Below, piece by piece: positions 1 to 56,881 of a stretch of DNA of 56,881 nucleotides. Positions within the stretch are counted from its first letter, which is position 1, and every line of letters starts with the position of its first letter. The DNA comes from Halioglobus sp. (lineage in GTDB: Bacteria > Pseudomonadota > Gammaproteobacteria > Pseudomonadales > Halieaceae). The DNA is taken from the NCBI GenBank assembly GCA_020443425.1, contig JAGRIE010000023.1, positions 1 through 56,881 on the forward strand, in the 5' to 3' direction. A model generated the notes under the pieces. The model worked only from the letters and a program-made list of their open reading frames with translations. It had not been told where the DNA came from and ran no database searches. The translations under genes were made by a program, and so were the position numbers.

Positions 1-804
1 GGTTTCCTGATCGGTGCTACCGCCGGGCGCACCACGCTGAACGGCGAGGGCCTGCAGCACCAGGACGGCCACAGTCACCTGATGGCGGGTACGATTCCCA
101 ACTGTGTCAGCTACGATCCGGCCTACGCCTACGAGCTGGCGGTGATCATCCACGACGGCCTGCGGCGCATGTACCACAAGGGTGAGAATCGCTTCTATTA
201 CATCACCACGATGAATGAGAACTACCAGCAGCCGGAGATGCCGCAGGGGGTGGAGGACGGCATTATCCGCGGCATGTACCGCTTGAAGGCCGCTGACGCC
301 GACGCCAAGCTGCGCGTGCAACTACTCGGCGGTGGCACTATTTTGCGTGAGGTGGAGGCTGCCGCGGCCATGCTGGAAAGCGATTACGGGGTGGCGGCTG
401 ATATCTGGAGCCTGACTTCCGTGAATGAACTGCAGCGCGAGGGCAAGGATGTGCAGCGCTGGAACCTGTTGCACCCCGAGCAAGAGCCGCGTATTCCCTA
501 TGTGACACAGCTGTTGCAGGAGGCGGGGGGACCGGTTGTCGCCGCCACCGATTACGTCAAACTCTACGCCGACCAGATCCGGGAGTTCGTGCCGGGTCGC
601 TACACAGTGCTGGGCACCGACGGCTTTGGCCGCTCAGACACCCGCGCCAAACTACGCCAGTTCTTTGAGGTCAGCCGCGACTACATCGTTATCGCGGCCC
701 TGAAAGCACTGGCCGACGAGGGCGAGGTGGAGCCCGCCCTGGTCACCAGCGCGATAGAGGCACTGGGTGTGGATCAGGACAAAGCCAATCCCGTAACGGT
801 TTGA
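1..804 (+). CDS. aceE: Pyruvate dehydrogenase E1 component, C-terminal part (truncated by window edge)
   Basis: The frame is open from base 1 and encodes the last 267 residues of a homodimeric type pyruvate dehydrogenase E1, the thiamine-diphosphate enzyme that decarboxylates pyruvate and acetylates the lipoyl group of E2. Recognisable stretches are GATAGRTTLNGEGLQHQDGH at the start of the fragment, the C-terminal transketolase-like region with VPGRYTVLGTDGFGRSDTR, and the ending around LRQFFEV. The stop lies 19 nt before aceF, so the two are surely one operon. The 5' end is outside the window and nothing can be said about its promoter. Confidence 0.96.
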   Translation, partial: GFLIGATAGRTTLNGEGLQHQDGHSHLMAGTIPNCVSYDPAYAYELAVIIHDGLRRMYHKGENRFYYITTMNENYQQPEMPQGVEDGIIRGMYRLKAADADAKLRVQLLGGGTILREVEAAAAMLESDYGVAADIWSLTSVNELQREGKDVQRWNLLHPEQEPRIPYVTQLLQEAGGPVVAATDYVKLYADQIREFVPGRYTVLGTDGFGRSDTRAKLRQFFEVSRDYIVIAALKALADEGEVEPALVTSAIEALGVDQDKANPVTV

Positions 805-823
805 GCAAACAAAGGAATACGAT

Positions 824-2227
824 GTGTCCGTAGAACAAGTCACAGTCCCCGATATCGGCGGCGCCGAAGGCGCTGAGGTCATAGAGCTACTGGTCGCCGT
901 CGGCGACCGGGTTGAACTCGACCAGAGCCTCATTGTACTGGAGTCGGACAAGGCGTCGATGGAGATACCATCCACGCTGGCCGGCACCGTGGTTGAACTG
1001 CTGGTGGCGGAGGGCGACCAGTTGGCCGAGGGTGCCCCGATCGCCAGCATCGAGGTGTCTGGCGGCGCTGACCCGGCGCAGGCCGACCGCAGCGAGGCCG
1101 CCGCAGAGGACAGTGAGTCAGCGGGCGGCGGGGACGCTGCCGACACTGACACCGGGGACGGGGTCGAGGGAGGGGCAGAGCCCGCAGAGAAGCCTGCGCA
1201 GAAAGCCTCGGCTGAGAAGGCCCCGGGCGCCGGCGCGGCATCCTCGCAACCGGCATCGGCGCCACCGGTGGCCACCGGGGGAGCGACTGCTTCTGCGGCG
1301 GCGAGCGAACGGCAGGAGGGCGCAGAAGCGTTTTACGCCGGGCCCGCAGTGCGCAAGCTGGCGCGTGAACTGGGTGTGCAGTTGGGGCAGGTCGAGGGCA
1401 CCGGCCCGCAGGGGCGGATCCTGAAGGAGGACCTGCAGCAGTTTGTGAAGGCATCCCTGGCGGCGCCGGCTGCAGCGCCGGCTGGGGCCGCTGCACTGCC
1501 GCAGGTCCCGGACGTCGACTTCGGCAAATTCGGCGAGATTGAAGTCACTGAGCGCAGCAAGCTCGACAAGCTCACCGCCGCCAATATGCAGCGCAGCTGG
1601 CTCAACGTGCCCCACGTCACGCAGTTTGATGAGGCCGATATCACCGATCTGGAGGCGTTCAGGGCCTCGCTCAAGCGCGAGGCCGAGCGGCGGGACACCA
1701 AACTCTCCCCGCTGCCCTTTGTGCTCAAGGCCTGCGCTGTTGCCCTGCGCGACAACCCCAGGATCAACAGTTCGCTGGCACAGGGCGGCGACAGCCTGGT
1801 GTACAAGAAATACATTCATATCGGTATGGCGGTGGACACGCCGGCCGGTCTGGTGGTGCCGGTGATCCGCGATGTGGATCGCAAAACCATCTGGGAGCTG
1901 GCCGCGGAAGTTGCCGAACTGGCGGGCAAGGCCCGGGACAGGAAGCTCGGCCCGGCGGAGATGCAGGGCGGGTGTTTCACGGTCTCCAGCCTCGGCGCTA
2001 TCGGCGGCAACGGTTTCACCCCCATCGTCAATACGCCCGAAGTGGCTATCCTGGGGGTGTCGAAGGCGGCGACCAAACCGGTCTGGAACGGCAGCGAGTT
2101 CGCGCCGCGCACACTGCTGCCGCTGGCGCTGTCCTACGATCACCGCGTGGTGAACGGCGGTGATGGCGGCCGCTTTCTCACGCAGCTGGCCAGCCTGCTC
2201 AGCGATATCCGCCAGCTCAGCTTGTAG
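824..2227 (+). CDS. aceF: Dihydrolipoamide acetyltransferase, E2 of pyruvate dehydrogenase
   Basis: Transfers the acetyl group from E1 to CoA and forms the core of the pyruvate dehydrogenase complex. The 467-residue protein has a single N-terminal lipoyl domain (residues 1-80, lipoyl lysine in ESDKASME), a long Ala/Glu/Gly/Pro-rich linker (about 85-170), a peripheral E1/E3-binding domain (AGPAVRKLAREL to GRILKEDL) and a catalytic acyltransferase domain ending in SYDHRVVNGGDG, with the active-site histidine. The start is a GTG: the ATG two bases upstream meets a stop after three codons. AGGA lies about 10 nt upstream. Many gammaproteobacterial E2p proteins carry two or three lipoyl domains, so one is at the low end. 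The stop is 3 nt from the convergent glycosyltransferase stop. Confidence 0.96.
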   Translation: MSVEQVTVPDIGGAEGAEVIELLVAVGDRVELDQSLIVLESDKASMEIPSTLAGTVVELLVAEGDQLAEGAPIASIEVSGGADPAQADRSEAAAEDSESAGGGDAADTDTGDGVEGGAEPAEKPAQKASAEKAPGAGAASSQPASAPPVATGGATASAAASERQEGAEAFYAGPAVRKLARELGVQLGQVEGTGPQGRILKEDLQQFVKASLAAPAAAPAGAAALPQVPDVDFGKFGEIEVTERSKLDKLTAANMQRSWLNVPHVTQFDEADITDLEAFRASLKREAERRDTKLSPLPFVLKACAVALRDNPRINSSLAQGGDSLVYKKYIHIGMAVDTPAGLVVPVIRDVDRKTIWELAAEVAELAGKARDRKLGPAEMQGGCFTVSSLGAIGGNGFTPIVNTPEVAILGVSKAATKPVWNGSEFAPRTLLPLALSYDHRVVNGGDGGRFLTQLASLLSDIRQLSL

Positions 2228-2230
2228 CCG

Positions 2231-3550
2231 TTATCGCCAGCACCAGTGCTCGCGAACAGCCGCCGCTATCGCGGCGGGGTCCTGCACCGTTGTCGCCCTG
2301 GGCCAGAGTTGCGGTGCGAGTGATGCCAGGTCCTGCAGTGAGCAGGGCGGTAGCCCGCTGTCGCGCAGCGCATGGATAAATTTCAGGGTGCGAAAGCCGT
2401 CAAACCACTGGTGAAAGTGGCGCTGGAATTGTGCGGCTGATGTCGTCTGTCGCCGGCAGTGTTGCAGCGCCGGGGTGATGCCGAGCGTCTCCAGCGCCGC
2501 GGCGGCCTGTCGCGCCAGCGCTGGCGAGAGCTGTTCACCCCGGTGGTCGCGCTTGACCAGCAGCGCGGCCATATCCTGTTGCGGCACCTCTGCCAGGGCC
2601 GGCAGGCTGTCGAGCAGTGCGGCCAGGGCGGAGAAACCGTGCGGGTGGTAGAACAGCGCCGCGCCGCGCGGGTTCCCGGCCGCGGCAATCGCCGCCACAG
2701 CCGGGCCCGTGCCGAACGGTACGCGCGTCGAGAAACGCGATTGCAGACTGATTGTCTCGCCCTGCAAGCGGCTCACCGGGCCCAGCTTCGCCAGTTTGTT
2801 CAGCAGGTAAAAATCCTCTGCACCGGCGCGCCGGGGGACACCGCGCACATGGGCATAGGCAGTGGCCCGGACCGCAAGGCAGCTGCCGAGAGTGTGGAAG
2901 GCGTAGGGCGAGCCCGCGTACTCCAGTCCCAGCACATAGTGGTGCAGGCGCAACTCGTACAGCGCGGTGGCCGCATTGCAGGCGGTGTCCGTGCCCGCGG
3001 TATGGTGGAACGGGAACACCGCAGCGACTGCATCCGGCGCGGCGGTCTGCAGCCGGGCAAAGTAATCCGGTGGCAGTGTCGCGTCGGCGTCAGTGCTGCA
3101 CAGCCACTGGCCGCTGATACCGCCGCCGTCCATCCACTGCAGCGCCAGGTCGCAGCCCGTCTTGCGCGCCAGGCCGACACCCTGGGCGCGCGGCGTGGGC
3201 CCGCGCAACATCTCCAGGTCCAGCAGGTACAGGTCAACCTGTGGCGCCAGCGGGTACACGGCCACGGTGTCGCGCATCGCCCGCGGCCGGGCGGGGTTTT
3301 GCAGGGCGTCCCGCAGAGCGGCGTTGGCCCGTGGGTCGAGGTCCGAATCGGGTCGGTTCAACACCAGCACGACAAGCGTTCTGCCACTGCCAGCCGGTAG
3401 CCGCGCCAGCCGCTGCAGCAGTGCGGGCTGCTCGCGGTAGGCGGGCAGCACCAGTGCGCTGTCCCAGTGCGGGCGGGTAAAGTGCGGCGCTGGCAGGCCA
3501 TCCTCTGTGTAGCGGCTCAGGTAGCGGCGCAGGGCCAGGGCGTCGCGCAT
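2231..3550 (-). CDS. Glycosyltransferase family 2 protein
   Basis: A 439-residue protein with a GT-A type nucleotide-sugar transferase fold: an early strand SALVLPAYREQP, then the acceptor/metal region STDADATLPPDYF (DxD-like DAD). A possible acid-base region (GAEDFYLLNKLAKLG) follows further on. The frame stays open upstream to 3697, but that would overlap miaE by 86 nt, so the ATG at 3550 is preferred. It is minus strand, downstream of miaE by about 60 nt and possibly co-transcribed with it. Sugar donor and acceptor are unknown. It is not part of the large glycan island. Confidence 0.8.
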   Translation of the reverse strand: MRDALALRRYLSRYTEDGLPAPHFTRPHWDSALVLPAYREQPALLQRLARLPAGSGRTLVVLVLNRPDSDLDPRANAALRDALQNPARPRAMRDTVAVYPLAPQVDLYLLDLEMLRGPTPRAQGVGLARKTGCDLALQWMDGGGISGQWLCSTDADATLPPDYFARLQTAAPDAVAAVFPFHHTAGTDTACNAATALYELRLHHYVLGLEYAGSPYAFHTLGSCLAVRATAYAHVRGVPRRAGAEDFYLLNKLAKLGPVSRLQGETISLQSRFSTRVPFGTGPAVAAIAAAGNPRGAALFYHPHGFSALAALLDSLPALAEVPQQDMAALLVKRDHRGEQLSPALARQAAAALETLGITPALQHCRRQTTSAAQFQRHFHQWFDGFRTLKFIHALRDSGLPPCSLQDLASLAPQLWPRATTVQDPAAIAAAVREHWCWR

Positions 3551-3611
3551 CAGCTGCCGGCCACGCCCCTGGGACCAGCGCTTCTGCGGGCGATCAGCGG
3601 CGGGCAGGCCA

Positions 3612-4190
3612 TCAGTGCAGCGCGGCGCGTATCGGCAGTCGCGCCACCAGGTCCGCTTCGATATCGAGCAGTTCATCCCAGCGCCGCGCGATAGCATCTG
3701 CGTCCAGGTATTGCCCGGCCAAAGTCAGGAACAGTTCAAAATGGCGCTCTTCGGAGCGGGCGATAGACTGGTAGAACTTTTTCAGTGGTCCGGTTTCCAG
3801 CGCCTCGGCCACCAGTGCAAACCGCTCGGCGCCGCGCGCTTCAATAATGCTTGCCGTCAGCAGCCGGTCCATCAGGTACACCTCCCGGCCGTGGCGAATG
3901 GAGTTCCGAAATGCCACCACGTACGGGTCTTTCTGGTCCGGAGCGATGGTCAGGCCGCGCTGGTGAATCCACTTCAGCACCTCTCGGTAATGGGTCAGTT
4001 CCTCTATCGCCAGATCTGCCATCGCAGTTACCAGCGCCGTGCGATCGGGGTAGTGCGAGAGCATGGAGATCGCCATGCCCGAGGCCTTCTTTTCCGCAGT
4101 TGCATGATCCAGCAGGAAACTGTCGAAATCAGCCAGCACAGCCTCTGTCCAGCAGGTCGGAGTGTGGTAGCGCAGGGGGGATGCAAGCAT
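3612..4190 (-). CDS. miaE: tRNA-(ms2io6A)-hydroxylase MiaE
   Basis: A 192-residue ferritin-like di-iron monooxygenase of the MiaE family, which hydroxylates the isopentenyl side chain of 2-methylthio-N6-isopentenyladenosine at tRNA position 37. Di-iron ligand motifs are visible: the first helix with DHATAEKKASGMA, then IEELTHYREV (ExxH), later IIEARGAERF and SEERHFELF (ExxH). The length matches the family, and the opening LRYHTPTCWTEAVLADFDSFL is typical. It is divergent from fabV across 185 bp. No clear ribosome-binding site is seen at the start, so an alternative start cannot be excluded. Confidence 0.9.
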   Translation of the reverse strand: MLASPLRYHTPTCWTEAVLADFDSFLLDHATAEKKASGMAISMLSHYPDRTALVTAMADLAIEELTHYREVLKWIHQRGLTIAPDQKDPYVVAFRNSIRHGREVYLMDRLLTASIIEARGAERFALVAEALETGPLKKFYQSIARSEERHFELFLTLAGQYLDADAIARRWDELLDIEADLVARLPIRAALH

Positions 4191-4274
4191 GGCAGTGGTG
4201 TGTGTCTCAGCGGAAAAGGCCCGTTATTGAACGTTAACAGGGCACTGAAAACAAGGACCGCGGCGCGGTACAAC

Positions 4275-4302
4275 TTGCGGCAGTTTGTGATCGATATGTT
4301 AA
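4275..4302 (+). promoter_or_regulatory. Candidate sigma-70 promoter for fabV
   Basis: TTGCGG (4275-4280) and TGTTAA (4297-4302) are separated by 16 nt, in the divergent region between miaE and fabV. The -35 matches well and the -10 moderately; the fabV start is about 73 nt downstream. This is sequence inspection only. A cccgggt/acccggg pair (about 4306-4312 and 4358-4364) flanks the leader. Confidence 0.3.
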
Positions 4303-4375
4303 ACTCCCGGGTCACTTACCCCCTGATGGCGATAATCAGCTTTCATTGACTTCACAGACCCGGGACAGCCTGCCA

Positions 4376-5566
4376 ATGATCATCAAACCACGCGTACGCG
4401 GATTTCTCTGTATCACGACTCACCCGACGGGTTGTGACGCCAATGTCAAACGACAGATCGAGTATGTCAAAGGCAGGGGGCCTATCGAAAATGGTCCCAA
4501 ACGGGTACTGGTCATCGGCGCGTCCACGGGATACGGTCTGTCGTCCCGAATCACTGCCGCCTTCGGCTGCGGAGCAGCGACACTGGGTGTGTTTTTCGAG
4601 AAAGAGGGCAGCGCCACCAAGCCGGGCACCGCGGGCTGGTATAACTCCGCCGCGTTTCACAAGTACGCCGAGGCCGACGGGCTCTACGCCAAAAGCATCA
4701 ACGGCGATGCATTCAGTGACGAGATAAAACAGAAGGCGATCGATACCATCAAGGCGGACCTCGGCCAGGTCGACCTCGTGGTCTATAGCCTGGCCTCACC
4801 CCGCCGCCAGCATCCGGTGACCGGCGTGATACACAACTCCACACTGAAGCCGATCGGCAGCGCCGCGACCCAGAAAGGCGTTAATACCGATAAGGAGGAG
4901 GTGCAGGACTTCCACCTGGAGGCGGCCACCCAGCAGGAGATTGACAACACCGTCGCGGTGATGGGCGGCGAAGACTGGCAGATGTGGATCGACGCACTGG
5001 ACGAGGCCGGGGTGCTGGCGGATGGCGCGAAAACCACTGCCTATACCTATATCGGCGAGAAGCTGACCTGGGATATCTACTGGCACGGTACGATCGGTGC
5101 CGCGAAAAAGGATCTCGACAAGCGCGTTGTCAGTATTCGCGAGCGACTGGCGGCGAAGGGCGGCGATGCGCGTGTCTCGGTGCTCAAGGCGGTGGTGACC
5201 CAGGCCAGCGCGGCCATTCCCGCGATGCCGATCTACCTCGCGCTGTTGTTCAAAGTCATGAAGGAAAAGGGCATCCACGAGGGTTGTATCGAGCAGATCG
5301 ACGGCCTGTTTCGCGACTCCCTGTACAATGCCGCGCCGCAACTGGATGAAGAGGGCCGTTTGCGCGCTGATCGCAAGGAACTCGACCCTGCGGTCCAGGC
5401 GGCGGTGGCGAGCCTGTGGGAGCGTATCAACACTGACACCCTGAAGGACCTGTCAGATTTTGCCGGTTACAAGCGCGAATTCCTGCAGTTGTTCGGCTTT
5501 GAGGTAGAGGGCGTGGACTACGATGCCGATGTCGATCCCGACGTTGCGATAGCGAATATGGTCTGA
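4376..5566 (+). CDS. fabV: NADH-dependent trans-2-enoyl-ACP/CoA reductase
   Basis: Last reduction step of fatty-acid elongation, FabV class (triclosan-tolerant relative of FabI). The 396-residue length is typical. Seen: start [12 protein letters not shown], nucleotide-binding region [15 protein letters not shown] (about residues 44-58), and the catalytic Tyr-X8-Lys signature within [17 protein letters not shown] at 4346 would add ten residues, but the ATG at 4376 matches the family N terminus. The stop is 4 nt before the next gene, suggesting an operon with the metallo-hydrolase. Confidence 0.95.
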
Positions 5567-5570
5567 GCCG

Positions 5571-6407
5571 ATGTTTGACCACGGGGTACCGTTTCGACTG
5601 AATGCGCGAGTGCGGCGGCTGGTGGCGCCGAATCCCGGTGTCATGACCGGTCCCGGCACCAACACCTACCTGCTGGGTGATGACGAGGTTGCCGTGCTGG
5701 ACCCGGGCCCGGCGATTCCAGCCCACATCGATGCAATTCTGGCGGCGGCCAAAGAGCGGATCCGCTGGATCGTCTGCACCCACACCCACCCGGATCACTC
5801 CCCCGCCTGGAAGGCCGTGGCCGAGGCCACCGGGGCACAGGTTATCGGGGCATCACCCCCGGACGATATGTTCCAGGACAAAACCTTCAAGCCGGCTGTC
5901 GAAGTGCAGCACGACCAGGTGCTGGCGACCGGCGAGTTCACGCTGCGCGCTGTCCACACGCCCGGCCATGTCGGCAACCACTACTGCTACTTCCTTGAGG
6001 AAGAGGGTATGTTATTTGCGGGCGACCATATTATGAATGGCTCGACTGTGGTCATCATCCCGCCCAGTGGTGATATGAAAGCGTACATAGAGTCGCTGCA
6101 ACTGCTGTTGCAGTACCCGCTGCAGACTATCGCGCCAGGCCACGGTGATGTCTTGCAGGAGCCGGTTGTGGCGGTGGACTGGCTGGTCAATCACCGCTTG
6201 CAGCGCGAGCAGAAAGTGGTCGATGGCCTGCGCAACACGGGGCGGGCGTCGGTGGACGAGCTGGTGAAAGTGGTCTACGACGATGTCGCCACCAGCTTGC
6301 ACAAGATGGCGAAACTGTCGCTGTCCGCCCACCTGATCAAATTACAGCAGGAGCGGCGTGTGCGGCGGTATCAGTCTGATGACAGCTGGGAGTTGACACA
6401 GAGCTAG
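5571..6407 (+). CDS. Metallo-beta-lactamase-fold hydrolase (LACTB2-like)
   Basis: A 278-residue MBL-fold enzyme with the zinc motif HTHPDH (residues 71-76), a further ligand in HTPGHVGNH and another in FAGDHIMNG, then APGHGD. The C-terminal about 70 residues form the winged-helix-like extension found in LACTB2-type proteins (VDELVKVVYDDV to LIKLQQERRVRRY). Family members include nucleases and thioesterase/glyoxalase-like hydrolases, and the substrate here is unknown. It follows fabV by 4 nt and precedes an acyl-CoA ligase by 74 nt, so an acyl-thioester substrate is conceivable, but that is inference. Confidence 0.87.
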   Translation: MFDHGVPFRLNARVRRLVAPNPGVMTGPGTNTYLLGDDEVAVLDPGPAIPAHIDAILAAAKERIRWIVCTHTHPDHSPAWKAVAEATGAQVIGASPPDDMFQDKTFKPAVEVQHDQVLATGEFTLRAVHTPGHVGNHYCYFLEEEGMLFAGDHIMNGSTVVIIPPSGDMKAYIESLQLLLQYPLQTIAPGHGDVLQEPVVAVDWLVNHRLQREQKVVDGLRNTGRASVDELVKVVYDDVATSLHKMAKLSLSAHLIKLQQERRVRRYQSDDSWELTQS

Positions 6408-6481
6408 GGTAAGGCGACACACAATAAAGCGCCCATCTGCCGGGCGGACATTACTAACAATAACGTTGGAGAGCAGTATCG

Positions 6482-8113
6482 ATGAACGGTTTGATGATGA
6501 ATCAACAGCTGACACTTGCCTCGATTGTCGAGCATGCGGAGCGGGTCAATGGCAGTGCCGAGATTGTCTCTGTCACCGCGGAGAACCCGCGTCACCGCTA
6601 CACTTACCGCGAGGCATTTTCGCGTTCGCGACAGCTGGCTGACGCCATGTCGCACTGGGGATTGCAGCAGGGTGACCGCATTGCGACGCTGGCCTGGAAC
6701 GACTACCGGCACTTCGAGACCTACTATGCCTCGGCGTGCAGTGGCTACGTCTGCCACACCATCAACCCGCGACTCTTTCCTGAGCAGCTGGTCTACATTA
6801 TCAACCACGCCGAGGATCGCTTCGTGTTCCTGGATCCGGATTTCCTGCCGCTGGTTGAAGGGTTGGCAGCGCAGTGCCCGACCGTGCGCGGCTGGGTGGT
6901 GATGGCGAGCGAGTCGCATATGCCGGCAACCGAGCTGCCCAACGCTATCTGCTATGAGTCACTCGTGGCCTCCGGCAGTGCCGACTTCCAGTGGCCGCCG
7001 CTGGATGAGAACGCCGCTTGCGCGCTGTGTTATACATCCGGCACCACCGGTAATCCCAAGGGCGTGCTGTACTCCCATCGCTCTACCATGCTGCATGCCT
7101 ACGCGACGATGATGCCCGATGCACTGGCAATTTCTCGCGCCGATGTGGTGCTGCCGATTGTCCCGATGTTCCATGTCAACGCCTGGGGCAATCCCTATTC
7201 CTGCCCGATGGCGGGCGCGAAACTGGTGTTCCCCGGGAACAAAATGGGGGATGGCGAAACGCTGTGCGCATTGATCAATGAGGAGAAGGTGACTTTGTCT
7301 GCCGGCGTGCCGACGGTGTGGCTGGGCGTGTTGGCGCACCTGAAGGCCAGCGGACAGCGTGTCGACTCGCTGCGCCAAATCGTCGTCGGGGGCGCCGCCT
7401 GCCCCCTCTCCATCATGGAGGAGTTCGACGGCTACGGCGTCGAGGCGCGGGTCGGTTGGGGCATGACTGAAATGAGCCCGCTGGGCACGGTTAACGCCAG
7501 TGCCTCGCAGCGCGACAGCTACAGCGATGAGGCTTTTGCGAAAATCCGCCTGAAGGGTGGGCGACCGATTTTCGGGGTGCAGATGAAAATCGTCGACGAT
7601 GCGGGTGAGGAGTTGCCGTGGGACGGCGAGTCGTTCGGTTCGCTGCTGGTGCGCGGTCCCTGGGTGTGCTCCAGCTACTTCAAGCTGGAGGGCTCCGGAG
7701 CGCATGCCCGGGAAGCTGGCTGGTTTGAAACCGGGGATGTCGCCACCATTGATCCGGATGGCTTTATGGCGATCACCGATCGCACCAAGGATGTGATCAA
7801 ATCGGGCGGCGAGTGGATTTCATCCATCGAGGTGGAGAACGTGGCCACCGACCATCCCAAAGTGGCCGAGGCAGCGGTGATCGGTCACTATCATCCGAAG
7901 TGGAGTGAGCGGCCACTGCTGATCGTGGTGCGCGGTCCGCAGGGCCAGGACCTCACCGCGGAGGATATGCTGCAGTGGTTCGACGGCAAGATCGCCAAGT
8001 GGTGGACACCAGAGGCCGTCGAGTTCGTCGACGAACTGCCGCATACCGCCACCGGCAAGATACAGAAGGTCGCGCTGCGGGAGATGTTTAAGGGCTATAC
8101 GTTCTCAAGCTGA
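6482..8113 (+). CDS. Fatty-acyl-CoA ligase (AMP-forming, AlkK/FadD-like)
   Basis: A 543-residue ANL-superfamily ligase that activates a carboxylic acid to acyl-AMP and then acyl-CoA. Motifs: P-loop-like [18 protein letters not shown] (near residues 183-200), GWGMTEMSP, the hinge/adenylate-binding [13 protein letters not shown] and [16 protein letters not shown], and a catalytic lysine near TATGKIQK at the C terminus. The overall form (early [12 protein letters not shown], later [10 protein letters not shown]) resembles medium/long-chain AlkK-type enzymes. GGAG at 6469-6472 lies 9 nt before the ATG; an in-frame ATG at 6494 is the alternative. It converges on ppc with a gap of only 21 nt. Confidence 0.93.
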
Positions 8114-8134
8114 TGGCTGCCCCGCCGCCGGCGA

Positions 8135-10762
8135 TCAACCGGTGTTGCGCATGCCGGCTGCGATGCCGGCGATTGTCACCATGATGGCCTGGTCGATGAC
8201 GTCGTCCTGTTGTTTGCGATTGCGCTCCAGTAACTCCGCCTGCAGGAAATTCAGCGGGTCAGTGTAGATGTTGCGCAACTGTATGGACTCGCGCGACCAG
8301 AACTGGTGTTGCAGTAACTCGGACTCGCCCAGCAGTTCGAGGATGACATCGATATCCGACGCCAGTTGCGCGCGCAGCTGATCGCCGATCTCGCGGTACT
8401 GTTGCGATACCAGTTTCTGGTCGTAGTACGCGGACAGGCCGCTGTCGGCCTTGGCAAACACCATCTCCAGCATCGACAGGCGGGTGGCGAAAAACGGCCA
8501 GTCTTGACTCATCTCCTTCAGGGTGTCGGTTTTCCCGGCTGCCATTAAATCCTTGAATGCCTGGCCCGCACCCAGCCATGCCGGCAGCATCAGGCGGTTC
8601 TGGGTCCAGGCGAAAATCCACGGGATCGCGCGCAGCGAGGCGATGCCGCCGCCGGACCTGCGCCGCGCCGGCCGTGAGCCCAGCGGCAGTTTTGCCAGTT
8701 CCTGCTCGGGAGTGGCCTCCCTGAAGTAGCTGACAAAGTCTGCATTGTCCCGCACATACGCCCGGTAGTAGTCGCAGGAGCTGTCGGACAGGCTGTCCAT
8801 CACGTCGCGCCACTCCTGCTGCGGTGTCGGCGGCTCCATCAGGTTGGCCTGGAGTATGGCGCTGGTGTACAGGGCCAGCGTCTTGATCGCCATGCCCTTG
8901 AGACCGAGTTTGGTCCTGATCATTTCCCCCTGTTCGGTGACGCGCAGCCCATTCTCCAGCGAGCCAGGTGGCTGCGACAGCAAGGCTGCGTGAGCGGGCG
9001 CGCCGCCGCGGCCAATGGTGCCGCCGCGACCGTGGAACAACGTGAGTTTGATGCCGGATTGCCGGCAGCGTTCTATCAGGGCTTCCTGCGCCCGGTACTG
9101 GGCCCAGGACGCCGCCAGCATGCCGGCATCCTTGGAGGAGTCCGAGTAGCCGATCATCACCATCATCCGCCCCCGCAGGTGGTCGTGGTATTGCGGAATC
9201 GACAGCAACTGGTCGACCACCTCGGCCGAGCGGTTCAGGTCATCCAGTGTTTCAAACAGCGGCACAATCGGCAGCGGTGTGCGCAGGCCGGACGCTTTCA
9301 ACAGCAGTTCCACGGCCAGTACATCCGAGGCCTGTCGCGCCATCGAAATGGTATAGCAGCCCAGCGCCTCAGGTCGCTGCCGGGCTACCACCGCGCAGGT
9401 ATCCAGCACTTCTTTCACCTGTTCGCCCGGTTGCCAGTCGGTGGGGATCAGAGGCCGTTTACTGGCCAGCTCTCCCAACAGGAAGGCCTGTTTCTGCTGT
9501 TCGTCCCACTGCTGGTAATCACCGAGATCGAGGAACTGTGTCAGTTCGGACAGCGCTTCCGTGTGGCGATCCGAGTCCTGGCGGATATCCAGTCGCACCA
9601 GGTTTACGCCGAAGCACTTGATCCGCCGCAGCAGATCGAGCAGCTTGCCGTGGGCTATTTTGGCCATACCGCAGTCCAGTAGCGACTGATAGCAGGCATA
9701 GGCCGGCTGCCACAGCTCCTCCTCGCACACGATAATGGTGTCCTCGGGTGCCTTGTCGTCGCTGATTTGCGCTGTCAGTGCCTGCAGCGTCAGCCGCAGT
9801 TTGTCGCGGAGTGCGCGCAGCACACTGCGATAGGGCTCCCGGGCGTTGCCGGACAACTGCCGCAGCGATGCGTTGCTGGCGGTCATGGACAGCTCCTCCA
9901 CCAGTGCTTCCACATCCCTGAGATACAGCGCGGTGGCCTGCCAGCGGCCCAGCAGCAATACCTCTTCGGTGACGGTCGCTGTGACATTGGGGTTGCCGTC
10001 GCGGTCCCCACCCAGCCAGGAGGCGAATGTCACGGGTGCGGCCTCCTCGGGCAGGCCGTGGCCAGTGACATCGAACAGGGTGTTGTTCAGGCGGCGCAGA
10101 AACTCGGGAATCGCGTCCCACAGCGAGTTTTCCACCACGGCAAATCCCCATTTGGCCTCGTCGATCGGAGTGGGTCGTTTGTCGCGAAAATCGTGTGTAT
10201 GCCATATCTGCGCGATCAGTTCCCGCAGGCGCTGGTGGATCACATCCTCCTCGCGCTCGGTCAGGCCCTCCAGTTCCAGCTGGCCGAGACAGGTATCGAT
10301 TTCACCGTGTTTATGAATCAGCGTGCGCCGGGTAATTTCGGTGGGGTGTGCGGTCAGCACCAGTTCAATCTTGAGATTCGCGATGGCGGCATTGATTTCA
10401 GCGGCGCTGCGGCCGTCGCTCTGCAGCAGTTCAAACACACCGGCCAGCGCCTCGGTGGCGGAATACTCCTTGTCCATCTCGCGGGATATCGTATGGTGTT
10501 GATCGGCAATATTGGCGAGGTTGAGGAACTGGCTGAAGGCCCGGGCAACCGGCAGCAGTTCGTCCCTGTCGAGGCCGAGCAGCAGGCCTTTCAGGCGCTC
10601 CTCATCTTTGCCGTCGCCGCCGCGTGCGGATTTGGAGAGCGTGCGAATCTGCTCAATTTTGTTGAGGAAATCCTCGCCCGCGGCATCGCGCATGGTGTCG
10701 CCCAGAACCCGGCCGAGCATACTGACGTTCTGTCTCAATGAGGAGTATTGCTGGTCATTCAT
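8135..10762 (-). CDS. ppc: Phosphoenolpyruvate carboxylase
   Basis: Anaplerotic carboxylation of PEP to oxaloacetate. The 875-residue length matches the bacterial family. Seen: LVLTAHPTEITRRT with the catalytic histidine, WLGGDRDGNPNVT, GYSDSSKDAGMLAASW, FHGRGGTIGRGGAPAH (glycine-rich catalytic loop), and the C terminus ending in AGIAAGMRNTG as in other Ppc proteins. The start was placed at the second methionine (MNDQQYSSL), because AGGTGA lies just upstream; the frame extends 12 codons further to 10798. Probable allosteric control by acetyl-CoA and aspartate is known for the family, not seen here. Confidence 0.97.
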   Translation of the reverse strand: MNDQQYSSLRQNVSMLGRVLGDTMRDAAGEDFLNKIEQIRTLSKSARGGDGKDEERLKGLLLGLDRDELLPVARAFSQFLNLANIADQHHTISREMDKEYSATEALAGVFELLQSDGRSAAEINAAIANLKIELVLTAHPTEITRRTLIHKHGEIDTCLGQLELEGLTEREEDVIHQRLRELIAQIWHTHDFRDKRPTPIDEAKWGFAVVENSLWDAIPEFLRRLNNTLFDVTGHGLPEEAAPVTFASWLGGDRDGNPNVTATVTEEVLLLGRWQATALYLRDVEALVEELSMTASNASLRQLSGNAREPYRSVLRALRDKLRLTLQALTAQISDDKAPEDTIIVCEEELWQPAYACYQSLLDCGMAKIAHGKLLDLLRRIKCFGVNLVRLDIRQDSDRHTEALSELTQFLDLGDYQQWDEQQKQAFLLGELASKRPLIPTDWQPGEQVKEVLDTCAVVARQRPEALGCYTISMARQASDVLAVELLLKASGLRTPLPIVPLFETLDDLNRSAEVVDQLLSIPQYHDHLRGRMMVMIGYSDSSKDAGMLAASWAQYRAQEALIERCRQSGIKLTLFHGRGGTIGRGGAPAHAALLSQPPGSLENGLRVTEQGEMIRTKLGLKGMAIKTLALYTSAILQANLMEPPTPQQEWRDVMDSLSDSSCDYYRAYVRDNADFVSYFREATPEQELAKLPLGSRPARRRSGGGIASLRAIPWIFAWTQNRLMLPAWLGAGQAFKDLMAAGKTDTLKEMSQDWPFFATRLSMLEMVFAKADSGLSAYYDQKLVSQQYREIGDQLRAQLASDIDVILELLGESELLQHQFWSRESIQLRNIYTDPLNFLQAELLERNRKQQDDVIDQAIMVTIAGIAAGMRNTG

Positions 10763-11075
10763 GGTTTCACCTGTGGGTAGTGGACTAGTCGTAGACATCG
10801 ATCATTTTCGCCTCATCGCAGAACGGCAGGCGGGCGCACAAACCGGCGTCGAGGGGCAGTTGCCGGACGCGCCAGAGCGGTCCCCAGCAGCACTGCGGGC
10901 ATCTGGGTGGAGCCGGTATCTCGCCTGACGCGTTTCATGCAGTGCGGCGCTGTCATCGCACACAACTGGTAGGGAATACCTTTGGAGCGAAAATACGTCC
11001 CCGCGCCCCCGAAGCCCGATTGTAGTGCAGCGCTGGCTGTCAATGCACCAAACAGTGCTGAATCTCCTCTATACC
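10763..11075. other. Intergenic region between ppc and the mechanosensitive channel gene
   Basis: 313 bp between two minus-strand genes. It must hold the ppc leader and perhaps its promoter. No convincing -10/-35 pair, tRNA or terminator was found. A 76-codon minus-strand frame (10813-11043) overlaps the zinc-ribbon-like frame described separately; its Arg/Ala/Pro-rich C-terminal half looks like out-of-frame reading. Confidence 0.4.
10785..10934 (-). other. Candidate small zinc-ribbon ORF without a canonical start, possibly frameshifted
   Basis: Just upstream of ppc a minus-strand frame is open for 49 codons and ends TAG at 10785-10787. It reads like protein: RCPQCCWGPLWRVRQL, then DAGLCARLPFCDEAK, with a CPxC pair and two later cysteines suggesting a small zinc ribbon, and GC-rich third positions like the neighbours. 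It has no ATG: a TGA precedes its first codon, and the overlapping catgaaacgcg at 10929-10939 would give ATG in this frame only if one A were absent. It could be a real small gene with a one-base indel, a decayed gene, or chance. Confidence 0.25.
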
Positions 11076-14000
11076 CTATCTGGGTGGCGGCATATCACGG
11101 ACATGCAGATCGAGCTGGGGAAATGCAATCTCTATGCCATGCTCTGCGAACAGCTCATTGATCCTGATGTTCAGCGCGTTCTGTGCCTCCAGTCGATCAC
11201 TGAGCGAAGCGACAAACACTCTCAGCTCGAAATCCAGTGAGCTGGCTCCGAACGCCAGGAACCAGCAACTCGGTGCCGGTTCCGCCAGTACCCGCGGATC
11301 TTCGGCCGCCGCCTGCAGCAGCAGTTCGCGCGTGGCGACAGGATTCGTGCCGTAGGCAACTCCCACCTTCAATATAACCCGGGTGGTGGTATCGCTGAGC
11401 CCCCAGTTGGTGAGGTGGCCGGTGATAAAAGTCTTGTTGGGCATCACGATTTCCTTGTTGTCGAAATCGAGGATGGTGGTCGCGCGGGTGCGGATTCGCG
11501 TGACGCGTCCATTCATATCGCCCACCGTGATGACGTCGCCGACGCGGAACGGGCGTTCGAACAATAGAATGATCCCGGAGACAAAGTTGGCGAAAATTTC
11601 CTGCAGGCCAAAACCCAGGCCCACTGTCAACGCCGCGGCCATCCACTGCAGTTGCGACCAGCGCATTCCCAGCAGGCTGAAGCCTATCAGTGTGCCGCCG
11701 ATGACGATGGTGTAGCGCAGCAGACTGGTGATGACATAGCGGGAGGCGGCGTCGACCCCGGCACGTGACAACAGGCTCAGCTCCACCAGTCCGGGTAGAT
11801 TGCGCGAGCCCAGCACGGTGATGACCAGTGCGAAAATACCCAGCAATACGCCATCGAGCGTGACCGGGAGTTCGAGGGTGGTGCCATCGGGGCCGGTGTC
11901 GCTGAAGTGCCACAGCGCGATCTCGTCGAGACGGTAGATCGCGGGTAACACGTCGACCCACACCCACAACAGGCCGATGGTGAGCAGGCTCAGGCGCAAT
12001 CCGCGCAGCAGGCTGGCGGTCTGGGCACCGACCTCCTGCGCCGAGATATCGTCCTCGGGAATCACTACGCTCTCCATGGTGCTCGCAGTGTTGTCGCGCG
12101 CGGCGGCCTGGCTGGCCTGCAGCTGTCGCAGCGCCAGGTTCTGTCGTCCGACCAGAAACCAGCGCTCCAGCATCCCCAGCGCAATGGTCACCACGATGAC
12201 CAGGCTGATGCTCTCCAGCACTGATTTCAGCAGCACGCCAGCGGAGTAGATATAGCCTGACAGTGCCAGTGCGGCATTCGCCAGCAGCAGCAGCGGCAGC
12301 ACTGCCCGCATTACCCAGTGCAGCGGTGAAGGCTTACCGTCGTAGCCCCAGACCTGGCCGGGCTTCAGCAGGCGCCAGAATATCCAGGCCAGCGTTACCG
12401 CGCTCACTATGACGGCGAGGCGGGCCTGCATGTCAATCGCAACATCAGAGCGTCGGAAAAAGGCCAGCATGGTGATGTAGTACATCGGCAGGACAACGAC
12501 AGCGCCCAGCGGTGCCAGGCGCTGCAGGGTTTGCCGGCGCTGCCGCCGCCAGCCGAAGTGTGCCTGTGCCAGCCCGCCCTCAACCAGCGACCAGCGCAGC
12601 AGCTGGATGGCAAGCAGTGGCGGTACCAGCGCCATACAGGCCAGGCCCAGTGAATGACTGTAGCGCCCCGGGTTCCCCACTTGCTGCAGCAGCACACCGA
12701 CAATGGCCAGTGTCGCCGGAACCGCCAGGGCCCCGAGCGCTGTCCACAGGAACGCGATTCCGGTCGCCCTGAAATTGGGTGTATGCGTGCGATCTATCAG
12801 CGCGGCCTGGGCACGGAGGTGGGACGGCGCGCGAAGTCGCACTGCGACCAGCACCAGGATCGCCAGCAGGCAGCTGCCCCACAGCCCCGGACGCTCGCCG
12901 GCGTTGCGCAGACCGAGCTTGATGGTGGTCGCGAAACGTGACACCAGTGTCAGGTCGCGCAGGCCCGCTGGTACCCGGACGAGCCAGCCCCTGTCGATAT
13001 CGCCGTGACTGGGCAGCCACAGCAGGTGGCGGTCAAGCAGTGCCTGCAGGGCTTCGGTCGCCGTCAGGCGCTCCTGTAGTGCGGTTTCAGTCTGCTGCAG
13101 TGCGGCGATGCGGCGCGCGATGACGGGTTCCAGCAGCTGCAGCAGTTCCACGCGTTCGTGGAGTAGGGGTGGCAGCTGTTCTTCGGAACCGGCGTCACTC
13201 TGCTCGTCGTCCGCGCCTGCCTCACTCGCCTCCTGCAGCGAGCGGAGCGCCCGCGGGATATCCGATAGCTGCTGCTGTTGATCGTTGAGGGTGACCAGGC
13301 GCAGTCGCAGGTCGGCGAGCGCAATCCTGGTTGAGTCAAGTGTCTGGCGCAGGCGCGCGGGTGTCTCCAGACGCCTTCTTTCGGTCCACATCCAGCGACC
13401 GACATGCTCATTGGCGCCGCCGAGATCCAGGCGTGCACGACTGTCACGCAGGGCCTCGGTCACATAGTCGCGCTCCTCCTCAATGCTGGTGAGTTCACTG
13501 CGGTCGCGCGACAGCAGTTCATGGTTGTCAACCAGTTCGGCGCCAAGGGCGGTGTTTTCACGGGCGGCCAGCAGTACCACTTCGGAGCTGCCGGCCAGGG
13601 ATGCCTCGGTTTCGGCGAGGCGTTCTATCAGCGCCTGCAGTTCTGTGCGCCACAGGTTGGCAATGCGCGCCTGCAGAATTTCGATACGTCGCTGGTCGAT
13701 ACCCAGCCGCTGTCGCAGTTCGCGCACTGTCAGTTCCAGTTGTCGCTGGCGCAGTGCGGCGCTGTCCTGTTCTATCACGCGTAAATCGAGTTCAGCCTTG
13801 GCGCGGCGCAGTTCGCTGGCGTGGCGTAGCTGGCGGGCTTTGAACAGCGCCGTGCGTTCGTCGCTCGGGTCCGCGACGGGCGGTGTGGACATATCCTCAA
13901 CCCTGCGCCGCAGTGCCGCGATGTCGCTGGCGGCCTGCAGCGGCTTGGTCAGGGAGACGGTCATCTCGAGCTCTACCGCGTCTATTTGTGCCTGCAATTC

Positions 14001-14423
14001 CGCCACCGTGCGCTGCTGCTGCTCCAGCAGGCGCTCCAGCGTTTCGCCATCGGCATCGGCCGGCAGGCGCTCGGACCAGCTGCGCAACGCCTGCTCCCTG
14101 TCCAGTTGCAGGGCCTTCTGCAAGTCCTCGATACGCTTCGGCAGCCCAGTGTGTTCAGCCCGCAGTTCATCAACCCGCTTGCTCAGCGATGCGGCCTCGC
14201 GGTCGGCAGCGTCGGCGGCGTCGAGGGCCTCGTTCGCAGCCTGCACAGCGGTGGCGTCCAGACTGGAGTTTGCGATCTCTGAGCGCAGCAGATCGGTCTC
14301 CACGGAGGCGACTGCCACTCCGGGGGCAAAGGGGGATGTCGCCAGCAACAGTGCCAGCAGCGCTGGCAACAGGCAGCGAGGCCAGCTGTGGTGGGGGCGG
14401 TGGGCAGAAGTGTCGATTTGCAC
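11076..14423 (-). CDS. MscK/KefA-type mechanosensitive channel
   Basis: A large MscS-superfamily channel, about 1115 residues, the size of E. coli MscK or MscM. Order: signal peptide (LLPALLALLLATSPFAPGVAVA), a long periplasmic coiled-coil rich in Leu/Arg/Glu/Gln (about residues 35-480), a block of hydrophobic helices (about 510-880), and the conserved MscS pore and beta-domain: GLGFGLQEIFANFVSG, FERPFRVGDVITVG, then NKTFITGHLTNW. Such channels open under membrane tension during hypo-osmotic shock. The frame extends to a GTG at 14522, but the GTG at 14423 puts the signal peptide at the N terminus. It is upstream of ppc on the same strand with a 313-bp gap, probably transcribed separately. Confidence 0.88.
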   Translation of the reverse strand: MQIDTSAHRPHHSWPRCLLPALLALLLATSPFAPGVAVASVETDLLRSEIANSSLDATAVQAANEALDAADAADREAASLSKRVDELRAEHTGLPKRIEDLQKALQLDREQALRSWSERLPADADGETLERLLEQQQRTVAELQAQIDAVELEMTVSLTKPLQAASDIAALRRRVEDMSTPPVADPSDERTALFKARQLRHASELRRAKAELDLRVIEQDSAALRQRQLELTVRELRQRLGIDQRRIEILQARIANLWRTELQALIERLAETEASLAGSSEVVLLAARENTALGAELVDNHELLSRDRSELTSIEEERDYVTEALRDSRARLDLGGANEHVGRWMWTERRRLETPARLRQTLDSTRIALADLRLRLVTLNDQQQQLSDIPRALRSLQEASEAGADDEQSDAGSEEQLPPLLHERVELLQLLEPVIARRIAALQQTETALQERLTATEALQALLDRHLLWLPSHGDIDRGWLVRVPAGLRDLTLVSRFATTIKLGLRNAGERPGLWGSCLLAILVLVAVRLRAPSHLRAQAALIDRTHTPNFRATGIAFLWTALGALAVPATLAIVGVLLQQVGNPGRYSHSLGLACMALVPPLLAIQLLRWSLVEGGLAQAHFGWRRQRRQTLQRLAPLGAVVVLPMYYITMLAFFRRSDVAIDMQARLAVIVSAVTLAWIFWRLLKPGQVWGYDGKPSPLHWVMRAVLPLLLLANAALALSGYIYSAGVLLKSVLESISLVIVVTIALGMLERWFLVGRQNLALRQLQASQAAARDNTASTMESVVIPEDDISAQEVGAQTASLLRGLRLSLLTIGLLWVWVDVLPAIYRLDEIALWHFSDTGPDGTTLELPVTLDGVLLGIFALVITVLGSRNLPGLVELSLLSRAGVDAASRYVITSLLRYTIVIGGTLIGFSLLGMRWSQLQWMAAALTVGLGFGLQEIFANFVSGIILLFERPFRVGDVITVGDMNGRVTRIRTRATTILDFDNKEIVMPNKTFITGHLTNWGLSDTTTRVILKVGVAYGTNPVATRELLLQAAAEDPRVLAEPAPSCWFLAFGASSLDFELRVFVASLSDRLEAQNALNIRINELFAEHGIEIAFPQLDLHVRDMPPPR

Positions 14424-14662
14424 GCTGGATTCTCGGTTTGCGATATGAAGTAGGCGGCAGAGCAGCCAGTGGGACACTCGTCGGTTGGCGCCACTCCCGG
14501 GCGCACTGTCGCGAATCCGCACTCATTGCCGTGTGCAGGCGAAAACCCCGATTGTACGTGGGCACAGACGGCGTAACAATGTATGCAGGCGCGCGAGTGT
14601 GCGGATTAGCCGGGTCTCAGGGCGGGGACTGGCCGGGCCGGCACCGACTACACATCGCAACA

Positions 14663-14700
14663 GTAATTCGTAAAAAAATAATAAATAAATTACGAATTAC
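14663..14700. promoter_or_regulatory. Perfect 11-bp inverted repeat, candidate operator of the steroid C/D-ring operon
   Basis: gtaattcgtaa (14663-14673) and ttacgaattac (14690-14700) are exact reverse complements, separated by a 16-nt pure A/T spacer. The right arm ends 3 nt before the candidate -35 box of fadD3. Arm spacing puts the arm centres about 27 bp apart, a little over 2.5 helical turns. The region is strikingly AT-rich against GC-rich surroundings. A dimeric or higher-order DNA-binding protein is the natural reader; the two Lrp/AsnC proteins in the operon are candidates. Confidence 0.6.
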
Positions 14701-14702
14701 GG

Positions 14703-14731
14703 TTTTCATCTGGTGCCAGACTGACTATTAT
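14703..14731 (+). promoter_or_regulatory. Candidate sigma-70 promoter of the fadD3-led operon
   Basis: TTTTCA (14703-14708) and TATTAT (14726-14731) are separated by exactly 17 nt, about 42 nt upstream of the fadD3 ATG and directly abutting the inverted repeat at 14663-14700. No other good promoter was seen in the 250-bp gap, the rest of which appears to hold only the 5' region of the divergent channel gene. Confidence 0.45.
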
Positions 14732-14772
14732 GGCGATCCTGTTGGTCTATCGTTGCGAGTACATTCGATATC

Positions 14773-16353
14773 ATGCCAGAGACGCAGTACCACGCCCGTA
14801 CCCTGCCGCAGGTCGTTGCCGAAGCAGCCCTCGCGCACGGCGCGCACGCGGCTATTACCGATGGCGCTGTCCAGCTGACCTACGAGGAGTTGAACGCTGC
14901 GCGTATCCAGGCCGCGCGGGCTTTTGTCGCCGCCGGGCTGGAGAAAGGGGAGCGCGTGGCGATCTGGGCTCCCAATATCTACCAGTGGATCATTGCCGCG
15001 ATTGGCGCGCAGAGTGTCGGCGGCGTGCTGGTGCCACTCAATACCCGTTACAAGGGCTCCGAAGCGGCGTTTATCCTGCGCGCCAGCGGCGCTAAAATGC
15101 TGTTCACCGTGGCGGAGTTTCTCGGCGCGCACTATCCCCGGATGTTGGAGAAACAGGATCTCCCTGCACTGCAGCGCACCGTTACCCTGGCCGGGGAGGC
15201 ACCAAACTGCCAGTCGTGGCAGGCGTTCCTGGCCTCTGGCGAAGCGGTACCTGTCGCGGAGGTGGAGCGCCGCGCTGCAGCGCTGACGCCCGACGACACC
15301 CTCGACATCCTGTTTACCTCCGGCACCACCGGCAACCCCAAGGGGGTGGTCACCTGCCACGGCCAGAATATCCGCACTTTCGAGACCTGGAGTGCCACCG
15401 TCGGCCTGCGCAGTGATGACAACTACCTGATTATCAATCCGTTCTTCCATTCGTTTGGCTACAAGGCGGGCTGGTTGGCTGCCATCATCAGCGGCGCGCA
15501 TATCCTCCCGGTGCTGAATTTTGATCTCGACACCGTGCTGGCGCAGATCGAGCGCGACAGCATCTCCATGATTCCGGGGCCGCCTACCATCTACCAGTCC
15601 CTGCTGGCCCATCCGAGGCGCGAGGAGTACGACCTGTCCAGCCTGCGCCTCGCGGTTACCGGTGCGGCGCCGGTGCCGGTGGAGTTGGTGCGACAGATGC
15701 GCGAGGTGCTGGGTTTTGAGGTGGTTGTCACCGCCTACGGGCTGACCGAGAGTTGCGGCGTGGTATCGATCTGTCGTGCTGACGACAGTGCCGAGCGTAT
15801 TTCCCACACCTCGGGCTGTGCCATGACCGGGACGGAAATCCAGTGTGTCGACAGAGACGGGCAGGTGGTTGGCCCCGGCGTCGACGGTGAAATATGGGTG
15901 CGCGGTTTCAACATCATGCAGCACTATTTCAACAACCCCGAGGCGACGAGGGAGGCGCTGGACAGTGACGGCTGGCTCAAGACCGGCGACGTCGGGGTGA
16001 TGGATGAGGACGGCTATGTGCGTATTACCGGGCGCATCAAGGAGATGTTTATTGTCGGCGGTTTCAATTGCTACCCCGCGGAGATCGAAAACATCCTCTG
16101 CGACATGCCGGGCATCGCCCGGGCTGCTGTGATCGGTGTTCCCGACCAGCGTCTGGGTGAGGTCGCCCGCGCGTTCCTGGTGAGGAACGCCGGGACAGAC
16201 CTTGATGAAGCTGCCGTCATTGACTGGGCGCGCGGCCATATGGCGAATTACAAAGTGCCGCGTTCTGTGGTTTTCCTGCCTGAGTTGCCGATGAATGCCG
16301 GCGGCAAGGTGGATAAGGGGGAACTGGCAAAATGGATGCCGCAGCGCCAGTGA
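14773..16353 (+). CDS. fadD3: FadD3-like HIP-CoA ligase (steroid C/D-ring side-chain activation)
   Basis: A 526-residue AMP-forming acyl-CoA ligase. Motifs: [20 protein letters not shown] (about residues 180-200), AYGLTESCG, KTGDVGVMDEDGYV, RIKEMFIVGGFNCYPAEIE, and the C-terminal catalytic lysine region MNAGGKVDKGEL. By sequence alone it is a generic ligase. The assignment to FadD3 (activates 3aα-H-4α(3'-propanoate)-7aβ-methylhexahydro-1,5-indanedione, HIP) rests on the adjacent ipdABC, echA20, fadA6, ipdF and fadE30 homologues, the same set as in the actinobacterial KstR2 regulon and the Comamonas scd genes. No strong Shine-Dalgarno was seen. Its stop overlaps the next ATG (TGATG). Confidence 0.85.
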   Translation: MPETQYHARTLPQVVAEAALAHGAHAAITDGAVQLTYEELNAARIQAARAFVAAGLEKGERVAIWAPNIYQWIIAAIGAQSVGGVLVPLNTRYKGSEAAFILRASGAKMLFTVAEFLGAHYPRMLEKQDLPALQRTVTLAGEAPNCQSWQAFLASGEAVPVAEVERRAAALTPDDTLDILFTSGTTGNPKGVVTCHGQNIRTFETWSATVGLRSDDNYLIINPFFHSFGYKAGWLAAIISGAHILPVLNFDLDTVLAQIERDSISMIPGPPTIYQSLLAHPRREEYDLSSLRLAVTGAAPVPVELVRQMREVLGFEVVVTAYGLTESCGVVSICRADDSAERISHTSGCAMTGTEIQCVDRDGQVVGPGVDGEIWVRGFNIMQHYFNNPEATREALDSDGWLKTGDVGVMDEDGYVRITGRIKEMFIVGGFNCYPAEIENILCDMPGIARAAVIGVPDQRLGEVARAFLVRNAGTDLDEAAVIDWARGHMANYKVPRSVVFLPELPMNAGGKVDKGELAKWMPQRQ

Positions 16354-16847
16354 TGAACGACCTGTCCTCCCCGCCGCAGACCCAGCAGATCGACCTGGAT
16401 GCCACCGACCAGGCGATAATCGACCTGCTGCGGAAGGATGGGCGCATGCCGTTCCGAGCGATCGCCCGTGCACTGGACGTAGCGGAGAACACGGTGCGGG
16501 CGCGCGTGCGTCGCATGGAAGAATCCGACACCATGCGGGTGGTGGCCGTCACCGATATTGAGGCGGCCGGTTATGGCATGCTGCTGGCGATAGGGGTGCA
16601 GGTCGAGGGCCGGTCCCCGGAAACCGTGGCGCGGGAACTGGCCGCGATTGCCGAGGTGTTCTCGGTGAATGTGGTGGTTGGCGCGCAGGACATCGAAATT
16701 CTTGTGGTGGCGGAGGATCAGGCCGCGCTGAATATCCTGATCACCGACAAGTTGGGGGCTATTCCGGGTGTGCGTCGCCTGACGCCGGCACTGGCGCTGG
16801 ATGTGCTGAAAAACCAGCCCGACTGGGTGCCGTTTCATGCGGCGTAA
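16353..16847 (+). CDS. Lrp/AsnC-family regulator, first of a tandem pair
   Basis: 164 residues from the ATG at 16353 (an in-frame ATG at 16332 lies inside fadD3). An N-terminal winged helix-turn-helix (LDATDQAIIDLLRKDGRMPF, RAIARALDVAENTVRARVRRMEES) is followed by a linking strand and an AsnC_trans_reg/RAM ligand domain (about residues 75-155). Translation is coupled to fadD3 through a TGATG overlap and to the second regulator through an 11-nt overlap. Family members form dimers and octamers and often sense amino acids; the effector here is unknown, and an intermediate of the operon's pathway is plausible inference. Confidence 0.88.
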   Translation: MNDLSSPPQTQQIDLDATDQAIIDLLRKDGRMPFRAIARALDVAENTVRARVRRMEESDTMRVVAVTDIEAAGYGMLLAIGVQVEGRSPETVARELAAIAEVFSVNVVVGAQDIEILVVAEDQAALNILITDKLGAIPGVRRLTPALALDVLKNQPDWVPFHAA

Positions 16848-17301
16848 ACTCGATGGGGCCGATCGCGCGATCGTCGAGAGACTGTCGCGCGATGCCCGCG
16901 TCAGCAATCGTGAAATCGCGGAGCAGCTCGGGGTCACAGAGGGTACCGTGCGCGGCAGAGTCAAGCGCATGGAGGAGGAGAAGCTGATCCGCATCACGGC
17001 GGTGACCAATATCGATCGCTTCAAGGACGCCGCCCTGGCCTATATCTGGATCGAGGTGGAGCGCAGCGGGCAGACGCGGGAGGTCGCGGCAAAGCTCGCC
17101 GAGATTGCCGAGTTGGGTTTTGTCGGTGTGATGCTGGGGCGTGCTGATATTCTGGCGATCACAATGGTGCGTAACGCCGAGCACCTGGCCGAGTTTGTGC
17201 ACCAGCGCATCAGTGTCATCGGGGGTGTGCGCGGTACCCGCAGCACGCTGGGAGTCAATTTTATCAAGCACGATTACCGCATGGCGCGGATCGTCAGTTA
17301 A
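16837..17301 (+). CDS. Lrp/AsnC-family regulator, second of a tandem pair
   Basis: 154 residues, same architecture as its neighbour: winged HTH (LDGADRAIVERLSRDARVSN, REIAEQLGVTEGTVRGRVKRMEEE) and a RAM domain with GVMLGRADILAITMV. The two proteins are clearly related but diverged, especially in the effector domain. The ATG lies 11 nt inside the previous gene, so the products are made together and could form a mixed oligomer. It is followed after about 15 nt by ipdA with a strong GAGGAAGG ribosome-binding site. No decarboxylase role is suggested: both HTH regions look intact, unlike many paired AsnC-like AhbA/NirD proteins. Confidence 0.88.
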   Translation: MRRKLDGADRAIVERLSRDARVSNREIAEQLGVTEGTVRGRVKRMEEEKLIRITAVTNIDRFKDAALAYIWIEVERSGQTREVAAKLAEIAELGFVGVMLGRADILAITMVRNAEHLAEFVHQRISVIGGVRGTRSTLGVNFIKHDYRMARIVS

Positions 17302-17316
17302 AGAGGAAGGGATACG

Positions 17317-18192
17317 ATGAACAAGCAAATGACAGCGGCGCAGGTCGTTGCACAACTGGAAGATGGCATGACCATCGGTATTGGTGGCTGGGGCCCGCGG
17401 CGCAAGCCGATGGCGCTGGTGCGCGAGGTCCTCCGCTCCGACCTGAAAGATCTCACCATCGTGGCCTATGGCGGCGCAGACGTCGGCATGCTGTGTGCGG
17501 CCGGCAAGGTGAAGAAAGTCGTGTTCGCGTTTGTGTCGCTGGATTTTATCCCGCTGGAACCCTATTTCCGCCAGGCGCGCCAGTCCGGTTCCATCGAGGT
17601 GATGGAGATCGACGAGGGCATGATGCTGCTGGGACTGCGGGCGGCGAGTTGGGGCATTCCCTACATCCCCACCGAAGTCGGCCTGGGCACGGATGTGATC
17701 AACAAGAACCCGGATATCAAGGTGATCGACAGCCCCTACGACGATAAGGAGTGGGTGGCCATGCCGGCCCTGAAACTCGATGTCTCGTTGATTCATGTCG
17801 ACAGAGCGGATGAGCGCGGCGTCTGCCAGATTGCGGGACCGGACTTTTACATGGATGACTGGTTCGCACGGGCGGCGGCGAAGACCTTCGTGTCCTGTGA
17901 TGAACTGGTCGACACCTCGTTCTTCCACGACCCCGCACAGGCGCGGCTGGTGCACTGGGAGCGCTCCGTGACGACAGGTGTAGTGCCTATCCCGGGCGGT
18001 GCCCACCCCTCCTCATGTACCCCGCTGTACGGCTTTGATGTGCCGCACTTCAAAGCCTATGCCGCCTCCGCCAAGGAGGAGAGTGGCTTCCAGGGCTATG
18101 TCGACAAGTTCCTCGGTGCCTCGGAAGAGGAGTACCAGAAGAATGTGGGTGGCCTGGATGCCATCCGCGCTATTGCACTGCCCACTTACTGA
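17317..18192 (+). CDS. ipdA: IpdA: alpha subunit of the ring-C-opening COCHEA-CoA hydrolase
   Basis: A class I CoA-transferase fold, 291 residues. The opening TAAQVVAQLEDGMTIGIGGWG then RRKPMALVREVLRSDLKDLT, and KVKKVVFAFVSLDFIPLEP, match the pattern of actinobacterial IpdA (Rv3551) as I know it. IpdAB is known to hydrolyse ring C of COCHEA-CoA rather than transfer CoA. Other landmarks are IDEGMMLLGLRAA and the C-terminal PGGAHPSSCTPLYG. It is followed after 20 nt by ipdB with its own good Shine-Dalgarno. A conventional CoA transferase is the fallback reading, but the neighbours make IpdA much more likely. Confidence 0.9.
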   Translation: MNKQMTAAQVVAQLEDGMTIGIGGWGPRRKPMALVREVLRSDLKDLTIVAYGGADVGMLCAAGKVKKVVFAFVSLDFIPLEPYFRQARQSGSIEVMEIDEGMMLLGLRAASWGIPYIPTEVGLGTDVINKNPDIKVIDSPYDDKEWVAMPALKLDVSLIHVDRADERGVCQIAGPDFYMDDWFARAAAKTFVSCDELVDTSFFHDPAQARLVHWERSVTTGVVPIPGGAHPSSCTPLYGFDVPHFKAYAASAKEESGFQGYVDKFLGASEEEYQKNVGGLDAIRAIALPTY

Positions 18193-18212
18193 TTGGCCCA
18201 GGAGAATACATC

Positions 18213-19013
18213 ATGACTGCAGCAACTGATTACACCCTGGCTGAACTGTGCATTGTCGCCGCCAGCCAGGCATTCGCGAACGAGGGCGAGGTGCTCGCCA
18301 CCGGTATCGGCGTGGTGCCGCGTCTGGCGGCCAGCCTTGCGATGAAGACCAGCAACCCCGATCTGATGATGACGGATTCCGAGGCGTGGATGCTGAGCGA
18401 ACCGAACCCGCTGGGGGCGCGCCCCGCCGATTTCGTCCCGGCCACTGAGAGCTGGATGGGCTTCTCACGCATTTTTGACAATGTCTGGAGCGGCAGGCGT
18501 CACGCGATGCTCGGGCCGACCCAGATCGACCGCTTCGGCCAGTCCAACACCTCGGCGCTGGGCGGCACCTATGAGAAACCCAAGACCATGATGCTGGGCG
18601 CGCGCGGCTTCCCGGGCAACTCCATTTCCCACCCCAACAGTTTTTTCGTGCCGGCCCACAATACGCGGGTATTCATGGACGGCGAGTGCGATTTCGTATC
18701 CTCCATCGGCTACAACCCTGCGCGCCTGCCAAAGGGCCACTCGCTCGACGATGTCGATATCAGGCTGGTCATCACCAACCTGTGCGTGATGGATTTCGGC
18801 GGGCCGGACCACCAGGTCCGCCTGGTGTCGCTGCACCCCGGTGTGACAGTGGAAGAAGTGCAGGAGAACACCGCTTATCCGATACACGTTCCGGACGATG
18901 TCCCGGTGACCACTGCACCCACGACCGAGCAACTGGCCGTGATCGCCGCACTGGATCCTCACAACCAGCGGGCTTACCAGATCAAGGATAACCCGCCGGG
19001 CAACCGCGCCTGA
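18213..19013 (+). CDS. ipdB: IpdB: beta subunit of the ring-C-opening COCHEA-CoA hydrolase
   Basis: 266 residues, partner of IpdA. It has the CoA-transferase beta-subunit fold with GEVLATGIGVVPRLAASLA, TDSEAWMLSEPN, a central LGPTQIDRFGQSNTSALGG and GARGFPGNSISHPNSFFVPA. IpdB lacks the usual CoA-transferase catalytic glutamate context; I cannot confirm the residue change without an alignment. AGGAGAA lies just upstream of the ATG. The stop is 15 nt before ipdC. Confidence 0.9.
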   Translation: MTAATDYTLAELCIVAASQAFANEGEVLATGIGVVPRLAASLAMKTSNPDLMMTDSEAWMLSEPNPLGARPADFVPATESWMGFSRIFDNVWSGRRHAMLGPTQIDRFGQSNTSALGGTYEKPKTMMLGARGFPGNSISHPNSFFVPAHNTRVFMDGECDFVSSIGYNPARLPKGHSLDDVDIRLVITNLCVMDFGGPDHQVRLVSLHPGVTVEEVQENTAYPIHVPDDVPVTTAPTTEQLAVIAALDPHNQRAYQIKDNPPGNRA

Positions 19014-19028
19014 AACGAGGCTTGAAGC

Positions 19029-20108
19029 ATGCTTGAAACGCGATTAACCAAACTGCTCGGCTGCCGCTATCCGATTGTGCAGACGGCCATGGGCTGGGTC
19101 GCCGACCCGAGACTGGTGGCGGGCAGCTGCAACGCCGGTGCGTTTGGCTTCCTCGCCGGTGCGACCATCCCTGCGCATGAGATGGAGCGCGACATCCTGC
19201 GGGTCAAGGAACTCACCGACAAGCCGTTCGGTGTGAACTTCCACATGTACCAGCCCAATGCCGCGCAGATCGTCGACCTGGTGATTCGTCACGGCGTGCG
19301 CGCCGTCAGCTACTCGCGCTCCCCCGGCCCCGAGTTCATCAAAAAGCTGAAGGATGCGGGCGTAGTGTGTATGCCCACTGTGGGCCTGCCCAAGCACGCG
19401 ATCAAGGCGGTGGAACTTGGCGCCGATGCAGTGACAGTGCAGGGTGGTGAGGGCGGTGGGCACACCGGTGCCGTGCCCACGACCCTGTTGATACCGCAGG
19501 TGGTGGATGCGGTGGGCGACCGGGTGCCGGTGGTTGCCGCCGGCGGCTTCAAGGACGGACGCGGCCTGTTGGCAGCGCTGTCCTGGGGCGCAGACGGTAT
19601 TGCAATGGGCACGCGCTTCCTGATGACCGAGGAGAGCCCGGTGCCGCGCGCCACGCTGCAGCGCTACCTCGACTGTAAAAGCCCCGGCAATATTATCGTG
19701 TCCAAAGCGATGGACGGCCTGCCCCAGCGCATGATCATGAACGAATTGCTCACTGAACTGGAGAAAGCCAGCACGTTGCGCAAACTGCTGATTGCAATGC
19801 GCAACGGCCTCGCGTTCCGCAAGCACACAGGTGCCACAGTGTTCAGCCTGTTGAAGTCGGCCATCGCGATGAGCAAGGACGATGATATGACAGCGGCGCA
19901 GGCCATCATGTCGGCCAATGCGCCGATGATCATACAGAAGGCGATGGTAGACGGCGATCCCGCACACGGGGTACTGCCGTCAGGGCAAGTGGCCGGCGTT
20001 ATCGACAGCTTGCTGTCCTGTGAAGACCTGATTCAATCCATTGTCGCCGAAGCCGAACAGCGTCTCACCCTGTTGTCGCTGCGCGTGACGGAAAATAGCC
20101 AGGAGTAA
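19029..20108 (+). CDS. ipdC: IpdC-like flavin oxidoreductase (nitronate monooxygenase family)
   Basis: A 359-residue FMN-binding TIM-barrel protein of the nitronate-monooxygenase/2-nitropropane-dioxygenase family. It shows LGCRYPIVQTAMGWVA at the N terminus, VTVQGGEGGGHTG (phosphate-binding region), VVAAGGFKDGRGL and WGADGIAMGTRFL. In steroid degraders IpdC (Rv3553) is reported to act on a HIC-CoA-type intermediate before ring opening. The family label alone would be ambiguous; position between ipdB and echA20 supports IpdC/ScdK. Confidence 0.87.
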   Translation: MLETRLTKLLGCRYPIVQTAMGWVADPRLVAGSCNAGAFGFLAGATIPAHEMERDILRVKELTDKPFGVNFHMYQPNAAQIVDLVIRHGVRAVSYSRSPGPEFIKKLKDAGVVCMPTVGLPKHAIKAVELGADAVTVQGGEGGGHTGAVPTTLLIPQVVDAVGDRVPVVAAGGFKDGRGLLAALSWGADGIAMGTRFLMTEESPVPRATLQRYLDCKSPGNIIVSKAMDGLPQRMIMNELLTELEKASTLRKLLIAMRNGLAFRKHTGATVFSLLKSAIAMSKDDDMTAAQAIMSANAPMIIQKAMVDGDPAHGVLPSGQVAGVIDSLLSCEDLIQSIVAEAEQRLTLLSLRVTENSQE

Positions 20109-20111
20109 TCT

Positions 20112-20864
20112 ATGTCCAGACCTTTCAGCACCACGATTGAAAACGGTATCGCCGAGATGATCCTCGATCATCCGCCGGTCAATGCCTTCGACAGCGCCGG
20201 CTGGTTCGCGATCGCTGCCGAGATCGACGCCCTGGGAGTCAGCGATGACGTGCGGGTGATCATCATCGGTGCCGCGGGCAAGGGCTTCTGTGCCGGCGTC
20301 GATATCAAGGAACTGGCCGCCGAGCCGGGCAGGATCGTCGATGTGAACAAGGGTAACTACGAAACCTTCCGCGCGATTCACCGCAACCCCAAGCCGGTAA
20401 TTGTGGCGCTGCACAGCTTTGTGCTCGGCGGCGGCATCGGTATGGCGGGCGCTGCGGATATCATCCTGTGCTCCGACTGTGCCCGCTTCGGTGTGCCTGA
20501 GATCGATCGCGGCGCCATGGGCGGCGGCGCCCACTTGCAGCGCATGTTCCCGGTGCAGAAGGTGCGCTACATGTACTTCACCGGCGAGTTTATCGACGCA
20601 CAGGAGGCCTATCGGCTGGGCGCGGTAGAGCGGGTTGTGCCGCTGTCGGAGCTGTTGCCGACCGCGCGTGACATTGCCGCCAGGATTGCCGCCAAATCGC
20701 CGGCCATGGTGAAACTTGCCAAGGAGGCACTGACCGGCATTGAGGATGGCAATCTGGAGGACAAGTATCGCTGGGAGCAGGGTTTCACCCTGGAAGCCTA
20801 CACAGTGGGTGACTCACAGGAATCGCGCGACGCTTTTGTCGAAAAACGCGACGCCAAATTTTAG
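20112..20864 (+). CDS. echA20: EchA20-like ring-D hydrolase (crotonase family)
   Basis: A 250-residue crotonase-fold enzyme. Oxyanion-hole segments are GFCAGVDIKEL and FVLGGGIGMAGAADI; one catalytic glutamate position is kept in RFGVPEIDRGAMGGGAH, while the second usual hydratase glutamate is a methionine (VRYMYFTG). This pattern, plus the C-terminal YRWEQGFTLEAY and SRDAFVEK, matches Rv3550/EchA20, which opens ring D of HIEC-CoA by retro-Claisen-type hydrolysis rather than hydrating a double bond. It starts 3 nt after ipdC with an AGGAG signal. Confidence 0.87.
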   Translation: MSRPFSTTIENGIAEMILDHPPVNAFDSAGWFAIAAEIDALGVSDDVRVIIIGAAGKGFCAGVDIKELAAEPGRIVDVNKGNYETFRAIHRNPKPVIVALHSFVLGGGIGMAGAADIILCSDCARFGVPEIDRGAMGGGAHLQRMFPVQKVRYMYFTGEFIDAQEAYRLGAVERVVPLSELLPTARDIAARIAAKSPAMVKLAKEALTGIEDGNLEDKYRWEQGFTLEAYTVGDSQESRDAFVEKRDAKF

Positions 20865-20876
20865 GGACGACAGACA

Positions 20877-22040
20877 ATGGATCTCGCTTATACCGAACAG
20901 CAACAGGCATTCCGTGAGGAGGTGCGCAGCTGGCTGGCTGAAAATGTACCCGCCGAGCCGCTGCAGACCTTCGACACCGCTGAGGGCTTCCGGCAGCACC
21001 GGGAGTGGGAGGCGACACTCAACAGTGGGCGCTGGGGCATGGTGACCTGGCCGCAGGCACTGGGTGGTCGCGGCTGCGACCTGATCGAGTGGCTGATTTT
21101 CGAGGAGGAGTACTACCGTGCCCGGGCCCCGCTGCGCGTCAACCAGAACGGCATCTTCCTGCTCGGGCCGACACTGATGGAGTACGGCACCGAGGAGCAG
21201 AAGGCACGCATCCTGCCGAAAATGGCGAATGGAGAGGAGGTCTGGGCGCAGGGCTGGTCAGAGCCCAACGCCGGGTCTGACATGGCGGCGATTCGCTCCA
21301 CCGCGAAACGCGAGGGTGACAAGTACATTATCAACGGCCAGAAGACCTGGTCGACGCGCGCGGTGTGGGCCGACTGGTGTTTCGGTATGTTCCGAACCGA
21401 TCCCGAATCCGAACGCCATCGCGGCCTGACCTTCATCCTGGTGCCGCTGGACAGCCCCGGCATCACGGTGCGTCCCATCCCGCAGCTCGACGGCCTACCG
21501 GGCTTCGCGGAAATATTTTTTGACAATGTCGAGGTGTCGGTCGACAACCGCCTCGGTGACGAGGGTGCCGGCTGGAGCGTGGCGATGGCCACGGCCGGCT
21601 TCGAGCGCGGCCTGATGCTGCGCTCACCGGCGCGCTTCCAGGAGACGGCGCGGCGCCTGGTCGAACTGTATACAGCCAACAGGGAGTCCGCCGATTGCGA
21701 CCCGGCGGTAAAGGACGCAGTGCTGCGCGCTTATCTGGATGCCGAGAGTTACTGCCTGACCACCTACCAGACGGCCTGTCGACTGAACAAGGGCGGCAAA
21801 ATCGGTGCCGAGTCCTCCACCAACAAGATTTTCTGGTCGGAACTGGACCAGAGCATGCACGCCACTGCGATGAGTATCCTGGGTGCGCGCGCTGAACTGC
21901 TGCCGCATGCACCGGCGGCGCAGGGTGTGGGTACCTGGCTGGACGGCTGGCTGTTCTCGCAGTCGGGTCCTATTTACGCCGGAACCAACGAAGTGCAGCG
22001 CAATATCATCGCCGAACGAATGCTGGGAATGCCGAGGTAG
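20877..22040 (+). CDS. Acyl-CoA dehydrogenase, large subunit of a predicted heteromeric pair
   Basis: A 387-residue FAD-dependent acyl-CoA dehydrogenase. FAD/substrate motifs WSEPNAGSDMAAI and QKTWSTRA are present, as is the C-terminal IYAGTNEVQRNIIAERMLGMPR-type ending. The classical MCAD-type glutamate (YEGT) is alanine here (YAGT); GFERGL may hold the base, as in IVD-like enzymes. It is paired with the shorter dehydrogenase that starts 3 nt downstream. In Mycobacterium, FadE31/32/33 form such heteromers for later steps of C/D-ring degradation; that specific role is inference. Confidence 0.88.
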   Translation: MDLAYTEQQQAFREEVRSWLAENVPAEPLQTFDTAEGFRQHREWEATLNSGRWGMVTWPQALGGRGCDLIEWLIFEEEYYRARAPLRVNQNGIFLLGPTLMEYGTEEQKARILPKMANGEEVWAQGWSEPNAGSDMAAIRSTAKREGDKYIINGQKTWSTRAVWADWCFGMFRTDPESERHRGLTFILVPLDSPGITVRPIPQLDGLPGFAEIFFDNVEVSVDNRLGDEGAGWSVAMATAGFERGLMLRSPARFQETARRLVELYTANRESADCDPAVKDAVLRAYLDAESYCLTTYQTACRLNKGGKIGAESSTNKIFWSELDQSMHATAMSILGARAELLPHAPAAQGVGTWLDGWLFSQSGPIYAGTNEVQRNIIAERMLGMPR

Positions 22041-22043
22041 CAG

Positions 22044-23090
22044 ATGGATTTTACGTTTACAGAAGACCAGTTATTGTTCCAGGAGTCGGTGCGTGATTTC
22101 CTGGTGAACGAAGTAACCCCGGAACGGATTCGCGCGGGTTGGGAAACCGACAGCGGCCGCGACCCCGCGTTGTGGCAGCAACTGGCCGAATTGGGCCTGA
22201 CCGGCATTACGGTACCCGAAGCCCACGGCGGGCTGGGCATGACGGCGCTGGATTTCGTGTTGCTGGCACAGGAGTGCGGCTATGTCGCGCTGCCCGAGCC
22301 GTTGGTGCACACCGCGCTGGTGGCGGTGCCTATGCTGACAGAGCTGGGGGGTGAACTGGCCGCGCACTGGCTGCCGCAGATCGCCGCCGGCGAGGCCACA
22401 GTGGTGGTCGGGCTGGAGCGCAATCTTGTGGTCGAGGATGCCCATATCGCGGACCTTCTGTTGTTGCAGAGAGGCGATGAGCTGGTTGCCGCGACTGCTG
22501 AACAGGTCGTGTTACAGCACAGTGAGTCCATCGACCCCTCGCGCAAGCTGTATACCGTTGAGGTGGCAGCCGCTGCCCCCACAGTCGCCTCCGGGTCGCA
22601 GTCGGCAGCCCTGCTCAGCGCAGCGCAGGACCGCGGTGCACTCGGTTGTGCAGCGCAGGCGCTGGGCCTGGCACAGCGAATGATCGACCTCACCGTACAG
22701 TACACCAGCGAGCGACAGCAGTTCGGCAAGCCGATCGGCAGTTTCCAGGCGGTGAAACACCACATGGCGAATATCGCGGTGCGACTGGAGTATGCGAAGG
22801 CACCGACCCATCGCGCCGCCTACGCGCTGGCGGTCGGCCAGGAGAGAGCGGCGCAGGCCGTCTCCCACGCCAAGCTGGTCGCCTGTGAGGCAGCGAACCT
22901 GGCGGCGAAAAACTGCCACCAGGCACACGGTGCGATGGGTTACACCTGGGAAGTGGACCTGCACATTTTCATGAAGAAAGCCTGGGCCCTGGCCAACACC
23001 TGGGGCGATGCGGGCTTTCACAAATCTCGGGTCGCAGAGTCTATCTTTGCTCCCGGCGCGGCACTGGGTGCCGGCGCAACTTTCGCTTAA
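22044..23090 (+). CDS. Acyl-CoA dehydrogenase-like small subunit of the first pair
   Basis: 348 residues, the shorter type of acyl-CoA dehydrogenase. It has the N-terminal helical domain (MDFTFTEDQLLFQESVRDFL), a reduced middle beta-domain (only about 90 residues with little FAD signature), and a C-terminal domain with SERQQFGKPIGSFQAVKHH and HGAMGYTWEVDLHIF. It lacks the GTNEVQRN-type terminal motif of full-length homologues. Short subunits like this normally work only with a long partner, here the gene 3 nt upstream. Confidence 0.86.
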   Translation: MDFTFTEDQLLFQESVRDFLVNEVTPERIRAGWETDSGRDPALWQQLAELGLTGITVPEAHGGLGMTALDFVLLAQECGYVALPEPLVHTALVAVPMLTELGGELAAHWLPQIAAGEATVVVGLERNLVVEDAHIADLLLLQRGDELVAATAEQVVLQHSESIDPSRKLYTVEVAAAAPTVASGSQSAALLSAAQDRGALGCAAQALGLAQRMIDLTVQYTSERQQFGKPIGSFQAVKHHMANIAVRLEYAKAPTHRAAYALAVGQERAAQAVSHAKLVACEAANLAAKNCHQAHGAMGYTWEVDLHIFMKKAWALANTWGDAGFHKSRVAESIFAPGAALGAGATFA

Positions 23091-23107
23091 AGACAGAGGA
23101 CAGGAAC

Positions 23108-24256
23108 ATGGCAGACGCTTATATCGTAGATGCAGTACGCTCACCCACCGGCCGCCGCAAAGGGGGCTTGTCGGATGTGCACGGCGCCGACCTCGGTGCC
23201 CATGTGCTGAAGACGCTGGTGGAACGCAACAGTATTCCCGATCACGAGTACGACGATGTGATGTTCGGCTGTGTGGATACCATCGGGCCGCTGGCCGGTG
23301 ATATCGCGCGCACCTGCTGGTTGGCAGCGGGCCTGTCCGATGCCGTGCCGGGGACGACAATTGATCGCCAGTGCGGCTCCTCGCAACAGGCTGTGCACTT
23401 TGCCGCACAGGCCGTTATGTCGGGCGTTAATGATGTCGTGATCGCGGGCGGTGTACAAACCATGACCCAGATCCCCATTTCCTCAGCAATGATTGCCGCC
23501 CAGCCGATGGGTTTCAGCGATCCGTTTTCCGGCAGCCAGGGCTGGGTGGCACGCTACGGCAGCACGCCCCCCTCGCAGTTCACCTCCGCGCAGATGATTG
23601 CCGATAAATGGAAGCTGTCCCGGGAGCAGATGGAAGAGTTCGCGCTGCGCTCCCATACGCTGGCGCTGGAGGCGATCAGGGCGGGCCGCTTTGATCGGGA
23701 GATCGCGCCGCTCAACGGCGTGGCGATGGACGAGACGCCGCGCAATACCTCGATGGAGAAAATGGCGGAACTGGAGCCATTGATGGAAGGCGGTACTATC
23801 ACCGCGGCCGTCTCCAGCCAGACCTGTGACGCTTCATCCGCCGTGCTGATTGTCTCCGAGGCAGCGCTGAAGCGCTACAACCTGACGCCGCGCGCCCGCA
23901 TCGCACACATGAGTGTGCGCGCTGCCGACCCGATATGGATGCTGACCGCACCCATCCCCGCCACCGAGTATGCGATGAAAAAGTCAGGTATGAAGCTGTC
24001 GGACATCGATCTGGTGGAGATCAATGAAGCCTTTGCGTCGGTGCCGATGGCGTGGCTGCTGGAAACCGGCTATCCGCTGGAGCAGACGAATGTGAATGGC
24101 GGCGCGATTGCGCTGGGCCATCCGCTGGGTGCCTCTGGTACGAAGCTGATGACCACGCTGCTGCACGAACTGGAGCGCAGCGGTGGCAAATACGGTTTGC
24201 AGACCATGTGTGAAGGCGGCGGCCAGGCGAACGTGACCATCCTGGAGCGTGTTTAG
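23108..24256 (+). CDS. fadA6: FadA6-like thiolase
   Basis: A 382-residue thiolase. The nucleophilic cysteine lies in DRQCGSSQQAVHFAAQA, the histidine in NEAFASVPMAW, and the second cysteine in GLQTMCEGGGQANVTI. Details such as QIPISSAMIAA, ISREQM-like KLSREQMEEFALRSH and TAPIPATEYAMKKSG match Rv3556c/FadA6, the thiolase of the KstR2 regulon that cleaves the ring-opened diketo-acyl-CoA to acetyl-CoA and MOODA-CoA. GAGG and AGGA precede the ATG. Confidence 0.88.
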   Translation: MADAYIVDAVRSPTGRRKGGLSDVHGADLGAHVLKTLVERNSIPDHEYDDVMFGCVDTIGPLAGDIARTCWLAAGLSDAVPGTTIDRQCGSSQQAVHFAAQAVMSGVNDVVIAGGVQTMTQIPISSAMIAAQPMGFSDPFSGSQGWVARYGSTPPSQFTSAQMIADKWKLSREQMEEFALRSHTLALEAIRAGRFDREIAPLNGVAMDETPRNTSMEKMAELEPLMEGGTITAAVSSQTCDASSAVLIVSEAALKRYNLTPRARIAHMSVRAADPIWMLTAPIPATEYAMKKSGMKLSDIDLVEINEAFASVPMAWLLETGYPLEQTNVNGGAIALGHPLGASGTKLMTTLLHELERSGGKYGLQTMCEGGGQANVTILERV

Positions 24257-24320
24257 GCGCGTCACTCCCGATCAATGCCGATACACAGCATTCAAGAGCA
24301 TTCAATAGAGGAACTTGAAC

Positions 24321-25208
24321 ATGAGTGGAATACTAGCGGGCAGGGTAGCTATCATCACCGGAGCCGGTGGCGGTCTGGGCGCCGCCCACGCCAGGGTTTT
24401 TGCAGCCGAGGGCTGTGCCGTCGTTGTCAATGATATCAATACGGATGCGGCGCAGGCCGTGGTGGATGAGATCAGCAGCGCCGGCGGGAAAGCGGTGGTC
24501 AACAGCTCTGATATCACCAATTACGACGACAGCCTGAACGCGGTCAAGCAGGCCATTGACAGCTTTGGCGATCTGCACATTGTGCTCAACAATGCCGGGG
24601 TGAACCGCGATCGCATGTTTGCCTCAATGACAGAGCAGGAGTGGGACACGATAATGGCGGTGCACCTTAAAGGCCATTTCTGTATCAGTTCGCATGCGGT
24701 GCACTACTGGCGGGGGCGCTCCAAGGAAGGCCAGGCGGTGGATGCCCGGATTATCAACACCACCTCAGGAGCGGGCCTGCAGGGGTCAATCGGGCAGTCA
24801 AACTACGCCGCTGCGAAAGCGGGTATTGCTGCGCTGACATTGAACCAGGCTGCCGAACTGGCGCGCTACAACATCACTGCCAACGCGGTTGCGCCCTCTG
24901 CCCGCACCGGCATGACCAGTGCTGTGCCCGAGATGGCCGCGCGCATGGCGAAGCCTGAGGACGGCAGTTTCGATCACTTCGCGCCGGAGAATGTCTCCAA
25001 CCTGCTGGCCTGGCTGGGCAGTGCTGAGGCGGCACAGGTGACGGGCAAGATCTTTGAAGCCGAGGGCGGCCGTATCTGTATCTGCGACGGCTGGCGCACC
25101 ACAGAGGGTGTCGATCGCGGCGCGGCCTGGGCGCCGGCCGAAATCGGCGAGGCGATGAAAGAACTGCTGGCCAAGGAAGTCCCTGCCCAGAAAGTCTGGG
25201 GCACCTGA
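24321..25208 (+). CDS. Short-chain dehydrogenase with C-terminal extension
   Basis: 295 residues, an SDR of the type found in peroxisomal multifunctional-enzyme-like hydroxyacyl-CoA dehydrogenases (similar in layout to Rv3548c). NAD-binding GAGGGLGAAHA, NNAGVNRD, and the catalytic Ser-Tyr-Lys in NTTSGAGLQ and SNYAAAKAG. About 45 residues beyond the core include CDGWRTTEGVDRG. The ATG at 24321 has AGAGGAA upstream; the TTG at 24315 is not needed. It likely oxidises a beta-hydroxyacyl-CoA in side-chain or ring-derived beta-oxidation; the exact substrate is unknown. Confidence 0.85.
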   Translation: MSGILAGRVAIITGAGGGLGAAHARVFAAEGCAVVVNDINTDAAQAVVDEISSAGGKAVVNSSDITNYDDSLNAVKQAIDSFGDLHIVLNNAGVNRDRMFASMTEQEWDTIMAVHLKGHFCISSHAVHYWRGRSKEGQAVDARIINTTSGAGLQGSIGQSNYAAAKAGIAALTLNQAAELARYNITANAVAPSARTGMTSAVPEMAARMAKPEDGSFDHFAPENVSNLLAWLGSAEAAQVTGKIFEAEGGRICICDGWRTTEGVDRGAAWAPAEIGEAMKELLAKEVPAQKVWGT

Positions 25209-25232
25209 GTTCGGGTCACGATCGGAGGCGCT

Positions 25233-26390
25233 ATGGAATTTGCATTTACAGAAGAGCAGGAAATGATCCGTGACACGGCGGCGGCATTTCTGTCTGAAAT
25301 CTCCGACAGCGCCGCGGTGCGTCGCGCGATGGCCACGGAGCAGGGGTATGAGGCCGCCGTCTGGCAGCGTATCTGTGGCGAAATGTACTGGCAGGCAATT
25401 CACGTGCCCGAGGCACACGGTGGACTGGGGCTGGGTTATGTCGAACTGGTCGCAATGATGGAGCAGATGGGGCGACAGCTGTTGTGCGCGCCGTTTTTCT
25501 CGACGGTCTGCCTGGGAGTCAACGCGCTGCGTGTCGCCGGCAGTGAGGCACAGCAGGCGCTGTGGTTGGGGCAGATTTGTGCGGGCGAACTGACGGCCAC
25601 GCTGGCCTTCAACGGCGGCTCAAGTCACTGGGGAGCGCAGGCCATCACCGCTACCTGGCGTCGCGAGGGCGATCAGTTTGTACTCGACGGTGAGTACCGC
25701 TATGTCATCGATGGGCACACGTCGGGTTTACTGGTTGTGGCCGCGCGGGCCGAGGGTTCCACCGGCGAGGACGGGATCGGGCTGTTCCTGGTGCCCGCGA
25801 CCACGGCAGGTGTGGAATGCAACTGGCTGCCGACAATGGACCAGGCCCGCAAGCAGGCCGGTGTGCGTATGAACAGTGTCACGGTGGGTGCCGATGCAGT
25901 GATGGGAGAACCCGGGCAGTGCTGGGAAGCGCTCGCTAAAGTGATCGACCTGGCCACTATCGCGCTGGCCGCAGAACAGGTCGGCGGTTGTCAACAGTTA
26001 CTGGATATGACCGTGGCCTATACCGGTGAGCGTGTGCAGTTCAACCGCACCATTGCCAGTTACCAGGCGGTAAAACACAAGGCCGCCGATATGATGCTGA
26101 AGACTGAGGTCGCGCGCTCCGCGATATACTACGCCGCCTGTGTCGCCCAGGAGGCGCTGGAGGATGGCCCGCTGGCAGGTGAATTGCGGGAGGCGGCGAG
26201 CGTCGCCAAATCCTATTGTTCGGACGCGTTTTTTGCCATCGCCGGGGATTCGCTGCAGTTGTTCGGCGGGGTCGGTTTTACCTGGGAATACGATGTCCAC
26301 CTGTATTTCAAGCGGGCCAAGTCCTCCGAGCATCTGCTGGGGAACGGCGCTTTCCACCGCGAGCGCCTGGCCCGCGCCTTACTGGATTGA
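25233..26390 (+). CDS. Acyl-CoA dehydrogenase-like subunit of the second pair (ScdC1-like)
   Basis: A 385-residue dehydrogenase-like protein. N-terminal helical domain (MEFAFTEEQEMIRDTAAAF), HVPEAHGGLGLGYVELVAMM, a mid-domain with little FAD-binding signature, and C-terminal GERVQFNRTIASYQAVKHK and FGGVGFTWEYDVHLYFKR. Like the gene at 22044 it lacks the terminal GT-x-Q-QRN motif, so it looks like the non-canonical partner of the FadE30-like protein starting 10 nt downstream. The pair resembles Comamonas ScdC1C2, which dehydrogenates the HIP-CoA side chain. GGAGG sits 5 nt before the ATG. Confidence 0.85.
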   Translation: MEFAFTEEQEMIRDTAAAFLSEISDSAAVRRAMATEQGYEAAVWQRICGEMYWQAIHVPEAHGGLGLGYVELVAMMEQMGRQLLCAPFFSTVCLGVNALRVAGSEAQQALWLGQICAGELTATLAFNGGSSHWGAQAITATWRREGDQFVLDGEYRYVIDGHTSGLLVVAARAEGSTGEDGIGLFLVPATTAGVECNWLPTMDQARKQAGVRMNSVTVGADAVMGEPGQCWEALAKVIDLATIALAAEQVGGCQQLLDMTVAYTGERVQFNRTIASYQAVKHKAADMMLKTEVARSAIYYAACVAQEALEDGPLAGELREAASVAKSYCSDAFFAIAGDSLQLFGGVGFTWEYDVHLYFKRAKSSEHLLGNGAFHRERLARALLD

Positions 26391-26400
26391 GGGGAATACT

Positions 26401-27603
26401 GTGAAGTTGAGTTTTAGTCCCGAGGACGAGCTGTTCCGCGAGGAAGTGGCGACCTGGTTGCAGGACAACCTGACCGGCGAATTCGAGAAACTGAAGTACC
26501 GGGGCGGTCCCGGTGACGAACACATGTTCCCGGACGAGCGCAAGGTCTGGGAGCAGAAGTTGGCTGAAGGTGGCTGGACATGCGTCGGCTGGCCACGGGA
26601 GTACGGTGGTCGCGGTTGCAGCATAGAGCAGCAGGTGATTTTCTTTGAAGAGTACGCGCGCGCCGGTGCACCGGGTCGCGTGGGCCATATCGGCGAGGGG
26701 CTGGCCGGCCCGACCATCATCGCTTTCGGGACTGCGGAGCAGAAGAAAAAGTACCTGCCCGGTATCGTGGCGGGGACCGAGTTGTGGTGCCAGGGTTATT
26801 CCGAGCCCGGAGCCGGTTCCGATCTGGCCAATGTAAAGACAAAAGCGCGCTTTGACGAGTCGCGGGGCAAGTGGCTGATCAATGGGCAGAAAGTGTGGAC
26901 CTCGCTGGCCCACGAATCGGATTTCTGTTTCGTCATAGCACGCACCGACCCGGAGTCAGTGGCGCACAAGGGGCTGGGCTTTTTCCTGATCGGTATGGAC
27001 CAGCCGGGTATCGAGGTCAGGCCCATCGAGCAGATCACCGGCACCTCCGAGTTCAACGAGGTGTTTTTTGACGAGGCTTACTGCGATGCCGACGATATCG
27101 TGGGAGCGCCCGGCGACGGCTGGAAAGTCGCCATGGGCTTGCTGGGGTTTGAGCGGGGAGTCTCGACACTGGGCCAGCAGATGCAGTTCCAGAACGAACT
27201 TGACGAGGTGGTGCGCCAGGCGCGCAGCAACGGCGCCGCCGGGGACCCGGTGATTCGCCAGCGCATCGCCCGCGCACATGCTGAACTCAAGATTATGCGC
27301 TACAACTCGATGCGGATGTTATCGGGCCAGAGTGCCAGCGACGGTGCCCTGCAGAAGGAGGCGCTGATCTACAAATTGTTCTGGGCGACGTGGCACCGAA
27401 GTCTCGGTGAACTGGCCATGGATGTACTGGGCCCGGAATGTGAAATTCTTGAAGGTGCTCCCTATGCGCTGAGTCGCCTGCAGTCCATGTATTTGTTTGT
27501 CCGCTCTGACACAATCTATGGCGGAACCAACCAGATACAGCGCAATATCATTGCCGAACGGGGGCTGGGTATGCCCCGGGAACCCAAAGGTACAGCGAAA
27601 TAA
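26401..27603 (+). CDS. fadE30: FadE30/ScdC2-like acyl-CoA dehydrogenase
   Basis: A 400-residue dehydrogenase; the start is the GTG at 26401 behind GAGGGG, since the longer open frame overlaps the upstream gene. Motifs are CQGYSEPGAGSDLANV, INGQKVWTSLAHES, ITGTSEFNEVFFD, GAPGDGWKVAMG, GFERGVSTLGQQ and the ending DTIYGGTNQIQRNIIAERG. This combination, especially SLAH and FERGVSTLGQQ, matches Rv3560c/FadE30, which introduces the first double bond in the HIP-derived propionyl-CoA side chain. It is part of a predicted heteromer with the preceding gene. Confidence 0.88.
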   Translation: MKLSFSPEDELFREEVATWLQDNLTGEFEKLKYRGGPGDEHMFPDERKVWEQKLAEGGWTCVGWPREYGGRGCSIEQQVIFFEEYARAGAPGRVGHIGEGLAGPTIIAFGTAEQKKKYLPGIVAGTELWCQGYSEPGAGSDLANVKTKARFDESRGKWLINGQKVWTSLAHESDFCFVIARTDPESVAHKGLGFFLIGMDQPGIEVRPIEQITGTSEFNEVFFDEAYCDADDIVGAPGDGWKVAMGLLGFERGVSTLGQQMQFQNELDEVVRQARSNGAAGDPVIRQRIARAHAELKIMRYNSMRMLSGQSASDGALQKEALIYKLFWATWHRSLGELAMDVLGPECEILEGAPYALSRLQSMYLFVRSDTIYGGTNQIQRNIIAERGLGMPREPKGTAK

Positions 27604-27627
27604 CAGCCAGAGCTTGAGGAACATGCG

Positions 27628-28419
27628 ATGAATTTGAAAACGCCTGAGTACGTACCGGGTCACGGCCTGATCAAGGGCAAGTCAGTACTGGTGACGGCAG
27701 CAGCCGGTGCCGGTATCGGTTTCTCCGCCGCGCTGAAAGCGGCGGAGGAGGGTGCGCGCGCCATCGTGTTGAGCGATATACACGAGGGGCGGCTGGCCGC
27801 GGCGGTGGACAAGCTGAAGGCCGAATCGGGTCTGGCCGACGTGTATGGCAAAGTCGGGAACGTCGCCGTTGAGGAGGATGTTCGCGCCCTGGTTGATTTT
27901 GCCGAAGCGTCCATGGGCGGCGTCGACATCCTGATCAACAACGCCGGCCTGGGCACATCGAAGCTGCTGATCGACATGGAGGATGATGAGTGGCATCGCG
28001 TCATCGATGTGACACTCAATGGTACTATGCGCATGACACGCTATATGATGAAGGTCATGAAAGCGCGCGGTCAGGGCGGCGTTATCGTCAACAATTCCTC
28101 GGTACTGGGCTGGCGGGCGCAGAAAGAGCAGGCGCATTACGCCGCGGCGAAAGCGGGCGTGATGGCACTGACACGCTGCGCCGCACTGGAGGCTGCGGAG
28201 TTTGATGTGCGCATCAATGCGGTGGCGCCCTCCATTGTCCTGCACCCGATGCTACGCAAATCGGCATCCGAGGAGCTGTTGGCGGAACTGGAGTCCAGGG
28301 AGGCCTATGGGCGCGCGGCGGAAGCCTGGGAAGTGGCCAATGTGATGATGTTCCTGGCCTCTGACTATTCCAGCTATATGACCGGGGAGATCGTTTCGGT
28401 GTCCAGCCAGCGCGGCTGA
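27628..28419 (+). CDS. ipdF: IpdF-like short-chain dehydrogenase
   Basis: A 263-residue SDR. The start region EYVPGHGLIKGKSVLVTAAA, then GAGIGFSAALKAAEEG, NNAGLGTSKLLIDMEDDEWHRV, the catalytic NNSSVLGWRAQKEQAHYAAAKAG with Tyr-x3-Lys, and RINAVAPSIVLH closely follow Rv3559c/IpdF. IpdF interconverts keto and hydroxyl forms at C-5 of HIP-CoA-type intermediates. GAGGAAC precedes the ATG. The gene lies directly after the FadE30-like gene, consistent with acting on consecutive intermediates. Confidence 0.88.
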   Translation: MNLKTPEYVPGHGLIKGKSVLVTAAAGAGIGFSAALKAAEEGARAIVLSDIHEGRLAAAVDKLKAESGLADVYGKVGNVAVEEDVRALVDFAEASMGGVDILINNAGLGTSKLLIDMEDDEWHRVIDVTLNGTMRMTRYMMKVMKARGQGGVIVNNSSVLGWRAQKEQAHYAAAKAGVMALTRCAALEAAEFDVRINAVAPSIVLHPMLRKSASEELLAELESREAYGRAAEAWEVANVMMFLASDYSSYMTGEIVSVSSQRG

Positions 28420-28471
28420 CAGGGATAGAGAACACTGGCCTAGTACACAATCAAACAACTGGAGAAACAAC

Positions 28472-29674
28472 GTGAGAGAAGCAGTAATCGTATCCACAGC
28501 AAGAACCGGCCTGGCCAAGTCATTTCGCGGCGGCTTCAATGACACTGAGGCACCGGCCATGGGCGGCCATGTGGTTCGGGCGGCCATCGCACGGGCGGGT
28601 ATCGACCCGGCGGAAGTGGATGACTGCATCTTTGGCGCGGCGGCCCAGCAGGGCACCCAGGGCTATAATATCGGGCGCCTGTGCGGCATTGCCGGTGGGC
28701 TGCCGGACACTGTGGCGGGTATGGCCATCGAGCGCCAGTGCTCCTCCGGGCTGATGTCAATTGCCACAGCAGCCAAGAGCATCATGTGCAACGAGTACGA
28801 TATCGCTGTGGCCGGTGGCGTGGAATCCATCTCCCTGGTCCAGACCAAGCACAAGAATGCCTATCGCAATATCTCCAAGGCCGTCACCGCCGTCGATCCC
28901 ACTGCCTATATGCCGATGCTGGAGACGGCCGAGGTGGTCTCCGACCGCTATAACATCAGCCGGGAAGCGCAGGATATCTATTCCCTGCAGAGCCAGCAGC
29001 GCACGGCGGCAGCCCAGCAAGCGGGTCTGTTTGACGACGAGATCGTGCCGATGAACACTACCATGGCGGTGTTCAACAAGGAGACCAAAGAGACTACCTA
29101 TCAGGACGCCGTGGTGGATCGAGATGACTGTAACCGTCCCTCTACCACGCTGGAGAGCCTGACAGCGCTGGAGCCGGTGTTCAAGGACGGGCAGTGGGTG
29201 AAACAGGGGCGCTTCATTACGGCGGGCAACTCCTCGCAGCTGTCCGATGGCGCCTCAGCCTGCGTGGTCATGGACAGCCGTCTCGCGGCACAGAAGGGCC
29301 TGGCGCCGCTGGGGATCTATCGCGGTCTTGCGGTTGCCGGGTGCAAATCTGACGAAATGGGTATCGGTCCTGTGTTTGCCGTGCCCAAACTGCTGAAGCG
29401 CCACGGCCTGGGTGTGGGCGATATCGACCTGTGGGAGTTGAACGAAGCGTTTGCCTGCCAGGTCGTTTACTGTCGCGACCAGTTGGGTATCGACAACGAC
29501 AAACTGAATGTCAACGGCGGCTCCATCTCCATCGGCCACCCGTTTGGTATGAGTGGCGCCAGGATGGTTGGCCATGCGCTGTTGGAGGGTAAACGTCGCG
29601 GTGCCAGGTATGTAGTGATTACGATGTGCATCGGCGGCGGCATGGGTGCCGCCGGACTGTTTGAGGTCGCCTGA
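28472..29674 (+). CDS. Acetyl-CoA acyltransferase (thiolase), last gene of the steroid operon
   Basis: A 400-residue thiolase with a GTG start behind GGAGAAA. Catalytic cysteine in ERQCSSGLMSIATAA, histidine in NEAFACQV and GHPFGMSGARM, and second cysteine in VITMCIGGGMGAAG. It is a generic FadA/AtoB-like thiolase, distinct from the FadA6-like one upstream. It could cleave the beta-ketoacyl-CoA of the propionyl side chain (a ScdF-like role) or a later 2-methyl-3-oxoadipyl-CoA step; sequence alone does not decide. Only 6 nt separate its stop from the first glycosyltransferase of the next region. Confidence 0.88.
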   Translation: MREAVIVSTARTGLAKSFRGGFNDTEAPAMGGHVVRAAIARAGIDPAEVDDCIFGAAAQQGTQGYNIGRLCGIAGGLPDTVAGMAIERQCSSGLMSIATAAKSIMCNEYDIAVAGGVESISLVQTKHKNAYRNISKAVTAVDPTAYMPMLETAEVVSDRYNISREAQDIYSLQSQQRTAAAQQAGLFDDEIVPMNTTMAVFNKETKETTYQDAVVDRDDCNRPSTTLESLTALEPVFKDGQWVKQGRFITAGNSSQLSDGASACVVMDSRLAAQKGLAPLGIYRGLAVAGCKSDEMGIGPVFAVPKLLKRHGLGVGDIDLWELNEAFACQVVYCRDQLGIDNDKLNVNGGSISIGHPFGMSGARMVGHALLEGKRRGARYVVITMCIGGGMGAAGLFEVA

Positions 29675-29680
29675 TCACGC

Positions 29681-30604
29681 ATGGAACCGCATTCCGTGTG
29701 TGCTGGAGTTGTAGCACACAACCCGAGAGCCAGCGACTTGCAAGAGCTCGTCGAGAACCTGTTCGCCGGCTCCAGATGGGTGGTGATCATCGACAATGCT
29801 TCAGCCGAGACGGAGTACCTGGATACCCTGGCGTGCCAGCAGCCGGGGGTTACCATTGTTCGCAATACCCATAACAGAGGAATCAGCGGTGGGATTAACC
29901 AGGTCATAGAACACGCGCGCGAAGTGGGCGCCAGGTTTGTAGTCGCCTTCGATCAGGACACGAAGATTTCACCCGACCTGATCGATGTGCTGGCCAGCGA
30001 TATCGAGAGTAAGCAGGGTAAGGGGGAGCCAGTGGCGGCGATTGGCCCACTGGTGGTCGATGATTACACCGACTACCCACTGCCGTTTATCAGTTTCAGG
30101 CTGCCCTGGAACAGCAGGCACCGCCGCGAGGAATCGGCGGCAGGCGAGCAAATGGTGGCCTGTGATTTTCTGATCAGCTCGGCTTGCCTGATCCCGATGC
30201 AGGTCATCGACGATGTGGGGGCGATGAACGAAGCGCTGTTTATCGATAATGTCGACCTGGAGTGGTGTTTCAGGGCCACCCACAAAGGGTACAAAATCTA
30301 CGGTGACTTTGGCGCCGCTATTCGCCAGCAGATCGGTGAGAATCATACCAAGATACCTTTCACCAAGGCGGTCATCCGCTACCACGACTATCGGCGTCAC
30401 TACTACATGACCAGAAACCGGCTGTGGCTGTACCGGCAGCATTACACAAACAAGGCTTGGGTGGTGCATGACCTGCTTCGATTCACCTTTAAATTCTGCT
30501 ATCTGCTTGTTTTCAGGGGCAACCGGGTGAATCTCTTGAAAAGCTCCTTCAGAGGCCTGATCGACTCATTCACCATGAAGTCCTACAATAGTAGCCGCCT
30601 ATAA
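29681..30604 (+). CDS. Glycosyltransferase family 2 (rhamnosyltransferase-like)
   Basis: 307 residues with a GT-A fold of the WbbL/rhamnosyltransferase type: VVAHNPRASDLQELV, IIDNAS, NRGISGGINQ, then the metal-binding FDQDTKIS (DxD) and a later FIDNVDLEWCFR acceptor region. The C-terminal third is basic and aromatic-rich (YYMTRNRLWLYRQHY). It starts 6 nt after the thiolase and would be read through from the steroid operon unless a terminator is missed. Donor sugar is not determined. Confidence 0.85.
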   Translation: MEPHSVCAGVVAHNPRASDLQELVENLFAGSRWVVIIDNASAETEYLDTLACQQPGVTIVRNTHNRGISGGINQVIEHAREVGARFVVAFDQDTKISPDLIDVLASDIESKQGKGEPVAAIGPLVVDDYTDYPLPFISFRLPWNSRHRREESAAGEQMVACDFLISSACLIPMQVIDDVGAMNEALFIDNVDLEWCFRATHKGYKIYGDFGAAIRQQIGENHTKIPFTKAVIRYHDYRRHYYMTRNRLWLYRQHYTNKAWVVHDLLRFTFKFCYLLVFRGNRVNLLKSSFRGLIDSFTMKSYNSSRL

Positions 30605-30641
30605 CAACAGCGTCTGGTCGCTGTATCCGCATGCCCATGCT

Positions 30642-31748
30642 ATGACACATAAGAAGAAATTTATATTTGTCCTCGGGCCGCATCGCTCCGGGACCTCGCT
30701 TGTTGCAGCTGCCCTGCACGCCATGGGGGTAAATCTCGGCAGTCGCTTTATCGATCCGAACGAGGACAATCCGAAAGGCTTCTTCGAAGATGAAGAGGTT
30801 GTCCGTTTTAACGACCGCTTGCTGCGAAGCATGAACCTGTCATGGGACAGTTTCGGGTTTATATGGCAGGAGGACTTCAGCGGCAAACAATTCAAGCCCT
30901 ACCATCGTGCGGCCGTCGCAATGGTGCAGGATCGATTTGGTGATACTGCCATCGCGGGTTTGAAGGATCCTCGCTTCTGCATCCTGTTGCCGTTCTGGAA
31001 GCGCGTCTTGTCAGAGGCTTTCGATGTCGACATCAGTTATGTGCTGGGTATTCGTGATCCGGAGGCAAGTGTGCTGTCGCAGAAGGCCAGGCATATCAAG
31101 GACAGTGACTTTCATATGCTCGGCAGGCGCAATGTACAAACTCTGCTGCTGTGGTGGACCTACATGTACAGGGCGCTGGGCCAGGTCGACCCAGAGCGGC
31201 TGGTTATCGTAGATTACACGTCACTGGTGCAGACGCCGGATTCACAATGCCAGCGTCTGGGCAGGTTTCTGGGGCTTGAGCAGTCGGGGGCAGAGCATTT
31301 CAGTCGCGAACATGTGGAACCGCTGTTAAACAGAAGCGGCAACCGGCACAAGCTGGAGCGCAGGCATGGCCCACTGCTCTGGGAGTTTGCGGACACCCTG
31401 TACCAGCGGCTCTTCAAGCTGGCCGGGCAAGAGACTGTGGATGCGAAGGATCTCGATGATGCGCTGGCGCGTTTGGATATCAGCAGGCTGGAATCGTTCT
31501 ACCTGCAAGAGCTGCAGTATATGAGCGGATACGCCTACAGGAAAAGCCTCAATCTCCGCCACCGCCTGATTCTGACAATCCAGCAACTCGGGGATGCACA
31601 GGGCAAGCAGATCGAACTGCAATCCAGATGTGACGAGCTTCTGGCACAGAATCAATCACTTAGGGAAGACCTGAATGTGGTGGTGAGCACCAGGGGTTGG
31701 AAGCTGTTGACACTGCTGCGCAGCTGTATCCCTTGGCCATTCCGGTGA
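30642..31748 (+). CDS. Sulfotransferase family protein
   Basis: 368 residues. The PAPS 5'-phosphosulfate loop is GPHRSGTSLVAAAL near the N terminus, and the 3'-phosphate-binding region is likely LGIRDPEASVLSQ. The C-terminal stretch forms a short coiled coil (ELQSRCDELLAQNQSLRED) ending in STRGWKLLTLLR, a tail often seen on glycan-modifying proteins. It probably transfers sulfate to a surface sugar or lipid. Next to glycosyltransferases on both sides. Confidence 0.85.
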   Translation: MTHKKKFIFVLGPHRSGTSLVAAALHAMGVNLGSRFIDPNEDNPKGFFEDEEVVRFNDRLLRSMNLSWDSFGFIWQEDFSGKQFKPYHRAAVAMVQDRFGDTAIAGLKDPRFCILLPFWKRVLSEAFDVDISYVLGIRDPEASVLSQKARHIKDSDFHMLGRRNVQTLLLWWTYMYRALGQVDPERLVIVDYTSLVQTPDSQCQRLGRFLGLEQSGAEHFSREHVEPLLNRSGNRHKLERRHGPLLWEFADTLYQRLFKLAGQETVDAKDLDDALARLDISRLESFYLQELQYMSGYAYRKSLNLRHRLILTIQQLGDAQGKQIELQSRCDELLAQNQSLREDLNVVVSTRGWKLLTLLRSCIPWPFR

Positions 31749-31777
31749 TGTACCTGTAGTATTGGGGTGCTTTGTGA

Positions 31778-33079
31778 GTGACTACCCGTATGACCCTTAG
31801 AAAATTATGGCAATCAGTCAGCAGATTCAGGTGGCGATCATCTGCTGCTACAGTTTCTGCCAATATTCGACTTTACGGTTGGGCCGCCACCTTGCGAAAG
31901 GTGAGGTTCCGTATCGGGGTGTTCCTGAATGGAAGATACCGAAAATCGAGCTGGGGTCGCGGCCAGGAATTATTCGAAAATGTCAGCGAAGCAACCGCTC
32001 TTTTCGGCCGACCCACGATACTCATCATAGGCGCGCTTGATCTCCCGCAGTGCAAGAAGTACCGGGTATCGCAGAAGGTGGAGTATTTTCACACCATTGG
32101 ATGGGGCTGCCACTACTGCCATTACAATGATGTACACAGGGCCATCAGCTACCTGCAGATTGCAACAGCCCTTATATTTTACCGTGTCCCCAGCTGTGCG
32201 CAGTTCGGGGAGTACCTGGAGGAGGCTTCCCGGCTCGGTGTCAAAACGTTCTACGATATCGACGATCCAATCTTCAATGCCACTGTCTACGCTGAGAACA
32301 AAAACCTTGACCATATCGCGCCGCATGAGCGCAGCCACTTGTTGGCGAGTGCTGATGACTATCGTGGCGCAATGATGAAAGTGGACGCGCTGATATTGAG
32401 CACCGCTTATCTACAGGCATTGGCGCGGGAGGATTTCGGAATGCCTGCGTATCTGTGGCCAAATCTGGCGGATGCCGCGACGCTATCGATAGCACGCAAC
32501 CTGGCCGAGAGGGACGTTGACGAGCACCCGCGCAGGGTCATTATTGGTTATGCTTCGGGCTCCCGGGCGCATGATGAGGATTTCAAGATCGTCGCAGAGG
32601 CAGTGGCTGATGTCCTTGATCTGTATGACAACGTGGATCTGCAGGTCATAGGGTACGCGGTGATGCCGCCGGCGTTGGAGCGCTTCAAAGGGCGAATCAA
32701 TACGCGACCGTTTGCCGGCTACGTGAAATACTTCGAGGCCATGAATAGCATTGACATCAATATCGTGCCGTTGGTCGAGGATAGGTTCAATGCATGCAAG
32801 AGTGCCATACGTTACATCGAAGCCTCGCTGTGCAGCGTCCCGACGGTTGCGTCATCGGTGGGTCAGTTCTCTGAGATCATCGACAATGGGAAAGATGGTT
32901 ATCTGGCAGGCAGCAGGGAGACGTGGGTTGCTGCGCTGGGCGAGTTGGTCAACAACAGCGCTCTAAGATTGCAGATGGGCGAGGCCGCCAACGCAAATAT
33001 ACAGGCGCATCACACCTTCTCCTGCCCGGATGTCATAGAAAGGGAATTAATGGAGCAGTTTGCGGTGTCCAATGAATAA
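31778..33079 (+). CDS. Glycosyltransferase family 4/1-like protein
   Basis: 433 residues from the GTG at 31778; an ATG at 31790 is the alternative. The N-terminal region carries a basic stretch, then ILIIGALDLPQCKKYR and TFYDIDDPIFN, a motif frequent in GT-B glycosyltransferases. The C-terminal Rossmann domain holds IIGYASGSRAHDEDF, NIVPLVEDRFNACKSAIRYIEASLCSVPTVAS and the nucleotide-sugar-binding glutamate region. It overlaps the next gene by 8 nt (ATG 33072, stop 33077-33079), indicating coupled translation. Confidence 0.82.
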   Translation: MTTRMTLRKLWQSVSRFRWRSSAATVSANIRLYGWAATLRKVRFRIGVFLNGRYRKSSWGRGQELFENVSEATALFGRPTILIIGALDLPQCKKYRVSQKVEYFHTIGWGCHYCHYNDVHRAISYLQIATALIFYRVPSCAQFGEYLEEASRLGVKTFYDIDDPIFNATVYAENKNLDHIAPHERSHLLASADDYRGAMMKVDALILSTAYLQALAREDFGMPAYLWPNLADAATLSIARNLAERDVDEHPRRVIIGYASGSRAHDEDFKIVAEAVADVLDLYDNVDLQVIGYAVMPPALERFKGRINTRPFAGYVKYFEAMNSIDINIVPLVEDRFNACKSAIRYIEASLCSVPTVASSVGQFSEIIDNGKDGYLAGSRETWVAALGELVNNSALRLQMGEAANANIQAHHTFSCPDVIERELMEQFAVSNE

Positions 33080-34322
33080 ATTACTTATCCTCAATCTGTA
33101 CTTCGCGCCAGAGAGCTTTGGCGGCGCGACGATTGTTGTTGAGCAAACTGCTCGCCGCCTGAGGGAAAAGCACAACTGGTCAGTTTTGATAGTGACAACG
33201 ATCCGTGATCACTCGCTGCCTCGATATGCCCTCAGGCGTTACAAGATAGACGGTATAAATATTATTGCCATCAACGTGCCGGCAGAGTTACAGGGTGAAG
33301 CCGCGTATAAAAATGCAGAGACCGCCAGGCGAGTGGTTGAAATTGCGCGGGCGTTCCAGCCCGATATCTGTCACTGTCACGCGCTGCAGGTGCTCGGTTG
33401 CGATTACTTTGATGAGTTGACGAAAATCAATACCAAAATCGCCATTACCGCGCACGATTGCTGGTGGATATGTGAGCGCCAGTTCATGATTAACTCAGAC
33501 GGCTATTATTGCAATCAGTGGGTTTTGAATGATGCCCAATGTGGGCAGTGTTCAACGGATCATCGCATGCAGGTCAAACGCAATGAGTATCTCAAGCGGC
33601 AGCTGGATAAGGTAGATCTCATCCTGTTCCCGAGCGACTTCCACCGCAAGCTGCACCTTGCAAACGGCGTCAGCGAAGATAAATCCCGGGTCAACAAGAA
33701 CGGTGTAACACTGCCCTTGCCCGGCTACTTCGGTGTGCGCGCTGAGGCGATGAAACAGCGCAATCACACTGTATTCGGGTTTGTCGGCGGACCCGGTGCA
33801 ATTAAAGGGTCAGAGCAGATAATCCGAGCGTTCAGTGAAATAGAAAGCACAGACTATACGCTGCAGGTGGTTGATGCAGCCGGCAACGTTGGATCGAGTT
33901 GGGTGGATCGGGATTACTGGAATATACCGGGTACGGTGGAGTTTATACCCCCCTACCAGCAGAACGTGATGGACGATTTTTTCGCTGGTATCGACGTGCT
34001 GCTGTTCCCATCGCAGTGGAAGGAGAGTTTTGGCTTGACGGTCAGGGAGGCGCTGGCTCGCAATGTCTGGGTAATTTCAACCGACTCCGGCGGGGTGGCC
34101 GAGGATCTGGAAGACGGTGTCAATTCCAGTGTCATTCCGTTTGGTTCAGGGGTCTCCGAGTTGCGCCAGTGCATCGAATGGGCGCTGCAGCGCCAGGACT
34201 GGAGTGGCTACCAGAACCCACTGGCCCAGCAAGTTCGCGGGTTTGATGAGCAGGCGGAAGAGCTGTCAGCTTATTTTCACGGAATGCTTGAGGTGGGGCA
34301 GCACGCGGCAGAGCCGCTGTGA
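33072..34322 (+). CDS. Glycosyltransferase family 4 protein
   Basis: 416 residues, GT-B fold. N-terminal LNLYFAPESFGGATIVVEQ (acceptor-side loop), a middle HDCWWICERQFM, and C-terminal FVGGPGAIKGSEQII plus the E-x7-E signature KESFGLTVREALARN. The central Cys/His-containing stretch (CNQWVLNDAQCGQCSTDH) is an unusual insertion, common in some WcaC/WbpY-like enzymes. The start is the ATG at 33072 (a TTG 12 nt earlier is in frame). Codon use appears slightly more AT-rich than the steroid genes. Confidence 0.85.
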   Translation: MNKLLILNLYFAPESFGGATIVVEQTARRLREKHNWSVLIVTTIRDHSLPRYALRRYKIDGINIIAINVPAELQGEAAYKNAETARRVVEIARAFQPDICHCHALQVLGCDYFDELTKINTKIAITAHDCWWICERQFMINSDGYYCNQWVLNDAQCGQCSTDHRMQVKRNEYLKRQLDKVDLILFPSDFHRKLHLANGVSEDKSRVNKNGVTLPLPGYFGVRAEAMKQRNHTVFGFVGGPGAIKGSEQIIRAFSEIESTDYTLQVVDAAGNVGSSWVDRDYWNIPGTVEFIPPYQQNVMDDFFAGIDVLLFPSQWKESFGLTVREALARNVWVISTDSGGVAEDLEDGVNSSVIPFGSGVSELRQCIEWALQRQDWSGYQNPLAQQVRGFDEQAEELSAYFHGMLEVGQHAAEPL

Positions 34323-34326
34323 GTGT

Positions 34327-36117
34327 TTAGAGTGGCCTGGTATTCCTGAAATCCGGTGTCATGATTTCCGTCAGCCTGGAGAAAATGGTTGGGAAGCAGG
34401 GGTCCCGCTCGATTTCATTGCCCCATTTTTCACGGAGCCTCTGGATGTACTCCAGGTCATCGGTTTTAGGCCGGGTCTGGGACTCAAGGTGAATCAGCTT
34501 TGAGTCAGGGCAGAATACCAACCTTCCGCGCTGTGATAGTTTGAGGCACAAATCCACATCAGAGAACGATGTCGGGAACACTTCTTCGTCAAAGCCACCA
34601 ACCGAATCGAATGCCGAGCGCCTGGTGAGCAGCGCGGCGCCGGTTAAAGCGCTGGTATTCCTGGTGGAGTAGGCCCAGCGCTGGTAGCAACTTGAACCAT
34701 AGGGCAGGTGCTTGAAATAGTGGCCAGCGAACCCGCCAATGCCCAGTGCGATCCCGGCGTGCTGGATGGAATAGTCGGGGTACAGCAACAATGGCCCAAC
34801 GGCGACAACGCCTGAGATCTCCAGATACGGTACCAGCGTTTTCAGCCAGCTGAATTCGAGCAACTGGACATCATTGTTCAGGAAACAGATGTGGGAGTCA
34901 GGGTTGGATTTCCTGACACCCAGGTTACACATTCTGGAAAAATTGAATGGCCCCTGGTAGTCACAGATGGTGACCCGCTCGGCCCCGGCCAGTTCATCCA
35001 GCATTTCCCTTGTCTGTGAATCGGTAGAGGAGTGGTCAACCAGAACAAGGTTCAGGTTGGGGTAGTCCGTCTTCGTCCACAGTTCCAGTACTGATTGCAG
35101 TAGCGCCGGTGAATTGCTGTGAGGGATGACCAGAGTGACTTCAGGCCAATGTGCAAGCTCCACATTGGAATGGTAGAGGTCATGCTGGCTGTCAATCGAT
35201 ACGTTTGCCTGCGCTTTATTGCCCGTCGCCAGCGACCAGTAATTTGCTATGGCTTCCCCGTCAACCCTGGTCAGGGCCAGGTGGTCATCGCTGGTTGCAC
35301 TTGATCCCTCAGTTGAGCTTGTTCTCTGGTGATACAGCGGGAAGGGGATATGAAACACATTCGTATCCCGGATACTGGGGGCGGCTCTCAACAGCAGCCG
35401 ATGGTTGCGCACGCCCTCAAGATCGTCACTGATGTTTTCCAGGTGCAGCAGGAATTCAGATCGCCAGCAGCTGAGGCAGTTCACATAGTTTTGTGATAGC
35501 AGCAGTTCAGGGTTCCAGTGAGGTTTGAAGTACGGATCAAAGCGATTTCCATTCGCATCAATTTTGTCCTCGTCGGTGTAGAGCAAGTTGACATCGGGTT
35601 CGAGGCATATCGCTGCTGCGAGGCATTCCAGCGCCCTGGGATGCAACAAGTCGTCCTGACCCACAAACATGACAAAGCCGCCGTCCAACTCGCGCAGTAC
35701 ATTTGCCGTCTCGTTGCGGAACTGGCCTCGGTCCACACCGTCCCTGACCGTGATGCGCGTATCTTTGGACTGGAGGGATGCCAGGGTGCTCTTGAGTTGG
35801 GTGTTCCTGGCCTGGCTATTGATGCAGATCAATTCCCAGTTTTTATGTGACTGTTTCTGTAAAGATTCAAACGTGGCACTGAGAAAGCCGGAGTCTGGTC
35901 TGCAGACGTGCAGAATAACCCTGAGCTTGATGGCTGATGGTGCCGGTTTGCCAACGCTTGCCTTGCCTATAAACGTGTCGATCTCAACGCATTCGAAGCT
36001 TCTGATCCAGTACGCATAGGTGTTCAGGAGTGGGGATCTTCGAATTCTGAGAACAGCTTTTCGCAGGGTCGGGTATGTGCCGTACTTGGAAAGCGCTGTG
36101 AAGACTTTAGATATCAT
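34327..36117 (-). CDS. Glycosyltransferase with tandem family 2 domains
   Basis: 596 residues on the minus strand, opposite to its neighbours. Two GT2 domains: the first (about 65-290) with VILHVCRPDSGFLSATFESL, MFVGQDDLLHPRALE and LYTDEDKIDANGNRFDPYFKP; the second (about 320-580) with VTLVIPHSNSPALLQ, FLNNDVQLL and the acceptor DEEVFPTSFSDVDLCLKL. Such double GT2 proteins commonly extend repeating or branched glycans. Base composition is lower in GC than most of the window, suggesting transfer. It ends 4 nt from the upstream gene's stop (convergent). Confidence 0.86.
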   Translation of the reverse strand: MISKVFTALSKYGTYPTLRKAVLRIRRSPLLNTYAYWIRSFECVEIDTFIGKASVGKPAPSAIKLRVILHVCRPDSGFLSATFESLQKQSHKNWELICINSQARNTQLKSTLASLQSKDTRITVRDGVDRGQFRNETANVLRELDGGFVMFVGQDDLLHPRALECLAAAICLEPDVNLLYTDEDKIDANGNRFDPYFKPHWNPELLLSQNYVNCLSCWRSEFLLHLENISDDLEGVRNHRLLLRAAPSIRDTNVFHIPFPLYHQRTSSTEGSSATSDDHLALTRVDGEAIANYWSLATGNKAQANVSIDSQHDLYHSNVELAHWPEVTLVIPHSNSPALLQSVLELWTKTDYPNLNLVLVDHSSTDSQTREMLDELAGAERVTICDYQGPFNFSRMCNLGVRKSNPDSHICFLNNDVQLLEFSWLKTLVPYLEISGVVAVGPLLLYPDYSIQHAGIALGIGGFAGHYFKHLPYGSSCYQRWAYSTRNTSALTGAALLTRRSAFDSVGGFDEEVFPTSFSDVDLCLKLSQRGRLVFCPDSKLIHLESQTRPKTDDLEYIQRLREKWGNEIERDPCFPTIFSRLTEIMTPDFRNTRPL

Positions 36118-36768
36118 GGCAATTTGCGTTTATAGTCAGCAACTGATTGTATCAACAACATTTAAAAACACTCTATTCCCTGTGTTTCGTAACCACTGCG
36201 CTGTTTGGCTTCAGTGGTTGATATGAAGCGGCCTCTGCCATAACCGCACCTGCGGTGTGGCAGCTAACTCCCCGGTGGAAATAATCCGTTAATCCAATAA
36301 TTCCGGGTGATATGCTCAGCTGTGATTGGCATACAACCAAAGCGCCCCGAGTCTTAGTCTACTGCTGAAAAGCTGGTGAGCTGTGAGCGTACGAAATGGG
36401 GGCCAATGCTTGCACTTCAAGGAAATACACCATAATCCTTTAAACCCAATTTTCCATGTTGAGCAGGGATGGAAACATTGTCAAAACAAAAATTCAAGCT
36501 TCTTTTGCGTTCACCATCGAAACCGGTTCGATCGGATTTATCACCGCGTCACCGTGTCTGTGGGAAACGGTATTCCGGTAGTCTCAAGTGAGCTACAATC
36601 AGGCATTTCGTGCCCGGTGCGAAGGCCGGATTGATCTGCTACAGATCAGGGGTAATGCCCTATTCCTGGCGCGTACTGCACCGATAGAGAAAACTGTCGA
36701 TCGAAACCTGCCGAGCGCACCCTTCTTACGCCTGTCATCGAGCAAGCGATACACGATAGCATGGAATC
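36118..36768. other. 651-bp intergenic region, AT-rich, with tandem hairpins
   Basis: A divergent region between two glycosyltransferase genes, lower in GC than the surroundings. Between 36166 and 36263 three adjacent inverted repeats can be drawn (listed separately). Two plus-strand frames (36383-36634 and 36588-36902) have no recognisable domain or good start, and neither is called. No tRNA, insertion-sequence end or clear promoter was recognised. Confidence 0.5.
36166..36263. repeat. Cluster of three inverted repeats (possible structured leader)
   Basis: (1) aaacac 36166-36171 with gtgttt 36182-36187. (2) aaccactg 36191-36198 with cagtggtt 36212-36219, a perfect 8-bp stem and 13-nt loop. 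(3) ctgcca 36235-36240 / tggcag 36258-36263 enclosing accgc 36243-36247 / gcggt 36252-36256, a long stem with a 4-nt loop. None is followed by a strong T-run. They sit 49-146 nt upstream of the minus-strand tandem GT2 gene, so they could lie in its leader. Confidence 0.5.
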
Positions 36769-38466
36769 ATGGAAAGAAAATTGTGGAACAGAGCGAAAGT
36801 GTCGGATGCTGCATCACCAGTACAGGGGCGCCGTGTTGGCTGGTGGACGCTGTTCCGCAAGTGGTTTACAGATCTCGCTTCCCCCGGGGAACGATCCGGT
36901 GACACTGGTCCGTCGCGCGTCTACCCGCAAATCGCGGATATTGCCCTTGAGGTCACACTTCCTATCAGTTTTGTTGTCATCCGGTTTTCCGATGAGTACA
37001 GACACAATTTCCTGGTGTCTCCGAGTGCCCAGGACCCTATCAACGAAGTGATTGAAGTCGACAACTCGTCCAACCTGTACTTCGACAATCTGTCGCAGGC
37101 CATTGCGGCGGGCCTGAACAGGGCGAACAATGACATTATCGCTGTCATTCACGAGGATGTACTGCTGCCTCAAGGTTGGCAGGCGCAATTTCAGCAAACC
37201 CTCAGTGAGTTGGAGGAGCACGATCCGTCATGGGGGATGCTGGGCAGTGTGGGGTGGGATGCAGAAGGCAGGTTTGTCGGGCATTGGAGTGACCCCCACC
37301 AGTTTAAAAACACGTTCGCGGACAGCGAGCGCAACTTTCAGGAAGTGGTCAAGCTGGATGAGCAGCTCCTGATCTTCCATAGGCAGAGGGCGCCGGCGCT
37401 GGACACCCACCTGCCCGGAATCCATTTTCTGGGGGAGGACCTGAAACACGAACTCGCCGGCGCAGGCCTGCGAACGTATGCTATCAATGCGCCCACTATC
37501 CACAAGTTCGCCGATAAGCACGGCGACAGGATAGTCAGCTCGATTCAGTCCGACAAGATCAGTGACAGGGAGAGCGCCACCTACCTGGCCGATGAGGCCT
37601 GCTGTAAAGATTATGTCAGTTGGAAGTATCCGGCGCTGTTCCCCGCTGCCACGCCAGTGCCGGTGCCGGCAGCGCTCAATGATCATCAGCGCCTGCAGCT
37701 GCAGCGCCCCGTGATTATCCTGTGTAAGGGTGAGCTGGAGTGCGCGCTGGTCAGTGAGCTGGTGCGAGATTGCGGGGTAGTGGTCCCGGAGGAGCCTGCG
37801 GCACCCGGGCAGCCACCCGCATTGATGATCGCGATTTATAAAATGATTATTGAGAAATTCAGGTGCCACGCTCCCTGGCAGGCCGCGTATACCCAGGAGC
37901 GCCTGCTGTCCATTGCCGCGCCGCTGCTTGGGAACCTGCAGCCGGGGCAGCACTGGGCCTTGGCATTTCCTGAGAGCAACCTCATTCTCCCCGAGTTGAG
38001 TCGGGTGTTCCCGGATGCCCGGTATCTCTGCGTGCACCGCGATCCTCTTGATATCTGTCTGGGGGCCAGCGATAAATCCGCGCGCCTGGACAATCACATC
38101 GGGCGTATAGCGTTGCCTGAGGCATACAGCCACCTGGGCCTGGAGCGGGCACAGATTCTCCAGGACGACGAGCTCGATCACAGGGTGTACACCACCATTC
38201 ACCAACTCGGGCTGCTGACCCGGCATCTGGCAGCCCCGCAGCGATCGGATCCGCTCTTTCTTGCCTACACCGAGCTGCAGGTGAGTCCCGTATCGGCGCG
38301 TGCGCAGCTGTCCGGCTGGCTGGGAGAGGCGCCGCCAGGCCCTGCGTTCCCGTCAGCGAGGCGGGTTGATAGCCAGAATGAGAACACCGGCCGCTACTCT
38401 GCGGCGAGAATCGCCGCTGCCGCGGAGCAACTGCAGGGTGTCCGTGCGGCGCTCGGGTATATCTAG
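36769..38466 (+). CDS. Fusion of a glycosyltransferase (StrF-like GT2) and a degenerate sulfotransferase domain
   Basis: 565 residues. The N-terminal half (about 60-280) resembles the GT2-like StrF/Glyco_tranf_2_5 fold: ISFVVIRF, INEVIEVDNSSNLYFD, NNDIIAVIHEDVLLPQGW, then MLGSVGWDAEGRFVG. The C-terminal half (about 305-560) follows a sulfotransferase layout with the 3'-phosphate motif RYLCVHRDPLDICLG. At the expected PAPS P-loop, however, it reads IILCKGELECALVSELV, lacking the usual GxxRSGTS. The C-terminal domain may therefore bind a different ligand or be inactive. The N-terminal 50 residues are of uncertain start. It lies between other glycan genes. Confidence 0.72.
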   Translation: MERKLWNRAKVSDAASPVQGRRVGWWTLFRKWFTDLASPGERSGDTGPSRVYPQIADIALEVTLPISFVVIRFSDEYRHNFLVSPSAQDPINEVIEVDNSSNLYFDNLSQAIAAGLNRANNDIIAVIHEDVLLPQGWQAQFQQTLSELEEHDPSWGMLGSVGWDAEGRFVGHWSDPHQFKNTFADSERNFQEVVKLDEQLLIFHRQRAPALDTHLPGIHFLGEDLKHELAGAGLRTYAINAPTIHKFADKHGDRIVSSIQSDKISDRESATYLADEACCKDYVSWKYPALFPAATPVPVPAALNDHQRLQLQRPVIILCKGELECALVSELVRDCGVVVPEEPAAPGQPPALMIAIYKMIIEKFRCHAPWQAAYTQERLLSIAAPLLGNLQPGQHWALAFPESNLILPELSRVFPDARYLCVHRDPLDICLGASDKSARLDNHIGRIALPEAYSHLGLERAQILQDDELDHRVYTTIHQLGLLTRHLAAPQRSDPLFLAYTELQVSPVSARAQLSGWLGEAPPGPAFPSARRVDSQNENTGRYSAARIAAAAEQLQGVRAALGYI

Positions 38467-38579
38467 GGGGTGGGTCTTTCTGCTATTCTTCCGCGCAGCT
38501 GCGAGTGGGCGGCCCTGGTTCGAGTGCCGCCATCGTGCAGCATCTGCAATGCCTTGTTAAATATAGTGATAGCTAATTA

Positions 38580-39224
38580 ATGACCGGATCAACTCAGAAA
38601 GACTCTTCGCGGGTAGAAGAAACCACCATAAGCCTTTTCGAGCAAAATTCCCTCAGCGATACCAAAAAAACTTTCATCATTTACGGGGTCGGTCGAGGTG
38701 GCACCACCATGGTGGCCGGTGTCGCCAAGCTCTGTGGTCTCGATATTGGCAGGGACCTCCCCATCAACCTGGAAGACAATGATTTCAATATCCATGTACT
38801 GCGCAAGGCCGGGATCAAACCGGTAGAGCATATCCTGGAGTCGCTGGCGGAGCGCAACAACACCAAGGATATATGGGGTTGGAAGTTTCCCAGGGCGATC
38901 GCGTACCTGCCCTATATTCGAGAATTTTTGGTGAATCCGCACCTTATCCTGGTATTTCGCGACCCCGTTGCCACCTCGGCTCGGCAGATATTGTCGGGGA
39001 CGCCGAAAATCAAGGCGATTGAGGCTGTACAGCGGCTGCAGATGCGCAATATGGAGTTGGTCAAGACCTGGAAGGTGCCGAGCCTGATCGTCAGTTATGA
39101 GAAATCCATCCAGAGCCCGGAGCAGTTTATTTCCGACCTGTGCCAGTTTATCGGTGTCGAGAAGCCGGCGGACACCTCCGCCATTCGAGCTTTTATGGAA
39201 CCTGGAGAGTACAAGCCAATCTGA
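38580..39224 (+). CDS. Small sulfotransferase-family protein
   Basis: 214 residues. P-loop-like IIYGVGRGGTTMVAGVAKL near residue 35, and the 3'-phosphate-binding motif LVFRDPVATSARQ, both typical of PAPS-dependent sulfotransferases; the conserved WGWKFPRAI lies between. Shorter than the 240-370 residues of its relatives in this window, so the acceptor-binding part is compact. It is preceded by a 113-bp gap with a weak ggcggc/gccgcc hairpin (38508-38531) and no clear terminator. Confidence 0.78.
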   Translation: MTGSTQKDSSRVEETTISLFEQNSLSDTKKTFIIYGVGRGGTTMVAGVAKLCGLDIGRDLPINLEDNDFNIHVLRKAGIKPVEHILESLAERNNTKDIWGWKFPRAIAYLPYIREFLVNPHLILVFRDPVATSARQILSGTPKIKAIEAVQRLQMRNMELVKTWKVPSLIVSYEKSIQSPEQFISDLCQFIGVEKPADTSAIRAFMEPGEYKPI

Positions 39225-39356
39225 ACGGACGCCGCGGCGCTGCAAGGTGGCCATGGTTTTATTGGGCCAGGACTCGGGCGTCGACCATAGGGGGTATGAA
39301 TCCCAACGTATACCCCGTTCTTTTCCTGTCAAACGTATCTAGGGCGGATCAGTGTG

Positions 39357-40820
39357 ATGAAGTGGTGGCTGGTGCTGTTGTTGGTGATTCCAATCGGCTG
39401 GAAAGTGGCGCAGCTAAACGATGCCCCGGCGGTGCAGCGTCCGAATATTATCCTGGTTATCGCCGATGACCTTGGCCAGCAACTGGGCACGTATGGGGAC
39501 CCGAATGCGCGCACACCGAATATTGACAAAATCGCAGCCGAAGGCACGCAGTTCAATGCTGGCTACGTCACTGCGGCATCCTGCAGTCCCTCGCGGGGCA
39601 GTATTTTCACCGGTTTATATCCGCACCAGCACGGTATGATGGGCCTGTCGCAGTTCGGCACACAGCGGATGCTGGATAATGTCCCCAAACTGCCCAACGA
39701 GCTGAAGAAACTCGGTTATCGCACAGCGATTATTGGCAAGAGACACTATGAGCCGGAAAGCCTGTTCGACTGGGATGTCGAGGAGGAGGACTACGAGGAA
39801 ATGTTTTCCGACCGCAATGTGCTGGCGATGAGCAAGCGTGCCGTGGACTTCATTGACGACGGCGACGAGGGGGAGCCCTTCTTTCTGGTGGTAAGCTATG
39901 TTGATCCTCACCGGGGCGGCTCTGATGACGGCGTCAATTACGGTCGCAACCGCAATACCAAATTTCCCAAACTGAAGTCCGGCCTGCCCGAGAACGCGAC
40001 CCCGCCCTCGCAGATAGAGCCCTTTCCCTTTTTGGGCCTGGATTCTCCCGCAATCCGTGAAGAACTGGCTGATTTTTACGGCGCGGTAGATCGACTCGAT
40101 ATCGGCGTGGGTGCATTGCGTGCTGAACTGGAGAAGCGTGGGTTGTGGGAGGATGCCTATGTAATATTCGTCGGCGATCACGGGCCCGACGTCACGCGCG
40201 GAAAAATGGCGGTCTATGAATCTGCCACCCGTATCCCCTTCCTGTTGAAAACCCCCGGCAAGAACCAGGGGTTTGTCCGTGAGGAGTTGGTCTCAACCAT
40301 TGATATATTCCCGACCCTGATGGACGCGGCCACCGGTAACGCGCGTCAGCCCTATCAAGGGCGCTCGCTGCTGCCGCTCGCAAAAAGTGCGCCGCCGCCG
40401 ACATGGCGACGCTATATGTTCTCCGAGTATATTACACATGGGCCAGGGCAGTTCTACCCGCGGTACGCGGTGCGGGACGAGCGCTATAAACTTATTTATA
40501 ACGTGCTCGGTCGAAAAGCGGCCAATCCACTGGGCCCCAGGAACTACTGCAATGCCTGGTGGGAGGCGCAAACCGACAAGTACAAGGACACAGCCATTCG
40601 CAGGGTGTATTTCCGGGTGGAACACCCTCCCCGGGTGGAACTCTACGATCTGGAGAATGATCCGCATGAGTGGAACAACCTGGCCGGCGCTGCAGACTTC
40701 GCGGCGACGAAAGACCGCCTGATGTCAGCGCTGCAGGATTGGCGCCAGTACACCAATGACCCGTTGCTTGATCCTGCGGAGTTCCAGCGAGAGGCAGTTA
40801 AAGGTCTCGCACATGACTGA
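39357..40820 (+). CDS. Formylglycine-dependent sulfatase with N-terminal signal/anchor
   Basis: 487 residues, type I sulfatase. An N-terminal hydrophobic segment (WWLVLLLVIPIGWKVA) suggests export or anchoring. Metal-binding IILVIADDLG and the maturation motif AASCSPSRGS (CxPxR, with Cys converted to formylglycine) are present, then GKRHYEPESL and VGDHGPDVTRGK. The layout is close to N-sulfoglucosamine sulfohydrolase-like family members, which act on sulfated glycans. The ATG at 39357 is one codon after a GTG. It sits between sulfotransferases and an AmpG-like permease, implying sulfated-glycan turnover or remodelling. A sulfatase-maturating enzyme is not in this window. Confidence 0.88.
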   Translation: MKWWLVLLLVIPIGWKVAQLNDAPAVQRPNIILVIADDLGQQLGTYGDPNARTPNIDKIAAEGTQFNAGYVTAASCSPSRGSIFTGLYPHQHGMMGLSQFGTQRMLDNVPKLPNELKKLGYRTAIIGKRHYEPESLFDWDVEEEDYEEMFSDRNVLAMSKRAVDFIDDGDEGEPFFLVVSYVDPHRGGSDDGVNYGRNRNTKFPKLKSGLPENATPPSQIEPFPFLGLDSPAIREELADFYGAVDRLDIGVGALRAELEKRGLWEDAYVIFVGDHGPDVTRGKMAVYESATRIPFLLKTPGKNQGFVREELVSTIDIFPTLMDAATGNARQPYQGRSLLPLAKSAPPPTWRRYMFSEYITHGPGQFYPRYAVRDERYKLIYNVLGRKAANPLGPRNYCNAWWEAQTDKYKDTAIRRVYFRVEHPPRVELYDLENDPHEWNNLAGAADFAATKDRLMSALQDWRQYTNDPLLDPAEFQREAVKGLAHD

Positions 40821-40878
40821 GCCCGATAAGCGGGAACCGGTCACCCGCCGCAGCTTCTACCTGCCGGATCCGATATGA
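40813..40878 (+). other. Short 21-codon ORF bridging the sulfatase and AmpG genes
   Basis: The ATG at 40813 begins MTEPDKREPVTRRSFYLPDPI and stops at 40876-40878, overlapping the sulfatase end by 8 nt and the AmpG start codon by 4 nt. Its main plausible role is translational coupling; a stable peptide is not supported. Confidence 0.2.
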
Positions 40879-42143
40879 CCCAGACCTCCTGGCGCGCTGC
40901 CATATTCAACCGGCGAATGCTGATCTGTGTGTTTACCGGTCTGGCTTCCGGTATGCCTTTGTATGTGCTGTTCCAGCTGGTGCCCGTCTGGCTCAGTGAG
41001 GGCGGTGTGTCGCTGGTTGAGATCGGTTTATTCTCGCTGGTGGGTATTCCCTATACCTGGAAGTTCGTGTGGGCGCCGATGATGGATCGCTGGGTGCCGC
41101 CTTTCCTTGGGCGACGCAGGGGCTGGATGCTCATCACCCAGGTCGCGCTGCTGCTCTCAATCGGTGTCTTTGGCATGTTCCAGCCCGCCCAGTCAACCTG
41201 GGTGATCGCGTGGCTGGCGGTGGCGGTGGCGTTTTTCAGTGCCAGCCAGGATGTTGTGCTGGATGCCTACCGCCGGGAAATTTTGCCAGACGAGGAATTG
41301 GGGATGGGTAATGCCATCCATGTGCAGGCCTATCGAGTGTCGAGCCTGATACCGGGCTCGCTTTCGCTGATACTGGCGGATGTCATGCCCTGGTCCAGCG
41401 TGTTCTGGATCACCGCCGGTTTCATGTCCGTCGGTGTGATGATGACCTTGCTCGTGTCGGAGTCAAAGGTCGAACTGCCGCCGCCGTCCGGACTGCGCGA
41501 TGCGCTGATAGCACCGTTTTCCGAGTATCTGGGCCGCCGCGGTTGGTCAGGCCTGATCCTGGTGCTGGTATTCATGTTCCTGTACAAGATCGGCGACAAT
41601 ATGGCGACCGCGCTGTCCATGCCGTTCTACCTGGAGGTCGGATTCAGCAAAACAGAGATCGGGCTGGTGGCCAAGCACGCTGCCCTGTGGCCTTCCATCG
41701 TGGGCGGATTATGTGGTGGGCTGATCATGGTGCGGGTGGGTATCAACCGCGCGCTGTGGCTCTTCGGCGTGGTGCAGGTCGCCAGCATCCTTGGGTTTGC
41801 CATTCTGGCCAGCAGCGGCCCCGAGTTGTGGCTGCTGGCCTCCGTGATTGGATTCGAGTATCTGGGCGTGGGCATGGGAACCGCGGCATTCACTGCCTTT
41901 ATAGCCCGGGAGACCAGCAAAACCTACGCCGCCACCCAGTTTGCCCTGTTCACGGCGCTGGCGGCCGTGCCACGGACGCTGGCGAATGCCAGCACCGGGC
42001 TCATTGTCGAGCAGATTGGATGGGTGGATTTCTTCCTGTTTTGTACTGTGTTGGCGCTGCCGGGAATGCTGCTGTTGTTCTGGGTTGCGCCCTGGAATGG
42101 TGATCAAAAAACAGCCCTGCAGGAGCGCGCCGGGACGGGTTAG
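40875..42143 (+). CDS. AmpG-like MFS permease
   Basis: 422 residues with about twelve hydrophobic segments of the major facilitator superfamily. The start (MTQTSWRAAIFNRRMLICVFTGLASGMPLY), GIPYTWKFVWAPMMDRW and FFSASQDVVLDAYRREIL match the AmpG family, known for importing anhydromuropeptides. In this island, after a sulfatase, it could carry a released glycan fragment inward, but a peptidoglycan-recycling role is equally possible. Other AmpG-like genes may exist elsewhere in the genome. Confidence 0.82.
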   Translation: MTQTSWRAAIFNRRMLICVFTGLASGMPLYVLFQLVPVWLSEGGVSLVEIGLFSLVGIPYTWKFVWAPMMDRWVPPFLGRRRGWMLITQVALLLSIGVFGMFQPAQSTWVIAWLAVAVAFFSASQDVVLDAYRREILPDEELGMGNAIHVQAYRVSSLIPGSLSLILADVMPWSSVFWITAGFMSVGVMMTLLVSESKVELPPPSGLRDALIAPFSEYLGRRGWSGLILVLVFMFLYKIGDNMATALSMPFYLEVGFSKTEIGLVAKHAALWPSIVGGLCGGLIMVRVGINRALWLFGVVQVASILGFAILASSGPELWLLASVIGFEYLGVGMGTAAFTAFIARETSKTYAATQFALFTALAAVPRTLANASTGLIVEQIGWVDFFLFCTVLALPGMLLLFWVAPWNGDQKTALQERAGTG

Positions 42144-42317
42144 GGCGTGTTTGCCTCCGCGATCACATTTTGGGGGACTGGTGCTGCCCGCCGGGGAATT
42201 CAGAGTTGCCTTGATGATCGCAAATAGGGGAATATAGGCATTTAAGTGTCCGCAATTGATAGAAGTGTAGCGATTATGAATCAGTACGTCTTACTTAGCC
42301 TGTCTGGAATCAAATAG

Positions 42318-43043
42318 ATGGGAGAACAAGCTGTAAGTGGGGTCAGTGAGAAGTTGCCCACCCGGGTGATTGCCATACTGGGTATGCATCGCAGTGGTAC
42401 AAGCTGCCTGACGGGTTCGTTGCAGAACTCGGGGTTGTTTCTGGGCGAATGCCATACCTGGAACAAACATAACGAAAGGGGCAATCGTGAGAACCAGAAA
42501 TTCGTCGACCTGCACGAGGCCATTCTCGCGGCAAACGGTGGCGCGTGGGATGCTCCGCCGGCAACAGCCATCTGGAATGATGAGCATATCGCCTGGGGCC
42601 GGGAGCTTCTTGTGGCACATGCCGGAGAGCCGAATTTCGGCTTCAAGGACCCGCGCGGCCTGCTGGTGATTGATGGCTGGAAAAGCCTGTACCCCGATAT
42701 AGAGTTCATCGGTATTTTCCGCCATCCGAACGCGGTGGCGAAGTCGCTCGGCAAGCGCAGCAGCAAGACGCGCGAGGAATCGCTGAATCTGTGGTACACC
42801 TACAACAGCATTCTCTACCGGGAGTACAGGAAGAAGCCGTTTCCCCTGCTGTGTTTTGACGATGATGAGGCGGTGCTGGACGAGAAAATTGTGCGCGCGG
42901 CCAGCCAGATGGGCCTCAGTCGCCCCCACGCAGAAGAGAAATTCTATACCTCGGAGTTGAGGCACAATGACGGCTCTGGCGCCGAGGCGCTGCCGTGGAA
43001 AATTCGGCGGCTCTACCGAAAGTTGAAGAATGCCGAATTTTGA
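42318..43043 (+). CDS. Sulfotransferase family protein
   Basis: 241 residues. PAPS motif ILGMHRSGTSCLTGSL at residues about 19-34, catalytic/substrate region FGFKDPRGLLV, and 3'-phosphate motif FIGIFRHPNAVAKSL. The C-terminal tail is basic (KIRRLYRKLKNAEF). A GGA sits upstream, a weak ribosome-binding site. The 174-bp gap before it has no recognised element. Confidence 0.83.
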   Translation: MGEQAVSGVSEKLPTRVIAILGMHRSGTSCLTGSLQNSGLFLGECHTWNKHNERGNRENQKFVDLHEAILAANGGAWDAPPATAIWNDEHIAWGRELLVAHAGEPNFGFKDPRGLLVIDGWKSLYPDIEFIGIFRHPNAVAKSLGKRSSKTREESLNLWYTYNSILYREYRKKPFPLLCFDDDEAVLDEKIVRAASQMGLSRPHAEEKFYTSELRHNDGSGAEALPWKIRRLYRKLKNAEF

Positions 43044-43056
43044 TCGGTGTAACTGA

Positions 43057-44046
43057 ATGTTAAACCAGATACAGCAGGGCATTCGTAGACTCATTGACGG
43101 TGGCGATGCCTCCCGGGATGTGATCGTCAGCTTTGTCGTGATTGTTTACGATATGCCGGCCCAGGCGGAGAATACCATTCGCTCCTTGTTGCCGGGCTAC
43201 CAGCGGGACGTCAGTGCGGACGACTACGAAGTCCTGATAATCGAGAACGAGTCGTCCAATACCCTGTCGCGCGCGTTTCTCGACTCGCTGCCCCGCAACT
43301 TTTCCTATCACCTGAGGCAGGAGACCCGGCCGACACCGATTTATGCCATCAATTACGGCATAGACATCGCCGCCGGTGCCAATATCTGTGTGATGATCGA
43401 TGGCGCGCGCCTGCTGACTCCGGGTATTGTGAAAAACATTCTCCGCGGGCACCGTCTCTCGCCGCGCGCAGTTGTAACCGCCCCGGGATATCACCTAGGG
43501 CATGAATTACAACAAAAAGCTGTCGGTAGCGGGTATGATGTGGCGCATGAAAAGTCCCTGATGTCGTCGATCTCATGGCCTGATGACGGCTACCGGTTGT
43601 TTGAGATCTCCTGTTTCAGTGGCTCTTGTGCGGCCGGCTTTTATCTCCCGCACGGCGAGAGCAATTGCATCAGCATGCCGCGAGAATTGTGGCAGGCCCT
43701 GGGCGGGTATGACGCGCGTTTCGATATGCGCGGCGGGGGCGTGGTAAACCTCGATCTCTATAAGCGAGCCTGCGAGTACCCGGGAATCACCCATGTGTTC
43801 CTGCACGGTGAGGGCACCTTCCACCAGTTCCACGGCGGTGTGACAACCGGGGGAGAGGCCGCTGAAGCCAGGCAGGCGTTCATTACGGCGATCATGGAGC
43901 AATACCAGAGTATACGGGGAAGAAAGTTCGAGCTCCCTGTGACGGAGACGGTTTATCTGGGTGAAATTTCTGAGTACGCATTGAGGTTTGTGCAGTTTTC
44001 ATCAACGAATAAACTCGAAAGAATGAAAAATGCGGCCGGGACGTAG
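43057..44046 (+). CDS. Glycosyltransferase family 2 protein
   Basis: 329 residues, GT-A fold: SFVVIVYDMPAQAENTIRSL, LIIENESSNTLS and, at the metal site, CVMIDGARLLTP, where the usual DxD reads DGA. The late REL-WQALGGYDARFDMRGGGVVNLDLYKRA segment (acceptor loop) is well kept. It starts 13 nt after the sulfotransferase, so the two are probably co-expressed. A missing second aspartate could mean a metal-independent or weak enzyme. Confidence 0.8.
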   Translation: MLNQIQQGIRRLIDGGDASRDVIVSFVVIVYDMPAQAENTIRSLLPGYQRDVSADDYEVLIIENESSNTLSRAFLDSLPRNFSYHLRQETRPTPIYAINYGIDIAAGANICVMIDGARLLTPGIVKNILRGHRLSPRAVVTAPGYHLGHELQQKAVGSGYDVAHEKSLMSSISWPDDGYRLFEISCFSGSCAAGFYLPHGESNCISMPRELWQALGGYDARFDMRGGGVVNLDLYKRACEYPGITHVFLHGEGTFHQFHGGVTTGGEAAEARQAFITAIMEQYQSIRGRKFELPVTETVYLGEISEYALRFVQFSSTNKLERMKNAAGT

Positions 44047-44093
44047 TGTGTTTTGGTCAAACACTTAAACAGTTATGAGGTCATTGGGAGTTT

Positions 44094-44909
44094 ATGAATA
44101 ACCAACTATATTTTCCGCCGTCACTGCAGCGATTTGAGCCCAAGCGAATGGTGTTCAGCACCTGGGTGGATCACCTGCCGTTCGCCTACGACCTGATTGC
44201 TGCAATTCGCCCCAAGTTGTTGGTGGAGCTGGGCGTCTACAACGGTCTCTCATTCTTCACTTTTTGCCAGTCCATGGTTGAGCACGACATCGACGGGGTG
44301 GCCTATGGCGTCGATTGCTGGGAGGGCGATGAGCACACGGATGCTTACGACGATTCGGTCTACCAGGACGTCGCCGACCATGCGCGAACACACTATCGCG
44401 GCAATACGTATCTGCTGCGCATGTTTTTCAATGAGGCGTTGCGCCATTTTAACGACAATTCGGTGGACCTGTTGCATATCGACGGCCTGCATACTTATGA
44501 GGCCATTCAGGAGGATTTCACCAACTGGTATCCCAAGGTCAAACCCGGGGGCATTATCCTTTTTCACGACGTAATGGCAAAGATCAAGGATTTCGGTGCC
44601 TGGAAGTATTTTGAGGAACTGGAAGCGCAGCACGAGGATGTGTTCAAGTTCAACCACGGGTTTGGGCTCGGTGTGTTGCGCAAGCCCGGTGGCGAGCCCA
44701 GTGATGAGCCGCTGCTAAACCTGTTGTTCTCCAAAGATGAAGAGACGCAGAAACAGTTGCGCCAGTTCTATGTGCATGCCGGGACATTCCTGGAGGCGCG
44801 CCGCCAGGCCGGCTTCTGGCGCCAGGCGCGCAAGGGCGGTGCCAAGGGCGGCCAGGGCAAACTTGCCAAGGCGAATGCCGCGAAGGAGGCGTCCCCGAAG
44901 GAGGGCTGA
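44094..44909 (+). CDS. Class I SAM-dependent methyltransferase (Methyltransf_24-like)
   Basis: 271 residues. SAM-binding region LLVELGVYNGLSFFTF (G-x-G), an acidic loop YGVDCWEGDEH, DLLHIDGLHTYEAIQEDF and GGIILFHDVMAKI are characteristic of Methyltransf_24 sugar or small-molecule O-methyltransferases. The last about 30 residues are a Lys/Ala/Gly-rich low-complexity tail (RKGGAKGGQGKLAKANAAKE). It likely methylates a glycan residue or a precursor. The next gene begins 34 nt downstream after a GGAGG signal. Confidence 0.85.
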   Translation: MNNQLYFPPSLQRFEPKRMVFSTWVDHLPFAYDLIAAIRPKLLVELGVYNGLSFFTFCQSMVEHDIDGVAYGVDCWEGDEHTDAYDDSVYQDVADHARTHYRGNTYLLRMFFNEALRHFNDNSVDLLHIDGLHTYEAIQEDFTNWYPKVKPGGIILFHDVMAKIKDFGAWKYFEELEAQHEDVFKFNHGFGLGVLRKPGGEPSDEPLLNLLFSKDEETQKQLRQFYVHAGTFLEARRQAGFWRQARKGGAKGGQGKLAKANAAKEASPKEG

Positions 44910-44943
44910 TGCACGACATTCACTCGGTCTGGAGGACAAATTA

Positions 44944-46134
44944 ATGACAATTGAAAGCCTGTCTGCCGCCGATCTGGAAGCGTTGGCTGCCTACCGACCT
45001 CTGCTTGAGGAAGTGCATGCCCTGATTGATGCGGGCGATTACGAAGCCGGGATCACCCGGCTACAGAAGGTCGCCAGGGCCAGTGGCGATGAGGCGCTGA
45101 TGAATCACCTCATTGAACTGCGGGTCGCCGCATTCCCGAAAATGGCCGAGAAAGTCACACCGGCGCCGATGTATGAGGCAAATGAGCTGTTGGGGGATGT
45201 CGAGGCTGTACAAGCCCGGCTGGACAGAGACGGGTACCTGTTTTTTCGCAACGTCGTACCGGTCGCCCTGCTGACAGAACTGAGAGACCAGATAACCTGC
45301 ATACTCGCTGACCTGGGGTGGATAGAGGGCGGGGAGCAGCGCATGGCAGCCAAGGCGCTATGCCGTCCCCTGAGGGAGGGGCAGCCACGGTTTTTCAAAG
45401 CACACGATCGCATCATCAAGCTGGAAGCCCTGCACAGCCTCGCCCATGAGCCCGCCATCATGGACGTGATGCGCCAGGCGTTGGGGGAGAGCGCTTTCCC
45501 ACATCCCCTCAGCATTGTCCGGTTGATTTTCCCCGACAGCCCGGAGTTGGCGACGCCGCCCCACCAGGATTTTCCCAACAACCAGGGTACGCCGAACCTT
45601 ACTGCAGCGTGGATGCCGCTGGCGGACTGCTCTATCAGTGATGGCTCTCTGGCAGTGATGGAAGGCTCGCACAAGTTTGGCGTACTGCCGTTGAAATTCC
45701 ATCTCGGCGCAGGAAACCGTCGGGCTGTACTCAATGACGACGTAATGGCGTGTCGCTGGGTCGGTGCGGATTTCAAGCTCGGGGATATGGTGCTGTTCCC
45801 GTCCCTGACGGTGCATAAGGCCATGGAAAATCACAATCTGGAGCGCATGCGGCTGTCAGTGGATTTTCGCTATCAGTTGGAGGGAGAGGCGCTCACAGAA
45901 GGATGCCTGCAACCGCACTTCAACCGCGTCAGCTGGGAGGAGATCTACCGCGACTGGCAATCCGATGACCTGAAATACTACTGGCGCAACAAGCGCTATG
46001 TGGTGGCGCCTTGGGATGCATCGCTGCACGAATTGCCCGATGATCATGTGGACGAGGCCTACGAGCAACAACTGGCCTACAACATCGCCCTGACGCGCAG
46101 GAAAGAGAAGCGGCTCGCTGCAGACGATGCCTGA
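44944..46134 (+). CDS. Phytanoyl-CoA dioxygenase-family (Fe(II)/2OG) hydroxylase
   Basis: 396 residues from the ATG at 44944, chosen for the GGAGG at 44931-44935; the longer open frame upstream overlaps the methyltransferase out of frame. Iron ligands HQD in TPPHQDFPNNQG, distal His in PSLTVHKAMENH and 2-oxoglutarate-binding Arg nearby (ERMRLSVDFRY). N-terminal about 85 residues are helical and not part of the core fold. It hydroxylates an unknown substrate, possibly a sugar or lipid of the glycan, given the context. Confidence 0.84.
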   Translation: MTIESLSAADLEALAAYRPLLEEVHALIDAGDYEAGITRLQKVARASGDEALMNHLIELRVAAFPKMAEKVTPAPMYEANELLGDVEAVQARLDRDGYLFFRNVVPVALLTELRDQITCILADLGWIEGGEQRMAAKALCRPLREGQPRFFKAHDRIIKLEALHSLAHEPAIMDVMRQALGESAFPHPLSIVRLIFPDSPELATPPHQDFPNNQGTPNLTAAWMPLADCSISDGSLAVMEGSHKFGVLPLKFHLGAGNRRAVLNDDVMACRWVGADFKLGDMVLFPSLTVHKAMENHNLERMRLSVDFRYQLEGEALTEGCLQPHFNRVSWEEIYRDWQSDDLKYYWRNKRYVVAPWDASLHELPDDHVDEAYEQQLAYNIALTRRKEKRLAADDA

Positions 46135-46163
46135 GCCCACCGCTGGTCGTGGGGATGCGACGG

Positions 46164-47177
46164 CTACCAGGTCAGGGGTATCTGGTTTTTGGGAAAGCTT
46201 GAGGCGCCAAAAAACCAGGTTTCCACGGCGTAGCGCAGTTTGGTGAAATCAGTGCGGTACTGGGTCCGGTGTAAATACAGGTGATCGAAGAAAAATGCGT
46301 CGCCAGCATTGAACTCGGGTACCATCACAGCCTCGTTGCGGGCGAATTGATCCGTCACCAGGGAGTCGCTGACGGACCAGTTGAACTGGGCACCCTCCGC
46401 CGACGCAATCTCATACAGCCGCTGCGGCACCACATCCAGTCCGGGCGCCCCGGTGTCCGCTCCGCACCGGTTCAGCGGAATCCACATGTTCAGGCTGTTC
46501 AGGTTGGTTCCCATGAACGCGCCATCCTGGTGCCATCCGGCTTCGGCAACGGGGAGTCGTGAGCGCCTGAGAACCCACTTCTTGGCCGACAGGCAGGGCG
46601 GCTCACCGAGGTAGTCGGTCATCAACTGCTTGATCCCGTGGGCCTCATAAAGCTGTAACAGGGACTCCGCCACACTGGGTGCTTCGACACACATGGCGGA
46701 ACCGGAGTCGCGGTGAAAGCTGCGGGTGTTGGCAAGCTCCCGGTCCTTGTTCGGCATGATCGTTTTGAGGTTCGCCGGTGGGTTGTGATAGACGCTTGCA
46801 GGGACCGTGGCCTTGGGGTCCGCACAGGCATCGATCACCCGGTCTGTCGCGTTGATCAGGGTGTCGACCGATGCCTGCGGAAACATTTGCCGCACGATGA
46901 GCCCGCCGTGTTCCGCGATGGCTGCCCTGAGCAGGTCTGCGTTGAGCTCTGCGGCCGGGATCTCCGGCACGCGGGGTTGGCTGGGGGTGGCGTTTGCAGG
47001 CTTCTGGATGAGCAGGCGGGGAGAACCAGAGGGCTCCTTCAAACGGTAAGCCTCCATGCGGTCGCCCATCCGGAGGCAGTCGGACACGATATCGCGTGAT
47101 TCCAGGGTGGCGGGTGTCAGTTCAAACAGGCTCATAGTAGGTTTCGCAGGTAAAAGACCATTGGAAGTGTATGCCAT
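46164..47177 (-). CDS. Phytanoyl-CoA dioxygenase-family hydroxylase (second copy)
   Basis: 337 residues, minus strand, convergent with the previous hydroxylase at a 29-nt gap. Iron ligands HQDG in AEAGWHQDGAFMGT and the distal His in FFFDHLYLHRTQYR; ETWFFGASSF at the C-terminus. A GGGGAAT lies 6 nt before the ATG at 47177; an in-frame ATG at 47135 is possible. It shares only the fold, not close similarity, with its neighbour, so they are not a recent duplication. The divergent 113-bp gap to bepA contains a TACAAT (47240-47245) -10-like box. Confidence 0.82.
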   Translation of the reverse strand: MAYTSNGLLPAKPTMSLFELTPATLESRDIVSDCLRMGDRMEAYRLKEPSGSPRLLIQKPANATPSQPRVPEIPAAELNADLLRAAIAEHGGLIVRQMFPQASVDTLINATDRVIDACADPKATVPASVYHNPPANLKTIMPNKDRELANTRSFHRDSGSAMCVEAPSVAESLLQLYEAHGIKQLMTDYLGEPPCLSAKKWVLRRSRLPVAEAGWHQDGAFMGTNLNSLNMWIPLNRCGADTGAPGLDVVPQRLYEIASAEGAQFNWSVSDSLVTDQFARNEAVMVPEFNAGDAFFFDHLYLHRTQYRTDFTKLRYAVETWFFGASSFPKNQIPLTW

Positions 47178-47290
47178 TTTAAATTCCCCGTCGATATTCC
47201 GCAGGCAAACGGCGGTGTCATGGAGCTTGCTGCATACAGTACAATACGCTTAGACCCTGTCCAAAAATGTAATGTTCCAAGCGGTGTGCT

Positions 47291-48772
47291 GTGTTTGATA
47301 ATCCGGGCAAGATTCGTTTTTTGCGCAACGCCGTCATCGCATCGGCGCTGGCGCTTTCCCCCGTGGTGTCCCCAGGGAGCTTTGCCGCTGCCGATGAATT
47401 GAAGTTGCCGAATCTTGGCGAGTCGAGCACCAGCCTGTTTTCATCACAATTCGAATATCAACTTGGGCGCGCATGGTTGCGCGAGTTCCGCAGCCAGGTA
47501 CCGACGATTGATGACCCGCTGCTCTTTGATTACCTGGAAAACCTGATCTACGAACTGGTGGAGCACAGCCAGTTGGAGGACAGGCGGATCGATCTGGTCA
47601 TCGTCGACAACCCTACGCTGAATGCCTTCGCCGTGCCCGGTGGGGTGATAGGCATTCACAACGGTCTGCTCATGTGGGCCGAGACGGAAGATGAGCTGGC
47701 TACAGTGCTGGCGCACGAAATAGCGCACCTCAGCCAGCGCCATTTCTCTCGGGGTGTGGAATTTCAACAGAAGCTGCAACCGGTGGCGCTGGCGGCGATG
47801 CTGGCCAGCTTCGTGTTGATGGCGACCGCGGGCGGCGATGCGGGAATGGCGGCGCTGTCTGCGACCCAGGCCGCGGCCCAGGATTCAGCCCTGCAGTACA
47901 GCCGTGGGAATGAGCAGGAGGCGGACCGGATCGGGATGCAGACAATCGTGGGTGCCGGCATGGATCCGCACGCTGCTCCCGCGATGTTTGAGCGGATGTT
48001 GCACGCGACGCGGTATTCCGGGAGCGATCAGGTGCCGGAATTTCTTCGCTCCCACCCACTGTCCGAAAATCGTGTCGCAGACACCCGCAACCGGGCCAGG
48101 CAATACCCGAAAAAGGCGCCAGAGCCCGACCTGGAATACCAACTGATGCGGGCCCGGGTCATCACTGAATTAACAGAGACTCCCGCGCAGGCGGTGGCCA
48201 GGTTCCGGGGTGAACTGGAGGGAACGCCGCGCTCGCGGGAGGCGGCCGTCTACGGCCTGGTGCTATCCCTCACCGCTGCCGGCCGCGCTGATGAAGCGGC
48301 GCTTGAGCTGGATTCCATCTGGTCGACCAATCCTGATCGGCTGGAGTACATCATCGCTGACGCCGAAATTGACATGGTGCGCAACAGGCCGGAGAGCGCG
48401 GTCAAAAAGCTGCGTAAACGACTGGAAATCTCTCCCGGAAACCACCCGTTGACCATGGCCTACGCCACGGCCTTGATGAAAAACCAGCAGCCGCATATCG
48501 CCGAGGAGGTGCTGATCGCTCAGAGCAAACGCAGGCCCAATGACCCGGGCCTGTGGTACCTGTTGGCCGAGGTACAGGGCCTGTCGGGCGATATCGTTGG
48601 GCTGCACCAGTCCCGCGCGGAATATTTCATCCTGAACGGCGCATTGGATGAGGCGAGGAAGCAGTTGACCTATGCGCTGAAATTAACGGGCAGCAATTTT
48701 CATGCATCCGCGAGGATAAACCAGCGCCTCGACGATATCGCCAGGATGCAGGAACAGATGGAAGAGTTCTAG
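47291..48772 (+). CDS. bepA: BepA-like periplasmic M48 metalloprotease with TPR region
   Basis: 493 residues. Signal peptide (RNAVIASALALSPVVSPGSFA), zinc-binding LAHEIAHLSQRH (HExxH), a third ligand in SRGNEQEADRIG, then TPR-like helices from about residue 300 to the end (AEIDMVRNRPESAVKKL). In E. coli BepA helps LptD/outer-membrane protein assembly. The start is a GTG. It converges on nadA with a 4-nt gap, an arrangement I recall for nadA neighbourhoods in Pseudomonas. Confidence 0.9.
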   Translation: MFDNPGKIRFLRNAVIASALALSPVVSPGSFAAADELKLPNLGESSTSLFSSQFEYQLGRAWLREFRSQVPTIDDPLLFDYLENLIYELVEHSQLEDRRIDLVIVDNPTLNAFAVPGGVIGIHNGLLMWAETEDELATVLAHEIAHLSQRHFSRGVEFQQKLQPVALAAMLASFVLMATAGGDAGMAALSATQAAAQDSALQYSRGNEQEADRIGMQTIVGAGMDPHAAPAMFERMLHATRYSGSDQVPEFLRSHPLSENRVADTRNRARQYPKKAPEPDLEYQLMRARVITELTETPAQAVARFRGELEGTPRSREAAVYGLVLSLTAAGRADEAALELDSIWSTNPDRLEYIIADAEIDMVRNRPESAVKKLRKRLEISPGNHPLTMAYATALMKNQQPHIAEEVLIAQSKRRPNDPGLWYLLAEVQGLSGDIVGLHQSRAEYFILNGALDEARKQLTYALKLTGSNFHASARINQRLDDIARMQEQMEEF

Positions 48773-48776
48773 AACC

Positions 48777-49850
48777 TCAGGCGTTGCCTTTCACCGGCAC
48801 TTGAATACGCTGCGCGAAGTCGAGCATGCGGCGAAGCGGTACCATTGCCTGCGCCCCGATACCGGGATCGACAAAGATTTCGTTGTCGCTGCGAGAGAAG
48901 ACCTGCGCCAGTGCTTCCAGATCGTTCATGCCCATCCACGGGCAGTTGGCGCAACTGCGACAGCTCGCACCATTACCAGCCGTGGGTGCAATAATGAATT
49001 CCTTGTGTGGCGCCTGCTGTTGCAGCTTGTAAAAAATGCCCTGATCGGTCGCCACAATAAAGCGCGGATTGTCCATCTCTGTGGCGGCCCGGATAATCTG
49101 GGTGGTGGACCCCACCCTGTCCGCCAGTTCCAGTACGGCCTGTGGCGACTCCGGGTGGACCAGTACCGCGGCATCCGGATAGACTCGCTTGAGATCGGCG
49201 ATACCCCGTGCCTTGAACTCCTCGTGCACGATACAGGCGCCGTCCCACATCAGGATGTCTGCGCCGGTCTGGTTGCGAACATAGTTGCCCAGATGCTGGT
49301 CGGGTGCCCAGATGATTTTTTTGTCCTGCTCCGCGAGGTGCTCGGCGACATCCAGCGCTATGCTGGAGGTGACGACCCAGTCGGCCCGGGCCTTGACGGC
49401 GGCCGAGGTGTTCGCATAGACAACTACCGTGCGGTCGGGGTGTTGGTCGCAGAACGCCGAAAAATCGTCGATTGGGCAGCCCAGGTCCAGTGAGCAGGTC
49501 GCCTCCAGCGTCGGCATCAGGACCCGCTTCTCCGGCGTGAGGATCTTGGCCGTTTCGCCCATGAACTTCACGCCAGCCACCACCAGTGTGGTAGCGGGGT
49601 GATCGTGACCGAAGCGCGCCATCTCCAGCGAGTCCGAGACACAGCCCCCGGTTTCCTCGGCCAGCGCCTGGATGGCAGGAGATGTGTAGTAGTGCGCCAC
49701 GATCACAGCGTTTTCCCGCACAAGCGCCGCTTTGATCTGGTCTTTCAGCGCGCGTTCCTGCGCTGGGCTCAGTTTTTTCTGCTCAGCGTGGTCGAGGTGA
49801 TATTGCACCTGCTTGCGGATGGATTCCAGTTTGTCGGATGCTAGACTCAT
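48777..49850 (-). CDS. nadA: Quinolinate synthase A
   Basis: 357 residues, condenses iminoaspartate and dihydroxyacetone phosphate to quinolinate in NAD synthesis and carries a 4Fe-4S cluster. Conserved segments: [65 protein letters not shown], and the cysteine-rich [14 protein letters not shown]. Length and layout are standard. The start lacks a clear Shine-Dalgarno. It is divergent from the Ddn-like gene across 98 bp. Confidence 0.97.
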
Positions 49851-49948
49851 ACACAGATTAAAAGTGGGATAAAAAGGTGCGGTATTCTAACACAGTTTGG
49901 TGACCTTTTTGCGCCTGCTACCCCTTCAATGTATCCAGGGAGAGACTT

Positions 49949-50446
49949 ATGGTTGAGTACGATTACGTCAAGACCCGCCGCGAAGATGTCCAGCCCATCA
50001 AGGACAGCCAGGTGCCGCTTGTGCGGTTTTTCATGCGCTGGACCACGAAGCTGAATGTGGCGGTATTCCGGGCCAGCAAGGGGCGCCTGATGAACAAGTT
50101 TATCGGTGGTTATCCGGTCTGTATTGTCACCACCACCGGCGCCAAATCAGGGAAAACCCGGCGCATTGCACTTATCCACCTCCCCCATGGTGAAAACAAG
50201 CTGTTGGTTGCCTCGCAGGGAGGGATGAACAGAAACCCGGTGTGGTATCACAATATTGTCGCCCATCCCGAGGTGCGGATACTGGTCGACGGCACGGAAA
50301 AGACCTACCGGGCGCGCCGGGTGAGCGACGATGAGAAGCGGGATTTATGGCCGCACCTGGTGTCGCTGTATCCGGATTTCGATGAATACCAGGCGCGTAC
50401 CGATCGCAATATCCCGGTGTTCAGCTGTGAACCTGTGGCAACCTGA
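49949..50446 (+). CDS. Ddn-like deazaflavin (F420)-dependent nitroreductase family protein
   Basis: 165 residues of the F420H2-dependent quinone reductase/nitroreductase family: VCIVTTTGAKSGKTRRI, LVASQGGMNRNPVWYHNI and a C-terminal DEYQARTDRNIPVF. Family members use F420 (sometimes flavin), and are most common in actinobacteria. In this window there are no F420-biosynthesis genes, so the cofactor is unconfirmed. AGGGAGAG precedes the ATG. It is convergent with the neighbouring enoyl-CoA hydratase. Confidence 0.8.
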   Translation: MVEYDYVKTRREDVQPIKDSQVPLVRFFMRWTTKLNVAVFRASKGRLMNKFIGGYPVCIVTTTGAKSGKTRRIALIHLPHGENKLLVASQGGMNRNPVWYHNIVAHPEVRILVDGTEKTYRARRVSDDEKRDLWPHLVSLYPDFDEYQARTDRNIPVFSCEPVAT

Positions 50447-51259
50447 TTAGTCTTGCAACCATTGCGGCCAGTCGTTATTGATACTGCCGCTCCACTGCGG
50501 CCGGCGGCGCTCCAGGAAAGCGACGCCCCCCTCGACAGCATCGGGCATCGCCATAGTGTGGTTCAGCGCCCGGCTTTCCAGGCTGGCGATGTCATGCAGG
50601 CCTGTAGACAGGCCGCGCCAAAGCAGTTGCTTGTGCAGTCCGACGGGCAAGGGGGCGCAGTTGGTGCTGATATCCCGGGCGATCTCCATCGCTGTCGCCA
50701 GCACGTCGGCGGCGGGGACTGCGCGGCCAGCCAGCCCCCAGTCCCTGGCTTCCTCGCCGGACAGTTTTGGCGCGCGCACCAGAAGTTCAAAAGCCCTCTC
50801 CAGCCCGACCAGTCGCGGCAGTACATACTCAATCGCAAAATCCGCGACGACGCCGCGGCGCGATTGCAGGAAGCCGTATTTGGCTTCGCGTGCAAACACC
50901 CGCATATCTGCCTGCATCGCCAATCCCAGGCCTGCGCCCACGGCATGCCCATTGCAGGCGGCGATGACGGGTTTGCGGACCTCCCATGCCTGCATGCTGA
51001 GCGGACAGGCATTCACCGGCTCCTGCTGTGCTGAGCCGTCAAAGGTACTGCCGCCGCCACTCATGTCCGCGCCGGTGCAGAACGCCGTTCCGGCGCCTGT
51101 CAGCACCACTGCCCGCACCTCATCGTCTTCATCACAGCGGCGATAGGCCGCTCCCAGGCCATCGATAATCGCCTTGGACAGGGTGTTTTGCGCCTCCGGG
51201 CGATTGAGCGTGATAAGCGCGATGCCGTCGGAGAGTTCCAGTGTCAGTTCCTGGTTCAT
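50447..51259 (-). CDS. Enoyl-CoA hydratase/isomerase family protein
   Basis: 270 residues, crotonase fold: ISLITLNRPEAQNTLS-like start, oxyanion-hole VVLTGAGTAFCTGADM and GHAVGAGLGLAMQADMR. The position of the first catalytic glutamate reads Q in GFLQSRRGVV, while the second is kept (AFELLVRAP), so isomerase or hydrolase activity is as likely as hydratase. It could supply the hydratase missing from the steroid cluster, though it lies 21 kb away. The start codon is ATG; its stop abuts the convergent Ddn-like gene. Confidence 0.85.
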   Translation of the reverse strand: MNQELTLELSDGIALITLNRPEAQNTLSKAIIDGLGAAYRRCDEDDEVRAVVLTGAGTAFCTGADMSGGGSTFDGSAQQEPVNACPLSMQAWEVRKPVIAACNGHAVGAGLGLAMQADMRVFAREAKYGFLQSRRGVVADFAIEYVLPRLVGLERAFELLVRAPKLSGEEARDWGLAGRAVPAADVLATAMEIARDISTNCAPLPVGLHKQLLWRGLSTGLHDIASLESRALNHTMAMPDAVEGGVAFLERRRPQWSGSINNDWPQWLQD

Positions 51260-51623
51260 AGGGTGCCTTATCTGTTGTGGTTGCCCGCAGGGCAGAGTGG
51301 CTCCAGCCTATCTGAACACGCGCGATCAGCAATGGTCTGCGCGGCCAGCGATCCCGGCTCAAGCTGCCTGCGGGTATCGCCGGCCAGAATCCCATTCGGG
51401 CCATCCGCTGGCAAGGGTGGCAGAAAGAAAAGTAGCTTTTGGTAATTTTAAACGAATATTTACTAGAATATCATTGAGTATTCCAGTATAACTTTATGTT
51501 ATATAAAGAATAAACGCTGTGTAGCGCACGTGCTAAGGAGAGGCAGCCTAGGTAGGGAGGGGACCCGACCTGAGGATGTGTCTCGCAGCCAGATTAGCGT
51601 CAGTTCTTAGCCAGGAAGCAAGC
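51260..51623. other. Divergent intergenic region with AT-rich core
   Basis: 364 bp between the enoyl-CoA hydratase and the receiver-GGDEF-EAL gene. The AT-rich part (51430-51515) holds the near-palindrome and candidate promoter listed separately. A short ctttat/ataaag inverted repeat lies at about 51492-51508. The rest appears to be leader sequence for both genes; no small gene is supported. Confidence 0.5.
51461..51502 (+). promoter_or_regulatory. Near-perfect inverted repeat overlapping a candidate promoter
   Basis: tactagaata (51461-51470) and tattccagta (51479-51488) are reverse complements with one mismatch and an 8-nt spacer. A TTGAGT (51474-51479) and TGTTAT (51497-51502) with 17-nt spacing form a plausible sigma-70 promoter that overlaps the repeat, the geometry expected for repression or regulated activation of the c-di-GMP gene at 51624. 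Confidence 0.4.
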
Positions 51624-53330
51624 GTGGAACAGCACACAGTACTGATAATTTCCGACAAAAAGACTGATCACCTGATTGTCTCCGCCTCTCTGGAGCGGGC
51701 GCGACCGCAGCGATTCAACCTGGCGTCTTCCGAGTCAATCGAGCGGCCGCTGGAAGCGTTGCTGGACCCCATGATTGACGCAGTGATCATTGCGCACGGC
51801 CCGGAAACCGAGTACCTGTTGCGATTGGCGAGCAAGAATGAAGCCGCTGCGCCACTTATCCTGCTGCTCGATGAAGCCGATCAGGCGACCATAACGCAGT
51901 TGCAGGAGTTGGGGGCGCAAGACTACCTTGTGCGCGGCCAGTTGCAGGATGCGCTGGTGCACAGAATCCTCGACTACAGTATCAAGCTGAAGCAGGCGAA
52001 GGAGCAAATTCGTCAGTTGTCGAACCGGGATCCACTGACCGGGGCGCTGAACAGGGTGGGCTTTCGAGCGCATCTGGAGCGGGCCATGGGTCGCTCAGAG
52101 CGATACGGCTTTAAAACGGCGCTGCTCTACATCAACATCGATCAATTTGCCAATATCAACGATCACTACGGCGAGGCCGACGGTGATGTGATGATCAAGT
52201 CCATTTCACGGCGACTGATCAACAAACTGCGCAGCACGGACAGCATCGCCCGCCTCGGCGGCGACGAGTTTGCAGTAGTGCTTGAAGATGTCAGCTCTCC
52301 CGCCGATGTCGAACTTATCGCGGAGAAGATGCTGAAATCGATTTCAGCGCCGATGATTCTCAGCGAACAGCAGGTGGCAGTGGAAGCCAGTATCGGGGCT
52401 GCGATGTACCCTGAAGACGGGGTGGAGTTTTCGGACCTGGTGGAACTTGCCCGCAGCGCCATGCAGCAGGCCAAAAGCATGGAGGGCGGCCAGTTCATTC
52501 GCTATTCTGAAAGACTCACCTTCGATATCGCCGGTAACAGTTCGCTGGCGGCCGAGTTGCGAACCGCTGTGCGCAAGAACCAGTTTGAGTTGCACTACCA
52601 GCCACGGATCGATCTGGCGACAGGGCAACTGGTGGGGTTGGAGGCACTGTTGCGCTGGAACAATCCCGAGCGCGGCCTGGTGGCGCCGGGTGAGTTTATC
52701 TCCGCCTGTGAAGATATGGGTCTGATGAAGACCATTGGCTATCAGGTAATCCAGCACGCCTGCAGTGCCCAGGTGTGGTTGAAAGAGCAAAAGCTGCACA
52801 ATGTGGACGTGGCGGTGAATATCTCATTTTCCCAGATCCAGGACGATCGATTTGTGGCGATCGTCAAGGATATTATCACCCGCAGTGGCGCTAACCCTGC
52901 CCGCATCGAATTTGAGTTGACCGAATCAACCATCCTGAAAAGCCCCGCCGGCATTAAAGCCCGTATGGACGAATTGCGAGAGTTGGGCATTTCCTTTTCA
53001 CTGGACGATTTTGGAACCGGCTTCTCACAGCTCTCCCATCTCACAGAGCTGCCTATCTCTGCACTGAAAATTGATGCCTGTTTTGTGCGGGACCTGCCGC
53101 ACAACAAACATCAGGAAGCCATTTGTACGATGATAATAGAAATGGGGCGCCGCCTGGGAATGCTGGTCGTGGCAGAGGGCGCCGAGACTCATGAGCAAGT
53201 TGAATTTTTGCGTGAGAACCACTGCCAACAGGTGCAGGGTTTCTACTACAGTCCGGCGATACCGCTGCAGAACCTGCCCCGTTTTGTGCAGGAACAGCGA
53301 GAAAAACGACGCAGCCAGTTATTGTCTTGA
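51624..53330 (+). CDS. GGDEF-EAL c-di-GMP enzyme with degenerate receiver domain
   Basis: 568 residues from the GTG at 51624 (AGGAAG about 7 nt upstream); the frame opens at an ATG at 51576, which would add 16 untypical residues. An N-terminal receiver-like domain (about 1-125) begins HTVLIISDKKTD, but the phosphoacceptor aspartate position reads AVIIAHGPE and the late lysine is DYLVRGQ, so it is probably not phosphorylated. Then GGDEF (RLGGDEFAVVLED, with RSTD I-site 5 residues before) and EAL (EALLRW, DDFGTGFSQLSHL, VVAEGAETHEQ, QGFYYSP). Both catalytic domains look potentially active; the net direction is unknown. Confidence 0.9.
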   Translation: MEQHTVLIISDKKTDHLIVSASLERARPQRFNLASSESIERPLEALLDPMIDAVIIAHGPETEYLLRLASKNEAAAPLILLLDEADQATITQLQELGAQDYLVRGQLQDALVHRILDYSIKLKQAKEQIRQLSNRDPLTGALNRVGFRAHLERAMGRSERYGFKTALLYINIDQFANINDHYGEADGDVMIKSISRRLINKLRSTDSIARLGGDEFAVVLEDVSSPADVELIAEKMLKSISAPMILSEQQVAVEASIGAAMYPEDGVEFSDLVELARSAMQQAKSMEGGQFIRYSERLTFDIAGNSSLAAELRTAVRKNQFELHYQPRIDLATGQLVGLEALLRWNNPERGLVAPGEFISACEDMGLMKTIGYQVIQHACSAQVWLKEQKLHNVDVAVNISFSQIQDDRFVAIVKDIITRSGANPARIEFELTESTILKSPAGIKARMDELRELGISFSLDDFGTGFSQLSHLTELPISALKIDACFVRDLPHNKHQEAICTMIIEMGRRLGMLVVAEGAETHEQVEFLRENHCQQVQGFYYSPAIPLQNLPRFVQEQREKRRSQLLS

Positions 53331-53357
53331 GCGCAGAGCCGAACACGGCGGGAGCCG

Positions 53358-54587
53358 TTAAAACGCGACCCGGTTGCGGCCGCCTTTCTTGGCCTGATAC
53401 AGTTTTTTGTCGGCGGCCGCCAGCACCGCGTCCGTGTCGGTATGTTCGGCACTTCTGGCCGCGATACCTGCGCTGACGGTGACTGAAAACTGATCGCCAC
53501 CCAGTCGCGTAGCGCCACGTTTGCGTGTGCCCTCCCTGGTTCGCACCGGTCGCAGATTGCGATCTCGAAGGGACATGATATAGGCTCCGATCTCTTTCCT
53601 GACTTGTTCAATCGGATCGACGGTGTCCTCCACCACCTTGCGTGGAAAGACAACACAGAACTCCTCACCGCCGTAGCGGTAGGCGGTGCCACCTCCCCCG
53701 ACGCGACGCAGGCGTGAGGCGACAAGTCTCAGCACCTCATCCCCCACATCATGGCCATAGGTGTCGTTAAAGCGTTTGAAATGATCGACATCCAGCATGG
53801 CAATCGCGAAATGGCCGCCCAGCATTTTCAGTTTCTCATTCAGTGCGCGGCGGCCGGGCAGTCCGGTCAATTCATCCCGGTAGGCCATCGCGTGTGAGCT
53901 GAGCAACAGGCCCCACAGCAGGCACAGTGCAGCAGCCGTACACATGGCGGCTGAAATATGGTCGACGTGGAGTAATGCGAGTACAAGGTACAGCGAGAGG
54001 CTGGCGCCGAGTATTGCGGCTTCAATCTCATCGTCCCTTATGTACAGCAGTACGATACCCAGAAGCGTCACCACCGCCCCCAGAAGTGTTGCACCCGTTG
54101 AAAGGATATGATTCCCGGTCGGGCGTGGCGAGTAGTACACAGCTGCTGCCTCATTGGCCTCGGGCAGCCACGGACCAACCTGGACACAGATCAGTCCGAG
54201 GAATACGAAAGCGAGGACATAGATCAGGCCGTAGAGATTCCAGATGCCCCGCTCGGGCAGTACCAGCAAGAAGAGCGTGAGAACGGGCAGCGCGAGGCTG
54301 ATGGCAAGGTATCCCCGCAACGCACCGGGTTGTGACAGACTGACTTGCAGGTAGTGTTGAACTGCCCAGTAAAAAATAGCCACCGCACACGACGCCATCA
54401 GTATGCGGCTGCGGTTGAACTGGTAGGCGACGAGTATGGCGACCAGGCAAAGAAGGTAGGGAAGGTTGTCGAAAATGACGCGTGCTTCGCCGTCCAGCCA
54501 GCCCAGGTAGGCACGACCAATATAGGCTGTGCATATCAGTGCTGCCGGCAGTAGGATTTTTAATATTGCCGCCGGATATGCCCGCAT
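53358..54587 (-). CDS. Membrane-anchored diguanylate cyclase
   Basis: 409 residues. About seven or eight hydrophobic segments (residues 1-230, for example FDNLPYLLCLVAILVAY and LLGAVVTLLGIVLLYI), then a GGDEF domain with DELTGLPGRRALNEKL and RYGGEEFCVVFP (GGEEF), made to synthesise c-di-GMP. The usual inhibitory RxxD I-site before GGEEF is replaced by a glycine-rich stretch (RVGGGGTAYRY). A membrane sensor part suggests it responds to an external or membrane signal. Divergent from the next gene with a 95-bp gap. Confidence 0.9.
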   Translation of the reverse strand: MRAYPAAILKILLPAALICTAYIGRAYLGWLDGEARVIFDNLPYLLCLVAILVAYQFNRSRILMASCAVAIFYWAVQHYLQVSLSQPGALRGYLAISLALPVLTLFLLVLPERGIWNLYGLIYVLAFVFLGLICVQVGPWLPEANEAAAVYYSPRPTGNHILSTGATLLGAVVTLLGIVLLYIRDDEIEAAILGASLSLYLVLALLHVDHISAAMCTAAALCLLWGLLLSSHAMAYRDELTGLPGRRALNEKLKMLGGHFAIAMLDVDHFKRFNDTYGHDVGDEVLRLVASRLRRVGGGGTAYRYGGEEFCVVFPRKVVEDTVDPIEQVRKEIGAYIMSLRDRNLRPVRTREGTRKRGATRLGGDQFSVTVSAGIAARSAEHTDTDAVLAAADKKLYQAKKGGRNRVAF

Positions 54588-54682
54588 TGCGCCTGTCTAT
54601 TCTCCCTGGGATGTACAGGCCGACAGCCAGCCCTAACCCCTTGCCCCTAACATCTATTCGCACTAGTCGCGAGCCCCTAGTA

Positions 54683-56536
54683 ATGATAGCCTACATTCAC
54701 CTCAAAACGCATCTCCACCAGCAAATGTCGAGTACAGATCTCATACGCCATCAAGCAAAGATTCTCGTAGTGGACGATGATCAGAACGTTCGCTTTCTCA
54801 CGCGGCAGTGCCTTGAAGCGGAGAGCATGCTCGTGGTCGAGGCCGCCAACGGATTCGAGGCGATAGACGTTTTTGTTCGCGAGAGACCGGATCTGGTATT
54901 CATGGATGTAGAGATGCCGGGTATGACGGGGCTGGAAGCATGCCAGCGCATCCGGGAGTTGCCCCAGGGCGAGTCGATCCCGATCATGATCGTAACGGGT
55001 TCGGATGATCGACAATCGATTGACCAGGGCTTCGAGGCGGGCGCAACCCAGTATAGAACCAAACCCGTGAACTGGTCGCTGCTGGGGCGCGATGTGCAGT
55101 ATATGTTGCGCGCCAGTAGCGCCTTCAACTCGCTCAAGCGCCAGGAAGACCGACTGCGCTATCTCGCCTACTACGACCCGCTGACCAGTCTGCCCAACAG
55201 GCGCAGTTTCAACGAGCAGCTGAATCGCTTGCTCAAGCGCAGCCAGCGCCACAAAACAACGGCGGCATTACTGTTCATCGATCTGGATCACTTCAAGCGT
55301 ATCAATGATTCCATCGGGCATGCCCGTGGCGACAGCCTGCTGGTGGAAATCGCCAAAAGGCTCACCATGGAGTTGAGGGAGGACGACGCCGTAAACTACT
55401 TCTCCGACAGCAGTGCCGAGGATGATGAAATTGGCGATGGCGGCACCGAGATTGCGCGATTGGGCGGAGATGAGTTCACTGTCGTACTGTCAGACGTTTC
55501 GGATATTGCGGATATTGAGAAAGTCGCGAGGCGAATCCTCAATAGCCTGTCCCAGCCCATCGCCCTGCAATCGCACAACCCGGTTGTAACGCCCAGCATC
55601 GGAATCGCACTCTATCCCCAGGATGGCACTGACCCGGATACGCTGATTCGCAATGCCGACACCTCGATGTATGTTGCCAAAGCGGAAGGCCGCGCCTGTT
55701 TCCGCTTCTATAATGAAGAGATGAATGCCCGCGCTTACGAGCAGCTGAAAATGGAAGAGGAGCTGCGGGAAGCCATGCGCAACCACGAGTTGGAGTTGCG
55801 CTACCAGCCCCAGGTGGACTCCCTGACCGGGGAGGTGGTTAGCATGGAGGCGCTGGTGCGCTGGAAACATCCGACACGCGGCATGGTGTCCCCGCAGGAG
55901 TTTATCCCGGTGGCGGAGAGTACCGGGCAGATTATCGAACTGGGCGAGTGGGTGATGAGCGAGGTTGCCCGGCATTGCCTGTACTGGGATACCCTGGGCC
56001 TGAGCACCTTTCGTGTCTGCGTCAATATTTCACCGTTGCAGTTCAACCAGAGTAACCTCCCGGAGTGGGTGGCGGACTTCCTTGATCAGTCGAGCCTGCC
56101 GCCATGGCGGCTGGAACTGGAGTTGACTGAAAGCGCTATCATGAATGATGCCGAAACTAATATCGCCAAACTGCGGGCCCTGAAAGATCTCGGGGTCGAC
56201 CTGGCGGTGGATGATTTTGGCACTGGCTATTCCTCCTTGAGTTACCTGAAACGCTTCCCGATCAACACGCTGAAAATCGATCACAGTTTTGTCTCTGACC
56301 TGAACACACCCGATGGTGCCGCCATCGTCGATGCGATATTGGCACTGGCAAAGACGCTCAATCTGCGGGTCATCGCAGAAGGCATTGAGAATGAGCATCA
56401 GCTGGAATACCTGGTCAGGAAGGGGTGCGATCTCCTGCAGGGTTTCTATTTCGCGCGTCCGATCTATCCTGAAGATGTGCCTGCTATGCTGCAAGCGAAT
56501 TTCTTGTCTGAAATTCAAGACGTGGTTGGCCGCTGA
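54683..56536 (+). CDS. Response regulator with GGDEF and EAL domains
   Basis: 617 residues from the ATG at 54683; 54725 is an alternative, and the frame opens further upstream to 54482, inside the divergent gene. A canonical receiver domain (KILVVDDDQNVRF, FMDVEMPGMTGLEA with the phosphoacceptor Asp, MIVTGSDD, YRTKPVNW) is followed by GGDEF (RLGGDEFTVVLSD) and EAL (MEALVRW, NISPLQF, VDDFGTGYSSLSYL, VIAEGIENEHQ, QGFYFARP). About 25 residues, partly acidic, sit between REDD and the GGDEF motif instead of the usual five, which displaces the I-site. The cognate histidine kinase is not in this window. Confidence 0.93.
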   Translation: MIAYIHLKTHLHQQMSSTDLIRHQAKILVVDDDQNVRFLTRQCLEAESMLVVEAANGFEAIDVFVRERPDLVFMDVEMPGMTGLEACQRIRELPQGESIPIMIVTGSDDRQSIDQGFEAGATQYRTKPVNWSLLGRDVQYMLRASSAFNSLKRQEDRLRYLAYYDPLTSLPNRRSFNEQLNRLLKRSQRHKTTAALLFIDLDHFKRINDSIGHARGDSLLVEIAKRLTMELREDDAVNYFSDSSAEDDEIGDGGTEIARLGGDEFTVVLSDVSDIADIEKVARRILNSLSQPIALQSHNPVVTPSIGIALYPQDGTDPDTLIRNADTSMYVAKAEGRACFRFYNEEMNARAYEQLKMEEELREAMRNHELELRYQPQVDSLTGEVVSMEALVRWKHPTRGMVSPQEFIPVAESTGQIIELGEWVMSEVARHCLYWDTLGLSTFRVCVNISPLQFNQSNLPEWVADFLDQSSLPPWRLELELTESAIMNDAETNIAKLRALKDLGVDLAVDDFGTGYSSLSYLKRFPINTLKIDHSFVSDLNTPDGAAIVDAILALAKTLNLRVIAEGIENEHQLEYLVRKGCDLLQGFYFARPIYPEDVPAMLQANFLSEIQDVVGR

Positions 56537-56558
56537 GCCGGGACGTAACTTGGCGCTG

Positions 56559-56881
56559 ATGAAGTCTTGTCTGCAGAGAACCCCCGTCTTTTTTCTGCTG
56601 TGCTTTTGTTTCGGGGCATCGGCAACTGGGACGGATTCCCTGCAAGTGCTGTTGCAGGGTGAGTCCAGTGCCGAGCTGTCTGTGCTTGTTGAGACAGCCG
56701 GGGGTATCGTTACGCATGACCTTCATTTAATTGGCGGCGTTGGCGCGAAACTTGACCGGCAGCAACTGGATAAGGTCCTGGCTTCGCCGCTTGTCCTCAG
56801 GCATATCGATGACCTCTCCTATGAAGAGCCTGAAGATCAGCCCGACGATGAGCAAACCTGCAATGTCAGGGGGCAAATTGA
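56559..56881 (+). CDS. Secreted protein, N-terminal part, possibly S8 (subtilisin-like) peptidase precursor (partial)
   Basis: The frame is open from the ATG at 56559 to the window end (107 codons). A signal peptide is clear: MKSCLQRTPVFFLLCFCFGASA. It continues with VLLQGESSAELSVLVETAGG and then IVTHDLHLIGGVGAKLDRQQ, followed by a short LRHIDDLSYEEPEDQ. The GGIVTHDL-x-GGVGAKL pattern resembles an inhibitor-I9-like propeptide of secreted S8 peptidases, but the catalytic domain lies beyond the window, so the family call is tentative. Confidence 0.5.
   Translation, partial: MKSCLQRTPVFFLLCFCFGASATGTDSLQVLLQGESSAELSVLVETAGGIVTHDLHLIGGVGAKLDRQQLDKVLASPLVLRHIDDLSYEEPEDQPDDEQTCNVRGQI

Follow-up and report, generated by a model that had tools for sequence, protein, structure and literature searches.

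A conserved pair of Lrp/AsnC genes and a putative operator as candidate regulatory elements of the HIP operon in Halioglobus and related proteobacteria

Introduction

In actinobacteria, the genes for the degradation of HIP, the last steroid rings, are reported to be controlled by KstR2, a repressor of the TetR family with HIP-CoA as effector (PMC5380842; PMC3068626). KstR2 is a dedicated regulator of the fadD3-ipdAB genes, is encoded within their cluster and recognizes a palindromic operator. The regulation of bile-acid catabolism in degrading proteobacteria has been called largely unknown (PMC8399759). Isolates of the Halieaceae and Spongiibacteraceae are described as steroid degraders (PMC5790920).

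Regulators of the Lrp/AsnC family, such as Lrp and AsnC of E. coli, PH1519, PH0140 and LrpA, share a fold and consist of a helix-turn-helix (HTH) and a RAM domain, which define their Pfam families. The known members sense mainly amino acids. Two unlike Lrp-like units are paired or fused in NirDL and AhbA/B. Closer to steroids, two contiguous Lrp/AsnC genes (NCHOL11_RS15865/15860) have been noted in the bile-salt cluster of Sphingobium sp. Chol11, with a suggested role in amino acid metabolism (PMC12882949, 2026). AsnC genes are named in legends for other pathways (PMC6498646), and the words "AsnC" and "ipdA" both occur in PMC6429209. No description of paired Lrp/AsnC control of HIP or steroid-ring genes was found in the literature searched, subscription papers being mostly outside its scope.

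The window analysed here is a stretch of 56,881 nucleotides from Halioglobus sp. (contig JAGRIE010000023.1), in which two overlapping Lrp/AsnC genes lie inside a 15-gene HIP operon. Their products resemble the known Lrp/AsnC proteins in domains, Pfam families and fold, but they differ in being a pair of paralogues kept in one catabolic operon, with natural fusions and a dedicated operator. Unlike NirDL and AhbA/B, the pair lacks the HxYxR motif, has conserved HTH residues and is associated with an operator and steroid genes. With the Chol11 genes it shares the tandem arrangement beside steroid catabolism genes, whereas no operator, fusion or link to HIP is mentioned in the accessible part of that paper (PMC12882949); this comparison is one of descriptions. 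A preliminary description had called the arrangement an undescribed type of control. This holds for the HIP pathway in the literature searched, although tandem Lrp/AsnC genes as such were already noted in Chol11 (PMC12882949).

Results

The operon begins with fadD3 (14773..16353), which encodes the HIP-CoA ligase and scored 721 bits against the NCBIfam FadD3 family NF005801 (cut-off 657). It is followed, also on the forward strand, by regulator 1 (16353..16847, 164 aa), regulator 2 (16837..17301, 154 aa), ipdA (17317-18192) and ipdB (18213-19013). The last two match the Pfam family CoA_trans and together encode a ring-opening enzyme of the CoA-transferase fold; their names are presumed, from the preliminary description and general knowledge of the HIP pathway. 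The remainder (19029..29674, forward strand) consists of ORFs with short gaps: ipdC, an enoyl-CoA hydratase that by reading we take to be echA20, four acyl-CoA dehydrogenases, two thiolases and two SDRs. Of these, ipdC, the hydratase and the first SDR were scanned with profiles, and the others were named by reading. All 15 genes, fadD3 through the second thiolase (14773-29674), share one strand, and no gap between them exceeds 58 nt; the value for the gap before the fourth acyl-CoA dehydrogenase was obtained with a start that is less likely than the one at 26401. The sequence and the ORFs confirmed the junctions given in the preliminary description. The TGA stop codon of fadD3 (16351-16353) overlaps the ATG of regulator 1 at 16353 in a TGATG, and the overlap between regulators 1 and 2 is 11 nt, from the ATG at 16837 to 16847. 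The end of regulator 2 is separated from the start of ipdA by 15 nt.

Both regulators contain an AsnC-type HTH (PF13404, 53.2 and 52.3 bits, cut-off 27) and a RAM domain (AsnC_trans_reg, PF01037, 44.4 and 41.5 bits, cut-off 25). Regulator 2 also matches PF22482 above the cut-off, and a TetR domain is absent from the Pfam matches of either protein. Identity between the two amounts to 25 of 51 positions across the HTH part and 26 of 90 across the RAM part, in line with the earlier reading of two intact proteins diverging in their RAM half. In an alignment of 45 proteins of each kind, the recognition core E-x-T-V-R-x-R is common to both, which fits an operator with symmetric arms. The recognition residues E35, G36, T37, R39, R41 and R44 of regulator 2 are present in 45/45 sequences; at the places of E35, T37, R39 and R41, regulator 1 has the same residue in 41, 40, 43 and 45 of 45. 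Of the 13 positions fixed differently between the two regulators, 11 belong to the RAM half (residue 66 onwards), a distribution compatible with a mixed interface or pocket formed by the RAM domains. In a tree that included the fusions described below, split in two, and 14 generic Lrp rows, regulators 1 and 2 (45 rows each) each formed one group, with support of 92/86 and 96/90. The pairing is thus old. The distant pairs of the genomes G510, G280, G053 and G686 fall inside these groups, and 13 of the 14 generic rows fall outside both, the remaining one joining beside regulator 2.

A close match to regulator 1 (E 7.2e-50 or better) was found in 20 of 37 related genomes, that of the window included. 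These are 17 of the 18 genomes of the genus, together with G019, G022 and G031, and in all 20 a second Lrp match follows closely. The genus genome without the pair, G010, is 74% complete. The order fadD3-regulator 1-regulator 2-ipdA-ipdB-ipdC-echA20 and onwards was the same, within the limits of each contig, in the 19 stretches fetched, from 16 other genomes of the genus and G019, G022 and G031; the arrangement is therefore not due to chance.

It had been proposed earlier that paired lrp genes be sought beside ipdAB in other Proteobacteria. Among the best 80 of at least 561 relatives matched by IpdA alignment, the pair was present at 40 loci, and a single gene without its partner at none. By title, many of the 40 belong to Halieaceae and Spongiibacteraceae; since these families make up most of the pair loci, the loci are not independent. 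Steroid degraders such as Pseudomonas (L164, L177, L180) and Comamonas (L178) have neither the pair nor the site described below within about 10 kb of ipdA. In even samples that included the genome of the window, IpdA (E 1e-60) was found in 8 of 398 genomes of the phylum and 5 of 369 of the class. Regulator 1 was found in 6 of the 398 at E 1e-14 and in 3 at E 1e-30; these three (the genome of the window, G510 and G686) are all among the 8 with IpdA.

At 5 of the 40 pair loci (L119, L127, L128, L130, L165), regulators 1 and 2 form one continuous ORF with a linker; L128 is from Halioglobus pacificus KCTC 23430. At the other loci, the junction is an overlap of 4-14 nt (30 loci) or a gap of 3-147 nt (5 loci). 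The fusions occupy three places in the tree among unfused relatives and are the best evidence that the two regulators work as one complex. Proteins of this feast/famine family (FFRPs) are said to be capable of hetero-oligomerizing (PMC4236453). The mixed oligomer put forward in the preliminary description is in keeping with two genes that are always paired and sometimes fused, from which we infer that their products are binding partners. Two separate homodimers, competing or cooperating on one operator, would need no mixed complex. Many Lrp proteins are homo-octamers, and with their shared core E-x-T-V-R-x-R both regulators could read the same arms. This arrangement is nevertheless quite improbable, given the one-chain fusions at three places among unfused relatives and the fact that neither gene ever stands alone at the 40 loci (among the best 80 of at least 561). 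A second, divergent fused pair was seen in G019 (L081), outside the count of 40; no operator of at least 12/14 was found on its 19.5-kb stretch.

The fold of a natural fusion, predicted from 6 fusion sequences only, L081 among them, comprises two full Lrp units (pLDDT 72.7, pTM 0.63). Its best full-length match is NirDL (4czc, 4ch7), with a TM of 0.54-0.55 of the query and an r.m.s.d. of 6.1-6.4 at the model pLDDT of 72.7; the separate halves then match PH0140, PH1519 and others. This predicted likeness raises the question whether the pair could be an enzyme or have a dual function, in the manner of the sirohaem decarboxylases NirDL and AhbA/B, the latter being heterodimeric Lrp-like enzymes reported to have once been taken for regulators (PMC4145669). 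Against such a role, the HxYxR motif of AhbA/B is found in 0/45 sequences of regulator 1 and 0/45 of regulator 2, the HTH recognition residues are retained (the six of regulator 2 without exception), and the operator occurs at 13/14 in no pairless locus among the best 80 of at least 561. An enzymatic function is very improbable.

The operator was first seen by reading the sequence upstream of fadD3. It is an inverted repeat, ATTCGTA-N18-TACGAAT, with an AT-rich spacer (14666..14697, no strand assigned) and the consensus ATKCGTA-N18-TACGMAT. The preliminary description had singled out 14640-14780 as the control region, and this region does hold the conserved site. The regions upstream of fadD3 were compared for the window and 37 of the pair loci, L110, L112 and L173 being dropped as their contigs end upstream. 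All 38 contain the operator at 12/14 or better, with a spacer of 18 in 37 and of 19 in L129; the score is 14 in 20 regions, 13 in 17 and 12 in one. Among 3800 dinucleotide shuffles, one reached 13/14 and 20 reached at least 12, versus 37/38 real regions at 13/14. The two arms carry the same third base in 31 of 37 sites (T/T 23, G/G 8, mixed 6; Fisher 4e-4, kinship ignored).

Pair and site occur together. At 13/14, the best 80 of at least 561 IpdA loci comprise 36 with pair and site, 4 with the pair without the site, 40 with neither and none with the site alone. Three of the four are on contigs that end upstream of fadD3, and the fourth, L116, scores 12/14. Nine of the 40 pairless loci have less than 4 kb before ipdA and are too short to show absence; with these set aside, the site is found in 0/31 pairless loci. 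The association gave Fisher values of 2.5e-18 (0/40) and 4.1e-16 (0/31) within these best 80 loci, kinship being ignored. When the same 1.34 Mb were shuffled once by mononucleotides, one site at 13/14 or better appeared.

Within its own genome, the site at 14666-14697 is the only exact match (spacer 17-19). The exact operator was found in 9 of the 18 genus genomes, in one place each (control 0); in G014, where it is on another contig (C26), it is by reading also at the start of fadD3. When one mismatch is allowed, the operator precedes fadD3 in 14 of the 18. Of the others, G008 (L116) and G011 (L070) have it at 12/14, the contig of G006 ends short, and G010 lacks the pair. Matches with up to one mismatch elsewhere numbered 8 places in the 18 genomes, versus 7 for a reversed-pattern control, and are accordingly attributed to chance, although those in G003 and G004 resemble each other.

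Downstream of the operator lie a putative -35 element, TTTTCA (14703..14708, forward strand), which is supported by column conservation and starts 5 bp past the operator, and a putative -10 element, TATTAT (14726..14731, forward strand), after a 17-bp spacer. In the aligned regions, the conserved columns past the operator are TTGT, then TAnnAT 17 bp on. In a simple scan, the best sigma-70-like pair begins 2-6 bp past the operator in 29/38 regions, 21 of them at 5 bp; the remaining 9 have their highest-scoring pair upstream of the operator end. An operator 2-6 bp upstream of the -35 element makes activation the likelier mode, as does its predicted position at about -72 to -41, which suggests an activator site. 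A repressor acting like KstR2 would sit on the operator and keep the fadD3 promoter shut until freed by an intermediate such as HIP-CoA. This mode has the actinobacterial system as its model (described in PMC5380842 and PMC3068626), and a regulator within its own operon also fits negative autoregulation. In the 29 regions, however, such an operator leaves the -35 and -10 elements and the start uncovered, and we regard repression as possible but unlikely. The half-site centres are 25 bp apart. The usual site of the Lrp family is 15-17 bp, so that a single canonical dimer cannot account for the geometry, which needs additional dimers or a wrapped complex.

Outside the genus, all seven IpdA genomes with the pair (G019, G022, G031, G510, G686, G053, G280) have the site at a steroid gene. 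Among the six IpdA genomes without the pair, five (G455, G689, G260, G197, G428) lack any spacer-18 match at a tolerance of one mismatch, and G709 contains one that is G+C-rich. G455 has a G+C-rich 13/14 match with a spacer of 17 among its HIP genes (L097, 7650). In G510, the pair is about 7 kb before ipdA, and the site lies between regulator 1 and a gene of the FadD3 type, which scores 620 bits against a cut-off of 657. In G031, a second site lies between regulator 2 and ipdA. G053 has one site before FadD3 (over the cut-off) and another before kshA-fadE-fadE-regulator 1-regulator 2, the kshA product scoring 193.8 bits for KshA_C (cut-off 23.3), with Rieske also over its cut-off. An exact site in G280 precedes an HsaC-like gene (below the cut-off) followed by ipdA-ipdB; the pair is on a separate contig, beside a FadD3-type gene. 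A 13/14 match with a spacer of 17 in G280 (L259, 8475), which precedes the operon of a FadD3-type gene, was left out of the counts. G686, from another class, has four sites within C2:132-185 kb and the pair at 191 kb. One site lies between HsaA (NF045629, E 1.4e-104, below the cut-off) and an SDR-ipdAB operon, and is the only one of the four that adjoins genes nameable as steroid genes. The other three, and sites on G053 C33, G280 C109, G022 C11 and G510 C39, have neighbours without a recognizable steroid link, and further matches lie inside genes (G053 C1, G280 C27 and C115). Matches were also seen on G280 C141 and C205.

It had been thought that the Lrp pair replaces the expected KstR2, no TetR gene being apparent. 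No TetR gene was noticed among the ORFs read in the window, and each of the genome's 28 TetR_N matches is on another contig. One of these proteins (G000:C178:96293-96901) has KstR2 as its closest match in the PDB (2ibd, 3.4e-44; 4w1u and 4w97, about 3e-39; next 9.5e-22). The absence of a TetR gene thus holds for the window ORFs and not for the genome, and replacement of KstR2 as originally worded was dropped when this gene was found. Its neighbours are P450, luciferase-like, MFS, thiolase and ligase genes, and no CoA_trans match of the IpdAB type was found in the 10 genes scanned around it. None of the 28 proteins received a KstR2 label (NCBIfam, E 1e-15), a negative that counts only if that collection includes a KstR2 model. 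Near IpdA, a TetR HMM match was found at 2 of the 80 loci (best 80 of at least 561).

The preliminary description had held that a KstR2-like gene elsewhere, with footprints at this promoter, would speak against the Lrp pair. The gene exists, whereas the KstR2 motif AnCAAGnnCTTGnT, taken from PMC3068626, has no exact match in the genome. The gene is also present in only 3 of the 18 genus genomes, versus at least 14 with the operator before fadD3, and an operator of 32 bp with an 18-bp spacer, upstream of the -35 element and probably for an activator, is unlike the 14-bp palindrome of KstR2. That another regulator such as the TetR on C178 controls the promoter, the Lrp pair doing something else, is extremely unlikely, even with a KstR2-like gene in the genome.

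Discussion

Regulators 1 and 2 are probably unlike subunits of one steroid-dedicated Lrp/AsnC factor, a mixed complex that would act at the fadD3 operator and activate the HIP operon. This reading draws on sequence comparisons. The two proteins would be co-translated with FadD3 and join in a mixed dimer or a larger oligomer. This complex may bind ATKCGTA-N18-TACGMAT, the 32-bp operator that lies just before the -35 element of fadD3. The 15-gene operon would then be activated, with positive autoregulation. As the operator is essentially a single site in the genus, the factor should control its own HIP operon. KstR2 is a TetR protein, and this factor would belong to another family and consist of two unlike subunits.

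The signal is probably an intermediate of the pathway, and the identity of the ligand is a guess. NirDL and AhbA/B hold large ligands between unlike subunits, and by analogy a CoA ester is thinkable. More tentatively, a heteromeric, at times single-chain, Lrp/AsnC activator might be the proteobacterial counterpart of KstR2, its two RAM domains forming a joint cavity for a steroid-derived acyl-CoA or acid as signal. Its operator, present in genomes of two taxonomic classes, might then mark a "steroid box" regulon, narrowed to the HIP operon in Halieaceae and elsewhere also taking in ring-A/B genes such as kshA, hsaA and hsaC.

The pair and the operator supply a named candidate regulator together with a predicted binding site and regulon, all of them open to testing in cultured strains. 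If the proposal is true, the pair would clearly exemplify an obligate mixed Lrp/AsnC factor, possibly one that senses a ligand other than an amino acid.

A second operator-like site in the related genome G031, matching 13 of the 14 arm positions, lies between regulator 2 and ipdA (positions 6783–6814 of stretch L080), which suggests an inner promoter in this lineage. The related genome G019 carries a second, divergent fused double-Lrp gene (7655–8617 of stretch L081, contig C4), in which the recognition helices are altered; no operator at 12/14 was found within the 19.5-kb stretch of L081.

The KstR2-like TetR gene of the window's own genome (10294–10905 of L198; G000:C178:86000–105999) is adjoined by a second TetR gene and an AraC gene. 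The surrounding cluster comprises a cytochrome P450, alcohol and aldehyde dehydrogenases, an acyl ligase, a thiolase, a luciferase-like oxidoreductase and a transporter.

Stretch L182 (CAMAXE010000024.1) is titled as a Klebsiella pneumoniae MAG. This title looks wrong, as the L182 regulators cluster with those of environmental gammaproteobacteria.

The HIP operon is followed on its 3′ side by a series of genes reading like glycosyltransferases, sulfotransferases and methyltransferases (window 29681–46134). This region has a lower G+C content, 0.54–0.58 versus 0.60–0.66 before it, and is perhaps a surface-polysaccharide island.
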